Assembly (NCBI RefSeq): GCF_035083965.1
Contig: NC_089732.1
Span: forward strand, 1,594,883-1,658,882
Reading direction: 5' to 3'
Source: Branchiostoma lanceolatum
Taxonomy: Eukaryota; Chordata; Leptocardii; Amphioxiformes; Branchiostomatidae
DNA length: 64,000 nt
Shown here: positions 1 to 64,000 of the stretch, one piece after another
Layout of the letters: every line of letters begins with the position of its first letter
Numbering within the stretch: position 1 is the stretch's first letter
Translations under genes and position numbers: made by a program
The notes under the pieces: generated by a model
Database searches by the model: none
What the model saw: only the letters and a program-made list of their open reading frames with translations
Told to the model about the DNA's origin: nothing

Positions 1-1146
1 TTTGCAGGGTTCAGTATTGATGTACAGGAGCCAGCAGTAGAGAGTCTGCCCTGCTCTGTCACAGTCACAGCCAACAAGGCAGATCTTACAGGTGGGGATG
101 TTGCACCACAGATAGAGGTGACCTCCCCCCAGGGCAAAATCACCCTGATACAGACTACAGCACACACTAGTCCCCCACTAGCTGCAGGGAAGGGATAAAC
201 CAGCAGAGTTAGGAGGGTCTGGGGTGCAGAGTGGAGACCTCAGGAGTCAGGGAAACACACACTGGGGGTCTGTATGGGGGGTAAGAAGGACCTGGGTTCT
301 CTCACTGTAGATGTAGGCAGTAACAACCCTGTACTGAGGTTTGGGCAGATGGGCAGCCAGCAGGAGCAGTTTGATAGGCCTATAGATGTAGCAGTCAGGG
401 GGGACAGGCTGTATGTGGCTGATACTTTCAACCATTGTGTTCAGGTGTTTGATCTGAGTGGGAAGTTTTGTCATTCATTTTCTACAAGCTACCCTGTAGG
501 ACTTGCAGTTCAGACGGATGGCACCATAGTGGTGAATTCTGGGAAGGAAGTGAAGAAATTTTCCCCATCAGGAGAACTGCTGCACAAATTTTCTCTGGGT
601 GAATATTGCACATACCCCTATGGCCTGGCAGTACAGAGGGATGGGGGGGTTGTTGTAGCTGATCCAGACAAACACAGCATCTTCCTGTTTGAGGCAGATG
701 GGACACTGGTGAAACAGGTGGGAGGGAAGGGACAGGGGGAGGGGCAGTTTAACATGCCAGCCTTTGTCTGTGTGGATAAAGGAGACAACATCATTGTGTC
801 AGATAAAGTAAACCACCGTGTTCAGGTGTTTGACAAGAATCTGAACTTCAAACACAAGTTTGGTCAGAATGGCAGACAGCCACAGGACATGATTGGCCCT
901 AATGGGGTGTCAGCTGACAGCAGGGGGAACATAGTTTTGGCAGACATTGGGGATAACTCTGAGGTAGGTGGTGTAGAACATGGCAGGAAGCTTCAGGTGT
1001 TCCGGGCAGATGGAACCTGGTTGTCCACCATCAGCAGTGATGGGGACAAACTGAAGGAACCCCACGGGGTGGCTGTGACAGAGGATGGACATGTGTTTGT
1101 AGCTGATCCTTTTGACCACTGTATCAGGAAGTACAGGTACATGTAA
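1..1146 (+). CDS. Array copy 1: 3' part of a coiled-coil/NHL beta-propeller protein, with in-frame stop
   Basis: The window opens inside the last exon of a paralogue of the four genes downstream. Reading from base 1 gives the family linker, then a propeller of about 290 residues ending at TAA 1144-1146. NHL-type repeats are visible as 'VAD..NH..QVFD' strand motifs separated by GQF..P..V turns. An in-frame TAA lies at 196-198 where copies 2-5 have CAA (Gln, in the GKGQTS linker). Unless this is a sequencing error, the protein would end before the propeller. A Met at 274 (VCMGGKK) could in principle restart it, but that Met is internal in every paralogue. The 5' exons lie outside the window. 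NHL propellers bind protein or RNA ligands in TRIM-family proteins; the ligand here is unknown. Possibly a pseudogene. Confidence 0.75.
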
Positions 1147-3434
1147 CAGTGCAGAAGTACAAGATACATCATTCCCTTAGTTCACTGGGGATGGCTTGAA
1201 AATACAGTAATTGTATCAGAAATTTATCATGCAACAATTGCAACGAGTACAACGTAAGGCCACTAACATATCAAGACCAGAGAGATATTAGAAAAGAACT
1301 ACAAATGTAGTTACTTAAGCACACTGTTTGTTTTTCACGTTCATTTTACACCTTTATGATTGTATTTGTCAGCTGAATTTGTGTCAGAGGTTCACAATGA
1401 GTCTCTGAACAGGAAAAGACTGGATAACCGCCATGTGTACTGTAAATTACTATGAGACTGACATCATTAAATATTGTCATTCTTAAAGATGAATTCCTTA
1501 TCTGAATTGAAACTTTGTGTATTGATATCAAGTCTGCCAATGACATGCAATACTTTCGAAATTGATTAAATGCCATGACAAATTAAGCAATCACATTATC
1601 AATGGTAAAGACTGTCTTCTACCTGGGAGAATAACAACTTCATATACATGACATGTATTGCTACACGTAACAGGAAAACTTTAAAACCTGTAAGAAGATT
1701 TAAGTCTAATTTATGTTTTGACAAAACTACTATCAGCAAGCTGACCTGTGTTGTGCTGTCTAAATGTGAGAGTACAGATTTCTTTTCAGTGGTCAGTGAT
1801 CTGTAAATTTACAGTTTGGTAGCCTGGGTCAATTACAGTGTTGCTGTATTACACTCAGTCTGATGGCTTTGCATCAGATTCTGCAAAGTTTTCTAAAATA
1901 AAATAAAATGAATTCAGTTTCACTCATGTCTGACATATATCTTGAAGTTACTGTGTTGCTTGTAATAATAACTTTATTGCAAGTCCATGCCCAAAGGCTA
2001 ATTGCATCCAAACAAGTACTTAGTACAAGGAAATCGAAATAGTTATCTAGTCTACCGTGAAAGTTTTATGTTAACTATGGCAGACTATGGTTGGGTTTGA
2101 CTTCTTTTGTGAAGGAAGTGGAAAATGAAGTGACCTACATTTTGTATTGTGGGTTGGTTGATTTTAGTTGTTTAGATAGATTTCTGTAAATCATTCAAAT
2201 GGCGAAAGCTAAGAGAATTTATTGAACAAGCTGTTTTATATAATTTGCTTCTTTCGGCGTCATATAGAGGACATTGGCAAATATGCAAGTCAATGATCTG
2301 AGTGCAAACAATCTAACATTGATAGTCAGAAATTTGGTGGGTAATAATTTCTGTGAAGGACTAACAGACGAGTCCAAAATTCAATAATATTGCACCTGCA
2401 GCTTGAAGACTCTTTGATAACTCATTACAGTACATGAATTTAGAAATCTGATCTTTTGTAAACAAAGGGCCAAAGCACACAACAGCATTTCATGATCAGG
2501 GTGGGCACCTAAGAAAATCTGGATGTTTCATTATATACATGTAACTAATAATTCTAGATCTGGACCATGTACCAGCTTTGCTGTCACAGAAAATCAGCTT
2601 CAGCTAGGTTACCTGACACCCTTAAACATAGACCCGGTAGCTAATACACCTGTGGTCAAGCAGAATTGTTGTCACATTAGTTTAATGATAGGGACAAGAA
2701 AATGGTGGCTGCAATTTGTCAAGTCACGATTCAGGGAAAAACTGTTCTACAGCTTCAGTGCCTGGAGCTGTGAACAACAAGCTAGCACATAATTCTAAAG
2801 CCTTCTTTGTCAGGTGACACCTTATCTGTGTAAACAAGATGCCAGACAATAAACACCTGCTATTCAGGTAAGTGTTACGGAAACTTAAGATGGCTGACCT
2901 TACAGGTTTAAAAGCAGAAAAAAAATTTAAAATGGTGGCCGCACCGTCAAGTTTGGGGAAGTAATCAGTAATAAGTACTGATTTGGAGCACATCTTCTGT
3001 CAGGACTGCCTAGCTACAGAACCATATAGAGGATTGAGGGACAAAATTGTCCTCTGCAGGTCAGGCTGCCACCCCAGGTTGGTTTAACAATGGTGTAGTG
3101 ACATACAGTATCACAGATTTCTGACGCTTCTGTACATAGAATAAGCAAAGAAAGTAAGAGTCAGAAGGTCCACTGACCACTTCAGCCATTTACCATAATT
3201 TGATCTCCTTGCACAAAATTTACAATGTTTAAGAAAATACTCTACTTTATCATCTGAAAATCACCATTATATTATAATACTTCATGATTTTCTAGTCTAA
3301 GTATGTATCCTGGCTACCAGAATCATTACGGTCACCTCTAATCTAAGTGAAAACATTCATCTCAAATTTATTTCTGTACCCTCAGACATCTATAGAACAC
3401 ATTGAATTGAATTTAACTGTGGACAACACCAACC
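1147..3434. other. Spacer between array copies 1 and 2
   Basis: No convincing coding exon. An AATAAA at 1897-1902 may be the polyadenylation signal of copy 1. A stretch near 1735-1775 (AGCAAGCTGACCTGTGTTGT) recurs downstream of copy 5 near 30315-30345, so copies 1 and 5 share a 3' flank that copies 2-4 lack. The right part must contain the promoter of copy 2; I see no clear TATA box. Confidence 0.5.
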
Positions 3435-6400
3435 ATGGCTCTACTTTCCGCCCTTACCCGACTGTATTTCAAGATTCAAGAGAGCTTATCAGAGGAAGAC
3501 GTTAGAAGTCTTCGCACCATGCTTGTGCCTGACATTCTTGGAGCAGCAAGAGTGCAACATGCAACACCTCTTGAAATTTTCAAGATGCTGGAAGCTGACA
3601 AAAAAATTGGCAAAGGAAATCTGGGATTACTTGTGCAGATTTTAAAAACTTTGGGTAAAGGAACATTGGCAGAGGAAGCTGGGCACCTTGACCAACAGCA
3701 GAGGACAGAACCAGGTAATTTTCATAATTCGTAACTTTGGTGCAGCATCATAATAAATGCAGACCCTGTCAATTACATTATATAGCAAGACTGCATGTAT
3801 GACACAAAATTTGGAAAGCTCACGGGACAGCAGTTTTATTTAGTAAACATTTCGACATTTATTTCACTGCTCACAGAAAAAAACTGACAAACGATAACAA
3901 AAGATATCAAGCTATAAGATAGACAACGTGGACTCAGATTAAAGACAAACAAATAACTGATATTAGTAACGAACGCAAAGAAAAAAAGAAACTACGGCAA
4001 GGTGGCATTGTGTTGGGGTGTTTGGCCCAGAACCAAGAGGTCCTGGGTTCGAATCCCCTGACATGCCACTGATCATGATGTTGTGCCCTTGGGGAAGGCT
4101 GCTAGTTCACTCCACCCAGGTGTAAAAATGGGTACCTGCATGACTCTGACCTGGTTGGGGAGATAAAGGCGGTGGAAGGAAAGGGTTGGGCTCCCCTTCC
4201 AATACCGTGCCCTAGACACAGTGGATAACAACCCACTGGCGTACCGCCTCAATAAGGCTATGGGACTACCTTTTAGAGCAAGGTGAAGTTAAATATAAAA
4301 TATAGTTGTGCCATAAACACCTTTTGCTGAAAGCATTAAAAAAAGGAACGGCTGATTGATAATTAACTGACAGGTGTTGGAGACATACTTTAAGTGAAAC
4401 AAAAAGAGCAAAAATGGCAGTAGCTTAATTTAGTGATGTTGTGATTATAAACCACAGCAGCAGCTGGAGCAGTGGCAGCTCCACAGCAGGCAGCCCCCAT
4501 GAGTGAAGCCCATCGCACCCTCCTGCTGAGGAACTACCCAACCATCTACCAGACCTGGATGTCACAAGAGTGCTGGGCTATCTCCATGAGCAGGGTGTGC
4601 TCACAGTAGAGATGAGAGAGGAGATCCTTGCCATCCCAGAGAGGCACCAGAGAACCAGAAGGTTACTGGACATGATCCAACAGATGAGTGACAACGCTTT
4701 CACGACCTTCCGTACAGCCCTGGGGCATGCTGGGTACCGTCATCTCATGGAGCTGCTCACAGATCTAGAGGGACAGCCACAGCTCATGCCACGTAAGTTT
4801 GGGGCTGACTTTGAGCCCAGGAAACATCAATGGGTTTTTTGACGTGTAAAAATGTTAAACCAGGTGCAGTTTTCAAATGAGGATACCGGTAGCTGGATAC
4901 AGTCATAAAGTACAAATTAATGTAAATGACTTTTCTTTCCTTTGGTAAATCTATTGAATCAAAGTATATAATATTTCCTCATCATGACATCCTCCAAGTT
5001 GAAATCTTAATACTACTGAATTTATCTGGATCTGTTTTTCTAACATCATAGACAGTTATCTGATAAATGATCTAAAGTATTAAAGGTGGGGATAAGAGTT
5101 CTCCTATCCCCACTATCTTTCCTAACAGGATCCTATTAGTGTGGATAAATGATTTGAAGTCATTTTGAATCAGTGTCTAATATGATCATGAAATTTGACT
5201 TACAGTTACCAATACCCCATAGGCTCTACCCCAAAAATGGTAGACAGGGATAAAGGAACTCACTATCAAGACTTGAAAATTAAATTGGATACTTTGTTTT
5301 TCAGCAATGCCCATGGCACTGGCTATCTACACTAGTATTGGAACCCAAGGGAGTGAACATGTCCATATGTCCACTGGAGAACAGCCCCATGGCCAGTTAA
5401 CTCTTCAAAATGAACATCTTTTTGCCACAGTATATCAAAAAGAGCAGGCTCGCCAACTAAAGAAGAAAATAAGGGATGAGGAGCTTAAGGAACTTTACAG
5501 GTATCAAAAAAAGCAATTAAAAATAGCACACAAAAAATTGTCCCAAGAAAGTTTTGAGAGAAAGTTTGACCAGCTTCAGGCCCAAGTTGCAGGTGAACGA
5601 GCCATTATTGTGAGTAGGTACAGGGGCTGTGTAATTCTGTTTCTGACATTTGAGTCTGAGCCCAAATTTGAGCATTTCTGGGGTTCCTGCACGAGTGGGG
5701 ATCTCTCCACCACCCTGTCTGAGCTGCTGCTGACTGAGGAGATGCGGGGCCTGGAGGGAGGAGACCATCTGGTGGTGAAGACTCTGGTGCTGGAGCAGGA
5801 CGTCACGGCTTGGAGGGACTTCTTTGGAAATGGTACACCATCATGTCATAGATTTTATATATTATATATTGACACTTTTTTAGGGTGTCATGGTTTTTAC
5901 CCTGGGGAGGGTTTTGATTCAAAGAATGGACCGAGGAAAATGGGCTATAACTTGACAATACAATCACTTTCATCAAGAAGTTTATGTTTTGGGACTGCTG
6001 TATGTTTGTGTGTCTGTTTGCTTGTTTGTTTGTGGGAAGTATAACTCGAGAAGCTCCAGATAGATCTTTGGTAGTTGGGTACTTAGTACAGTTTGGGAAA
6101 ACGAAGGTCAAGTTTGTTTTTATCAATAACATGACAAAGAATATGGTTTTACTGCTTGATATAAAAATCTAACAGTTACTACATAATTTGATCAGGTACA
6201 ATAAAACAGCGAAGTAAACATAAATTTGTACACATTCAATTTTTCACAGGAGACCCACAGCATCCTGACAATGTGCAGGTGGAACAGGTGACGTCACAGC
6301 TGGCCTCACTGGACACTTCCAGACAACCAGCAGAATTACAGGTCAGACAGAAAACATGGACAGGAAGCATCCAATCCATCGCAAGCGTCCAATCAGTAGC

Positions 6401-8834
6401 AAGCACCATATCAGCAGGAAGTGTTCTATCATCGGAATCAGGCTATGCATCAGCTGGGAGCCACATGACCTTGTCTGAAGGTGAAACTTCTCTCTCTACC
6501 CAGACGAGCAATGATCTTTCAGCTTAGTCTTGATATTCACACTTATCATTGTACATTTAAAAATATTTCAATGTGAGAAAATAAGATATTCCTCAGACAT
6601 TCTTTTCTCATTGATTGTACTGATTTGTCTTTAAGAGAATGATGTAATCGGAACATAAAATAAAATTCACTGTTTTCGGTCATTTTTCTACATCATAAGT
6701 TGAATCTACCTTATCACACTGCAAAGCGATATTCATCACGTATGAATGTGACTTTGTAGTGTCCCTCAAACGCCTTGAAAAAAAATATGCGCCATTCCCA
6801 CCGCTGCTTGACTTGTCCGTCATTTTGTGCAATTTTCCGGCTATCCACCGAACACGTGATCAAACATGCGAAGTTCTGAAGTTTGTTCACTTGTGGTGGT
6901 TTTCCTGTGACAATCGATCTCCGACCGCAACAGTCGATTTGGTTATTTCTACTCTGGCCTACTTGAATATCATAAAATGGGGGCCGATAAAAAATATGCA
7001 AATAAACCAGATTTTGCGTGTTTTGCGTTTTCGCCTTTTTTTAATGATGGAAATGTGACAAAATGATAGGCATACAATGTATGCTGGACATAAGTTACAA
7101 ATAAGTAACTATGTGAATCGGAATGTAGATTTTTCAAATTCTGAATGTTTGTAGTTTTTGTCCACCAAATTCTACAATACGTCCTTTAAAACAGCAAAGT
7201 TTGTAACTATGATCCAATTTTTTCCTTTGGTAGGGAGAAAAATTGCAGCAGAGTACAAAGCATCAGTAGATGTGGCTGTGTCTACCATGACCGAGGGAAT
7301 GGAAAACATTGACAGGGAAATCAGAACAACAAAAGAGAATTGTGAGCAGGTAGAGAAGGAAATCCAGCAGCACTACAAACGGCTGAGGACGAAACTAAAG
7401 CAGGAAAAGCAGAAGATGATCACAAGAGTACAGAAGGTCAACAGAGACAGGGAAGGGGAACTGGTTCAGAAGAAGAAGAAAATACAGACAGAGCTTGGAA
7501 AAACCAAAGGAAACGTAATATTCTGTAAAAAGATTTTAGACTGTTTTGATGACACAGAATTTTCCACATTAAGGGAAGAAATGGAGGAAAAGTTCCAGAA
7601 ACTATCCTTGCAGGAAACAGGCAACAGGAGTTTGGAAAGTCATACAAAAGTGACCTTCCAACCCTGTAGCTTATTCCAGGTTTCTGGAGGTTCCTTGTCA
7701 GTGTTCACTATAGATGTACAGGAGCCTGCAATAGAGAGTCTCCCCAGCACTGTGGGACTAACAGGTGGGGATGTTGCACCACAGATAGAGGTGACCTCCC
7801 CTCCTCCCAAATGGTTTCACATAGGCAAAACCACCCTGATACAGACTACACCACACACTAGTCCCCCACTAGCTGCAGGGAAGGGACAAACCAGCAGAGT
7901 TTGGGGGGTCTGGGGTGGAGAATGGAGACCTCAGGAATCAGGGAAACACTCACTGGGGGTCTGTATGGGGGGTAAGAAGAATCTGGGTTCTCTCACTGTA
8001 GATGTGGGCAGTAACAACCCTGTACTGAGGTTTGGGCAGAAGGGCAGCCAGCAGGGGCAGTTTGACACTCCTATAGGTGTAGCAGTCAGGGGGGACAGGC
8101 TGTATGTGGGTGATACTTATAACCGACGTGTTCAGGTGTTTGATCTGAGTGGGAACTTTTGTCACTCACTTCCAGTAAATCCTGGACTTGAAGGACTTTC
8201 AGTTCAGACTGATGGCAGCATAGTGGTTAAATGTGGGAAAGAAGTGAAGAAATTTTCCCCATCAGGAGAACTGCTGCACAAATTTCCTCTGAGTGAATAT
8301 TGCACAGACCCCTATGGCCTGGCAGTACAGAGGGATGGGAGGGTTGTTGTAGCTGATAAAGACAAACAAATCATCTTCCTGTTTGAGGCAGATGGGACAC
8401 TGGTGAAACAGGTGGGAGGGCAGGGACAGGGGGAGGGGCAGTTTAACGAGCCAGGTTTTGTCTGTGTGGATAAAGAAGACAACATCATTGTGGCAGATGA
8501 ACTTAACCACCGTGTTCAGGTGTTTGACAAGAATCTGAACTTCAGACACAAGTTTGGTCAGTGGGGCAGACAGCCACAGGACATGTGGGGCCCTCATGGG
8601 GTGTCAGCTGACAGTAAGGGGAACATAGTTCTGACTAACATTGGAGAGGTATCTGAGGTAGGTGGTGTAGAACATGGCAAGAAGCTTCAGGTGTTCCGTC
8701 CAGACGGCACCTGGGTGGCCACCATAAGCAGTGATGGGGACAAACTTAAGTGGCCCCACGGGGTGGCTGTGACAGAGGACGGACATGTGTTTGTAGCTGG
8801 TGACCACTGTATCAGGAAGTACAGATACATGTAA
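3435..8834 (+). CDS. Array copy 2: DED-CARD-TRADD-N-like-coiled coil-NHL propeller protein, CARD frameshifted
   Basis: Predicted exons: 3435-3714, 4458-4792, 5305-5832, 6250-6480 and 7234-8834, all joined in phase 1 with GT-AG borders. The ATG at 3435 sits in a strong context (caaccATGG) shared by copies 3-5. Exon 1 is a DED (LTRLYFKIQESLSEEDVRSL, then an LF/IFKMLEAD helix and LLVQILKTL). Exon 2 is a CARD (HRTLLLRNYP start, RTRRLLDMI, HLMELL end). Exon 3 is a coiled coil followed by a block like the TRADD-N fold (RGCVILFLTFESEPKFEHFW). Exon 4 is Ser-rich. Exon 5 gives a coiled coil of about 130 residues, a linker and the propeller. The exon-2 frame breaks near 4552, where one G is missing relative to copy 5. 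The exon-4 donor is weak (gtgaaa); unspliced, the frame ends at 6527. Role inferred: death-fold sensor or adaptor. Confidence 0.8.
3994..4275 (+). mobile_element. tRNA-derived SINE (family A) in intron 1 of copy 2
   Basis: The head resembles a tRNA, with an A-box-like GTGGCATTGTG stretch and a near-perfect B box (GGGTTCGAATCCC near 4047). It is followed by the tail core shared with the SINEs at 26751, 43204 and 61000 (TGTGCCCTTGGGGAAGGC, then CCACCCAGGTGTAAAAATGG). It is a transcribed, LINE-dependent repeat type, not a tRNA gene. Confidence 0.75.
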
Positions 8835-10217
8835 CTGTGCAAAATATATTAATCATTAGGTTCTGATGAGCTCACTGAGGACTAGTTTAGGCAATTTTGA
8901 TAAATGCAGTCTGAAAACTCTTAAATCAATGATGCTTCTATCATTTTTGTTGCTCCTTGATGAAGGTCAGTGACCTCCGACTGAGGAGTATTGTGGCTGG
9001 TTATGTCAAACTCTAGTGTCATTTCATGTATGTGGCTGTAAAAAAGCTTTAATTTCTAAGCTTGACATAAGTTTTAAGCTAGAATAATAAACATTATGAT
9101 TGTGTACAGTAGAAACTGGCTGAATAACCTACATGATAATCTGTGGTGCTATCAATAAACTGACATATTGTAAAGTGAAAATAAGGTAACTGTTACAGTA
9201 GTTATCTTGTCCAATATCAATTCATCTAAAACTTTGTAATACTTGTCCAGGACATTCAGTCAACTATTCCGTTTACAATTTGGTAGCATGGGTCCATTGC
9301 ACTGTTGGTGTTGTTTCTGTATCTAATAGTATGTTCAAGATTTAACAGTCATGTAAATAAAGTTGGTCACAGTGTCCCTTGTGTCTGTACATGTTGTTGT
9401 TTGTTTGTTTGTTTGTTTATTTTCATTTCACCAGGGAAATCATGTCGCCAGCTGTGCATGTACAATGTACAATGTACAAGTTTTCAAGTGCAAGAATGCG
9501 CTGTAATACCTTGGAAAGCTGCTAGGGGCCTATCATCAACCTTATACTTCATTTACCCCACCCCTACCCACCTACCAGATATCATAAGGATCCATCAGAT
9601 ACAGCTTCTAGAGTCATGCTACCAGACGCACAGACACACAGATACACAGACAAACAAACAGCACTGAAAACATAACCCTCTTGGCAAAGGTAATTACATA
9701 ACCCAGCCAGGTAATGTTACTGGTGACTTTGTTATCAGCAGCTAACAAACAGGAGGCAAAATGTTTGCAGACTCAAACTGAGAACCTGTCAGTCCAACAA
9801 AACAGTTACTGTGTACCACTCAAACAACATGACCATAGCATGTCCAGAGCAAGACATATCAAAACCTGACGTTCTGCTGCAATACCTTGGAAAACTGCTA
9901 GGGGGCCCATCATTTACTATAATTTTCCTGACCCCTACCAAATATCATAAGGATCCATCAACTCGAGACATGTTAACTGACACACACTCAGATAGACAGA
10001 CAAACAGCAGGGGATTTTACAAGTGACTTTGTTATCCACAGCTACCAATGGTAAACATGAGGCAAAATGTTTCCAGACTCAAACTGAGAACCAATCAAAC
10101 AAAACTGTTACTGTGTACATACCTACGGTTAAACTGTTGAAATGGGGTTGTGGAAACTACAAACATTATGACACTGATAGATTAATCTAGTCTTGGAGCA
10201 CCTAGTGATATTCAGTA
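8835..10217. other. 3' flank of copy 2 and dispersed repeats
   Basis: A conserved 3' flank (also after copies 3 and 4) is followed by a GTTT microsatellite near 9396. Two related copies of a dispersed repeat then occur, each with a core like ATACCTTGGAAA.CTGCTAGG and a tail rich in ACAGACAAACAAACA (about 9500-9665 and 9880-10025). No coding exon was recognised. Confidence 0.5.
9154..9159 (+). promoter_or_regulatory. Polyadenylation signal AATAAA, array copy 2
   Basis: It lies in ATCAATAAACTG about 320 bp after the stop codon. The same motif sits in the same flanking sequence after copy 3 (14886-14891) and copy 4 (22222-22227), inside a conserved 3' flank. Conservation across three copies supports a real 3'UTR end. 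Confidence 0.5.
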
Positions 10218-10440
10218 ACATGACATAAAGTCCAGGGGTTACTGACCCTGCCTCTGGAACTAGAGTTTGGGAGTTGAATCCCGACTGTTGTCGCTTGCTT
10301 TATATGCACACTACCGGAAAGGGTTGCAGTCCTTGGGACGGGATGTTAAGCCGTGGTGACTCAATTGTGCTTGTTGAAAAGAGCTTGGGGGGATTACCCC
10401 GTTCAATGAAGCTGTAAATACTGTATTATATACATATAGC
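10218..10440 (+). mobile_element. tRNA-derived SINE (family B)
   Basis: A B-box-like GGGAGTTGAATCCC (near 10268) is followed by a core with GGGTTGCAGTCCTTGGGACGGGATGTTAAG and a tail CTGTAAATACTGTATTATAT. Related copies lie at 17824 and 52368. The copy at 17824 is the same insertion carried in the duplicated spacer. Confidence 0.65.
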
Positions 10441-10944
10441 ATCTGTCTAATCTCTGTCACAACCACTGTTAGATTAACTCTTCAGAGAGCTGAACTGGTT
10501 TGAGATCACATTTCACATTTAATTTAATGGAACAGTGCACTCTTAGTAGTTCGACACAACAATTATATTTTTATAAGTGTTTTAAAAGAATGTCTGGCAA
10601 GTTAATGTGTACAAATGTGACCTTAAGGCTCCAGCTGTGCTTAATATTAACTCTTTTTTTGGGCATCCTTCGACCGAACACTAATTAGTTTATGCCCCAG
10701 AAAATTGCCTGCCATGTGACTACAGTGTACAATCATGTGACCTTGGCTAGGGAAGCACTCTGGTTAATATTTACCCACAGAACACTTCAACTGTTCACCT
10801 GCACAGGAAAATCAGTTGTTCGAAGTTCCACACCAAACATTACAATATTCAGGTGAGCTTTCTACATTGTATTTTGCTTGTACCTCTTAAATTTTTCTCA
10901 TATACAATGTACATGCATGTTGTCTTGGGGACGTTATAACAGGT

Positions 10945-11260
10945 CTTCTTGATCTTGATCTGTTACTAGACAACACCCCTCTTGTTGGGGTAAAGCGTCT
11001 AGGGGAGTGCGCTGCGCTTATTGTCCTCTGAGGTGCTGGAGCACCGCCTCCTTGAACTTGGGAGGATCAGTTGTCTCCGTGACCTCTTGTGGCAGTAAAT
11101 TCCATTCCCTCACAGTACGAGGGTAGTAAGAATATCTGTAACAGTCTTTGTGGAATGGTATACTCTTATATGAATTTTGGTTTGAGTGTCGCGATTGGCG
11201 CGGTGCAGGTGACAGATGACCTTCGACCGGTAGGGCTATCTTATGGTGTGATCTCAGTGA
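10945..11260 (-). mobile_element. LINE reverse-transcriptase C-terminal fragment
   Basis: On the - strand, within about 11040-11170, the translation reads YYPRTVREWNLLP and then KFKEAVLQHL. This is the common C-terminal signature of CR1/L2/jockey-type LINE reverse transcriptases. The duplicated spacer upstream of copy 4 lacks the block: near 18907 it joins the two flanks directly. The fragment was therefore gained here or lost there after duplication. Confidence 0.7.
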
Positions 11261-11261
11261 T

Positions 11262-12350
11262 CTCTGATTAACATGCTAAACCTTTTAGAGTACACTTCAG
11301 GAAAATTAAGGCGTATTATGACAAGGGTCAAAGGTCTCTGCACTACACTGGCAAATAATCATGGCCATTTTGTTGCTCATTAAATGATTCCTGTCTAAAA
11401 TCTATTAATTTAAGAGACATGTTAAGACACCTGACAGCTGCAGCAATTCAAAGTAATGATAACAAATACAAAACAAAAGACTTACTGCATTTCTCAAAAA
11501 TTCTATTCCACTGGCAACTCTCTAAAAAGCGACTCTCATGCACACTATGGTGCTTCTACATGTATATTGTAAACTAAAAAACACATTTAGTCAAGTCATG
11601 TAACAGGTTTACATCTACATGTGTGTAATATAACTTTTTTATTCACTCAATGTAACAACTCTTGGGACAGTTGTGGATGTGGCGCATGAAATTCAGTTTT
11701 TTTGGCTTGACAATGATGTTGAAAATCCGAAAAAAAACTGTACTGCGACTAATGTTGATGCACCTTACACAGTAAAATATTGAGACTATCTTTGACAGTA
11801 GAAGCACTGTGAGTGCCAATTGCAAAGGCTTGGGGGAAAACTGGGATTCCAAACAATGAGAGAGATAGAAAGTAAGCAGCAAGAAAACAAAAACTTTGGA
11901 GGAATTCTGTTTGCTCACCGACAAAACATCAATCCTGGTAGAAATTCTAAGGTCTACGGCAAGGTCAGTAATTAAACTGTAGACATTTATCTCAAACTCT
12001 CTCATTTCTGTTTCCCTCCAGGCACCTGCAAGGAGACACAAACCAACCATGGCTGAACTCTCCCCCCTTACCCGACTGTTCGTCAAGATTTCTGACAGCT
12101 TGTCAGAGGAAGACCTCAGAAATCTGCGGGCAATTCTGGCTCGTGAAGGTCTCGGACGGGGGAAAGTCGAACAAGCGACACCTCACGAGATGTTCAACAT
12201 GCTGGAGGCTGACAACAGGATCGGCAAGGGCAACCTTGGCTTTCTCGTGCAGGTCTTAAGGAGTCTAAAGAAAGGAAAGCTAGCAGAAGAAGCTGAACGG
12301 CTTGAACAAGACCAGAAAAGGGAACTTCAAGGTAGGACTGAATAATCTGT
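11262..12350 (+). repeat. Segmental duplication unit, 5' region of copy 3
   Basis: Near-identical to 18918-20000, covering the putative promoter, 5' leader and DED exon. Differences are few and scattered. Before the ATG, TTTCCCTCCAG followed by GCACCTGCAAGG resembles a splice acceptor, and CTACGGCAAG/gtcagt upstream resembles a donor, so a noncoding first exon with a tiny intron is likely in both copies. The whole 3' flank plus spacer plus DED exon was duplicated as a block of several kilobases. Confidence 0.85.
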
Positions 12351-14271
12351 AACATCATTGTAGAATTTGTATAATAATAACATTATAGTAAGGCAAAGTC
12401 ATTGTTAGTAGTGATATGCTATGAGATGGTGACAGCGTTTAGAGGTATACTCACTATTATACACTTATTACTTTAATTGCTTCCACACAGAGTGCCATAC
12501 TTAAACCTATAAAGGAAGTGTATAAACTACACATCAGCTTATCTTCTTGTGACACCATCATTGGTTTTGTTATTTGAGTGTCTATTGAAGATTTTGTAAT
12601 TATTGTCCATTTTCTCTCACTAAAGGGGGGAAGCTTCATGACCCCAAAGAAGTGGAAAAAGAAGCAGCAAAGTACAAAGCATTGGTTGAAGCAGCCATCT
12701 CCAAGATAACCCAGAAAGTGGAGACCCTAATGAAGGAACTCACAGCCACAGCAGAGAACTGTGAGCAGGTAGAGAAGGAAATCCAGCAGCACTACAAACG
12801 GCTGATCTCCAAACTGCAGCTGGAAGAGCAGGAGATGATCACCAGGGTACAGAAGGTCAACAGGGACAGGGGAGGGGAGCTCACTCTGGAGAAAGAAAAG
12901 TTTGAGATGGAATTGGGAAAGACCAAAGAAGCAGAGATTTTTGTTCATAAGATGTTAGACTGTAAGGATTACACAGAAGCTTTGGTATTGAGGCAAGACA
13001 TGGAAGAAAGGTTTAACAAACTCTCCTTGCAGGAAACAGATAACAGTAGTGGGGAAGGCCCTACAAAAGTGATCATTCAACCCTGCAGCTTATCCAAGGT
13101 TTCTGGGGGTTCCTTGTCAGTGTTTGCAGGGTTCAGTATTGATGTACAGGAGCCAGCAGTAGAGAGTCTGCCCTGCTCTGTCACAGTCACAACCAACAAG
13201 GCAGATCTTACAGGTGGGGATGTTGCACCGCAGATAGAGGTGACCTCCCCCCAGGGCAAAACCACCTTGATACAGACTACACCACACACTAGTCCCCCAC
13301 TAGCTGCAGGGAAGGGACAAACTAGCAGACTTAGGAGGGTCTGGGGTGCAGAGTGGAGACCTCAGACTTCAGAGAAACACACACTGGGGGTCTGTATGGG
13401 GGGTAAGAAGGACCTGGGCTCTCTCACTGTAGATGTGGGCAGTAACAACCCTGTACTGAGGTTTGGGCAAAAGGGCAGCCAGCAGGGGCAGTTTGACATG
13501 CCTATAGATGTAGCAGTTAGGGGGGACAGGCTGTATGTGGCTGATACATTCAACAAATGTGTTCAGGTGTTTGATGTGAGTGGGAAGTTTTGCTCCTCAT
13601 TTTCAGTCGATCCTGGTCCTGTAGGACTCACAGTTCAGACTGATGGCACCATAGTGGTGACATCTGGATATGAAGTGAAGAAATTTTCCCCATCAGGAGA
13701 ACTGCTGCACAAATTTCCTCTGGGTGAATATTGTCCAAAGCCCTATGGCCTGGCAGTACAGAGGGATGGGAGGGTTGTTGTAGCTGATCCAGACAAACAC
13801 AGCATCTTCCTGTTTGAGGCAGATGGGACACTGGTGAAACAGGTGGGAGGGAAGGGACAGGGGGAGGGGCAGTTTAACGTGCAAGCTTTTGTCTGTGTGG
13901 ATAAAGAAGACAACATCATTGTGGCAGATAAAGACAACAAACGTGTTCAGGTGTTTGACAAGAATTTGAACTTTCAACACAAGTTTGGTCAGATGGGCAC
14001 ACAGCCACAGGACATGTGGGGTCCTCTTGGGGTGTCAGCTGACAGCAGGGGGAACATAGTTCTGGTAAATGGAGGCGATGACTCTGGTGTAGCTGGTGTA
14101 GAACATGGCAAGAAGCTTCAGGTGTTCCGCCCAGATGGCACCTGGTTGGCCACCATTAGCAGTGATGGGGACAAACTGAACTGGCCCTGTGGGGTGGCTG
14201 TGACAGAGGATGGACATGTGTTTGTAGCTGATGTTGATGACCACTGTATCAGGAAGTACAGATACATGTAA
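12049..14271 (+). CDS. Array copy 3: DED-coiled coil-NHL propeller protein
   Basis: Two exons, 12049-12331 and 12653-14271, joined in phase 1 across a 321-bp intron; the open frame gives about 634 residues. Exon 1 encodes a DED: LTRLFVKISDSLSEEDLRNL (helices 1-2), HEMFNMLEADNRIGKGNLGF and LVQVLRSL (later helices). The usual C-terminal RxDL motif of DEDs reads KGKL here. Exon 2 starts with a coiled coil of about 130 residues (HYKRLISKLQLEEQEMITRV), then a linker with LTGGDVAPQIEVTS and an NHL-type propeller ending in HCIRKYRYM. The CARD, TRADD-N-like and Ser-rich exons of copies 2 and 5 are absent. No frame damage is seen. Family role is inferred: the DED would recruit death-fold partners and the propeller would bind a ligand. 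Cytoplasmic, since there is no signal peptide or membrane segment. Confidence 0.85.
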
Positions 14272-14350
14272 CAGTCTGAGAGCAGAATATAATTATTAGG
14301 TAATGTTACAGAAACTTTTCTTGTGAGCTCACTTAGGATTATTTTAGGCT

Positions 14351-14695
14351 ATTTTCATACCGCAAAGATGTCTGCAAGAGGGACTTGAAGGCTCTAGATA
14401 TTAATACGGAGCACTGGGAGGACCTTGCAAGTGACCGTTCCAGGTGGAGATGCACACTGTTCAGACAGCTCAAATCAGGAGAAGTCAGACTGATGCACAG
14501 CGCAGAAGAAAAGCGGTTCTGCAAAAAAGAGCTTTGCAACAGAACTGAGTCAGCTTACAGATGTGATTTTTGTGGCAGAGACTGCCATTCTCGTATAGGG
14601 CTGTTTAGCCATAGTCGATGCTGTAGGGCTGTTGTGAATTAGGATTTTACCATGGTCAATACTGACCGACGGAGGCCATATATTTTCATACCGCA
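14351..14695 (+). mobile_element. 5'-truncated LINE tail with 14-bp target duplication
   Basis: Flanked by perfect direct repeats ATTTTCATACCGCA at 14351-14364 and 14682-14695. Between them, an open frame (14385-14642) encodes a reverse-transcriptase C-terminal tail: WEDLASDRSRWRCTLF, then CDFCGRDCHSRIGLFSHSRC, a zinc-knuckle-like end seen in many LINE ORF2 proteins. The 3' end is GACCGACGGAGGCCATAT. The equivalent flanks of copies 2 and 4 (near 8890 and 21930) lack it. A second copy lies at 46834-47046. Confidence 0.85.
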
Positions 14696-15540
14696 GTCTT
14701 AAAACTCTTAAATCATGGTCATTTAAAACTCTAGTGTCATTCCATGTATGCTGTAAAAAAGCTTTAGTTTTTAAGCTAGACATAATCTTTAAGCTAGACA
14801 TAATCTTTGAGCTAGAATGATAAACATTATGTGTACGGTAGAAACTGGCTGGATAACTTACATGACAATCTGTGGTGCTATAATCAATAAACTGAAATAT
14901 TGCAAAGTGAAAATGTTAGGTCACTGTTGTACAGTACTGTAGTTATCTTGTTCAATATCAATTTATCTAAAACTTAGTAATACTTGTTTGGGACATTCAA
15001 TCAGCTATTGAGTTTACAATTTTGTGGCATGGGTCCATTGCACTGTTGGTGTTGTTTCTGCATCTAGTAGTATGTTCTAGATTTAACAGTCATGTAAATA
15101 AAGTTGGCCAAAGTGTCCCTTGTGTCTGTTCATGTTCTTGTACATGTACAATGTACAGGTTTTCAAGTGCAGCAATGTGCTGCAATACCTTAGAAAGCTG
15201 CTAGGGGCCTATATCAAGCTCAGGATCCATCCACAGCTTCTAGAGTCATGCTAACACACACACAGATACACAGACAAACAAACAGCACTGAAAACATAAC
15301 CCTCTTGGCAAAGGTAATTACATAACCCAGCCAGGTAATGCTACAGATGACTTTGTTATCAGCAGCTAACAAACAGGAGGCAAAATGTTTGCAGACTCAA
15401 ACTGAGAACCAATTCAACAAAACAGTTACTATGTACCACTCAAAACACATGACCATAGCATGTCCAGAGCAAGACATATCAAAACCTGAAGTTCTGCTGC
15501 AATACTTGGAAAACTGCTAGGGGGCCAATCATCTATTATT

Positions 15541-16818
15541 ATAAACTACGCACAAAAAGTTCGGAAACTTAACTTTGGTCGATCATATTTCCGTCATTTT
15601 TTTTACCGATTTCAATATATTACATATCATTTAAAAGCCTATTTGATTTCCTTTCCCATGATACCAAACGTATTGTGATTGCAAGTTCATGAAACGAGCA
15701 TAAGGCCTGCTAAAGTGAGTGGGTCGAAGAAATAAAGTGCCCAGATTACCTTACTATAGTCAAACAGGCTATTCCGTACATATTCTTCTGTTGATATTGA
15801 CTTCTGTACGAGAGTATTGTGAAAAATCAACAAGAATAAACAAGACATATTCATGAAAGCTAAGTTTATTCTTTATCAAAACCAACAATCTGTGTCTTAG
15901 TAACGGGTTAGTAAGGAGTCTTAGTAACGGGTGATCCAGCCACGCGCTGTCACTACAGCACGGCACCTACTCCTTATACTCGTCACCAGCGCGCAATGCG
16001 ATGCTGTGGGATAGCGTCCCATTAATATTCCTCCACCAGCAGTCGTCCTAGGTCAGCCACCGTGTCTTGCACGGACAGCTCGCCCAAGCTGCTCCCATAG
16101 ATGTTCGATGGGTTTCAGGTCCGGGCTCTTAGAGGGCCACTCCATCCTCTCTACACCTGCATGCTGGAGATGGTCGGCGATGATCCCTGCCCGGTGTGGG
16201 CGGGCGTTATCATCTTGCAGCAAGGCATTCGGCCCCATGTTATGGAGGAATGGGATGGCCACCGGATCAAGTAATGTGTCACGATATCTTTCTGCATTGA
16301 GGGTTCCTGGTACAAGTCTTGTCTTTCCCCTGGAGTTTATGCCTCCCCATACCCCAATGTTTGTTGTGAAACAATAACAAAAAATAACACCTGTGGATGA
16401 CGATACCGTTGCAGGACGCAGGTGTTTATGTGGTGTAAACAATTGGTTCTTCGATGTGCTAAAAATAACCTTGGATGTTCTGTGTGCTAGAAATAACCTT
16501 GAATGGTCTGTGTTCTAAAAAATAACCTTAGAACCTGAGGAAACAATATATTGAATCATCATCCGCGCCCATACCGATAGGATGTCACAGCGCGCGTATG
16601 ACACCAACAGGGAATTTTGGGCACTTTTTCTCCGGGACCCACTCACGTTATTAGTCCTGGTACTTGTTCCGTGGGTTTTCAATCACAATAAGTTTGGTAT
16701 CATAGAACAGGGAATCACACAAGCTTTATAATGATATATAATGCATCAAAATCTGTAAAAAACAACGAAGATATGATCAACCAAAGTTAAGTTTCCGAAC
16801 TTTTTGTGCGTAGTTTAT
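15541..16818 (-). mobile_element. Tc1/mariner-type DNA transposon, inactive
   Basis: Terminal inverted repeats begin ATAAACTACGCACAAAAAGT at the left end, and the complement occupies about 16772-16818; the first 39 bases match and similarity continues further. An open frame on the - strand (16053-16442) encodes the C-terminal half of a Tc1 transposase: QDDNARPHRA and SPDLKPIEHLWEQLGRAVR supply the last two D/E positions of the DDE triad. Further tail similarity, ending near 15905 (GWITRY), lies in other frames, so the gene is broken. The empty site survives in the paralogous spacer at about 9915-9935. Confidence 0.88.
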
Positions 16819-17022
16819 ATATAATAATTTTCCTGACCCCTACCAAATATCATAAGGATCCATCAACTCGAGACATGTTAACAGACACACACTCAGATAG
16901 ACAGACAAACAGCAGGGGATTTTACAAGTGACTTTGTTATCCACAGCTACCAAAGGTAAACATGAGGCAAAATGTTTCCAGACTCAAACTGAGAACCAAT
17001 CAAACAAAACTGTTACTGAGTA

Positions 17023-17712
17023 GTACAGTCAAACTTGTCCATCCAACCAACTCTATCCTACAACCAACTCTTGTCAACAACCACATTCAGACAGTCCCGT
17101 CCGATTTTACATAGTAAGTGAACTCTTTCAAGCAACCAACTACAGGCTTCAACCAGCAACCACTTCCTCATGGGCCTCAGGGGTCATAATGTGTAGACTT
17201 TACACTCCATTCAACAACAAAATGATTGACAGCGGCAATCAGTCCAGCGAGCATTTCAATAAAAGATTCTACAGTCGACAGCAAGCTTGTGTTTATGTAG
17301 CAACAAATGTAGAACAAAGTGAATTCAAATGTAGCAACAAATGTAGAACAATGGAGACACGAATGTCAATGTAAACATTCATTGTAAGTACAACAAAGGT
17401 TTTGTACATGTACCCGAAAAATCTTTTGTTATGTTAACGTTTATTGGCAATGTAATCGACAGTGCATTGTAGTCTTGTAGACAACAACTGTTTAGTTTGT
17501 TTTTTCTTGTATATACTGTATTTCTTCACTTGTCTTGTAATTTTCTATGCATAACAGGCTGATAAGTCCTGTACGTGTGAAGTATTTATGCAGCCTCATT
17601 TATGCCCACAAAATCAGCAATCCGACCCGAGTTTCATCCAACAGCCAACTCCAGTCAACAACCATATTTCCTTGGTCCCTTGACTGGTTGTTGGATGCAA
17701 GTTTGACTGTAC
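17023..17712. mobile_element. 690-bp MITE with TA target duplication
   Basis: The 15-bp termini GTACAGTCAAACTTG (17023-17037) and its complement (17698-17712) are flanked by TA at 17021-17022 and 17713-17714. The paralogous spacer near 10117 has a single TA there. Near both ends the sequence is rich in CCAACCAACT/CAACAACCA motifs. No transposase is visible. A TA target would suit a Tc1/mariner-type source, but the family is not certain. Confidence 0.75.
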
Positions 17713-17823
17713 TACATAGTACCTAAACGGTTGCACTGTTGAAATGGGGTTGTGGAAACTACAATGACACTGATAGATAAATCTAGTCTTAGAGCACCTT
17801 ATGACATTCAGTAACATGACTTG

Positions 17824-18410
17824 TAGCCCAGTGGTTACTGACCCTGCCTCTGGAACTAGAGTTTGGGAGTTGAATCCCGGCTGTTGTTGCTTGCTTTAGG
17901 CTACACCAAGTAATTTTAATGGATGACGTCCTTTGAAGACCCTTAATCTAATGCGAGAGCGCCAAAAAAAAACAAGAAGGGCCGAAAAAAACAAGATGCC
18001 TAGATTTGAAATATAATAGTCGACGACACATGTTAGGACACAAATTGAATGAGAGAACACAGTGTAACAACTAACGATTCTTTTATTCATCATGAAAAAG
18101 CAATAATTTGAATAAATCAGTTGAAGTTGAACAGCAGTTGTTGTCCTGTCCTGTTTCTTTCGATTTGCAGCACTGTCGTAACTCTTTGATCATAGTTACA
18201 GGAAGTGGAATTTCTTGTTTTTTTTCTGGGAACAGACCAAAATCAACGCGCGCGCGGACGTCATCCATAAAAATTACTTGGTGTAGCCTTATATGCACAC
18301 TACCGGAAAGGGTTGCAGTCCTTGGTGACTCAATTGTGCTTGTTGAAAAGAGCTTGGGGGGATTTCCCCGTTCAATGAAGCTGTAAATACTGTATTATAT
18401 ACATATAGCA
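17824..18410 (+). mobile_element. tRNA-derived SINE (family B), interrupted by a MITE
   Basis: This is the duplicated counterpart of the SINE at 10218-10440. Its body is split by the 390-bp insertion at 17899-18288 and resumes at TTATATGCACACTACCGG. It is a nested-insertion marker: SINE first, then spacer duplication, then MITE. Confidence 0.7.
17899..18288. mobile_element. 390-bp MITE with TTA target duplication (PIF/Harbinger type)
   Basis: The 33-bp terminal inverted repeats start GGCTACACCAAGTAATTTT and differ at one position. They are flanked by TTA at 17896-17898 and 18289-18291. The empty site is GCTTTATATGCAC at about 10297-10309 in the paralogous spacer. A three-base TTA/TAA target is typical of PIF/Harbinger elements. 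No transposase is encoded. Confidence 0.85.
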
Positions 18411-18917
18411 TCTGTCTAATCTCTGTCACAACCAGTGTTAGATTAACTCTTCAGAGAGCTGAACTGATCACATTTCACATTTAATTTAATGGAACAGTGC
18501 ACTCTTAGTAGTTCGACACAACAATTATATTTTTATAAGTGTTTTAAAAGAATGTCTGGCAAGTTAATGTGTACAAATGTGACCTTAAGGCTCCAGCTGT
18601 GCTTAATGTTAACGGTAACTCTTTTTTTGGGCATCCTTCGACCGAACACTAATTAGTTTATGCCCCAGAAAATTGCCTGCCATGTGACTACAGTGTACAA
18701 TCATGTGACCTTGGCTAGGGAAGCACTCTGGTTAATATTTACCCACAGCACACTTCAACTGTTCACCTGCACAGGAAAATCAGTTGTTCGAAGTTCCACA
18801 CCCAACATTACAACATTCAGGTGAGCTTTCTACATTGTATTTTGCTTGTACCTCTTAAATTTTTCTCATATACAATGTACATGCATGTTGTCTTGGGGAC
18901 GATATAACAGGTTACAG

Positions 18918-20000
18918 TGATCTCTGATTAACATGCTAAACCTTTTAGAGTACACTTCAGGAAAATTAAGGCGTATTATGACAAGGGTCAAAGGTCTCTG
19001 CACTACACTGGCAAATAATCATGGCCATTTTGTTGCTCATTAAATGATTCCTGTCTAAAATCTATTAATTTAAGAGACATGTTAAGACACCTGACAGCTG
19101 CAGCAATTCAAAGTAATGATAACAAATACAAAACAAAAGACTTACTGCATTTCTCAAAAATTCTATTCCACTGGCAACTCTCTAAAAAGCGACTCTCATG
19201 CACAAAATGGTGCTTCTACATGTATATTGTAAACTAAAAAACACATTTAGTCAAGTCATGTAACAGATTTACATCTGCATGTGTGTCATATAACTTTGTA
19301 TTCACTCAATGTAACAACTCTTGGGACAGTTGTGGATGTGGCGCATGAAAATCAGTTTTTGGCTTCACAATGTTGAAAATCCAAAAAAAATAACTGTACT
19401 GCGAATAATGTAGATGCACCTTACACAGTAAAATATTGAGACTATTTTTGACAGTAGAACACTGTGAGTGCCAATTGCAAAGGCTTGGGGGAAAACTGGG
19501 ATTCCAAACAATGAGAGAGATAGAAAGTAAGCAGCAAGAAAACAAAAACTTTGGAGGAATTCTGTTTGCTCACCGACAAAACATCAATCCTGGTAGAAAT
19601 TCTAAGGTCTACGGCAAGGTCAGTAATTAAACTGTAGACATTTATCTCAAACTCTCTCATTTCTGTTTCCCTCCAGGCACCTGCAAGGAGACACAAACCA
19701 ACCATGGCTGAACTCTCCCCCCTTACCCGACTGTTCGTCAAGATTTCTGACAGCTTGTCAGAAGAAGACCTCAGAAATCTGCGGGCCATTCTGGCTCGAG
19801 AAGGTCTCGGACAGGGGAAAGTCGAACAAGCGACACCTCACAAGATGTTCAACATGCTGGAGGCAGACAACAGGATCGGCAAGGGCAACCTCGGCTTTCT
19901 TGTACAGGTCTTAAGGAGTCTAAAGAAAGGGAAGCTAGCAGAAGAAGCTGAACTGGTCCAGCAGCAGGAAAGGAGGGAAGGTAGGTCTCATATGATCAAT
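18918..20000 (+). repeat. Segmental duplication unit, 5' region of copy 4
   Basis: Near-identical partner of 11262-12350, including the leader with its putative acceptor and the DED exon. It shows the recent origin of copies 3 and 4 by block duplication. Confidence 0.85.
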
Positions 20001-21868
20001 GATAGTAACATCGGTGTAGAATTTGTATATTCAACAATCACTCAGACTGTCGTAGTGATGTGCTGAGCTATAGTGACTATGTTTAGTGTCACTGTTCATA
20101 TTTATCAATATATTATTGGTTACTAACTGCATGAAGTATGCAACAAAAGTGCTAACCATGTGACCTATTTCTTACCTGGCACATCATCATGAATTTTGGT
20201 AGAAACTTCAAGACAAAATTGTCTAATACAGTCCATTTTCTCTTACCTGCATATGACCCTAAATAAGTGGAAAAAGTAGCAGCAAAGTACAAAGCTTCAG
20301 TAGAAGCAGCCATCTCCAAGATCACCCAGAAAGTGGAGACCCTGAGCAGTGAAATCACAGCAACAGCAGAGAACAGTGAGCAGGTGGAGAAGGAAATCCA
20401 GCAGCACTACAAACGGCTGATCTCCAAACTGCAGCTGGAAGAGCAGGAGATGGTCACCAGGGTACAGAGGGTCAACAGGAACAGGGGAGGGGAGCTCAAA
20501 GAAAAGATGGAGACAGAACTGAAAAAGACAAAAGAAGCAGAGATTTCAGTTCAAAAGATGTTAGACTGTAGAGATGACACAGAAGCTTTGATGTTGAGGC
20601 AAGACATAGAAGAAAAGTTTAAGAAACTCTCCTTGCAGGAAACAGACGACAGGAGTTTGGAAGGTCCTACAAAAGTGACCTTCCAACCCTGTAGCTTATC
20701 CCAGGTTTCTGGAGGTTCCTTGTCAGTGTTTGCAGGGTTCAGTATTGATGTACAGGAGCCAGCAGTAGAGAGTCTGCCCTGCTCTGTCACAGTCACAACC
20801 AACAAGGCAGATCTTACAGGTGGGGATGTTGCACCGCAGATAGAGGTGACCTCCCCCCAGGGCAAAACCACCCTGATACAGACAACAGCACACACTAGTC
20901 CCCCACTAGCTGCAGGGAAGGGACAAACCAGCAGAGTTAGGAGGGTCTGGGGTGGAGAATGGAGACCTCAGGAGTCAGGGAAACACTCACTGGGGGTCTG
21001 TATGGGGGGTAAGAAGGACCTGGGTTCTCTTACTGTAGATGTGGGCTGTAACAACCCTGTACTGAGGTTTGGACAGAAGGGCAGCCAGCAGGGGCAGTTT
21101 GACAGGCCTATAGATGTAGCAGTCAGGGGGGACAGGCTGTATGTGGCTGATAATCTTAACCAACGTATTCAGATGTTTGATATGAGTGGTGTGTTTTGCT
21201 CCTCATTTTCCTGGCCTGGCCCTGGATCAGTTGCAGTTCAGACTGATGGCACCATAGTGGTGAGATCTCTGAAGGAAGTGAAGACATTTTCCCCATCAGG
21301 AGAACTGCTACACAAATTTCCTCTGGGTGAATATTGTCCAAAGCCCTATGGCCTGGCAGTACAGAGGGATGGGAGGGTTGTTGTAGCTGATTATGGCAAA
21401 CACAGTATCTTCATGTTTGAGGCAGATGGGACACTGGTGAAACAGGTGGGAGGACAGGGACGGGGGGAGGGGCAGTTTAACCAGCCATATTTTGTCTGTG
21501 TGGATAAAGAAGACAACATCATTGTGTCAGATAAAGACAACGACCGTGTTCAGGTGTTTGACAAGAACCTGAACTTCCAACACAAGTTTGGTCAGAAGAG
21601 CAGACAGCCACAGGACATGTGGGGCCCTAATGGGGTGTCAGCTGACAGTAAGGGGAACATAGTTCTGGTAAACATTGGAGAGGTATCTGAGGTAGGTGGT
21701 GTAGAACATGGCAAGAAGCTTCAGGTGTTCCGTCCAGACGGTACCTGGGTGGCCACCATCAGCAGTGATGGGGACAAACTGAAGAAACCCCACGGGGTGG
21801 CTGTGACAGAGGATGGACATGTGTTTGTAGCTGGTGACCACTGTATCAGGAAGTACAGATACATGTAA
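19704..21868 (+). CDS. Array copy 4: DED-coiled coil-NHL propeller protein
   Basis: Two exons, 19704-19980 and 20268-21868, phase-1 junction (GAA G/TG), giving about 626 residues. The DED differs from copy 3 at only a few residues in its core. Exon 2 gives a coiled coil (KYKASVEAAISKITQKVETL), the linker and the propeller. It is shorter than copy 3 by several codons in the coiled coil (the charged run after NRGGEL) and by two in the last blade (VAGDHC against VADVDDHC). Propeller loop residues differ from copy 3 much more than the framework does, for example DNLNQR against DTFNKC and FSWPGPGS against FSVDPGPV. It has no CARD or TRADD-N-like exon. The frame is intact, with a strong start context and an AATAAA at 22222. 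Confidence 0.85.
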
Positions 21869-23725
21869 CAGTGCAGAATATAACCAGAATGTTACAGAAA
21901 ATGTTTGCTTCCTTATGAGCTCACTGAGGACTACTTTAGGCTATTTTGATAATGCAATACTTAGATACCTCAGTCTGAAAACTCTTAAATCAATGATGCT
22001 TCTATCATTTTTGTTGCTCCTTGATGAAGGTCAGTGACCTCCAACTGAGGAGTATTGTGGCTGGTTATGTCAAGCTCTATAGTGTCATTCCATGTATGTG
22101 GCTGTAAAAAAGCTTTAATTTCTAAGCTAGACATGATTTTAAGCTAGAATAATATTAAACATTATGTGACTGTACAGTAGAAACTGGCTGGATAACTTAC
22201 ATGACGATCTGTGGTGCTATCAATAAACTGATATTATTGTAAAGTGAAAATAAGGTAACTGTTGTACAGTAGTTATCTTGTTCAATATCAATTCATCTAA
22301 AACTTAGTAGTACTTGTTTGGGACATTCAATCAGCTATTTAGTTTACAATTTGGTAGCATGGGTCCATTGTACTGTTGGTGTTGTTTCTGCATTAGATAT
22401 TATGTTCTAGATTATACATAATGTAAATAAAGTTGGCCACAGTGTTCCTTGTGTCTGTACATGTTGTTGTTTGTTTGTTTGTTTGTTTGTTTGTTTTCAT
22501 GTCACCAGGAAAATCATGTCACCAGCTGTGCATGTACAATGTACAATGTACAAGTTTTCAAGTGCAGCAATGTGCTGCAATACCTTAGAAAGCTGCTAGG
22601 GGCCTATCTTTTAGCCGAAACCTGCAATCTTAATTGACTAAAAATTGGAGTCTTATAATATGAAGTCAAATGCCATGTATGGGCACATTGGTTTGAAAGG
22701 TGCATGTACTTTGGAATGCTATAGCCATACCCTATACAATGAAAGAATGAATATATTCATTCTTTCATTGTATAGGGTATGGCTATGTCATCACAGATGC
22801 CAAAGGGGATGCAATTATCATATATTATAGGGTCATTTTACACTTTAAAAAATGCTTTTGATATTTAGAATCAAAGAAAATTGTAGACCTGCTAGATCTG
22901 ATAAAGTTGATGATGTGGACAGGTTATCATATATTATTAAGCAACATGGACCTTGGTTTGGACCAAGACTTGGTAACTTCTGTTATGTTTAAACACTCGG
23001 CACTGTGTACATGAACACCTAATAGTATAGCATAACTTTGGCCGGAGAATCAGCTTCAAGTTAATATTAACCCAGCTTTCCCAGCATTCTTTGAGATACA
23101 TGTTCATAGTCCATTCAGTCCAAGGTCTAAACTCAGCATTAACAGCCTGAGGATAAAAAAGGTGAGTTTTTTTAATACTAAAAACCAGTCCTGGTCAAGC
23201 AATATACCAGGTATCATTCCTGTACAACTCTTTCACTAATGTTGTGTGAATCCGATTATGTTACTGACAGTAGTTTTAGATTAATGTGGTTTTAAGTCAG
23301 AAAAATAAACTAGAAAACTCAATACTTAATGGCCATATATAATAATGGTGACCAATTAACTGTCTTACAGCTTATTGCTCTTATCACATTTTGTAGTGTT
23401 GAGCTTTCATGAATGAGGCTTTGACATTTTAACTTCCGTTTGGAGGTCTGCCATGTTGAGACCTTGTCTTTAGTGTGTAATGTGATAAGTGCCTGAGGTC
23501 AGGACTGCTACTACAGTACATTGTAATCCTAAGTCCAGCCTTGTTAGCTTTATTCTGCTTTCAGTGGCCGCTACTTTGGAATAAAGCTAATTACAACAAG
23601 GTTGGACTTCAGGCTAGATTCTATGTAAAAGTTACCCTTCATGCCAGGAGAAGTCTGATTCAAAATTAAAGTTATTTCTCAATTCTTTTAGACACCTACA
23701 CATCTTGCTGTGGGCTGCACCAACC
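21869..23725. other. Spacer between copies 4 and 5
   Basis: Contains the conserved 3' flank, a GTTT microsatellite (about 22466-22495), one dispersed-repeat fragment (about 22525-22605) and a 66-bp perfect palindrome listed separately. From about 23000 on, I see no similarity to the other spacers and no coding exon; the copy 5 promoter should lie here. Confidence 0.5.
22721..22786. repeat. 66-bp perfect palindrome
   Basis: Two 33-bp arms (22721-22753 and 22754-22786) are exact reverse complements with no loop. The arms start ATAGCCATACCCTATACAAT. The sequence could extrude as a cruciform. It does not resemble the ends of the other elements here. Confidence 0.9.
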
Positions 23726-26700
23726 ATGGCTCAACTTTCAGCCCTTACCCGGCTCTACCACAAGATTTCTGACCACCTGTCGGATGAAGAAGTCAGAAGC
23801 CTAAGAACCATGCTGGTGCCTGACATTTTTGGAGTGGCAAGAGTGCAACATGCGACGGCTCTTGAAATTTTCAAAATGTTACAGGCTGATAACAAGATCG
23901 GCAATGGTAACCTGACGTTACTCGTAGAGATTTTGCAAAGTTTGGGGAAAGGAAAATTGGCAGAGGAAGCTGAACAACTTGAACAAGAGCAGAAGACTGA
24001 AGGTATGTCTGAACAATTTGTAACAGTTACTGAAGATTCTTAAGCAACATGATAAGTAAAGCTCCTTTCACACATAGTGTTTGGCTCATTTGATTCTGAG
24101 GCTTCTAAAATAGCAGGTATTTCCTATAATAGCCCTTCAGTTGTCACATGTGTGTCAGAGACCATTATGAACTTCTGGCGCATTTCAATGTGTGCTTTCA
24201 CATATTAAATGAAATACCATTCTGAATACATCCCCGAGGTGTCAGCTCGACTGGGGGTAGGATTGACCAACGGCCTTTGGTTGCCATGGTTGTATGACTG
24301 TCATAGACAAGTCATATACATGTAGTATGGATTTCTCTGATGTGCATAGCTTCCAGATGGAGTATTCAACAAACAACAAACACTAATTTCCTGAAGCGCT
24401 CATAATTCTATATCACAATCTTGACAGAGTTTTCCAGCTGAACAACGTATTAGCCATTTTGTTGCCATCTATCCATAGCACAAGCAGAAGCAGCAGCCAT
24501 GCATCAGACCAACCCCATGAGTGAAGCCCATCGCACCCTCCTCCTGAGGAACTACCCAACCATCTACCAGGACCTGGATGCCACAAGAGTGCTGGACTAT
24601 CTCCATGAGCACAGAGTGATCACAGAGGAGATGAGACAAGAGATCCTGACCATCCCAGTGGACCAGAGACACCAGAGGACCAGGAGGCTACTTGACATGA
24701 TCCTGCAGAGTGGTGACGATGCTTTCATCACCTTCCGTACAGCCTTGGGGCATGCTGGGTACCTGCATCTCGTGGAGCTGCTCACAGGGGGACAACAGCA
24801 ACTCATGCCACGTAGGTTTGAACACCAGTTAAGGTCACAAGTGTGGCTAGAAACAATGGTACAATTTTCCTTAGCTGAGGGGACATCGAGTTGTCCATTT
24901 CTATCTTGCTCTTCTTTATGTCTTTTTCCTTCCTTAATGATTATAATCCACCAAGATCAAATTCTGTTCATGTTGAATCAGTGTCTCAATTAGTATCATG
25001 AAATTAAATGGTTAACCCTTCATTGTTATCAATGCCCCATATTTGCTATGATGTACTAAACATTTCACTGTGACAATATAGTTAACAGCCTCCTGTTTGA
25101 TTTGGGAATTCCAGGTTCATTTGGGGCTACTATGTAGCAGCCATTGTTGAACCCCTGGGGATTAGCCTGATTCTGGGAACTTGGGCAAAATTCTGAAGAA
25201 TTCTGAGAACGATGCAGAATTCTACAGAATCTACCTTCCAACACATAATATACCTGAGGATTCCAACTTGGTGTTTTCTTCCTACAACTTGGTTTTTTCT
25301 TCTGCACATCATCTCTCTCTTCCTTCATATAGATAAATTCAGAATTCTGGCTCCAGCTGCAGCCTCCAGAATTCTGACCCAGCTTCCAGAATTCTGGCTC
25401 CAGCTCCTAGAATTCTGGCTCCAGCTTCTAGAATTCTGTCTCCAGCTTCCAGAATTCTGGCTCCAGCTTCTAGAATTCTGGCTCCAGCCTCCAGAATTCT
25501 GCCTCCAGCCTCCAGAATTCTGGCTACAGCTTCCAGAATTCTGGCTACAGCTTCTGATTCCAGCTTCCAGAATTCTGGCTCCAGCTCCTAGAATTCTGGC
25601 TCCAGCTTCTAGAATTCTGTCTCCAGCCTCCAGAATTCTGCCTCCAGCCTCCAGAATTCTGGCTACAGCTTCCAGAATTCTGGCTACAGCTTCTGATTCC
25701 AGCTTCCAGAATTCTGGCTCCAGCTCCTAGAATTCTGGCTCCAGCCTCCAGAATTCTGCCTCCAGCCTCCAGAATTCTGCCTCCAGCCTCCAGAATTCTG
25801 CCTCCAGCCCCCATAATTTTGGCTCCAGCTTCCAGAATTCTGTCTCCAGCTTCAAGAATTCTGGCCCTAGCTCCTAGAATTCTGCATAAATGGGTTAATC
25901 CCTATGGGGTCATCAATGGCTGCTACATACATGTATTTTTTTACTTCATTTTCACCTATACTAGATGTTATATGAAGCCATTTTAGTTTAAGATTACTGA
26001 AATTTGGGAGGTAGTCCCAATCTAAACTGGAATTCTCAAATTAAACTACAGGCTTTTAGTTACTTTGTCTTTTTAATTCACAGCAATGCCAATGGCGGTG
26101 GCTATCTACCCTGGCTTTCAAGGGAGTGAATCTCAAAGTTTTGATTTATCCATTGGAGAGCAACCAGAGATAATTCTTCAAAAGCAACTTGATAAGTACA
26201 CCACAGTTTATCAAAACGAGCAGATTCTCCAACTGAAGACTAAAATGAGGGATGAGGAGCTCAAGGCACTTTACATTTACGAAGAAAGAAAAGTTAAGTC
26301 CCTGAAAAGAGCAAAATCCTTTTTGTCACAAAAAAGCTTGAAGAAAAGATTTGATAAGCTACAGGTCAAAGTTGAGGACGAGAGAGCCATCATTGTGAGC
26401 ACATACAGGGGGTGTGTGATTCTGTTTCTGACGTTTGAATCTGAGCCCAAATTTGAGCATTTCTGGGGTTCCTGCACGAGTGGGGATCTCTCCACCAGCC
26501 TGTCTGAGCTGCTGCTGACTGAGGAGATGCGGGGCCTGGAGGGAGGAGACCAGCTGGTGGTGAAGACTCTGGTGCTGGAGCAGGACGTCAGGGCTTGGAG
26601 GGACTTCTTTGGAAATGGTACACATGTCATAGACTTTATATGCTAACTACTATCTAAGAGACTCAGTGTTTCATGTTTTTTTCACCCTGGGAAGGCTTTT

Positions 26701-29691
26701 GATTCTAATGATGGAAGAAGATGGGCAAATTTATAACTCAACAATATTTTTCAAGTGGCGTCGTGTGGCACAACTGTAGAGCACGCGGCTGTCAAACAAT
26801 GGGTCCCGGGATCTAATCCCAGGTGTGCCCAGAGACATGTTCGAACTTGCGCCCCGACGTTGTGCCCTTGGGAAAGGCACTTAACACGACTTTCCTCACT
26901 TCACTCAGGTGTAAATGAGTACCTAGCTCATCTAGGGTTAGGGACGTCCCTCGGATAGGACGTTAAATGGAGGTCCCGTGTTTGGGGAGAGCAACACCCC
27001 GCGCACGTTAAAGAACCCACCACACCTTTCGAAAAAGAGTAGGGGCATGCCCCGGTGTGCGATGGTCAAAATCTTACAGTCCGGTCTGGGATGACATCTT
27101 GAAAAGGTGATAGTTCACCTGTTATGTCAATCCTTCCACAAAATGTGGTAAATCAAAATAAATAAATAAATAAATAAATAAAATAAATAACTACTATCTA
27201 AGAGACTCAGTGTTTCATGTTTTTTTCACCCTGGGAAGGCTTTTGATTCTAATGATGGAAGAAGATGGGCAAATTTATAACTCAACAATATTTTACAGTT
27301 TAGTAAATGTTATAATCAACATCAACAAGAAAGTTATGTTTCTGGCACTGCTTGTTTGTCTAAGTGTGTGTCTCTTTATTTGTGGACAGTATACATTTTG
27401 CAAGTCATGAAGCTGTGCATACGTTGATGCATCCTTGGTAGATGGATACAAGTAGAGTTTGGTTAAACGCAAAGGGCAAGTTTACTTTTATTGACAAGAT
27501 ATGAAAGAATGTGCTTTCACAGCTTTATTAAGTGGAACTACATAGTTTGAAAGATACAACGGATCAGCTAATTCAGGATCAGTGAATGTACATTTTGTAC
27601 AAGTCATGTTAAATTTGTCGCAGGAGACCCACAGCATCCTGACAATGTGCAGGTGGAACAGGTGACATCACAGCTGGCATCACTGGACACTTCCAGACAA
27701 ACAGAGGAATTACAGGTCAGACAGAAGATAAGGGCAGGGAGCATCCGATCCATTGCAAGCACCCAATCAGCAACAAGCACCTTATCGTCAGGAAGTGTTC
27801 TATCATCAGATTCAGGCTACGCATCAGCTGGGAGCCACAGAACATTGTCTGAAGGTGAGTCTTCTAGATCTCTCTCTACCCAGACGAGCAGAGAAGCTTT
27901 CAGCATCACTTGACATTCAAACTTACATATGTAACATAACAGTGATCAAAGAATGTGTGAAAATAATGATCGAGTTCATCTGGATGTGTTTTTCTAATAT
28001 TTTAAAGTATTAAAGGTTCAAACAATACTGAGGCATATTTTTTTACAATGGCCCATTTACTTCCTATGATAGGTAGAAAAATTGCAGCAAAGTACAAGGT
28101 ATCAGTAGAAGCAGCCATCTCTACAATAACCGAGGGAATGGAAAAAGTTGACAGGAAAATCACAGCCACAAAAGAGAACTGTCAGGAAGTAGAGAAGGAA
28201 ATCCAGCAACACTACAAGCGGCTGAGGGCGAAACTAAAGCTGGAAGAGCAGGAGATGATCACCAGGGTACAGAAGGTCAACAGGGACAGGAAAGGGGAGC
28301 TCACTCAGGAGAAAGAAAAGATGGAGACAGAACTGAAAAAGACGAAAGAGGCAGAGATTTCAGTTCAAAAGATATTAGACTGTAAAGATGACACAGAAGC
28401 TCTGATCTTGAGGCAAGACATGGAAGAAAAGTTTAAGAAACTCTCCTTCCAGGAAACAGATGACAGGAGTTTGGAAAGTCCTACAAAAGTGACCTTCCAA
28501 CCCTGTAGCTTATCCCAGGTTTCTGGGGGTTCCTTGTCAGTGTTTGCAGGGTTCAGTATTGATGTAGAAGAGCCAGCAGTAGAGAGTCTGCCCTGCTTTG
28601 TCACAGTCACAACCAACAAGGCAGATCTTACAGGTGGGGATGTTGCACCACAGATAGAGGTGACCTCCCCCCAGGGAAAAACCACCCTGATACACACAAC
28701 AGCACACACTAGTCCCCAACTAGCTGCAGGGAAGGGACAAACCAGCAGAGTTAGGAGGGTCTGGGGTGCAGAGTGGAGACCTCAGACTTCAGGGAAACAC
28801 TCACTGGGGGTCTGTATGGGGGGTAACAAGGACCTGGGTTCTCTCACTGTAGATGTGGGCAGTAACAACCCTGTGCTGAGGTTTGGGCAGAAAGGCAGCC
28901 AGCAGGGGCAGTTTAACAAGCCTTTAGGTGTAGCAGTCAGGGGGGACAGGCTGTATGTGGCTGATAATACTAACCATCGTGTTCAGGTGTTTGATCTGAG
29001 TGGGAACTTTTGTCATACCTTTTCTACTACTAGCCCTGCAGGACTTGCAGTTCAGGCTGATGGCACCATAGTGGTGAAATCTCGGAAAGAAGACTTAGTG
29101 AAGAAATTTTCCCCATCAGGAGAACTGCTCCACAAATTTTCTCTAGGTGAATATTGCACAAACCCCTATAGCCTGGCAGTACAGAGGGATGGGAGGGTTG
29201 TAGTAACCGATACATACAAACACAGCATCTTCCTGGTTGAGGCAGATGGGACACTGGTGAAACAGGTGGGAGGGCAGGGACAGGGGGAGGGGCAGTTTGA
29301 AAGCCCATTATTTGTCTGTGTGGATAAAGAAGACAACATTATTGTGGCAGAGAAAGTCAACCATCGTGTTCAGGTGTTTGACAAGAATCTGAACTTCAAA
29401 CACAAGTTTGGTCAGAAGGGCAGACAGCCACAGGACATGTTTGGCCCTATGGGGGTGTCAGCTGACAGCAGGGGGAACATAGTTCTGGCAAACATTGGGG
29501 GTACAACTGATGGTGTTGTTGGACATAGTAAGAAGCTTCAGGTGTTCTGCCCAGACGGTACCTGGGTGTCCACCATCAGCAGTGATGGGGACAAACTGCA
29601 CAATCCCCTCGGGGTGGCTGTGACAGAGGATGGACATGTGTTTGTAGCTGATCCTGAAGACCACTGTATCAGGAAGTACAGATATTTGTAA
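23726..29691 (+). CDS. Array copy 5: DED-CARD-TRADD-N-like-coiled coil-NHL propeller protein (intact)
   Basis: Exons 23726-24002, 24479-24811, 26084-26617, 27624-27854 and 28073-29691, all phase 1, open throughout (about 998 residues). Order: DED (LTRLYHKISDHLSDEEVRSL); CARD (HRTLLLRNYPTIYQDLDATR, RTRRLLDMI, HLVELL); a charged coiled coil (MRDEELKALYIYEERKVKSL) leading to a TRADD-N-like block (CVILFLTFESEPKFEHFW, ending WRDFFGNG); a Ser-rich linker (SGSVLSSDSGYASAG); a second coiled coil; the family linker; and the NHL propeller ending HCIRKYRYL. DED and CARD each nucleate death-fold assemblies in apoptosis and inflammasome-type signalling; having both in one chain with a propeller suggests a sensor-adaptor. 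If the gtgagt donor at 27855 is skipped, the frame ends at 27911 without the propeller. Function is inferred. Confidence 0.85.
25131..25929. mobile_element. Possible MITE carrying a minisatellite, in intron 2 of copy 5
   Basis: Imperfect inverted repeats of about 33 bp (TATGTAGCAGCCATTG at 25131-25146 and its complement near 25911-25927) bracket the 21-bp minisatellite. Copy 2 lacks all of this in the same intron. The structure suggests a foldback element whose interior expanded as a tandem repeat. I found no clean target duplication. Confidence 0.5.
25339..25885. repeat. 21-bp minisatellite, about 26 units
   Basis: The unit is close to AGAATTCTGGCTCCAGCTTC plus one base, with variants T/G and C/T. 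Most units keep an EcoRI-type GAATTC. A longer-period repeat (about 170 bp, including TTCTGATTCCAGC) is visible twice. Because 21 is a multiple of three, long open frames occur by chance on both strands. Confidence 0.9.
26644..27293 (+). mobile_element. tRNA-derived SINE (family A) flanked by a 107-bp direct repeat
   Basis: The inserted part is about 26751-27186: a tRNA-like head (GTCGTGTGGCACAACTGTAGAGC), a tail core TGTGCCCTTGGGAAAGGCAC, a downstream section with GTTAAAGAACCCACCACAC, and an AAAT-repeat end. The 107 bases before it (26644-26750) are repeated after it (27187-27293). It lies in intron 3 of copy 5; copy 2 has no insertion there. Confidence 0.8.
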
Positions 29692-30690
29692 CCGACTAGG
29701 TACAAGTACAGATTACATGTATATGTTTACGAGCTTACCAAGGATGGCTTCAGGTTAAGAGTGCTCTCTATCATAATCAATGACATATAACTGCCTGCAA
29801 AATGGTAATGATGCTTCTTTTATTTACACTTTTATGATTGGTTTTAGATGGGGCCAGTCTAGTTAATTCTGATCTTCCATGGCAGTTCCATATTCATGAT
29901 AAGTTTTACAAATTTTAAGGAGATTCAATATATATTCTTTGTATAAACTTCTAGTCTAAAAAACAACTACAGCCTCTGTTATAAAAGGAATCAATTATCC
30001 GTGGGAAGACTTGTATCTCATATCATAATCAAACATTAATCTAGAACAGGACCTGGCTGTATAACTCATCATGTGTGATAGACCAACATAATTTAAACTC
30101 CTCCCTGCTACCTAACCCCATTAGCACTATAAAATTGGTGTCAAATGGCTACCCAAGCATGGTAAACTTAAGGTTCTTTCTACGACTGCTTCCTGTAAAA
30201 CTTTAAGGCAATCAATAGTATTACTACTAGACTTTGAGCCCAGAAGTCAGATGATTACATGATGAAAATAATTATGATTTCGATTTTTTTGTTAGTTATG
30301 ATTAATCAACTATCAAGCAAGCTGACCTGTGTTGTATTGTTTGAATGTAGAAAGTGTTTTTTGCAGCAAAGGAGTTTTAAGGATTACAGCTTGATAGATC
30401 AGAATATTTGCTTCACTGCTGTGTTACTAGTCTGGTTTGGTTTGTACCTCAAGTCTAGAAAAAATCATATGGCTGCTGCTGTCTTTGTGTCTCTGCATCT
30501 TGCTGTGACTGTAAAAGTGATCATCAGATTCTACCTTTAATTCAAGAACAACTAAAACCAAAACATAAGTACTTTGGATATATTCCATCCAGGTCTTCCA
30601 TCTACTGTTCTTACATAAATCTTACCTTCCATGACACTAAAAACATTCAATTAGAATGGTACAAGCAACTCTGCAGCCCTTATTCCTCCT
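29692..30690. other. Spacer between copy 5 and the NEK8-like gene
   Basis: The genes converge here (copy 5 on +, NEK8-like on -). Part of the sequence (about 30300-30345) matches the 3' flank of copy 1. No exon with RCC1-type repeats, expected for the C-terminal half of NEK8, was seen on the - strand. Confidence 0.5.
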
Positions 30691-30699
30691 TCTGAGAAA

Positions 30700-30960
30700 G
30701 AGTTATGCGTATGACTATGAGTGCCAAAACGACTATAATGGTGGGTTGAGCCATGATCTGTGTGATGGTTGGGCGTTTGCTGTTGTTGTTTTTTCTACAA
30801 ACAACTAAAACAAGAAACAATAGTACTTTGAAGGCTGAATTCCTCCCAGGTCGGTGTACAGTGCTATGAGCGCCATGACGATGGGTTGAGCCATGATCTG
30901 TGTGATGGTCGGGCGCTTGGTGCTATTTTTACACAATCAAGTTTTATCTAATCACAAAGA
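30700..30960 (-). repeat. Two decayed copies of the 3' end of the last NEK8 kinase exon
   Basis: Two blocks, at about 30845-30925 and 30700-30790, repeat the end of the exon at 30981-31189 in the same orientation. The nearer copy still translates as [20 protein letters not shown] with its end plus a GTACT donor-like site; the farther one keeps only the first part. Tandem duplication of an exon edge followed by decay. Confidence 0.8.
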
Positions 30961-30980
30961 AACACAGAAACTGTACGTAC

Positions 30981-33900
30981 TTTGAAGGCTGAATCCCTCC
31001 CAGGTCCGTGTAGAGCGCTATGAGCGCCGTGATGACGATGGGCTGAGCCATGATCTGGGTGATCGACGGGCGTTTGCTGGGGTCGAGGTGTAGCATGCTG
31101 AGGATGAGGCGGCGCAGGTCCTCGCTGTACCGGTCCGAGATCGGCGCAAACGTGCCGCGCATGATCTTCAGCACCAGCGCTGGCAGGTTCTGGGGGAGGA
31201 AATGACAGATATACATCATGATTTAAACTCTGAACATGTATCAAGCATGTTCTAGACTGTTTACAAGTTAGGGGCCTTCATCATTGTGCATGCACAGTTC
31301 AAACTGTGATCTTATTCTGGTTCATCCATCCAATCCTTTAAGTCTAAATTACAAATCAGGACACATTTAATGCACTGTATGAGCCACTTCATACAATAGT
31401 TTGGAACAATATCTCAGTGACCGGGAATGTATACAAAGCTGGTGTGTTACACGAAGGGACGGTTATACCAGCTGAACAATACTGGTATAATGGATACTCT
31501 AACAGACATTTACAGATAGTTTAGAACAACGCTGGAGTTAGATACATGTATACAGGGTTCAGAAATTACAAGTCACTTGATGTACCAAATCAGACAACCC
31601 TGATTGTCTACAAAGCAGGTGGTTACCGGCTGAACAGTACATGTACAGAATCTGATTCAGATACTCCAGGGTTTCATCTAAATTGGGAAAGAGGGGCGCT
31701 GCACCCTCTTGTTTCAGCCCAGCACCCCCTTGTCGAATTCAGATTTTAGCTTAATATCCAGCATACAGACTTCCCTCAGCAATTGATTCTTCCATAAATA
31801 CATAGAATTTTGCTCCCTCGCCTGTCTGTGCTGCCTCTTGTTTAATTTTTCTAGAAAAATCCCTGTACTCCAAACAGAGACCACACTTACAGCAGCCTCG
31901 AACGCCCTTTTGAGACTGGCCAGTTCATACAGCACACATCCCAGGGCCCAGATGTCACTCTTCTGGTTATATCTGATGGACAAACTTGGTCAAGGAAAAA
32001 ACATGCACTTCTGCAGAAAATCTTAACTTAACTTTGTTATGACTTTTGAGCACATGGTTTAAAGTGACCCTTTTCTCTGGCAGGTCACTAGAACAACAGA
32101 ATGTTTTGCTAAAGAAAACATAAAAACACTTGTATTTTCAAAGCCTGCTGCCTAACTTCCTTGCTGTAACCAATACAAAATATTTAAGCTACACAGCAGC
32201 CTTAGTAAGGGAAATGACTAAGGTATGCAGGTCTGTGGTACAAGTGTGTGAAACAGGTGTGGAAAAAAAGGTGTATGATAGAGGTATGATTGTGTTTCAG
32301 GTGTTTTACAGGTGTGCCATAAGGTGTTATTCTGTAGTTAAAGGATACAGTTCCCCTCACACAGCTCAGCGTGCCCACCACCGTGTAAGCCTTACTCTTA
32401 CTACTGATACAGGTGTGGCATAAGGTGTTCCTCTGTTGTTAAAGGATATGGTTTGCCCTCGCACAGCTCCGGTGAGATGTAACATGGTGTCCCCACTACT
32501 ATACGGTGTATGCCTTACTCTTAGTCTTACTGTTGATACATGTGTGCGACACAGGTGTGTGATACAGGTGTGTGACTACAGGTGTTCTTAAAGGTGTTAT
32601 TCTGTAGTCAAAGGATACGGTTTCCCCTCGCACAGCTCCGGAGAGATATAACACGGAGTCCCCACCACCGTGTAAGCCTTACTCTTACTGCTCAGGATCT
32701 TGGAGATACCGAAGTCTCCGATCTTCACCACGTTCTTCTTCCTGTTCAGCAGGATGTTCTGTGTCTTCAAGTCTCTGTGAGGGAACAGAAAGAAACTCGA
32801 GCATGTTAAAGAACCCACCACACTTATCGATACGAGTAGGTGACATCCTGGTGTGAGTGGATCAAACCTAACACTACAGTCTGGTCTCTGGGTTGACATC
32901 TTGAGAAGGAGGTCTTCAACTGTTATGTCAATCCTTCCACAAGATATGGTCAATTTCAAGAAATAAACAAAATAGAATAAATGACATCCTTATCCTTCTT
33001 CGAGAGGATGACCCTACATTCATTTGAAAACAAGGATGACTGAATACAAAGGAGTCAGTCAAAAGCAAGTAGGCCTTAGTACATACTAACAGTAATATGA
33101 TGATATTAAAGATTCATGATAATGTAAGACAAGGTATGACATCCCTAAATTACAATCTGTCGCAACATGTTGACAATGTGTAGTTTTTATATCCATGTTT
33201 ATCCAATATTACTAAAAACATACTGCATGACGATCCTTGGCAAACACAGTCTAAGTACCTACCTGTGCAGGATCTGTTTGGCGTGAACATGTTGTAATGA
33301 CAGCAACATCTGGACAAAGAACTGTAGAATTTCCTGCAACGAAAAATCAGGGAAAAAAACAGTTTTAATTTTAGATACAGAATCTGATTTAGATCTATTT
33401 CTATTGACATGGTGAGGAATTCGAACTGATTTGAAATTCTAGAAATGACATGTTACCTAAAAAAAGGTACTGCCAGTAAAAACAATAAGCACAGCCCCCT
33501 TCACTTTAACACTTCTTCTTTACTGCTTACTTGTAGCCTCATATAGAATGACATAGCATTTGAAACATAACACTGCATTGTATACAGTACATAATAAAAG
33601 GTAATGAATGACAGTCCAGTTTGTTTCCCTCTCTCCTGCTTGTGGTGGTGCACAACAGAATTTTGTAGGACACACGTACTCTATTGACTGTACATGCATA
33701 TATTGAATGTAACATAAGGAACCCGGGTCACCCTATACACCCTTTACAATTCTACATTTGTACTTCCAACCACATACTAGTTATACCCAATCTGGGTAAT
33801 GTTTCAGGACAGGCTGAAGAAATATGAATGTTAGTAATACTCACCTCTTCATCAAGTAGTGCATTTCCCCTCTGTTGCAGGTATTCAAAAATGGTTCCCC

Positions 33901-36900
33901 CTGAAAAAAGCATTGTGGAGTATGAGAATATGCACAAGCTACAAAAAGTATTCATGGTGAATACTGGATACAGGCTACCGGGGTATGAGCATCTCTACAC
34001 TAAGTGTGCGTACCGAGAAAGCTAAATCCATCGTACCATTCCAGGGTATCAAAGTAAGGAAAGTGGAAAGAAGTAGTTAAAGGGAGAATTCCTCAATCTT
34101 ATGATTAAAAAATTAGACCAGAAATATTAGTAATATTAAAATTTCATTTTTTAATCACCATGCATGTAGCTACTAGAGCATAATGAAATTACCCAGTAAA
34201 CAGTAGTTATTTACATCCTTGTTTTAAAGTTCACACTGTAGGTTGTTGAAAGCAACAGCTAATTAATTATATACATGTACAAAATCTGACATCCATTTTC
34301 TTTAAATCTACATCTAATATAGTCATTATTACAGGTTTGCAATTATAGAAAAACTAGTTTTGAACCTCTATTGTTCTAACTTATAGTAGTATGTGGCTTC
34401 AATGGTACAAAAAACATTGAATACTATAAAGCAGCAGCTTGGTAGAAAATATGCCACACAGTCTTTACATTTGATATTTCTGGAAGTCCCCATCTTTGCT
34501 TTGTTAATAAACCTCGTACATGTAGGAGGGTGAGTCTGAATCCTGAGACGGTTGTCTCTCACCCTGTTGCAAGTTAGCTGGCCATGGAAGGGTTGCAGTC
34601 CTTAGGACGGGACGTTAGGCCACAGGTCCTATTCTCCTAAAGTTTGTTTGCCAAACCTCTAGAATGTTAAAGAACGGACGACACTAATCAATAAGAATAT
34701 GGGTCCATTTCTGTGTGGATCAAACATTCAGTCGGGTACTTGTGTGTTGGCAGCCGTCAGTCTTGCAAGACTATGGCATCGCATCCTGGTTAGTCTACAT
34801 CTACATCTACATAGTTGTTGCCCCCAGATAACCCCTTCAGGGGCATAGTAGGGGGGGAGTTGAGGTCCCGGGCTAAGGCGGGCAGGCCTCCAGCCTGGCA
34901 CGGAACGACTCAACGGTGGGAGCCGTCGCAACTGTGCCAGGCAGGGTGTTCCACTGAGGGATGGTACGGGGAAAGAAAGAGTGTTTATATGTGTCGGTTC
35001 TAGCGTGGATGGTGTGAAACTTGAGGTCGTGGCTCCCTCGGTTGCGCCCCTGGGCTGGTTTCAGCAAACTGTAAGTGTCTATATTAATGTGGTTATTAAC
35101 AAGTTTGTAGAAGAAGGTGAGGCGGGCGTTCCTCCTCCTTTCAGAGAGAAGGGGCCACTGCAGGTCGTTGAGCATTTGTGTCACGCTGCTAGTCCGCCGG
35201 TAGTCATGTACTGTCGGGTATACAGCATGTACAATCTGTACAAAGTTGAATTGGCAATATCAACAATGTACTGGATCCATCCTGCAGGTCAGTAGCATGG
35301 TAGAATGTGGATGGTGTGTTTCTCCATATCTGTCACTACCAGCTGTCCTTCTATTGTTATGGCAACAGCATGCGGCCGCTTGATGTCTGTAGCGATGTGC
35401 TTGAGGAATCTGCCTGTCTTGTCAAATAACTCCACACGTCTGTTTCCCATGTCTGCCACGATGATGTTGCCTGCCCTGTCTGTACATATGCCAAGGGGTT
35501 TACACAGCTGACCTTCACCACTTCCCTCACCTCCAAACTTAAACAGAAACTGTCCGTCCTTGTTGTACACACAGACACAGTGAATGCCAGCATCTGACAC
35601 AAGAATCTTCCCTTTTTTGCCCACAGTGATGTACCTTGGGTGTTTCATCCCCTGCTGCTGACCCACAGTTCTCACCAGTGTCCCGTCTGGCCTGAACCCC
35701 AAAACTTCACCCTGTGTGTTCCCCCTATGTGGTTTGTGAGATGAGGATGTGGTTCCTCCTGGTGTCCACGGCAACCCCACTCACCCACTTTGTCTCCTGT
35801 AGATCAATCTTCCTCAGCACCCTGCCCAGCCTGCTGAACTGCACCGCTAAGTGAGCAGAGACTGTGTACCCCGCCGCCCACAGGTTCCCCTCCCCGTCCA
35901 GGGCCACATCATTTGGGCTGATGATCTGTTTATTGCACGTAGCTCTTTGGAACTGGCGGACAAATGTTCCCTGCAGGGTGAAGACCTGGATTCTATGGTT
36001 CTCCCTGTCTGCTACAAAGACCTCCCCTTTCTCTGACACTGCAACACTGGTTGGACTGCTGAACTGTCCTGTTCCTGATCCCTCTCCACCAAATACCATA
36101 GGGACCATCACTTGCCCCAGTACTGGCACTGGGGTGTCTGTGGAGTAGAAGACAACAGGCTGGGTTTGTACAGGAGTTGGTGCTGCTTTTCCTCTGTACT
36201 TTCCTAAAGTCTGAATCAAACTGCTCTCAAAGTGTTGAAATGCAAGTCCTCCGCCCTTCATTTCTTCTTCTGCTTCATCACAGGCAGCATATAGTTTACT
36301 GATATCAAGTAAGACTTTGTTCCTTTCCTCTTGTAAAACATTAATGTTTTTCCTGTGATCTTTTTCAAGCTTATTCAAAAGGAGGTCTTTCCTCTCTTTA
36401 AGTTTCTGCACCACTTGGTTGTAAACATGCATGATGCTGTCAACCGTCTTCAATTTCTGCTTGTTCATGTTTTTTTCCTTAACTCGAAGACTTTTTAGGA
36501 AGCTGCAGTAAGTCCCTAAGATGTCCCTCCCTTCAGCGATGAGTGGTTGAGCTGTGGCCTTCCTGTCCTGTGAGGCCTTTTTGAGGCTTGTTGTGTGATG
36601 ATCACTGTGCATTTCATCCAAACACTCATCACACACCGGCACGTTACACGGTTTACAGAAGCGTTTGACTTCTTCTGAGGGGTGAAGTCTGCACTTCCCT
36701 GTCTTGGGCTCATGTCCAGTTTTTCCTGACGGTACCGGTGTTGTCGATTTAAGCAGTCTCTCACACAGACTTGTAACAAGGTGATTATCAGGCAAATCTT
36801 TGACGCCCTGGGGTGGCAGCCTGACCTGCAGCTGACAGATTGGGCACCCAAAATTTGATTTCTGCCCAACAACTTTTTTCAGGCAGCCCTTACAGAAGGT

Positions 36901-39293
36901 GTGCTGACAGGGCAGCACCTTGGGCTTGGTGAACAGCTCCAGGCAGATGCTGCAGGACAGCTCCTGATAGATCTGCTCCTCAAAACTTGACATAGCAGCC
37001 GACATTGTCTCTTAGTCTTACATGTACTTTCTGTTTCTGTTGGGTCAGCTCTTTACGTCACGCCTTTCCAACCACCGAAGGAGTGCCTGTTGGCCTTTGT
37101 TTGCACATTCTTATCAAGGGCGGATCTCAACTGACAAATTGGGCAATATGCCAGAACGTCACTTATCATACTGTATGTGCCTGCAGGGCAGGGTTAAAGC
37201 TTGAAGCCACTGCAGGGCTCAAAATTCATTTTTGGGACTAGGTGCACTGGTGCACAACATAAAACATAAAATGACAATGTAGAATGTCAGCAACACATAA
37301 TTATAGCTTTCTTCAAAATTTTTAACAAGTAATATATCAAATAAGGTACAACGAAAGTTATTACTCTTTCAGATACTTAAATTTCATTAATATTTTGCCT
37401 TAGCCCTATAACCTACAAAAATATCTTAGGTGCAACAGTGCACCCACAGTACGTTGAACATTAGGTGCACAGCTTCCAATTTTGGGTGCACAAAGGTGCG
37501 CATGCACCCAGTATTTCGAGCCATGCACCGGCAAGTACTAAAGAATAGCTGAACTTGCCCAACCTAACATCTCTGTTAAGGTAATACTATGAGGTTTGGG
37601 CCACATCAATTCATTTCCTTTGTTCTCGGACAGTTTAGGGAAAAAAATAGTTTTAACATTTTTACAAAGGGCAGATCCCAATTTACCTGTCATCTTTGGC
37701 AACAGTTCAACACACACCTACACTACTGGAATCTGCCTGCAGGGCATTTCAACATACAGTCATGTACATGCTCTAAATGATGATCTAATGTAACCTCGGT
37801 TACACATAGCAAAACATGGCTACCGACAAGCAGTAGGCTTTAGGTCTGTAGCAGCCTGAATAGTTTTATATCAAGAGTCAAATTTGACTCTCAAACACAC
37901 CCTGACTACTTACTGCCTTACTCCCAACCACCAGCCAATTCCAGACCTTCTGTCCCTGGGGCCAAAATTTGGCTGGCACAGCAAAATGTTGGAGTAATAT
38001 AACATAGAGAGTTAACAAACACACAAACAAACAAACTGACCTGGTGCGTACTCCATAACGATCATGAGTGCCTTGTCTTCAAGAAAGCTCTCGTAGTACT
38101 CGATGATGTTGGGATGATGTAACATGGAGAGAACACGGACTTCGTTCAGCGCCGACTGTCGCTCGTCTTTTGTCATCTGCTCGATGGGGATCTGCTTGAT
38201 GATGACTTCTTTCTGAGCATCCAGACGCTTGCACAGGTACACGGTACTTGGGGGTGGGGGTATCATTATTCAGAAAGGCAGTACAATACAAGCATATCGG
38301 CAGAATGTAAGCATTTAAGGTCGTGTTAGCGTATTCAAGGTTAATATCTCGAATATAGGTTCATTTAGTTGTGTTCAAAGGCATATCTTATGCAACGGCT
38401 GTTACTCCAATGCAACGTTGACCAAAGTTAACAAAAGATATTTGGCAGTTATAATATTATAATAGGTTTAAATAGCAGTCTAATTACCATATATGCTTTG
38501 TTCTATTGAGTCGTGCTTGTAGTACATATATTATAAGTATATACAACATCATGTTGTACAGGATATGTTGTATAATGTGCAATGTGTGGTAATGATATCA
38601 TTAATTTGCTGTCTGTGTTCCACCTGTATACCAGCAATCGCTGTTTTCGTTTACAACCAGGACATTCGACGACTGGTAGGCAAAATAATATTAGCAGATT
38701 AGATTACTAAAATAACACATGTAATATATATAATATAATATATATAATATATATATATATATTACTAGTAGTAAATCTGATTACTGATTAATATGTAATT
38801 CAATCTTTTGCCTAATATTGAATAATATATCTAGAATTGAGAACTTAAAGTGCAAGGATCTTGCAAGGATGAAAATCAAGTTTGCAAATGAGTTCACAAT
38901 AATACAACTAAACAGCATTCAGAGAAAACATTACTATACAGTATTGACAACATTACTGTTATGTGTGTAGTATTATAACGTTGAGTCATACGTTTACAAA
39001 TGATGAGATTTGATTAAATTAATCAAATCTCAACATTTGTAAATGTATGATCTTGAAAAATGGTTCTAGAAATTTAAGAATCATTTGCTGTGCTGAAATT
39101 CAACCACTTCTCTCCTATGCTAAGGGCCTACCATGAAATATAATTAGGTCCGATTCTACGTTAGAGTTTGTAACTAGCATAATTTTAGGACAGAAAACAA
39201 CAACCAGTGAAGGCTCACTGATGTAACTTTGGCACGCCCGACTTACCCGTAAGCTCCTCGACCGACGACTCGAATCTTCTCGTATTTGTCCAT
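30981..39293 (-). CDS. NEK8: NEK8-like NIMA-related kinase (kinase-domain exons only)
   Basis: Exons on the - strand: 39293-39247, 38246-38041, 33900-33845, 33333-33263, 32774-32619, 31972-31891 and 31189-30981, with consistent phases. Together they give a near-complete kinase domain: glycine loop VVGRGAYG; catalytic lysine in VIIKQIP; MEYAPGG hinge; HRD split by an intron ([10 protein letters not shown]); KIGDFGISK; activation loop [29 protein letters not shown]; and IMAQP near the end. The match to vertebrate NEK8 is nearly colinear. NEK8 acts at the proximal cilium in kidney and left-right signalling through an RCC1-like propeller after the kinase. That second half is not found in the 1.3 kb before copy 5, so the gene is truncated, misassembled, or continues to the left of the array. 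It shares a divergent promoter region with TCEANC2. Confidence 0.9.
32320..32530 (-). repeat. Two decayed copies of the end of NEK8 exon 5
   Basis: Blocks at about 32330-32410 and 32440-32525 repeat the exon 5 end ([18 protein letters not shown]) plus its donor and a few intron bases, in the same orientation and just downstream of the functional exon 32774-32619. The copies carry small indels and substitutions. Confidence 0.8.
32797..32985 (+). mobile_element. SINE 3' part in NEK8 intron 4
   Basis: CATGTTAAAGAACCCACCACAC through TATGTCAATCCTTCCACAA matches the 3' section of the SINE at 26751-27186, ending in an AATAAA-rich tail. The tRNA-like head is missing. Confidence 0.7.
34562..34740 (+). 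mobile_element. SINE fragment in NEK8 intron 2
   Basis: GGAAGGGTTGCAGTCCTTAGGACGGGACGTTAGG matches family B cores at 10318 and 52420. It then continues with GAATGTTAAAGAACGGACGACAC, like the 3' section of the SINE at 26751. Confidence 0.55.
34790..35260 (-). mobile_element. LINE reverse-transcriptase C-terminal tail
   Basis: An open frame on the - strand (35184-34873) contains [15 protein letters not shown], then [20 protein letters not shown] and LP...[11 protein letters not shown], the standard C-terminal tail of CR1/L2-like ORF2 proteins. A short CATCTA repeat at 34794-34812 fits the microsatellite 3' end of such elements. 5'-truncated insertion directly downstream of the TRIM-NHL gene. 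Confidence 0.85.
35289..37005 (-). CDS. TRIM-NHL E3-ligase-like gene inside a NEK8 intron, one frameshift
   Basis: Single-exon gene starting at ATG 37005. The N-terminus has a C3HC4 RING (C18, C21, C33, H35, C38, C41, C54, C57), then a B-box 2 ([16 protein letters not shown], then CDECL..MHSDHH), a coiled coil and NHL repeats ([14 protein letters not shown]). The first frame stops at 35725 (after ILISQTT); the rest of the propeller continues in another frame ([15 protein letters not shown], then [15 protein letters not shown]) to 35289. A single-base indel around 35725-35760 explains both parts. Such proteins (TRIM2/3/56/71 relatives) combine ubiquitin-ligase activity with a ligand- or RNA-binding propeller. 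It lies wholly within NEK8 intron 2 on the same strand and has no introns, consistent with retroposition or with the intronless TRIM expansions known in invertebrates. The closest TRIM is not determined. Confidence 0.85.
37213..37525. mobile_element. hAT-like nonautonomous element
   Basis: The left end CAGGGCTCAAAATTC and the right end, read in reverse as CATGGCTCGAAATAC, form imperfect inverted repeats followed by TGCAC-rich subterminal repeats. The CAGGGCTC-type end is common in hAT elements. I could not identify a convincing 8-bp target duplication. Confidence 0.5.
38986..39050. repeat. Imperfect hairpin, 30-bp arms
   Basis: Arms 38986-39015 and 39021-39050 are reverse complements with two mismatches, separated by AAATT. 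It lies in NEK8 intron 1. It is probably a degenerate foldback element; no target duplication was seen. An AT-rich TATA-repeat tract lies nearby at about 38726-38765. Confidence 0.75.
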
Positions 39294-39685
39294 CCCTTTT
39301 TGTGGCCGTTTACTGACTTATAGGGGAGTAAAAATCATCAGAATCTGTCAAAAGTGTTCATATGTTTACATCCGGAGCCGCCATCATGGAATGTGCAGAA
39401 AGGTCAAAGTTTAGGGCTGTCTATTGTAGTTAAAGCTACCGCCCTCAGTATTTTCCTATATAATCATTCAAGAACAGACTATAATGGCAACATAACAGCA
39501 AGATATTAAAAAATTAGAGATAAGTAACGCGCTTATTTATCTATTTGACAAATTTTGGTTAGAGATTATCGAATTTTGTAAGAATTTTTTCTCGGCAGAA
39601 GTATAATTTTGCATGAACAGCTGTTTCTTTCGGCAGTCGTTTTGAATGAAAATCTGAGGAAATCTACAGAGGAAGACGTTTTAAA
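39294..39685. promoter_or_regulatory. Bidirectional promoter region, NEK8-like / TCEANC2
   Basis: The start codons of the two divergently transcribed genes are separated by 392 bp, so both promoters must fall here or overlap the 5' leaders. There is no clear TATA box. GCCGCCATCATGG at 39377-39389 resembles the YY1 core often seen in TATA-less housekeeping promoters, with ATCCGGAG (ETS-like) beside it. Site assignments are by eye. Confidence 0.55.
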
Positions 39686-42600
39686 ATGGATAAATTTGTC
39701 GTCCGAGGCCCGCGAGAAACTGCTACAAAAGCTAAGTCTAAGTCTCAAGGAAAGGTGTACAAACAGGCCACAATAGAGTCTCTACAGGTAGGTTTAAACA
39801 TGCTTATAAATGATTGTTGTTGCGTTATGTCGAAGGGGGAGGGGGGCTAAGTTATTATAATCCCTTTTCCCAGCCCGAATTAACATTTCCCACGGAAATT
39901 AATAAGACAGTGCTGTCAAACTGATCAAGAACAGGTGTGCTCAGCCAGGTGAATAGAAAGGAATGCCAGGTAGACAGAAGGAGCCAGGTGTATAAAACGT
40001 GTGCCGCAGACGACACGGCACACTTTGGAGCACAGCGGACATGGGAGCAAACCAGGAACACAGCGCAGCAAAGAACGTTTCTATCCTAGTCAATATAAGA
40101 GAATCAACGGAATTCTGTTGCTGTGTGAACTCCTAATGCTTGTCGAAGAAGTTTTGCAAGAAAACGGCACGACTTTGAAGAATGGAGAACGTTCTTGGTA
40201 ACATCTGAAGACGCACATGGGAAGAGGAAAGGCACAGAGTCGTCACTAGAAGATAGCACTGTAGCGGTCTTTGAGAAGCAAGAAAAGGAAGAGAACCAAA
40301 GGGAGTAACCTATAGCTATATATAATAGTCTTCTTGTAGAATAATCACATTTCACTTCAGATTTTTTTTGCACATTTAGGATTTCAAAAATTAAAAGTTA
40401 ACATTGAATGTGATTTTTTTTTACTAGTTTCAAATCTCTGCTTTTCTATCTTCTGATTTGTATACATTTTAGATACAGTGAATTGTCCTGTTAGAACATA
40501 TGGAAACAACAGGATGGACCACGATACAAGCGACACAATTATGGCTAATCTGCTGCCATATGGTTTACTTGGACAATAGCAGAAGAAAGAAACATGGTTA
40601 CTCTGATCACACTTATATGGTCTCTCTCCTGGCAGAGCGTGTAGAAACCCAGGGAAGAGATCATACAAGCTTGACCATTGTGAATTATCTGTGGCAAGGA
40701 AGTCCACTTAGGCTGACAAGAATAGAAAGAAGATGACCAAATCACACTGATCACACTTATAGGGTCTTTTTCCTGTCAGAACATGTAAAAACCCACAGGA
40801 GAGATCATACAAGTGAGACCATTGTGACTAATAATATACAGAGGTACTATAATAATATAAACTTTAGACATACCAAAAGAAAGACATTCTGATCTAAGCT
40901 TTCAAGAGGTTGTCCTTTAAGAACATAAAGAAACAACAGAAAGTTCATATCAGAGTAAGACCATTGTGACTAATCAGTTATCTGCAGCAAGGAAATCCAA
41001 TTAGATGCCAACAATACCAGAAGGAAGAAACCAAATCACGCTGATCACACCTATAAGGTCTTTCTCCTGTCACAACATGTAGAAATCAACAGGAGAGATC
41101 ATACAAGTGAGACCATCGTGACTATCTGCTGCAATAAAATCCACTTAGAGGGGGGGGGGGGAGAGTAGGATGATACATAGAAAGAAAGAATACCAAATAA
41201 CAAGATCACACTTATAGGGTCTTGTCTCCTGTCAGAGCTACACGTAGTAGAAACCCACAGGAGATTAAATCATACAATTTACAAGTGAGGTCATTGTGAC
41301 TTATTATAATCTTCTGCAAGGAAGTCCACTTACTTACTTTTAGGATGACACAGAGAAAGAAATAAAGAAAGAAATCAAGTCACAAGCTTGACCACATTGA
41401 TCACATTTGTAAGACTTCTCACATATGAACATATACAGGTGAGAAACCTTACAAGTGTCTTCAGTGTGGCGTGCCTATACCTTCATGTACATCAGAAAGA
41501 TTACCACTAAGGACAATGCAACAAGGAACCCGCAAAAACTCACAGTTGGAGGGTTTCTCACATGTGAAGAGATATGGAAATACATACAGGTGAAAAACCC
41601 TACAACTTAGTACAAGTGAGACCATTGTCGGCTGCTTAACTGCAAGGAAGTCACACTGATCACACTTATAGGGTTTCTCCCGTGTGAAGAGATATTGAAA
41701 CATGCAGGAGAGAAACTCTACAAGTGAGACCATTGTGATAACTTAACTTCGAGGGAATCCACTTTGTATAAATCATTATAATATATATAATACAGGAAGG
41801 GAGAAGTTGAAGCCATACTGAGTACACTTGTAGTTGTAAGGCTTCTCTCATACGAACACTACAAGTGAGAAACCTTACAAGTGTCTTGAGTGTGGCTTAC
41901 CTGCATCCGTAAGAACCATTTTGGACAATGCACCAAGTCACACTGATCACACCTACTAGTATAAGGTTTCTCACTTGTAAAGTGATACGGAAAATGCAGG
42001 TTAAAAACCCTACAAGTGAGACCATTGTGATAACTTCGAGGGAATCCACTTTTTATAATAGCTGATACAGTAAGAAAAAAGTTGAAGCCATACTGATTAC
42101 ACTTGTAAGGCTTCTCTCATACGAACACTACCAGTGAGAAACCTTACAACTGTCTTGAGTGTGGCTTACCTGCATCAGTAAGAACTGCATCGAACAATAC
42201 AGCAAATAAAGGAACCCGCAAGTCACACTGATCACACCTATAAGGTTTCTCACCTGTGAAGAGATACAAAAAATACAGGTGAGAAACCCTACAGGTTAGA
42301 CCATTGTGATAACTTAACTGCGAGGAAATCCACTTGGAGACTATATGGAAAGAAAGAACTCATGTCACACTGATCACACTAGAAAGGTTTCTCACTTATG
42401 AAAACATACAGGTGAGAAACCTTACAAGTGAGTTTAGTGTGGCTGGCTGGCATCAGTCAGGACAATGCAACAAAGACACAAAGTCAAACTGATCACATTG
42501 TAACACACTATCTAGCTTCTGTATCTTTATTTGTATAGACTAAGCTGGTATAACCGCCCTTTGGTATAACACTGCAGCTTCTATATCTGTATATAGCTGG

Positions 42601-44327
42601 TATAACCGCTCTTTGACGTAACACACCAACTTCTGAATGTGTATCATATTACATAGACAGTATATCCCCCCTTAAATGTAACACATACGATGCTATATAT
42701 CTGTATTGTATAGCCAGTATAATCTTCATCATCTAGCCAAACCACTTTACTTATACATGTATACTTAGGGAGTGTTGACATCATCAGTTATGTTGTTCTC
42801 TGGTTGTATAAACTAATAATACTTCACTAGTAGTATGATTGTAGAAGTAACTAGAAGTAGGTACCACATGTTTTATCTTACACAATTGTCAAGCAATAAT
42901 ATTGACTGACTGACTGACTGACTGACTTGTTTGCTGACTGATTTTTTGACTGATTAACAGTTTTTTTGCTGATTGATTGATTGATTGACACACTGTTTCG
43001 TCTGTTCCCAGAGAGTTGTGGTGATCGAGGATATAGAACGTCTGAAGGTGACCTTGGAGCTTGAGGGTCAGTCTAACGGAGTGTTGCTGGAGGCTCTGAC
43101 GGAACTCAACAAGAAAATACCGTCCAAACAGGTCCTGCTGTCCACAAAAATAGGTAGGTGCCTGTTTGTTCATTTGTAGTTCATACCCGGTAAACCTAAA
43201 TGGCACAACACACCAGGTTTGTACCGAACAGTACAAGCTGCGTATCTGGACATTATTTGATCCACTCACACAGGGAAGAACCCCTAATCTTTTTGAGCTT
43301 TTTTATGTGCTTATATCGGAAGGATGTCCCTAACCAAAGCAAGATACTCATTTACACCTGAGTTAATTGAGGAGATCATGTAAAGTGCCTTTCCCAAGGG
43401 CGCAACTTCAACGAGACAAGTCAGAGGTCCTTAGATTCAAACCCAGGACCTTTGCCATTATGCCACTATGTTGCTTACTTGTTTGTTTGTTTATCTCCCA
43501 GGACATGCTGTAAACAAGCTGAAGAGGCATGAAGACAAGGAGGTGGCCTCCTTGGCAAGGAGCATCGTCTACAAGTGGAAACACTTCATCCAAGACCAGG
43601 ACAACAAGCCCGTCTTAGAGGTCCGCTGTGATCTCAAGACGGAGAAGACAAGGACATCTGGGAGGAGAATGCTTGCCGAGTCACTCGGGCTTGAGGTAAA
43701 ATTTTATAATGACTTCTTTGATTTTCTTCTGAACTGATTTTGTGTTTTGACCAACAATGTGATCATTGTTGAATTTTTGATTCAAATGTCCTGAAATTGA
43801 ATGTTGTTGCTTGTTGGATTGGCTGTACAAATGGTAAGAAATTATGCCTTTTTAGCTTCCTCCTGTAATTAATGCAACAAAAAGTACAGTGGCTTTCATA
43901 CACTCAGCTACAAACTACAAAATAGAAATACAATATATATCTTGAATTTCTACTAACTTAAGCAATAAAGGTTAACTTGAGGACATCCGTAATATCATTT
44001 TACAATCATGTAGGGCTAATCTTGGGGCTCTGTATCTTTTCTAATAACAAGGCAAATGTATTTACGTATTTTTGCTTCATGAGAATTGTCACATGCACAA
44101 ACACACACGAACTCTCTCTTACACACCCTCAGGAGGGCCACCTGTTACCAGAGACCATAGAGAGGGAAACGTTCCACATGTGCAGACGACTGCTGGACAG
44201 GAGCTACAAGAGAACCATGCGGAAACTCATCTTCACACTACGGGGGAACGACGACACCAGGAAACTGGTGCTCAACGGGGAACTGGCAGTCAAGGAACTG
44301 GTCAAATCATTGAAGTGCAAGTCTTGA
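39686..44327 (+). CDS. TCEANC2: TCEANC2, TFIIS N-terminal/central domain-containing protein
   Basis: Exons 39686-39787, 43012-43153, 43502-43695 and 44133-44327; 211 residues, close to the human protein's length. It begins [11 protein letters not shown], with [12 protein letters not shown] ending exon 1. Exons 2-3 form a TFIIS N-terminal (LW-type) helical bundle ([37 protein letters not shown], then [13 protein letters not shown]). Exon 4 starts the central-domain-like part ([15 protein letters not shown], then [10 protein letters not shown]). The zinc ribbon of true TFIIS is absent, as in vertebrate TCEANC2. TFIIS-type modules bind transcription machinery; the precise role of TCEANC2 is poorly known. 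Expression is probably ubiquitous given the shared TATA-less promoter. Intron 1 is large (3.2 kb) and filled by a decayed zinc-finger-like array. Every exon aligns to the vertebrate protein as I know it. Confidence 0.93.
40500..42500. repeat. Decayed array of zinc-finger-like fragments in alternating orientation
   Basis: About nine times, a fragment whose complement reads like a C2H2 linker plus finger start (EKPYKCDQC, from GATCACACTTATAGGGTTTC) is followed some 50-90 bp later by a + strand fragment of the same kind (GAGAAACCTTACAAGTG, or ACAAGTGAGACCATTGTGA). The - strand pieces are near 40605, 40745, 41040, 41205, 41395, 41650, 41940, 42230 and 42370. Stops break every frame. No finger has a full C2H2 set. 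It fills most of TCEANC2 intron 1. Confidence 0.7.
42902..42990. repeat. TGAC/TGAT microsatellite
   Basis: Tandem TGAC units followed by TGATTGATTGAT before the exon 2 acceptor of TCEANC2. Confidence 0.85.
43204..43480 (-). mobile_element. tRNA-derived SINE (family A) in TCEANC2 intron 2
   Basis: Read on the - strand: a head with TAGTGGCATAATGGCAAAGG and a B box CTGGGTTTGAATC, then TGCGCCCTTGGGAAAGGCAC and CAGGTGTAAATGAGTA. Same family as the elements at 3994, 26751 and 61000. Confidence 0.75.
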
Positions 44328-44339
44328 TAAGAACAAAGA

Positions 44340-44640
44340 GTTTTAATGTGAAGACATTTTATAAGGAAGGCTTTCTTCCACAGAGCGCAAGAAACATGGT
44401 CTTTAAAAGGGGAACTAGCAGTGAAAAATATGGTCAAATCCTTAAAGTGCAAGTCTTGATTATAATAAGGAGAAACTCTGTAACTATGTAAATATTCAAT
44501 AATACATGTATCTCATGAGGAAGCTCATTTTTACACACACACTCGAAGAAAATAGCGACGCAAGAAACATGGTCTCAAACAGGGAACAAAGCAGTGCATG
44601 ACCTCAGCTGGAAGTTTTGTCAAAGGTTAAGGGGAACTAC
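44340..44640 (+). repeat. Two decayed copies of the TCEANC2 last-exon end
   Basis: The block at about 44396-44470 repeats the exon end including the stop (AAGTGCAAGTCTTGAT). A second at about 44515-44620 repeats a slightly earlier part (AGGAAGCTCATTTTTACAC against CGGAAACTCATCTTCACAC). Same orientation, immediately downstream, in the presumed 3'UTR. Confidence 0.8.
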
Positions 44641-45960
44641 ATTGATCAATTTTCGGGAATAGATACACGTACCAAAAAAGAGACAGTACTAATGATTTTG
44701 AATTAGGGAAGACACTTCAAATATGGGACCAAACTTTTAAATGTCAATCTTACACTTTTACTGCAGCTTTTAGTGCAATATTTATAAACTATTCCAAAAC
44801 TAAGTTACCTCTGCTTGAATTTGATGTATGGTATAAAAGAAGGAATTGAAATGTGAAAACCATTTTTATACATGTAAAGTAACTCTTACAATATGTACTG
44901 TATAATTGTTCAATTCATTGCTGTGAACATTATTACCCTTGATTTAGGATGTATGTTTGTTACAGTTTTTACAGGAGATTTTAATTGTCTGATACCTGAG
45001 GTCAAACTTTTTTATGATGAAGATAATTAGAGCAAATCCATTAAAGAGATGTTATACTCATTTGGACATTGTTTGGTTGTGTATTTTCTGGCAAAGAATT
45101 CTATGTAATCTATTGTAAGTTGTTATTGGTAAACCTTACATGAAAGAAAACCAAGAAAACAAATTTACACTATGACAATTTATGTGTGATCATGAAAATG
45201 TATGTCACACAGACTAGTCGATCACCCACACGACACGCCCCATGACTGGACACACAGTCATACAGACGTCACTTTCCACACGACTCAGCAGCAACAACAG
45301 GAACAGCACTTCAACAGCAGGTGTGTTAATTGGACCAATTATCTCAAGTACCTCTCAAGACGTTGGGCCCGTCCAAGGACACGTCTTCTGCAACCCAACA
45401 CTCCTTAAAGACACAAGTGTACCCTTAAGTTACATAACGCCCCTCCCACTAGTAAAGAATCACCACAATGAAACGTTGTACAGGAAGAAATAGAAGTCTA
45501 AAAAGGTTTCCTCTTTTGTTTCATAACTAAGCAACCTTTAAAGTCCATCGTCAGTTTGTAACAAGTTGAAACATTGAAACTGTAAAAGGAGGGTGTTAAA
45601 TTTCAGAACCTAGTTCCATAGAACAGTCTAACGAAATGACACATTTTGGTGATTGTAGTATCGGATTTCAGAATCTGGTTCCATCGAATATGAACAGGAG
45701 TGCGCCGCTACATAATATGATTAAAAGGTTAAAATTCAATAATTTGCAACATTTTGTCGCGGCTGCTTCCCAATAATAAGTTCGCATGGGAGAAATGGTG
45801 GCAAAACGCCAATTACTCATTTTTCACCTTCTATAATGGTTCATTTCTGCTTTAAGAGCGGGCACGCCTACTAATGAGACAATGTTTGTCTCTAGGATTA
45901 GATCTACAGCACTGGTCTCACAAGAACGGTGTTTAGACCACAGGAGTCGCACAGGGCACC
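44641..45960. other. Spacer between TCEANC2 and the EGF membrane-protein gene
   Basis: AT-rich at first, with no recognisable exon or repeat. The 5' leader exon of the next gene probably ends at 46044, at the gtaagt donor. Confidence 0.45.
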
Positions 45961-46042
45961 TCTGACGTAGTTTTCCTCAGGACGAGACGGGAATTACGGT
46001 TTCTGCGCTTTGAGAAACTGCTCGCACGCATTGCCAAGTACA

Positions 46043-48846
46043 ATGTAAGTCTTAAAGTATGGAAGGGGATCTGAGTAACGCGTTTGTCATTAAGGAAATC
46101 GTCTTGCAAGGAAGAGCAAGCACTTAAGAAGGAGAGAAAGTGCCTGAAGAGACGCCTTGGTGCTTCTCTTGCCGTCCCAGCTATCTTGAGTCGGATGATC
46201 TCTCAAGACAACGGCTTAGGAGATCTTAAGGAACAGCGGATATCCGTAAGAACGGAAAGGGGAAAGAAGGTAAGTGTGTTTAATCCGATTAAGTTAGGGG
46301 TTATATGAAGCACGATCCGTGATTTGATGGTTACATACTAGTAAAGATTGACTGGAGGATGTAACACATCGTCTTGGAATTGACACAGTTTCTCTCTGAT
46401 ATTTTAAGTTTTCGGGGAAAGTTTTCTGAAGCGACATGAAGATCATGAATTTTCTTTAGATTTGTAGCGATGTAGTGATTCTTGCAGTACTCTACAGCGG
46501 ACTCCTGTCCAAAAAAAACGTCGTGATGGAATATGTCAACCCAGACGACGATTTAACCTAGATTTCACACCTGGCCACTTCCCCTGTAACTTTCTTGGCT
46601 ACTAGGAGGCAGTATTCTAGAAGCAGACGACACATGAATGTCATGATGACTGCTGTTCAAGCCTCCACCGAACCCCGGGGTCCTTTCCTGACTATCCAGG
46701 GTCCAGAGAGAGAACGACACATCACTTTCACGGTAAGGAACTACAACATTTATTGCTGACAGACTTTTCGTTCAAAATTTCGTTGTTTTTATAGTTTATA
46801 TATTCTATAAAATGTTATATGTCTATTCAACTAGAATCAGGATAAGATAGACTGATGCACAGCGCAGAAGAAAAGCAGATCTGGAGAAAATAACTTTGCA
46901 ACCGACCCGAGTAAGCTAGAGATGCGCCCTATGTAGCGGAGACTGTCAATCTCGAATAGGACTGTTTTTTAGCCATAGCCGAATTCTGCATGGTTTATGT
47001 AAATTAGGGTTTTATCATGGTCAACATTGACCGAAGGAGGCCATATACATACCACAAAATGTTTTTACTTCTTATAATCGGTTCCGAACCTTTCAGTACT
47101 TCGACCGCCCGAAGAATTCCCCCATCAAGACGCTAAAAGACAGAACGTACAGGCAGAATTCCTTCGTTGGAAACAAAGATGGTCGTACGGCAAGCTCAAA
47201 TGACTTGACGACTGCAAAGAACAGGAGGTCTTTACCAGAACAGTTCACGGAAGACAGGTAACCTTGATTTGTGTATTAATGTTCGATTCTTGGGCGTTTT
47301 AATGTACGTTGATGAAGGCTGGACGATCCATTCAGTAAGATACGCAAGTTACTCAAGCAACTGGATAAGTACGGGCTAATTTCTACCCGCAGAAGAGCCA
47401 ACTCCGCCGGGAGTTTCTCCCAAGACGTCGTCACCGTAAAGGTGAGTCCGTCGATGCACGTCGTGAGGCCGCTGACACGTCACAGTCACGACGGGCGCCT
47501 TCAAGACGTCTTCTTGGAAGACACGGAGGAATCCAGGGTTCATGATGACACTGACAGGTAAACTTATCGCCTTGTTAGAATTGGGAATCCGTAGAATAAT
47601 TTTTTATTAATATTGACCACGTTTGTGTCCTTGTTTTTTTTAATGTGTGAAATATAGCATGTGCACGTACCATGCATATCTACATTCCCCACTTCAATTT
47701 GAAATGTCAGTTGATTTTCTTATGTTTCCTGCTCTTATTAAGCGTCCCTTTGAATTTACAAAGATATGATTGTTGCCCACCAATCTGTAGAGTCTTGACG
47801 ACAGACAGTGTAGTTCCGGGAACAGTTGAAGACCGGACCAGTTTGCCAGCCCTCACCGTACAGGACGAGATCTCTGGTCGGGATGGGGTGATCTCACTCA
47901 CCGACAAATCCAAGAAAAGCGTCGCTGTAATTCCAGTGAAGGTATCAACAGGAGAGGAAAAGGTTGTGGCTATCGCTGAAGACGTTGTGGAGGAAAATGG
48001 CAAACTTCAGGTACTGACTGCTTTATGATTCTACCAAATAAAGATAGCCGTACGTTAATAAATGTTACCCTTAAGCTGCCAGTCCCGACTTAATTAGGGA
48101 TACAGAAATATGCCTTGTGTGCTGGACCCGGTTATAACTGGGATAGGGTATTCCCCAGAACAAAACAGCTTTGCGTGCGTGTAGTGCGCGAAGCTGGGAA
48201 GTTAGGGGAGTTAGCGCCGCCGGGTGTTTCGCGGGTTTCGTGAGGGAGGTCAGGGGTCAAACATTTTTGATTTTTACTTGGCGAAAAAACCTGGCAGCTT
48301 AAGGAGATAGTGATAGGAAAAGTCTGTGCAATTAATTGTGGGTCCTTTTGTATGTGTTATTCAGGACAAAAAAACATGGGAAAACGGTACAATGTCAAAT
48401 GATGATAATCATGAGGAATGCCAATTTGAACTATCCTGGTGATGATGATAACGATCGGTGGGCACTGGAAGGTCTCTAAGGAACTCTGGCCGAATAAGTG
48501 TCCCCTTAGCCAGGACGAACAGACTGTACAACTCTTTCCTCCACTACACCATCCGTTTGTACAACAGTCAATTGCAGTCTGCGTCGTAGTCCGTTGTTAT
48601 GTCATATTTGTGTACATAGGTATGTTATATGTAAGATCAGCGCAATTCAGAAGTGCATGTACCTGTATATGTTACTTCTGTGATGTTGATTAATACAAAC
48701 AAAGATTTGAAAGATTTGAAAGATAAGTACAATGATGATGATGAGTACAATGATGATGATGATGATACTAATGATGGTGGTGATGTTGATGACGATGATG
48801 ATGATGATGGAAGTGAAGATGATGATACTGATAATGATGATGAAGG

Positions 48847-48889
<43 letters not shown>

Positions 48890-51800
48890 GATGAAGATGA
48901 TGTTGATGATGATGACAATGATGACAATGTTTCCTTCCTGTTTCAGGATGCGGGTAAGGAGAAGCGCTACACGGACCGACAGCTGTACCTGTCCGTCATC
49001 AGGCACAAGAGGCGGCTGTTCCGAGACACGCAGAATCTCGCGAGAACTCAGAACGTGACCAGCAGAAACTTCTGCATCCTCCTGACTGTCCTCGCACTGC
49101 TGATTGCTGTCGTCATTACCTATATCATTGGTAACCTGCCTTTGTTTAGCTACCTATCCTTTGTGAGTAGAATGAGTGGAATACTCTGGGAATCTTTGGT
49201 CGCAGTCTCACAGTTGAGCTCCTGGTTCCAATTAGTTGGTCACTGGGATACCCTGGTTCAAATTCGGGGAAGGGCATCCTGGTTGGAGCTGTATTCGTCT
49301 TTTGGAAGGGATGTCAAATTGTAGTCCCGTGATCGAGGAGGTGCCTCAAACACGCTTACACGCCTCCTGTTTAGCTACCTAACCGTTATAAGTAGAATGA
49401 AGGGGAATATTCATCGAAGATTTCCAGGGCACACAGGTTATCAGAGTTGGGGGACGGTATAGACTTCCTGGCACCTTTGACCTAGTGTTGACGTCACCTA
49501 TCGGTGATTGATTAGTGATTGACTATATAAACTCGATTTTCTTGTGTGCCAATATTAGAGGAGAGGAAGAATAGAAAGAGGGAATGAATGAATGAATGAA
49601 TGAATGAAGGAAGGAAGGAAGGAAGGAAGGAAGGAAAGAGAAGAAAAGATAAAGGAAGGGGAAGGAAGAAAAAAGAATTAAAATGATCCGAGGCTAAATA
49701 GCAATCGGTAATATGACCTTTAACGTGTTTTTATTTAGTATTTAAGAAATCATACAATTTTCCACCCAAAACAACAGTGAATGTGGCTACAGAGTCGGTC
49801 GCTATGGCGACGCCCCGCCCTCCTGCCTGCATGTCGAACCCGTGCCGGAATGCCGGGGTCTGTGTGGGGAGCGCTGACGGGGAGACTTATACATGCATCT
49901 GTACGGACGGCTTCTGGGGTCAGGACTGTCTCAGAGGTATTCTCGATTCCCAAATATGGGAAGCGTCCGCCATATTGAAAGGTTAAAAACTCGTTCGATG
50001 TGGGAAATGTCAAAAACATATTTTTTTCTCTCGCTTCTAGATTTAGGTAACTTTCTTTACCGATTCTGTCCAATTATAGTTGGCTTTTGAAGGCAAAAGA
50101 GATTTTGCAATACTACTTCTGCATAAGGACCACCTGGTCACATTTTGCTTCCACTTTAAGGTGGCCCTTAGATCATTTTTCCATTGACCCAAGCATCAAA
50201 ATGTCTATCGTGTATACATTGACCACCTGTCTACTGTAAACATTTTCGTCACGACCTTTTAGTGAACTCTACAGACAGGTTTGACTATCAAAAGGTAGCA
50301 ATGTACGTCAGTTGTTTTTGGACGAGAACACATGGAAAACAGCGATGCCATTTTCACTCATTTCTTCTCTTGCTTTTAGACATAGACGAATGTGGCACCG
50401 ACTCTGCCAGGGTCTGTGACATCAGAGCCGTCTGTACCAACGTACCTGGGTCCTTCCAGTGCGCGTGCGCGCAGGGCTTCACTGGAGACGGCTTTTCCTG
50501 TACGGGTAAGCAACATACTCATTGACAAGCATTGGGTTTTGAGGGTACACACTATATTGAATTCAAATACTCATCTATCTGTTTGTTTATCTACCCATCT
50601 AGTATCTAGTTCCCTAACAAAGATTATTTCGGCGATGACAGCCTCTTACAAGTGTTAACTCCTAAAATGCTACTAATATTAATGGTGAATAGAATGCTCT
50701 GTGCTGACGGATTTTTTTTTTGTTGCGGACAGATTTAGACGAGTGCACCGAAGATGCGGCAGCGTGCAGTGACGTCACCAACGCGGACTGCGTCAATACA
50801 GAGGGTAGTTTCCAGTGCGCATGTCAGGACGGGTACCAGGACTCGGGTGGACAGTGCACAGGTAGGGGGTGATTTTTTGTTTACTATTCATCATGTAGTT
50901 ATCTCAGAGCTCTTTGGTGACTTCCACAGACAAACTGACAAGATCAGGCAAAGGAGAATGTAGCTTACTGCGCTCCGCGTGCGACATCTTGAGCTGGCGG
51001 CACGCGAGCTCATCCTGTAAGAGACAATGCAAGGAAAACGGAAAAGATGCAGACGTTAAACAACTCTCATTGCCACCCTAATGAGAGACACGGGACTCAG
51101 CAGTATAGATTAAACATTTAGCGCACTCAAGTAGCCGTTTGGCACCCAATTCTCTATTGACTACAGAGTTAGGCAGCAGGGAGAAGATTACGAACGCTGA
51201 GGGAGGACAGGAACGAGTGGCGTAAGGCGATCCTAGCTTCCCGAGTTGGCAGCGATTCTATAATGTCATCAACGACGAATGATATTTCTTGTTGAGGATT
51301 ACCTCCTTTACTCCCTATCCTTTGTTATGTGACAGACATTGACGAGTGCGCGGTGCAGTCTGGGGGCTGTGACGTAGACCGGGGCCAGTGCGTCAACACG
51401 GACGGAGGCAGGACCTGTCAGTGTCTGGACGGTTACCAAGGCGACGGGACGGTCAACAACTGTTTTGGTAATGTATCATTTTTTTTTCAGATTCATTTTT
51501 CTGTATCAAGTGTTAGGCCTGTATTAAGACAAGACCAAACACACTCACAGACATACACTCGCACGCACGCACACACACAGAAACACACACACAGAAACAC
51601 ACACGCAGTTCTTGCCGGAATAATTTATGGAATTTCGGACATCTGGCTTCTCATTCAACTCTAGAGATCTGTCGCGTTACTTTCCAAGTTTGCTCATGAC
51701 ATTGTGACAGAAATATTGTGTATTTTCTGAGCGAGCTACACTACTGTCACTGAACATGTTTGATCATTGACATTGTGAGACCCGTGCTCAGTATAAGGAG

Positions 51801-54800
51801 GTGCAGTTTGTGGTACAAGCATGACCACCTGACCCTTTCCGTCCACTTGACCACCCGAAGTGAGACTGAATTGTTTCCTTTACATTCACCCACTAACCCC
51901 TGCGGCTTCCAGGGCTGGGTGGGTTCAGGGGGTCAAGTAGTACTCGTTACAGCATTATTCTCGCGAAGTAGAGCACACCAGACTTGGGAAAGTGAGTTTT
52001 CAAGCAGATTCTCAATCACGTCAACAAAGTGTATTCTTTTCAACTGTCGCCTCGCTACACATATGCTGACATGTATGGTGTGGTGACTGATAAAGGAAAA
52101 ACGTCGCTCTTGAACACGCCTGTATACAAAAAGCCGAAACCCCAAATCCTCTCAAGGGGCTTAAAGGTGCCGGCTCTACATCTACTGACTTGCATCAAGA
52201 GGAGAATGATGAAGAAAGCAGTTAAAGAGGCAGAAAACGAGGAGGAAAGGTGCAAAACAAGCCGAAATTCAAATCCGATCTTGGTCCTTAAACGAAGTAT
52301 TGACGATGTTTTTCCGTACGCCTTACATTAGCGTACGTTGTCCGGTTGTAAGTGACTCTGGACCAAGAAGCTGTTAGTTTTAATACCGGCTTTTGTCGCT
52401 CACCCGACATGCACTCTACTGGAAAGGGTCACAGGTCTTGGGACGGGACATAAAGACGTGGTCCACTGTGCTTGTAGAAAAGAACCTAGGGGGGGAGGGG
52501 TATTTCTCCGTTACAATGTACCTGTAAATACTGTACATAGCGCCTGTCTTCCATGTCCCAACCAGTGTGGAAGATTAACCGTTCTCATGATGCCGTGCCG
52601 ACAGACATAGACGAGTGCGCCGAGGACGCGGCCGCCTGTCCTGACGACAACGCCGCCTGTGTGAACACCGCGGGCAGTTTCCGCTGCGACTGCCGGGAAG
52701 GGTACCAGGACGGAGGTGGCGGCGTCTGCACAGGTGTGATGCCACTTCAAGTCTCTCCAAGATCTAAGCCAATGGTTGGGTTCACACACGCGTTTTCTGA
52801 GTCGACTCCAAGTCGTTGAGTTGACTCGGAGTCGATTTTAAGTTGACTTGGAACCACTGAGTCGACTGAAAAACGCGTGTGTGAACACAGCAATAGTCTT
52901 GGATGCATGCATTTTGCAGCACAGGTGCGATATGCGACTTTAATCGAAGAGTTTAACACAAATGGATTTTGTAGTTTCACCGTATGGTCACGTGACAGAA
53001 GTGGTGGGTTATTCTCCACGAAGAAGACTAAACTTCAGCAGAAAGTTTGTCTCGTAAAGTCATTCTGTGTGTGTTTTACCACCACAGACAAACTTTAGTA
53101 CGAGTTGCATTGTCATTTTCTTTCTCATAAGTTGTCACCATTATCGTTTTACGCAGATGTGGACGAGTGCGCGGTGCAGTCTGGGGGCTGCGACCCAAAC
53201 CGAGGCCGTTGCGTCAACACTCCGGGCAGCCGCACATGCCAGTGTAGCAACGGTTTCCAGGGCGACGGGACTGTCAATAACTGCTTCGGTAAGATCCCCT
53301 TTCGTAAACATCAATGTCTATAATGTATAGATTCTAGGGCAACTCCCCTACTGTTGTGTGATATCAGTATAGGAGATACTGACAATGTCGTATGTCTTGG
53401 GACGAAATGCGGCTTGTGGATATAGATTTCAGCATTTTTGCTTGTTGCCCCAGATATACCTGGAGGTTAGATGTTCAGTAAGACCATACGAGTGTATATT
53501 TGGGGTAAATGTTCATGAATGATACTGTTGTCGGTGTCATGGGCACTTAAACTTCTAAACCCTATGAAAACATAGAGCGTAAAAAAGGAATTTAATTCGT
53601 TAGCCATTGATCGATTGATTTATAGATTGATAAACTTCAAAGTGAATTTTTCTGCACAGATATTGACGAGTGCGCGGCGAACGCGAACGCCTGCCCCGAC
53701 CCGAACTCCGACTGCGAGAACGCGGAGGGCAGTTTCCGGTGCGAGTGTAAGGACGGGTACACGGACGGACCGGCCGGGTTCTGTACAGGTGGGATGCTTC
53801 GATGAGGATTTTACCACTGACTAATTTCAACAAAAACGATAGCTATTGATGGCGTCATCGTGACGTCATTGATGGCGTCATCGTGACGTCATAGGATTTT
53901 GCATGAATTACTATCTTGCAATAAGACACTTTTTGACAAAAATTCAAAGTCCATGATTAGCTGCAAAATGTACTTTTTGAAGTCCTTAGTCGTGGTTATG
54001 AGCCACTGAATCTCTAGGAAAAGCGACAAAGGCCAACAGGGCCATCCAGTTAACTTGAAAGAATCATTCATTCCTTCATCAGGAGTTTTGTAACATATAA
54101 ACGTAAACATGAGATCTCCAAGCTACGATGTTTTTCTTAATGACAAAGTCAAAGTGCTAAATAGAATAACTTTTTGAGAGGCAGGAAGGAAGCTATCTAC
54201 CTCAGAGCACATCAGATTGTTCGCGAGGTCACGTTTTCTAAATGATTGGTCATTCTAAAGCGAAGAAGGCTTAGAGATACGCAAACTGTCGTGGCTATTC
54301 TTCCGTGTATTGAAATAGAGAACAGCTATATATATGTAATGAAGTAATATTTCTCCCTGTAGAAATCGACGAGTGCGACAGCGGCCCGTGCGCCAATGGC
54401 GGCTCCTGCGTGAATCTGCTCTCCCGCTACCTGTGCCTGTGTGACGTGGGCTGGACGGGCGACACGTGCCAGCTGCCGACGCTAGACAACCCCATCTTCG
54501 GTTAGCACCTGTCAGCTGCCGACGCTAGACAGCCCCATCTTCGGCTAACACCTGCCAGCTGCCGACGCTAGACAACCCCGTCTTCGGTTAACACCTGTCA
54601 GCTGCCGACGCTAGACAACCCCATCTTCGGTTAGCACCTGCCAGCTGCCGACACTAGACAACCCCATCTTCGGTTAGCACCTGTCAGCTGCCGACGCTAG
54701 ACAACCCCATCTTCGGCTAACACCTGCCAGCTGCCGACGCTAGACAACCCCATCTTCGGTTAGCACCTACCAGCTGCCGACGCTAGACAACCCCATCTTC

Positions 54801-55486
54801 GGTTAGCACCTGTCAGCTGCCGACGCTAGACAACCCCATCTTCGGCTAACACCTGCCAGCTGCCGACGCTAGACAACCCCATCTTCGGTTAGCACCTGCC
54901 AGCTGCCGACACTAGACAACCACATCTTCGGTTAGCACCTGTCAGCTGCCGACGCTAGACAACCCCATCTTCGGCTAACACCTGCCAGCTGCCAACGCTA
55001 GACAACCCCATCTTCGGTTAGCACCTGTCAGCTACCGACGCTAGACAACCCCATCTTCGGTTAGCACCTACCAGCTGCCGACGCTAGACAACTCCATCTT
55101 CGGGTAACACCTGCCAGCTACCAACGCTAGACAACCCCATCTTCGGTTAACACCTGCCAGCTACCTACACTAGACAACCCCATCTTCGGTTAACACCTGC
55201 CAGCTACCTACACTAGACAACCCCATCTTCGGTTAACACCTGCCAGCTACCTACACTAGACAACCCCATCTTCGGTTAACAAACATCCTTCTGCCAGCTG
55301 CCGACGCTAGACAACCCCATCTTTGGCTGAAGTCACTAACGCTGCGTGCCATTATGGTTGGGTTGACATAATCTCGAAGCAGATCTTTAACTTGGAATGT
55401 TTTTCGGCTCTCTTTTAGGCCATTTTGGCGCGTCTTTGCAACAGAGAAGAATGAACACCCTGTTCAGCCCGTGCATCATGTTCTAA
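46043..55486 (+). CDS. Type II transmembrane protein with eight EGF-like modules
   Basis: Predicted exons: ..46044, 46095-46269, 46613-46732, 47097-47257, 47393-47557, 47791-48010, 48947-49130, 49778-49936, 50380-50505, 50733-50861, 51336-51467, 52605-52733, 53157-53288, 53660-53788, 54363-54500 and 55419-55486; about 722 residues. There is no signal peptide. A basic/polar tail of about 322 residues precedes one helix (FCILLTVLALLIAVVITYII, about 323-342), so the C-terminus should be extracellular. EGF 1 (CMSNPCRNAGVC) follows, then seven calcium-binding EGFs, one per exon, all phase 1 (DIDEC starts, CVNT..SF.C hydroxylation-type motifs, GY/GF.GDG turns). The EGFs at 51336 and 53157 (AVQSGGCD) are close duplicates, as are those at 50733, 52605 and 53660. 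The start codon appears split (AT/G). The C-terminus is either TAG at 54503-54505 or the last exon. Adhesion or receptor role inferred; orthologue not recognised. Confidence 0.8.
46834..47046 (+). mobile_element. LINE tail, second copy
   Basis: ATCAGGATAAGATAGACTGATGCACAGCGCAGAAGAAAAGC through ACCGAAGGAGGCCATAT matches the 3' part of the element at 14351-14695, with more substitutions and indels. It lies in intron 3 of the EGF gene. Confidence 0.75.
48075..48298. mobile_element. 224-bp MITE flanked by TTAA
   Basis: The 8-bp termini GCTGCCAG (48075-48082) and its complement (48291-48298) are flanked by TTAA at 48071-48074 and 48299-48302. TTAA duplication is the hallmark of piggyBac-type transposition. 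The interior is GC-rich and noncoding. It lies in intron 6 of the EGF gene. Confidence 0.65.
48731..48925 (+). repeat. GAT/GATGAC trinucleotide repeat
   Basis: Imperfect GAT repeats directly before the transmembrane exon. The long Asp-rich, Met-rich and Ser-rich frames here are artefacts of the repeat. Confidence 0.9.
49309..49375 (+). mobile_element. SINE tail fragment
   Basis: GGAAGGGATGTCAAATTGTAGTCCCGTG and CGAGGAGGTGCCTCAAACACG match the section just after the 5S-like head of the element at 63039 (near 63190-63240). The head is not present here. Confidence 0.6.
49583..49636 (+). repeat. GAAT and GGAA microsatellite
   Basis: Five GAAT units followed by about eight GGAA units in the intron before EGF exon 1. 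Confidence 0.9.
52368..52580 (+). mobile_element. tRNA-derived SINE (family B) in an EGF-gene intron
   Basis: CTACTGGAAAGGGTCACAGGTCTTGGGACGGGACATAAAG, CTTGTAGAAAAGAACCTAGGGG and CCTGTAAATACTGTACAT follow the elements at 10218 and 17824. It ends just before EGF exon 52605. Confidence 0.65.
52780..52886. mobile_element. 107-bp MITE or foldback element
   Basis: The 17-bp ends GTTCACACACGCGTTTT (52780-52796) have an exact complement at 52870-52886. The interior has repeated GAGTCGACT-type motifs on both sides of the centre. Very compact, no coding capacity; target duplication unclear. Confidence 0.7.
53845..53891. repeat. Twofold 23-bp repeat with TGACGTCA sites
   Basis: GATGGCGTCATCGTGACGTC occurs twice in tandem. 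Each unit contains the palindrome TGACGTCA, the full CRE/ATF consensus. It lies in the intron after EGF exon 53660. Could be regulatory or accidental. Confidence 0.6.
54470..55322 (+). repeat. 43-bp tandem array, about 20 copies, derived from the last EGF exon
   Basis: The first unit is coding (CQLPTLDNPIFG and stop). Units begin CAGCTGCCGACGCTAGACAA and continue CCCCATCTTCGGTTAGCACC. Two alternating variants (GGTTAG..CTGTCAG and GGCTAA..CTGCCAG) give an 86-bp higher order in the left half; toward the right, a third variant (CTACCTACACTAG) dominates. Each unit repeats the candidate donor G/GTTAGC and a CACCTG(C/T)CAG acceptor-like site. The array lies between the last EGF exon and the proposed final exon. 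Confidence 0.93.
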
Positions 55487-56431
55487 AAGCCTTGTTTCAC
55501 GTAAGAGTCAAACACGGTGAATATGATAAACAATATGAATGTGTGCTTGCTGTAATAATTGAAACTACGATGCCAGTTTTTCTTAAATGTGACAGAGCTT
55601 TATTCATTTCCATGATTCTGATGTAACTTTAACGTGTGTAATATCATCCTATTTATGTTAATGACTTCGTCTTTCAACGTAGAAGGTTATGTAAATGTGG
55701 TCTGTTTAAATTGTCATATAGAAATTAAATACATATAACATTATTGAGGTAATCGTGTAAAATTAACTGCATAACAAGGTCAAACATCTGTCTTTCCTTT
55801 TGATCTGCAAACCCATATGTGATACCTTAATACAATAGCAATTATCATGAACTTTTTGTTTGATCTACAAACTCATGTATGAGACCACCAAGTACATTCA
55901 AATCACAATGATTCATGTGACATACACGTAACGTCCCAGCACCGTGGTTTATATATACACCACAACACCCAGCCATCCCCACAACTTTATATACTGCCCG
56001 TGTACAACACGGTATACAATCACTGACGAATTTTTTCATCTGCAATCTTTAAATATGATGACTATTATTGAATGTAGAAAGAAGCGTCTAAGAAACACAT
56101 CGACGTCTACTTCCTTGCTTTAACATAGAATGCATGTTTCTACTCAAGAGCGAATTTCGACAATTAAGTTAAACCTTAATGCTACGTCCCCAAAATTCAA
56201 AGGCAAGTCAAAAATCATCAGGAAAACATCTCAGTTTGTTTTTATTTTTTTCAAATTAGTTTTCTGCTTCTAATATGAACCCATACCCCAAATTCTTTCT
56301 AATACACATATCAATTCCAATTCATCCGATTCTCCATTTCATTGTTTTAGTAGTCTCAACCCACACACTTTTACAACAGAATAGTATATCTTTTCCGGTC
56401 AGTCAATATTCTTGAAACAAAATCCTGTTGC
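55487..56431. other. 3' flank between convergent EGF and phospholipase genes
   Basis: AT-rich, with the end of the EGF gene on + and the phospholipase 3'UTR on -. A loosely repeated segment (TTTTTGTTTGATCTACAAACTCATGT near 55852, compare 55797-55822) is the only structure noted. No exon. Confidence 0.5.
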
Positions 56432-59400
56432 CTAGGCTACGCTAACTTCCGCCGGCGGTTTCCCCTCCTCGGGTTTTGCATCTTTGTCTTCGTCGACGTG
56501 GTTTTCGGCAGGCTGTTCCGTTTCGGCAGGCTTTTCCGTTTCCATGGCAACCTCCTCATCAGCAGGGATGACGTAGATGGTCTCCATGTCGGGTGTGACG
56601 TCAGCTGGCGGCGGGGCGATCTCCTCAGGTCGCGGCTTCAGCTTCCACTTCCGCACGTACTTCTTCAGGAACGCCCGGGTGCCTTTCACTCCTTGCTGCA
56701 ATAGGCGGAATAGAGAGATGGAAAAAGTCAGTCAAATTTGATGATCTAGTGACACTTCAAGTGAAATTTTAAAGAATCGTTCCTGGCTACGAGACAAAAA
56801 CGGCGAGAATCGTGGTCAAAGCCCTTCATTGATTTGACTGAAATGTAGCAGATGTTGCCCATTTAGCTAGAATACCTAAGGTACAGCAAGTGAGCTTGCA
56901 ACTGTTATATTTGGGCTATTACATGTATATACTGGTGGAGGCAGACATTGCTTGTTCTTGCTGCAATAGGTGAAACAGACAGACGGACTAAGTCAGTCAA
57001 ACATTTTGATTCCTGATGACCAAGGGATACTTGAAATGAAGAAAAAAAGATATCAACGTTTCTTGCTACTGGAGAAAACAACGAGAGCTGTTGTTCGACT
57101 GAAATGCAGCAAATGTTGCCAATTGAGCTGATATACTTCTTCTAAGGTACAGCAAGTGAGCTTGCAACTGTTATATTTGGGCTATTACATACTGGGGGAG
57201 GAAGACATTACTGCTTCTAATCAAGACCCATCACCCCTCTTCGCCCGTTTTCGCGATGAACCAAAGCTATCAATTCTGTACTCACAACCTACCAGCCTCT
57301 AGTAATAGCCTTTTGCTGGGTTAGGCATCCACGGCTGCGTGTGATTTTATTCAGTAAAATCAAACGAAGAAGAAAGTCTGACCTGCAGAGCGAACTCCTT
57401 GTCCGACAGCTCGAGGAATAGGTCCGTGGCGTGCACGTAGTCCGTGTTGATGCCCACAGTCCGGTCAAACTCGCGCGGCTAAAGGGGGGGGGGGAGGGTA
57501 CAGTTTGTTTGTTTTGCCGAAGGTGTTCATTCAAGCAAATGATCACAGGGCTTGCAGTTACTGTTATGTACAATCTATTAATTAGAATCACTTTCGTCAA
57601 AACTTGAAATACATTACTGGTGCTAGAATGTATAGTTAGATGAAAGATTCAGCTATCAAATTCATTCTTCATTTTGTCATTACACACAACACATTTTACA
57701 TTTTCTCAAGCTGCCTTCTCGAGACTCCATCATTTGACTGGAATTGGAGGATACGAAGGACAGGCAGCGAAGATCTTGATCTATCATCAGATATAAAGAA
57801 TACATTTCCTTTCTTCTAATTGGAGGTAAGAAAAGTATGATAACCGTGACGTAAGCTAAGGTACAGCAAGTGAGCTTTCAACCGTGACGTAATCGTACCT
57901 CCAGATGCACCCTCTTTGCCAGCAGGTTGAGCAGCTGCTGGTAGGACACGTGATACTGACTGAGCGAGTTCACGGCTGTGCCCTGCTCGTCCTTCAGGTC
58001 CTTCGTCATCAGGGAGTAGCCCTGGTTCTCAAAGAACTGAACAACTTCCTGGTACGTGATCTGTGGGTACAGGACAATCGGCTTTATAACACAAGTAACG
58101 TCATCATGGAGTAGCCCTGGTTCTCAAAGAACTGAACAACTTCCTGGTACGTGATCTGTATGTGCAAAGTACGTCGTTTTGTGTTAACAGATTCAAGCTT
58201 TATTCATAAGTCTAACAAAGGAGGCTATGTTGTCAATCAGTTTTGTAACACAGTAACTCTACCACAAGTAACGTCATCAGGGAGTAGCCCTGGTTCTCAA
58301 AGAACTGCACAACCTCCTGGTACGTGATCTGTGGGTACAGGACAAGGTAGATCGTATAATGTCAAAAGATTCAAGGTTTATTCATTACTTTGAGGAGGAT
58401 ATGCTGTCAGAATCAATTCCTCTTCTCACAATATATCCAATACTATAATCCAAAGCAAAGAAACTGTAATTTCTATTCAAAATTGGTGAAAATTACAATT
58501 CAAACAATTCAAAATTTAATTCAGAATGATTTCTACCGACACAAATGGACTTTTAAGCTAACTGTAGCAAAAGAAACAGGCATAAATTGAATTTTCTACT
58601 CTTTGGTGGTATGTAGGCTCTGGCCTTCAAGACAAGACAAGTAATGCAGTTTGGGAAATATGAAAGATGATGTTTAAAACGTTTCTCACGTAACTTTATA
58701 CGAGACATTTATATTTCATCACTTCCACAGGTGTCTCTCTTGATTATGACCATGATATATCGATCCTCTTACCTCTCCGTCTTTGTTGACGTCGAGTGCA
58801 TCGAACAGCTGCGCCACGTTCACGCCTGTCGGGAGCGACTCGCCGTCGTTAATGTTCTCAGACTCCTGGGGACGGACGGGGTACAGGGTTAACACGTTTC
58901 TTTACATACTTAAGTATCAAAATTTATCAAAATTATATCTTTATCCTGAAGGTAATAGCGAACAAAATTCTGTATGAGGTGGCAAGTACGCAATACAGGG
59001 ATGTATAATTCTATACTTTCAGGGACGTATAATCACTAACCATATTTTCCATCCGTTCTTACCTTTGTTTCTTTTATGCTTATAGATGTCCTTCCCTCCC
59101 TCCTTCCTTCCATTATTTTCCCATCACTTTAACTCTTTCCTCATTCCAATCTTACCCATTTTTTCCCTTTCTGTCAGTCAACCATTTCCATTTCTGTACG
59201 TGCTGGTGTGTCCAAAATTTCCGATTGCAGTAGCGGAAACAGTTAATAGGATCAAAACAAACAAACAAACGAACCTTTAAGAAGGCGTCCTCCAGCTCCT
59301 TCCGGTTGATGGTGCCACTGCCGTCCTCGTCGCTCGTCCGGACGGCGTTCAGAAAGTCCCCGATCAGCTCTTTGGTTCTCTTGCGGAACTCCTGCGCGCC

Positions 59401-62395
59401 CAGCCTGTCCCGCTCAGCCTTGTCCTTGGTGCTGAAATAGTGGTTCAGTACCCGTTAATGCTGGTAAATCAGCTCTTAACGTGTCACGTTTGGCACCACA
59501 ACAATGCCAAAATACGTCATAATACGACAATGAGAGGGTAAAGGGCAGCAGAAAAGCTATGAAACGGTGCACACACATGACCATGACGCAAGCATTGTTT
59601 GCCATGCCGAATGATTAAACCTGAGCGCTCAGTGTTTCCACTCGGACTTGTCCTTGGTGCTGAAAGTCCGGTTACAGTATTGCTTTGTATTCTGTTCAGC
59701 CCCTAATCTTACTTTTATGGGTGGCATCCGTTGGACAATCTAGATGGGACGTAAGATGATACAAAGTGCTTATTCCAGGACATATGTGCCCCTTTGTCGT
59801 CAGTTCCCTCACGTTTACGGCACTCTATAACTTTGTGGTAGATTCAGTACTGTCTCGAGGCGACCTCTCAATTTGCGACAGCTTGTTACTTTGCTAGTAA
59901 GTCACGTAACGTATTCAATAAGACTGTAGAAGACTGTCTTCTCAAATTGTGTTTTCCGAACGTTTGAGACTAAATCATCACACGTTTTATTAAGCACACT
60001 GAACTCACCCGGCCAGTACGGTGTCCGGTCTGACCGTCTTGTTCTTCCCCTCGCGCGCCTTCAGCGTGGTTCTCATGTCCTCGGGGTCGTCATTGGAGTA
60101 CTGAAAACAGAAAGAAAAAAGATAAATTCATCAATAATTTCAATAGATAATGACTGTGCAAGTTGTAATCCATTGATCCGCATAACCGTTTAAACGTCCA
60201 TTCGTGCTTCACCCCTCTATAATTGTGAATACATTGTGGTATTATGTATGAGACGCCAAGTATTTCAGATCTTGTCCAAGTCGTCCGCAGTACTTTCCGT
60301 AGGGCCATTATCTGGTATCTGCAGCCGTCTAGCATTCTTTACCTCATCAGCTAAGTAGCTACCTAATTAACAAATCAACCCACCAAACGATGCTTTACCT
60401 TTCATATTTCATATTTTGATATATGTTTTCAATAGGCCCAAGAAACGCCAGTCAAACTCATGAACTAACTAATTAGCTAACTAATTAAGATATTAACGAT
60501 TCAAATGGGAAGTCTCACAAAAGATGACAACCGTTCTTAGTTCTAAAATATGTGCAAGCCAACCCGACTCCGTATCTTGTTTCGTTTTTCCCCCAAGGGG
60601 AGGAAACTGGCAGCCTAACGGGTCATTTGTAAAACCAGTCAAACTCATTAACTAACGAACTAATTAGCTAACTAATTAAGATAGTAACGAATCAGTACGC
60701 ACCACCATGACGCCGAGAGTGGTGTTGTTGTAGGAGTCGAACCGGTCCGACATCTCGTTCACGTCCAGCAGCTCGCCCACCTCCCCCATCCGGTTGAAGA
60801 AGGAGTTCTTACTGTCCATGTCCAGCCACCATCCTGCAACACGCAGCGGTAAAGTTCTTATCAAATCCTTTTATTTTTATAAAGGTTTTTATTGGTCAGA
60901 AATTACCCGCAACGGCAACCTTTCTAGCGCTGAATTGATGCAGGGTATTACAGGTTTCATACAATACACAACATATATAATATCTTATCCACACTTGCAT
61001 TTTGTGGAACTGTCGCAAGGGTCTGGGCGGCTGCCATTCGGCGCCACCAGGTGACCTCACTACGACTTTCCCCAACCGAAGTCAGGTACCCATGTACACC
61101 TGGGTGGAGTGAGGAAAGTCGTGTTAAGTACTTTCCCAAGGGCACAAGATCGGTGACATGACAGTATTCGAACTTGATCGGGACCTCTTGGTTCTGAGTC
61201 GAACGTTCTGCCGTTGCGCCACACGACCCCACGACTTTATGTTGGTCACAAAGTGCCGAAACTGCAGCCGAACATTGGGTACCACAACGTCTGGCCGTTT
61301 CCAAAATCTATCCAGTTGTTTGAGTAACTGTTTTCTTGCGTATCTCAATACCATAGTCGAGAAGAAGTAACACAATTTCCATGGCAAATTGGCACTAGAA
61401 AAGAATTCATCTTTATCAGAATCAAGCAAGAGGCCGGACACATCCGTCGCACGATCGCGAACTGAGTGAATTCTTGGGATAGTCGTTCATACAACTGTGT
61501 CATGCAAAATTCAGCCTGTTACGAAAAAGGCTGTCCTTGTAGACATTTGGTTCTCACAAACTACTCGAAAATTCTACGGCATCAAATCGTACGACAGTCT
61601 ACGACGAATATGACCGTGCCTTTACATTTTAATCCAAAGCTAATAGAGAAGACGTCCGTATATCTTTAATCTACTTGCGGCAAAGTGAATTTTACTATCT
61701 TAGAATTTTTTTAATAGTCAAGGAACTTACCGTCGAATGAGTGGATGGGGTAGTTGCAGCAGATCCCCCCGTCCACGAACAGACACTCCCGCCCGTTCTT
61801 GTTGTACTTCACCGGCTGGAAGAAACCTGCGAACACGAACATGGGTAAATACAGATGGCACAACGAAATATAAAGTGTTCAAAAATCAATATTGTAAAAT
61901 ATAAATGTTTGAGGGGCTTAATATCTTTCTCTCCATTCACTGGCCGACCAAGTGCCATGAAATCTATGATTAGTTGTCCAAGTGGTTAAAGGTGTGAAAT
62001 GTCTTTTCCGATCAGTTCAGTTCATCCTCAGTGACTGAGATGACACCAGTGCCTCCAAATGTACATGTCAAGCATGTCAGAGCGAAGTTCATCAAAAAGG
62101 GGTTTTAGAACCTTTCTAGCCATACACGAAAGAGTAATTACTAACCAGTGCGGATCTTAATAACCTGTATCCACGATTGCCCAAGATTTTCATGTATTAG
62201 TACTATTGAGATTACCTAGCTATAGGGTGACCTTAGGTTTTTAGATAAGACGTTCTTACCCGGAATGGACATAGACATCCGGATGGCGATCCGGATCGGC
62301 ATGTCCGGAGTGGTCTTGACGTGGCAGTACTCCTCCATCTTAGCGTTCAAGTTCGTCACGACGATGCACAGCTCCGTCTCGTACAGCTTGAACAG
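56432..62395 (-). CDS. Patatin-like phospholipase with EF-hand pair (3' part)
   Basis: Exons on the - strand: 62395-62260, 61826-61731, 60833-60703, 60100-60009, 59431-59275, 58865-58773, 58060-57899, 57478-57383 and 56695-56432, with matching phases. The first two encode the C-terminal half of a patatin fold (YETELCIVVTNLNAKMEEYC, MPIRIAIRMSMSIPG, then FVDGGICCNYP, where DGG carries the Asp of the Ser-Asp dyad). The GxSxG serine must lie upstream, outside the window. After a linker come two EF-hand loops: DEDGSGTINRKE, and DVNKDGE/ITYQE, which is split by an intron. The tail is acidic and Pro/Glu-rich (VIPADEEVAMETEKPAETEQ) and ends at TAG 56432. Patatin-like enzymes hydrolyse membrane lipids; calcium control through the EF-hands is inferred. 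No vertebrate orthologue recognised by me. Confidence 0.85.
56690..57215 (-). repeat. Tandem duplication of the last phospholipase intron with its acceptor
   Basis: About 56690-56950 is repeated at about 56955-57215: CTTGCTGCAATAGG, AAGTCAGTCAAA, CTAAGGTACAGCAAGTGAGC and TTGCAACTGTTATATTTGGG recur in the same order. The unit includes the splice acceptor and first bases of the last exon. A third fragment of the middle part is near 57855-57880. Confidence 0.8.
58090..58345 (-). repeat. Two extra copies of the 5' edge of a phospholipase exon
   Basis: The first about 55 bases of the exon 58060-57899 plus the acceptor (GTACGTGATCTGT on +) recur at about 58100-58160 and 58268-58333, nearly unchanged. 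They are upstream in the transcript sense, inside the intron that splits EF-hand 2. Either copy could act as a cryptic acceptor. Confidence 0.88.
60437..60690. repeat. Direct repeat in a phospholipase intron
   Basis: CCAGTCAAACTCAT(G/T)AACTAAC and CTAATTAGCTAACTAATTAAGAT occur at about 60450-60495 and 60635-60685, roughly 190 bp apart. Confidence 0.75.
61000..61245 (-). mobile_element. tRNA-derived SINE (family A) in a phospholipase intron
   Basis: Read on the - strand: GTCGTGTGGCGCAACGGCAGAACG, a B-box-like CAAGTTCGAATAC, then TGTGCCCTTGGGAAAGTAC and CCACCCAGGTGTACATGGGTA. Same family as 3994, 26751 and 43204. Confidence 0.8.
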
Positions 62396-62427
62396 CTGGA
62401 ACAACACAAGGGGTCAGGATCAATTGT

Positions 62428-62820
62428 TCATTCATTCATTCATTCATTCATTCATTCATTTATTCGTTCATGAGCCTGTTCGTTCCTTCCTTCCTTCATC
62501 CATTAATCCAACCATTCATTCGTCCTTCCTTCCTTCCTTCCTTCCTTCCTTCCTTCCTTCCTTCCTTCCTTCCTTCCTTCCTTCCTTCCTTCCTTCCTTC
62601 CTTCCTTCCTTCCTTCCTTCCTTCCTTCCTTCCTTCCTTCCTTCCTTCCTTCCTCCATCCATACATTAATCCATTCATTTATCGATCCATGCATTCATTC
62701 ATTCATTCATCCATTCATTAATTGATCATTCCTTTCTTCGTTATTCCTTCATTCCTTCCTTCCGTCATTCAATTATTCATTTTTTATCCATCCATCCATC
62801 CATCCATCCATCGATGTCTT
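62428..62820. repeat. Tetranucleotide microsatellite, ATTC / CTTC / ATCC
   Basis: ATTC units (about 62428-62465), then an uninterrupted CTTC run at about 62521-62652 (over 30 units), then mixed ATTC and ATCC units to 62812. Long Pro-Ser-Phe-Leu and Lys-Glu-Gly-Arg frames are artefacts. Confidence 0.95.
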
Positions 62821-63038
62821 TATTCATTGCTCGCTATCGGGTGGGGGTAATGACCTATAGGGTAAGGTCAACAACATCGACATACATGATAGGTGTTGCA
62901 CCTCCTTCCCCTTTAATGGTTTGTTCCACAACTTGGACTTTCATAGGCAGAGGTGAATGACCTACCGGGCAGGTGAACAAGACTACAGGTTCTTGGAAGG
63001 GAACCATGGAGAATACAGGGTAAGATGGTCTTCTTAAT

Positions 63039-63330
63039 GCTACGGCCGCGTGGCGCGTTGGATACACCCGATCCCTCGATCTCGGAAGTTAAGCAACGCG
63101 CGGTCCGGACAGTGCTTGGATGGGAGACCAACCAAGGACGTCCGGATTGCTGTAGCCTCACGAAGCTTTCCACGAAATCGTCTTCCGGGAGGGACGTAAA
63201 ACGGGGGTCCCGTGCTCGAGGAGGTGCCTCGAACACGTTAAACAGCCTCATTACCCTACACATTGGGTACCTGCCTGTGGCACTGGCTGCAAATACACCT
63301 GATATTATTATTAAAAGGGCAAGCAACACT
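63039..63330 (+). mobile_element. 5S-rRNA-derived SINE
   Basis: The head 63039-63157 follows 5S rRNA from end to end: GCTACGGCC start, CCCGATCC and TCTCGGAAGTTAAGCAACG (A box region), GTGCTTGGATGGGAGACCA (C box) and TGCTGTAGCC end. Mutations in the stem partners show it is not a functional rRNA gene. The tail (GGGACGTAAAACGGGGGTCC, CGAGGAGGTGCCTCGAACAC, then ATTATTATTA) matches the SINE fragment at 49309. The SINE3 class of 5S-headed SINEs is known from fish; the assignment to that class is by structure. Confidence 0.85.
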
Positions 63331-64000
63331 GTAATGAAGCGTTATGCTCTTGAAGTATTCATGATAACATAGATAATGTTTGCATGTCAGGTTTGGAGCG
63401 GGGTTAACGTTACGTTATACTTTATAATTAACATTAACGTCTTGTGTGTTCACTGGCTAATGATCGCTAATCAACTTATTAAACCAAACATGTAACGCTA
63501 CAGCTAACGTTAACCAAACGACCAACAAAGTAAGCTGACCAAGCAACCGATTAAACAACCAACCAATTTTGTTAAAAAAAACAATTTTGCATCATTTTAC
63601 TGGAGGCGTGAAATCCCTTGATATTTACTACTGCCTAATTTGGCAAGTTGTTCCCTCCCTTCTTGATAATGGTACGGTCCGATGTGCTCTTTGACCTCTG
63701 CTACCTGCGTGTCGTATCGTGTGACAGGTTCTCCACAACTCACACCGGCAAGACAAAATGCTGAATACCGGGTAAATATGCGTCTATAGCCAGGACAAAG
63801 TAATTTCCCTTCCTCCTAAGTGTGTTGGCAACTTGTGGACGACTTTTGGAGTTCCAGAGTGGTAGAAAAATGGAGTAGAGCACTGATTTTTGTATGGGGG
63901 AGGGGGGCGAAGGGCATTGCTCTACTGACAACAGATCTACCAGATAGGCGTGGTGGGAGTTGGTTTGTATAAGTTACGCCATGTGTTGTTTTAAAGGCTT
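63331..64000. other. Right-end noncoding sequence
   Basis: No convincing exon of the phospholipase gene (its GxSxG exon was looked for on the - strand). Contains a few tandem ACGTTA-type motifs (about 63395-63510) and nothing else recognised. Confidence 0.4.

Follow-up and report, generated by a model that had tools for sequence, protein, structure and literature searches.

The 64,000-nucleotide window of Branchiostoma lanceolatum DNA analysed here (contig NC_089732.1) carries a cluster of predicted genes in which death-fold domains stand in front of a coiled coil and an NHL β-propeller, and in which variation between the copies is concentrated in a ring of propeller positions equivalent to the RNA contacts of LIN41. 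We lean, by a little, towards reading this cluster as a diversified family of intracellular recognition proteins with death-fold output, with the propeller as the recognition surface. A more detailed version is offered tentatively, as a proposal that falls somewhat short of an even chance: a conserved NHL frame would carry a ring of about 30 positions, diversified by selection and by exchange between copies, that binds structured RNA or other targets from an invader, the DED and CARD would provide direct output in place of ubiquitin ligation, and symmetrical 1-1 exons would allow short and long front ends at one locus.

Gene models of the cluster

Copy 5, at 23726-29691, had been outlined in the initial annotation as a five-exon gene; the interval turned out to be exact, and the exon structure holds as a predicted splicing model. 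Its reading frame runs from an ATG at 23726 to a TAA ending at 29691, and the five exons, with GT and AG ends, join into a single open frame with zero internal stops. The predicted product has 997 or 1016 residues; exon 5 has an alternative phase-compatible acceptor that opens it at 28016. All four introns of the gene model are in phase 1, hence every internal exon is symmetrical 1-1. The copies and the exons of copy 5 are as follows:

1..1146, plus strand: copy 1, 3' part only, filamin-like segment and NHL (translation and similarity), with an in-frame stop
3435..8834, plus strand: copy 2, long form, exons 3435-3714, 4458-4792, 5305-5832, 6250-6480 and 7234-8834
12049..14271, plus strand: copy 3, short form, intact, 642 residues, DED exon 12049-12331 and coiled coil-NHL exon 12626-14271
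19704..21868, plus strand: copy 4, short form, intact, 625 residues, DED exon 19704-19980 and coiled coil-NHL exon 20268-21868
23726..24002, plus strand: copy 5 exon 1, DED (Pfam), ending in phase 1, start codon in CCAACCATGGC context
24479..24811, plus strand: copy 5 exon 2, CARD (Pfam), phase 1-1
26084..26617, plus strand: copy 5 exon 3, a helical stretch and then a probable TRADD-N-like domain (about 26386-26616), phase 1-1
27624..27854, plus strand: copy 5 exon 4, Ser/Gln-rich linker, open frame, phase 1-1
28073..29691, plus strand: copy 5 exon 5, coiled coil, filamin-like segment and six-bladed NHL propeller (Pfam, PDB)

Of the five tandem copies proposed, the full architecture belongs to copies 2 and 5, the only ones in which the CARD, TRADD-N-like and linker exons find similarity matches. 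Copies 3 and 4 are two-exon genes of the composition DED-coiled coil-NHL, with the DED predicted to be spliced directly onto exon 5, and copy 1, truncated by the boundary of the window, shows just the part from the filamin-like region onward, interrupted by its stop. Furthermore, the CARD exon of copy 2 (4458-4792) is frameshifted, and this copy is open throughout, as 879 residues, only if that exon is skipped. Of the four copies contained in full in the window, three are thus open.

The linker of exon 4 is 83% identical between copies 2 and 5, with a dN/dS of 0.41. Within 27624-27854 copy 5 reads DSGYAS, and copy 2 has ESGYAS at this place. The β-TrCP degron has the form DSGxxS, and we take the resemblance as one that may be due to chance.

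Several repeats were noted in and around the cluster. Intron 2 of copy 5 holds a 21-bp minisatellite of 26 copies (window 25356-25884) with open frames on both strands, which is easily taken for coding sequence. In intron 3, direct repeats of 110 bp (26644-26753 and 27188-27297, 99% identical) surround an insertion that ends in an AAAT run and looks SINE-like, but for which the flanking duplication is unusually long. A fragment of a DDE_3 transposase lies between copies 3 and 4 (window 16053-16514, minus strand, Pfam 3.9e-09), and a 43-bp minisatellite of 19.9 copies at 91% match occupies window 54462-55323.

One gene or two

The architecture could in principle be a conflation of a DED(-CARD-TRADD-N) gene with a distinct coiled coil-NHL gene that follows it, as in some chimaeric predictions for lancelets. 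Wrong chimaeric gene models of lancelets are indeed documented in the text available of Banyai and Patthy (PMC4967905), and in copies 2 and 5 the frame is open ahead of the acceptor chosen for exon 5 and includes a Met, so that a separate start is conceivable there. The short-form copies speak against such a separation: the introns between the DED and exon 5 measure just 294 bp in copy 3 and 287 bp in copy 4 and contain neither AATAAA nor ATTAAA, while the first Met of exon 5 is residue 35 and 61, respectively, with none ahead of the coil. Moreover, GT and AG are found at 10 of 10 junctions in copies 2-5, the junction phase is 1 throughout copies 3, 4 and 5 and likewise in copy 2 if the frameshifted CARD exon is omitted, and the CCAACCATGGC start context is common to all four DED exons. 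Since copies 3 and 4 make separate DED and NHL genes unlikely, we set the two-gene reading aside as very improbable and regard a fused DED-NHL product from one gene as likely, as judged from the predicted junctions. The exon symmetry also agrees with the preference for 1-1 exons in lancelet exon shuffling that is described in the accessible text of Huang et al. (PMC4284660).

Domains of the predicted proteins

The DED, CARD and NHL calls, made initially by pattern, were all borne out by HMM search. Pfam finds the DED in copy 5 (6.4e-11, 42.8 bits) and in copy 4 (41.1 bits) above the cut-off of 35.9, those of copies 2 and 3 being detected by similarity only; the CARD of copy 5 scores 1.3e-14 and 54.4 bits (cut-off 23.9), and its NHL propeller 1.4e-29 and 101 bits against a cut-off of 20. 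The best relatives in the PDB are caspase-8 (6.2e-06) and FADD (8.3e-04) for the DED, the CARD of APAF1 (2.5e-07) for the CARD, and the NHL domains of TRIM71, TRIM3 and TRIM2 (best 3.8e-46) for the propeller. No WD40 match was obtained in Pfam at E up to 1, NHL being found instead, and the PDB matches named WD-40, two in one search and one at 7.7e-17 in another, are weaker and rank behind the TRIM NHL domains.

The DED is under purifying selection, with dN/dS of 0.16-0.23 in 6 of 6 pairs, and that of copy 5 aligns to the DED of DEDD with a z of 5.1. The R-x-D-L motif matters in DED proteins. It is absent from the DEDs of the cluster: in the alignment copy 5 has K-G-K-L opposite R-H-D-L of DEDD, and by eye copy 2 has K-G-T-L, whereas K-G-K-L recurs in copies 3 and 4. 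Hence, canonical DED assembly is uncertain and an inhibitory or non-canonical role is possible. Amphioxus does have death-fold caspases, among which bbtCaspase-8 is induced by bacteria according to the available text of PMC3196919.

The block in exon 3 that had been called TRADD-N-like fared unevenly. When trimmed, it gave no Pfam match at E up to 10 in copies 2 and 5, in a library that includes both TRADD-N models (PF20694 and PF09034); comparison of exon 3 with human TRADD gave no signal (z -0.17), which led us to discard TRADD as its relative, and BLASTP against DEDD gave zero alignments at E up to 100. A profile search of the PDB with exon 3 returned no relative, only one unrelated match at 0.31, hhalign assigned the pair of exon 3 and DEDD a probability of 17%, and the AlphaFold2 model of exon 3, built from two sequences, reached a pLDDT of 41.5 and is too poor to judge an RRM-like fold by. 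Full local alignment to human DEDD, in contrast, reached a z of 7.3 for copy 5, over 71 residues without a gap, and a z of 8.3 for copy 2, with a single gap; these scores were attained by 0 of 3000 shuffles in either case, and phmmer with the single DEDD sequence gave 5.8e-06; as a yardstick, TRADD against DEDD has a z of 2.6, with 66 of 3000 shuffles. In the uS motif, both copies have G-C opposite G-S of DEDD, and the serine is occasionally cysteine in the TRADD-N superfamily (Kaur et al., PMC8195603, in the text available). In DEDD itself, a stretch of which was searched with Pfam, a DED is followed by a TRADD-like_N domain. Weighing these mixed results, we take the block as a probable TRADD-N-like domain.

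Two coiled coils had been proposed, of which one is supported. The coil of exon 5 has a heptad signal reached by 25 of 2000 shuffles, with a TRIM_CC score in Pfam of 10.4 bits, below the cut-off of 30. The stretch in exon 3, helical in the low-confidence AlphaFold2 model, has no heptad signal (1506 of 2000 shuffles reach it), and we rejected it as a second coil. Between coil and propeller lies a filamin-like segment (Pfam Filamin 0.0065, 17.7 bits, below the cut-off of 26.9) that has no PDB match at E up to 1.

The initial annotation was also right that the E3 module is absent. Patterns for RING and B-box, searched in six frames over the whole window, occur nowhere in the cluster, so that we dismissed a hidden RING or B-box, and the death-fold/NHL protein is therefore not a TRIM protein. 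The sole RING pattern (36835-36954, minus strand) and the sole B-box pattern (36595-36693, minus strand) belong to a neighbouring gene, a canonical TRIM-NHL at window 35289-37011 on the minus strand with RING, B-box and NHL by Pfam. Its NHL region is spread over two overlapping frames, by a frameshift or an intron. Protein kinase exons flank the gene on the same strand, at 32597-32989 and 38012-38269, and it may be nested in an intron of the kinase gene. We considered this neighbour as the origin of the cluster and rejected it: its NHL pieces are 25-54% identical to those of the cluster, and the two coils align with a z of 1.31 (226 of 2000 shuffles).

A fast-changing ring on the propeller

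The NHL propellers of the five copies change fast at one ring of positions. Of the 278 NHL columns, 31 hold at least three different residues, 25 of them among the 117 top-loop columns versus 6 among the 161 others, the top-loop labels having been assigned manually, on the basis of the strand pattern of NHL, once the variable columns were known. RNA contacts are named for 14 residues of zebrafish LIN41 (PMC5908797, in the text available). Each of the 14 occupies one of five places that recur from blade to blade, namely the two positions preceding a proline, the one following it, and the two that come next after the D of a V-A-D type motif. The indexing of these contacts was checked by script on the LIN41 chain, where 14 of 14 letters agree. 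Transfer of the LIN41 contacts through the alignment, likewise made with the variable columns already known, gives 30 contact-equivalent columns, of which 27 are variable versus 64 of the 248 others (one-sided Fisher 7.0e-12); at least three residues occur in 18 of the 30 versus 13 of the 248 (one-sided Fisher 1.1e-12). This concentration adds evidence to the idea, raised in the initial annotation, of an innate sensor that recognises by its propeller.

Could the variation merely reflect decay of the array, that is, relaxed constraint in what would mostly be pseudogenes? The in-frame stop of copy 1 and the frameshifted CARD exon of copy 2 would fit such a history. Yet the frame is intact in three of the four completely covered copies, constraint is evident in the DED (dN/dS 0.16-0.23) and in the bottom loops of the propeller (dN/dS 0.24), and relaxed constraint is not expected to single out contact-equivalent columns. 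Decay of the array is thus improbable.

It is somewhat easier to imagine that the proteins are real fusions and not pathogen sensors: the propeller would bind host RNAs or proteins, in the manner of TRIM71, Brat or TRIM2/3, on a death-fold scaffold, and the differences between paralogues would reflect a host partner specific to each. The nearest solved relatives are TRIM-NHL propellers, and the upper openings of the NHL domain are strongly divergent among human TRIM-NHL paralogues as well (PMC9634614, in the text available). Nonetheless, the ring here is diversified at a low synonymous divergence of the NHL domain (0.13-0.22), and a tandem array with exon exchange and lost or broken exons would suit an immune family better. 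We regard host binding as unlikely, and continue with the recognition-family reading.

Divergence between copies and tests of selection

Synonymous divergence depends on the domain, with 0.24-1.66 in the DED and 0.19-0.66 in the coiled coil, but 0.06-0.23 in the filamin-like segment and 0.13-0.22 in NHL, and the mosaicism of exon 5 in four copies was attained by 0 of 2000 permutations. Together, these observations indicate that the copies have exchanged sequence, without a clear sign of this within NHL itself: the filamin-like segment plus NHL of five copies gave 100 of 2000 permutations, and NHL alone had no clear mosaic signal with five copies (204 of 2000) or four (107 of 2000). In exon 3, synonymous divergence between copy 5 (26084-26617) and copy 2 (5305-5832) is 0.93 over the first 101 columns and 0.14 over the last 77, and for these two copies a boundary of conversion is likely close to where the TRADD-N-like domain begins.

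Selection on the propeller was assessed with our own codon model, whose M0 likelihood is the same as that of IQ-TREE (-2338.23), on a comparison of five copies only, one of them with a stop; columns with gaps or the stop of copy 1 were dropped, leaving 272 of the 278 NHL columns, and 248 in the run without columns near gaps. Comparison of M1a with M2a prefers positive selection (2dlnL 63.6), and 9 of 9 sites with a posterior above 0.5 lie in top loops; without columns near gaps, 2dlnL is 50.8 and 14 of 18 sites lie there. Gene conversion violates the single-tree assumption of these tests; M2a was preferred on 15 of 15 trees (2dlnL 60.5-81.5). Among the control regions, the DED (p 0.62) and the coiled coil (p 0.13) gave no such preference, the filamin-like segment gave p 0.002 from one site, and the NHL columns outside the top loops p 0.058.

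The fitted omega of the selected class, 24, is implausibly high. Under one shared rate, the contact codons have an omega of 4.71; given their own overall rate, it becomes 1.13 and differs significantly neither from the 0.62 of the rest (p 0.075) nor from 1 (p 0.67). Taken over all top-loop columns, omega is 1.04 versus 0.45 elsewhere (p 0.005), which is not above 1. Furthermore, two- or three-base changes make up 104 of 180 differing contact codon pairs versus 81 of 325 elsewhere in NHL, and the synonymous divergence of contact codons (window 28870-29691 in copy 5, and the other NHL copies) is itself raised, to 0.426 (28 differences per 65.7 sites), which is not fully explained. As such, the site tests are inflated. 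Codons flanking the contact codons have an ordinary synonymous divergence (0.088 versus 0.109 for the rest), hence the ring region is not simply hypermutable, and we rejected regional hypermutation as the source of the variation. We read the pattern as repeated hits at selected codons. A rate effect at the level of the codon may also account for it, the own-rate fit showing no significant difference in omega (p 0.075).

Proposed mode of action

We propose that the propeller would act as recognition surface, by a ring at its upper opening that is equivalent to the RNA contacts of LIN41. This ring would be diversified by selection and partly by exchange between copies, with the propeller frame held constant, and may bind a variable target, be it RNA or a molecule from a pathogen. 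Dimers probably form through the TRIM-like coiled coil. Ligand binding would then cluster the N-terminal DED, together with the CARD in the long form, and the clustered domains may recruit caspase-8-, FADD- or APAF1-type partners by homotypic contact. Coupling to caspase or NF-kB assemblies, as put forward in the initial annotation, may be the outcome. The TRADD-N-like domain would connect the signalling half with the sensing half or act as a switch between them; it stands between a constant and a variable half, a place in which TRADD-N is viewed as a switch in the available text of Kaur et al. (PMC8195603).

Most of what is known of NHL propellers concerns the binding of RNA or protein in development. 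This role is consistent with the text available of PMC5908797. If our proposal is true, it would extend NHL from development to recognition of non-self. The fast-evolving contact ring names the positions to mutate, and the cluster offers a concrete, testable case of the assembly of immune receptors driven by exon phase in an animal.

Relation to known systems

To our knowledge, DEDD contains no CARD, coiled coil or propeller. Its DED is followed by a TRADD-like_N domain, as the DED of the long form is by a probable one, and both exon 3 (by full local alignment, not by BLASTP) and the DED of the cluster align with it. With the TRIM-NHL proteins (TRIM2, TRIM3, TRIM71/LIN41, Brat) the cluster has in common the six-bladed NHL propeller and, less surely, the coiled coil and the filamin-like segment, but its proteins are without RING or B-box pattern and carry death-fold domains in front. 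Apaf-1 likewise combines a CARD with a β-propeller, and APAF1 is the nearest PDB relative of the CARD found here; the exons of the cluster, however, give no NB-ARC match in Pfam, and NHL takes the place of WD40. In the amphioxus hybrid immune genes (Zhang et al. 2008, PMC2575513), sensor domains are likewise fused to DED or CARD, whereas the partners named in the text available are NACHT, LRR and TIR, and neither "propeller" nor "nhl" occurs in that text. A search of the open-licence literature found no paper on an NHL domain together with a death effector domain.

The closest precedent makes the description as an unrecognised class of sensor too strong, as the design is already known in part. 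According to the available text of Kaur et al. 2021 (PMC8195603), Branchiostoma has 13-129 DED-TRADD-N-linker-WD40 proteins, placed in the NCOA6 clade, whose propellers are reported to diversify by recombination, and fusions of TRADD-N of the DEDD2 clade to TRIM domains are in print there as well; "NHL" has 0 occurrences in the main text as available. The NCOA6-clade proteins, as described there, share with the cluster an N-terminal DED, a TRADD-N-like domain (in the cluster a probable one), a low-complexity linker, a C-terminal β-propeller and lineage-specific copies. Here, in contrast, an NHL propeller preceded by a coiled coil takes the place of WD40, the long form adds a CARD, and the short form is without TRADD-N; the block in exon 3 was compared with DEDD and TRADD only. 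Given these precedents, the combination of NHL, coiled coil and CARD is a variant of a known design, and the cluster is best read as a variant of the lancelet DED-TRADD-N-propeller proteins, built on a TRIM-NHL-like C-terminus.
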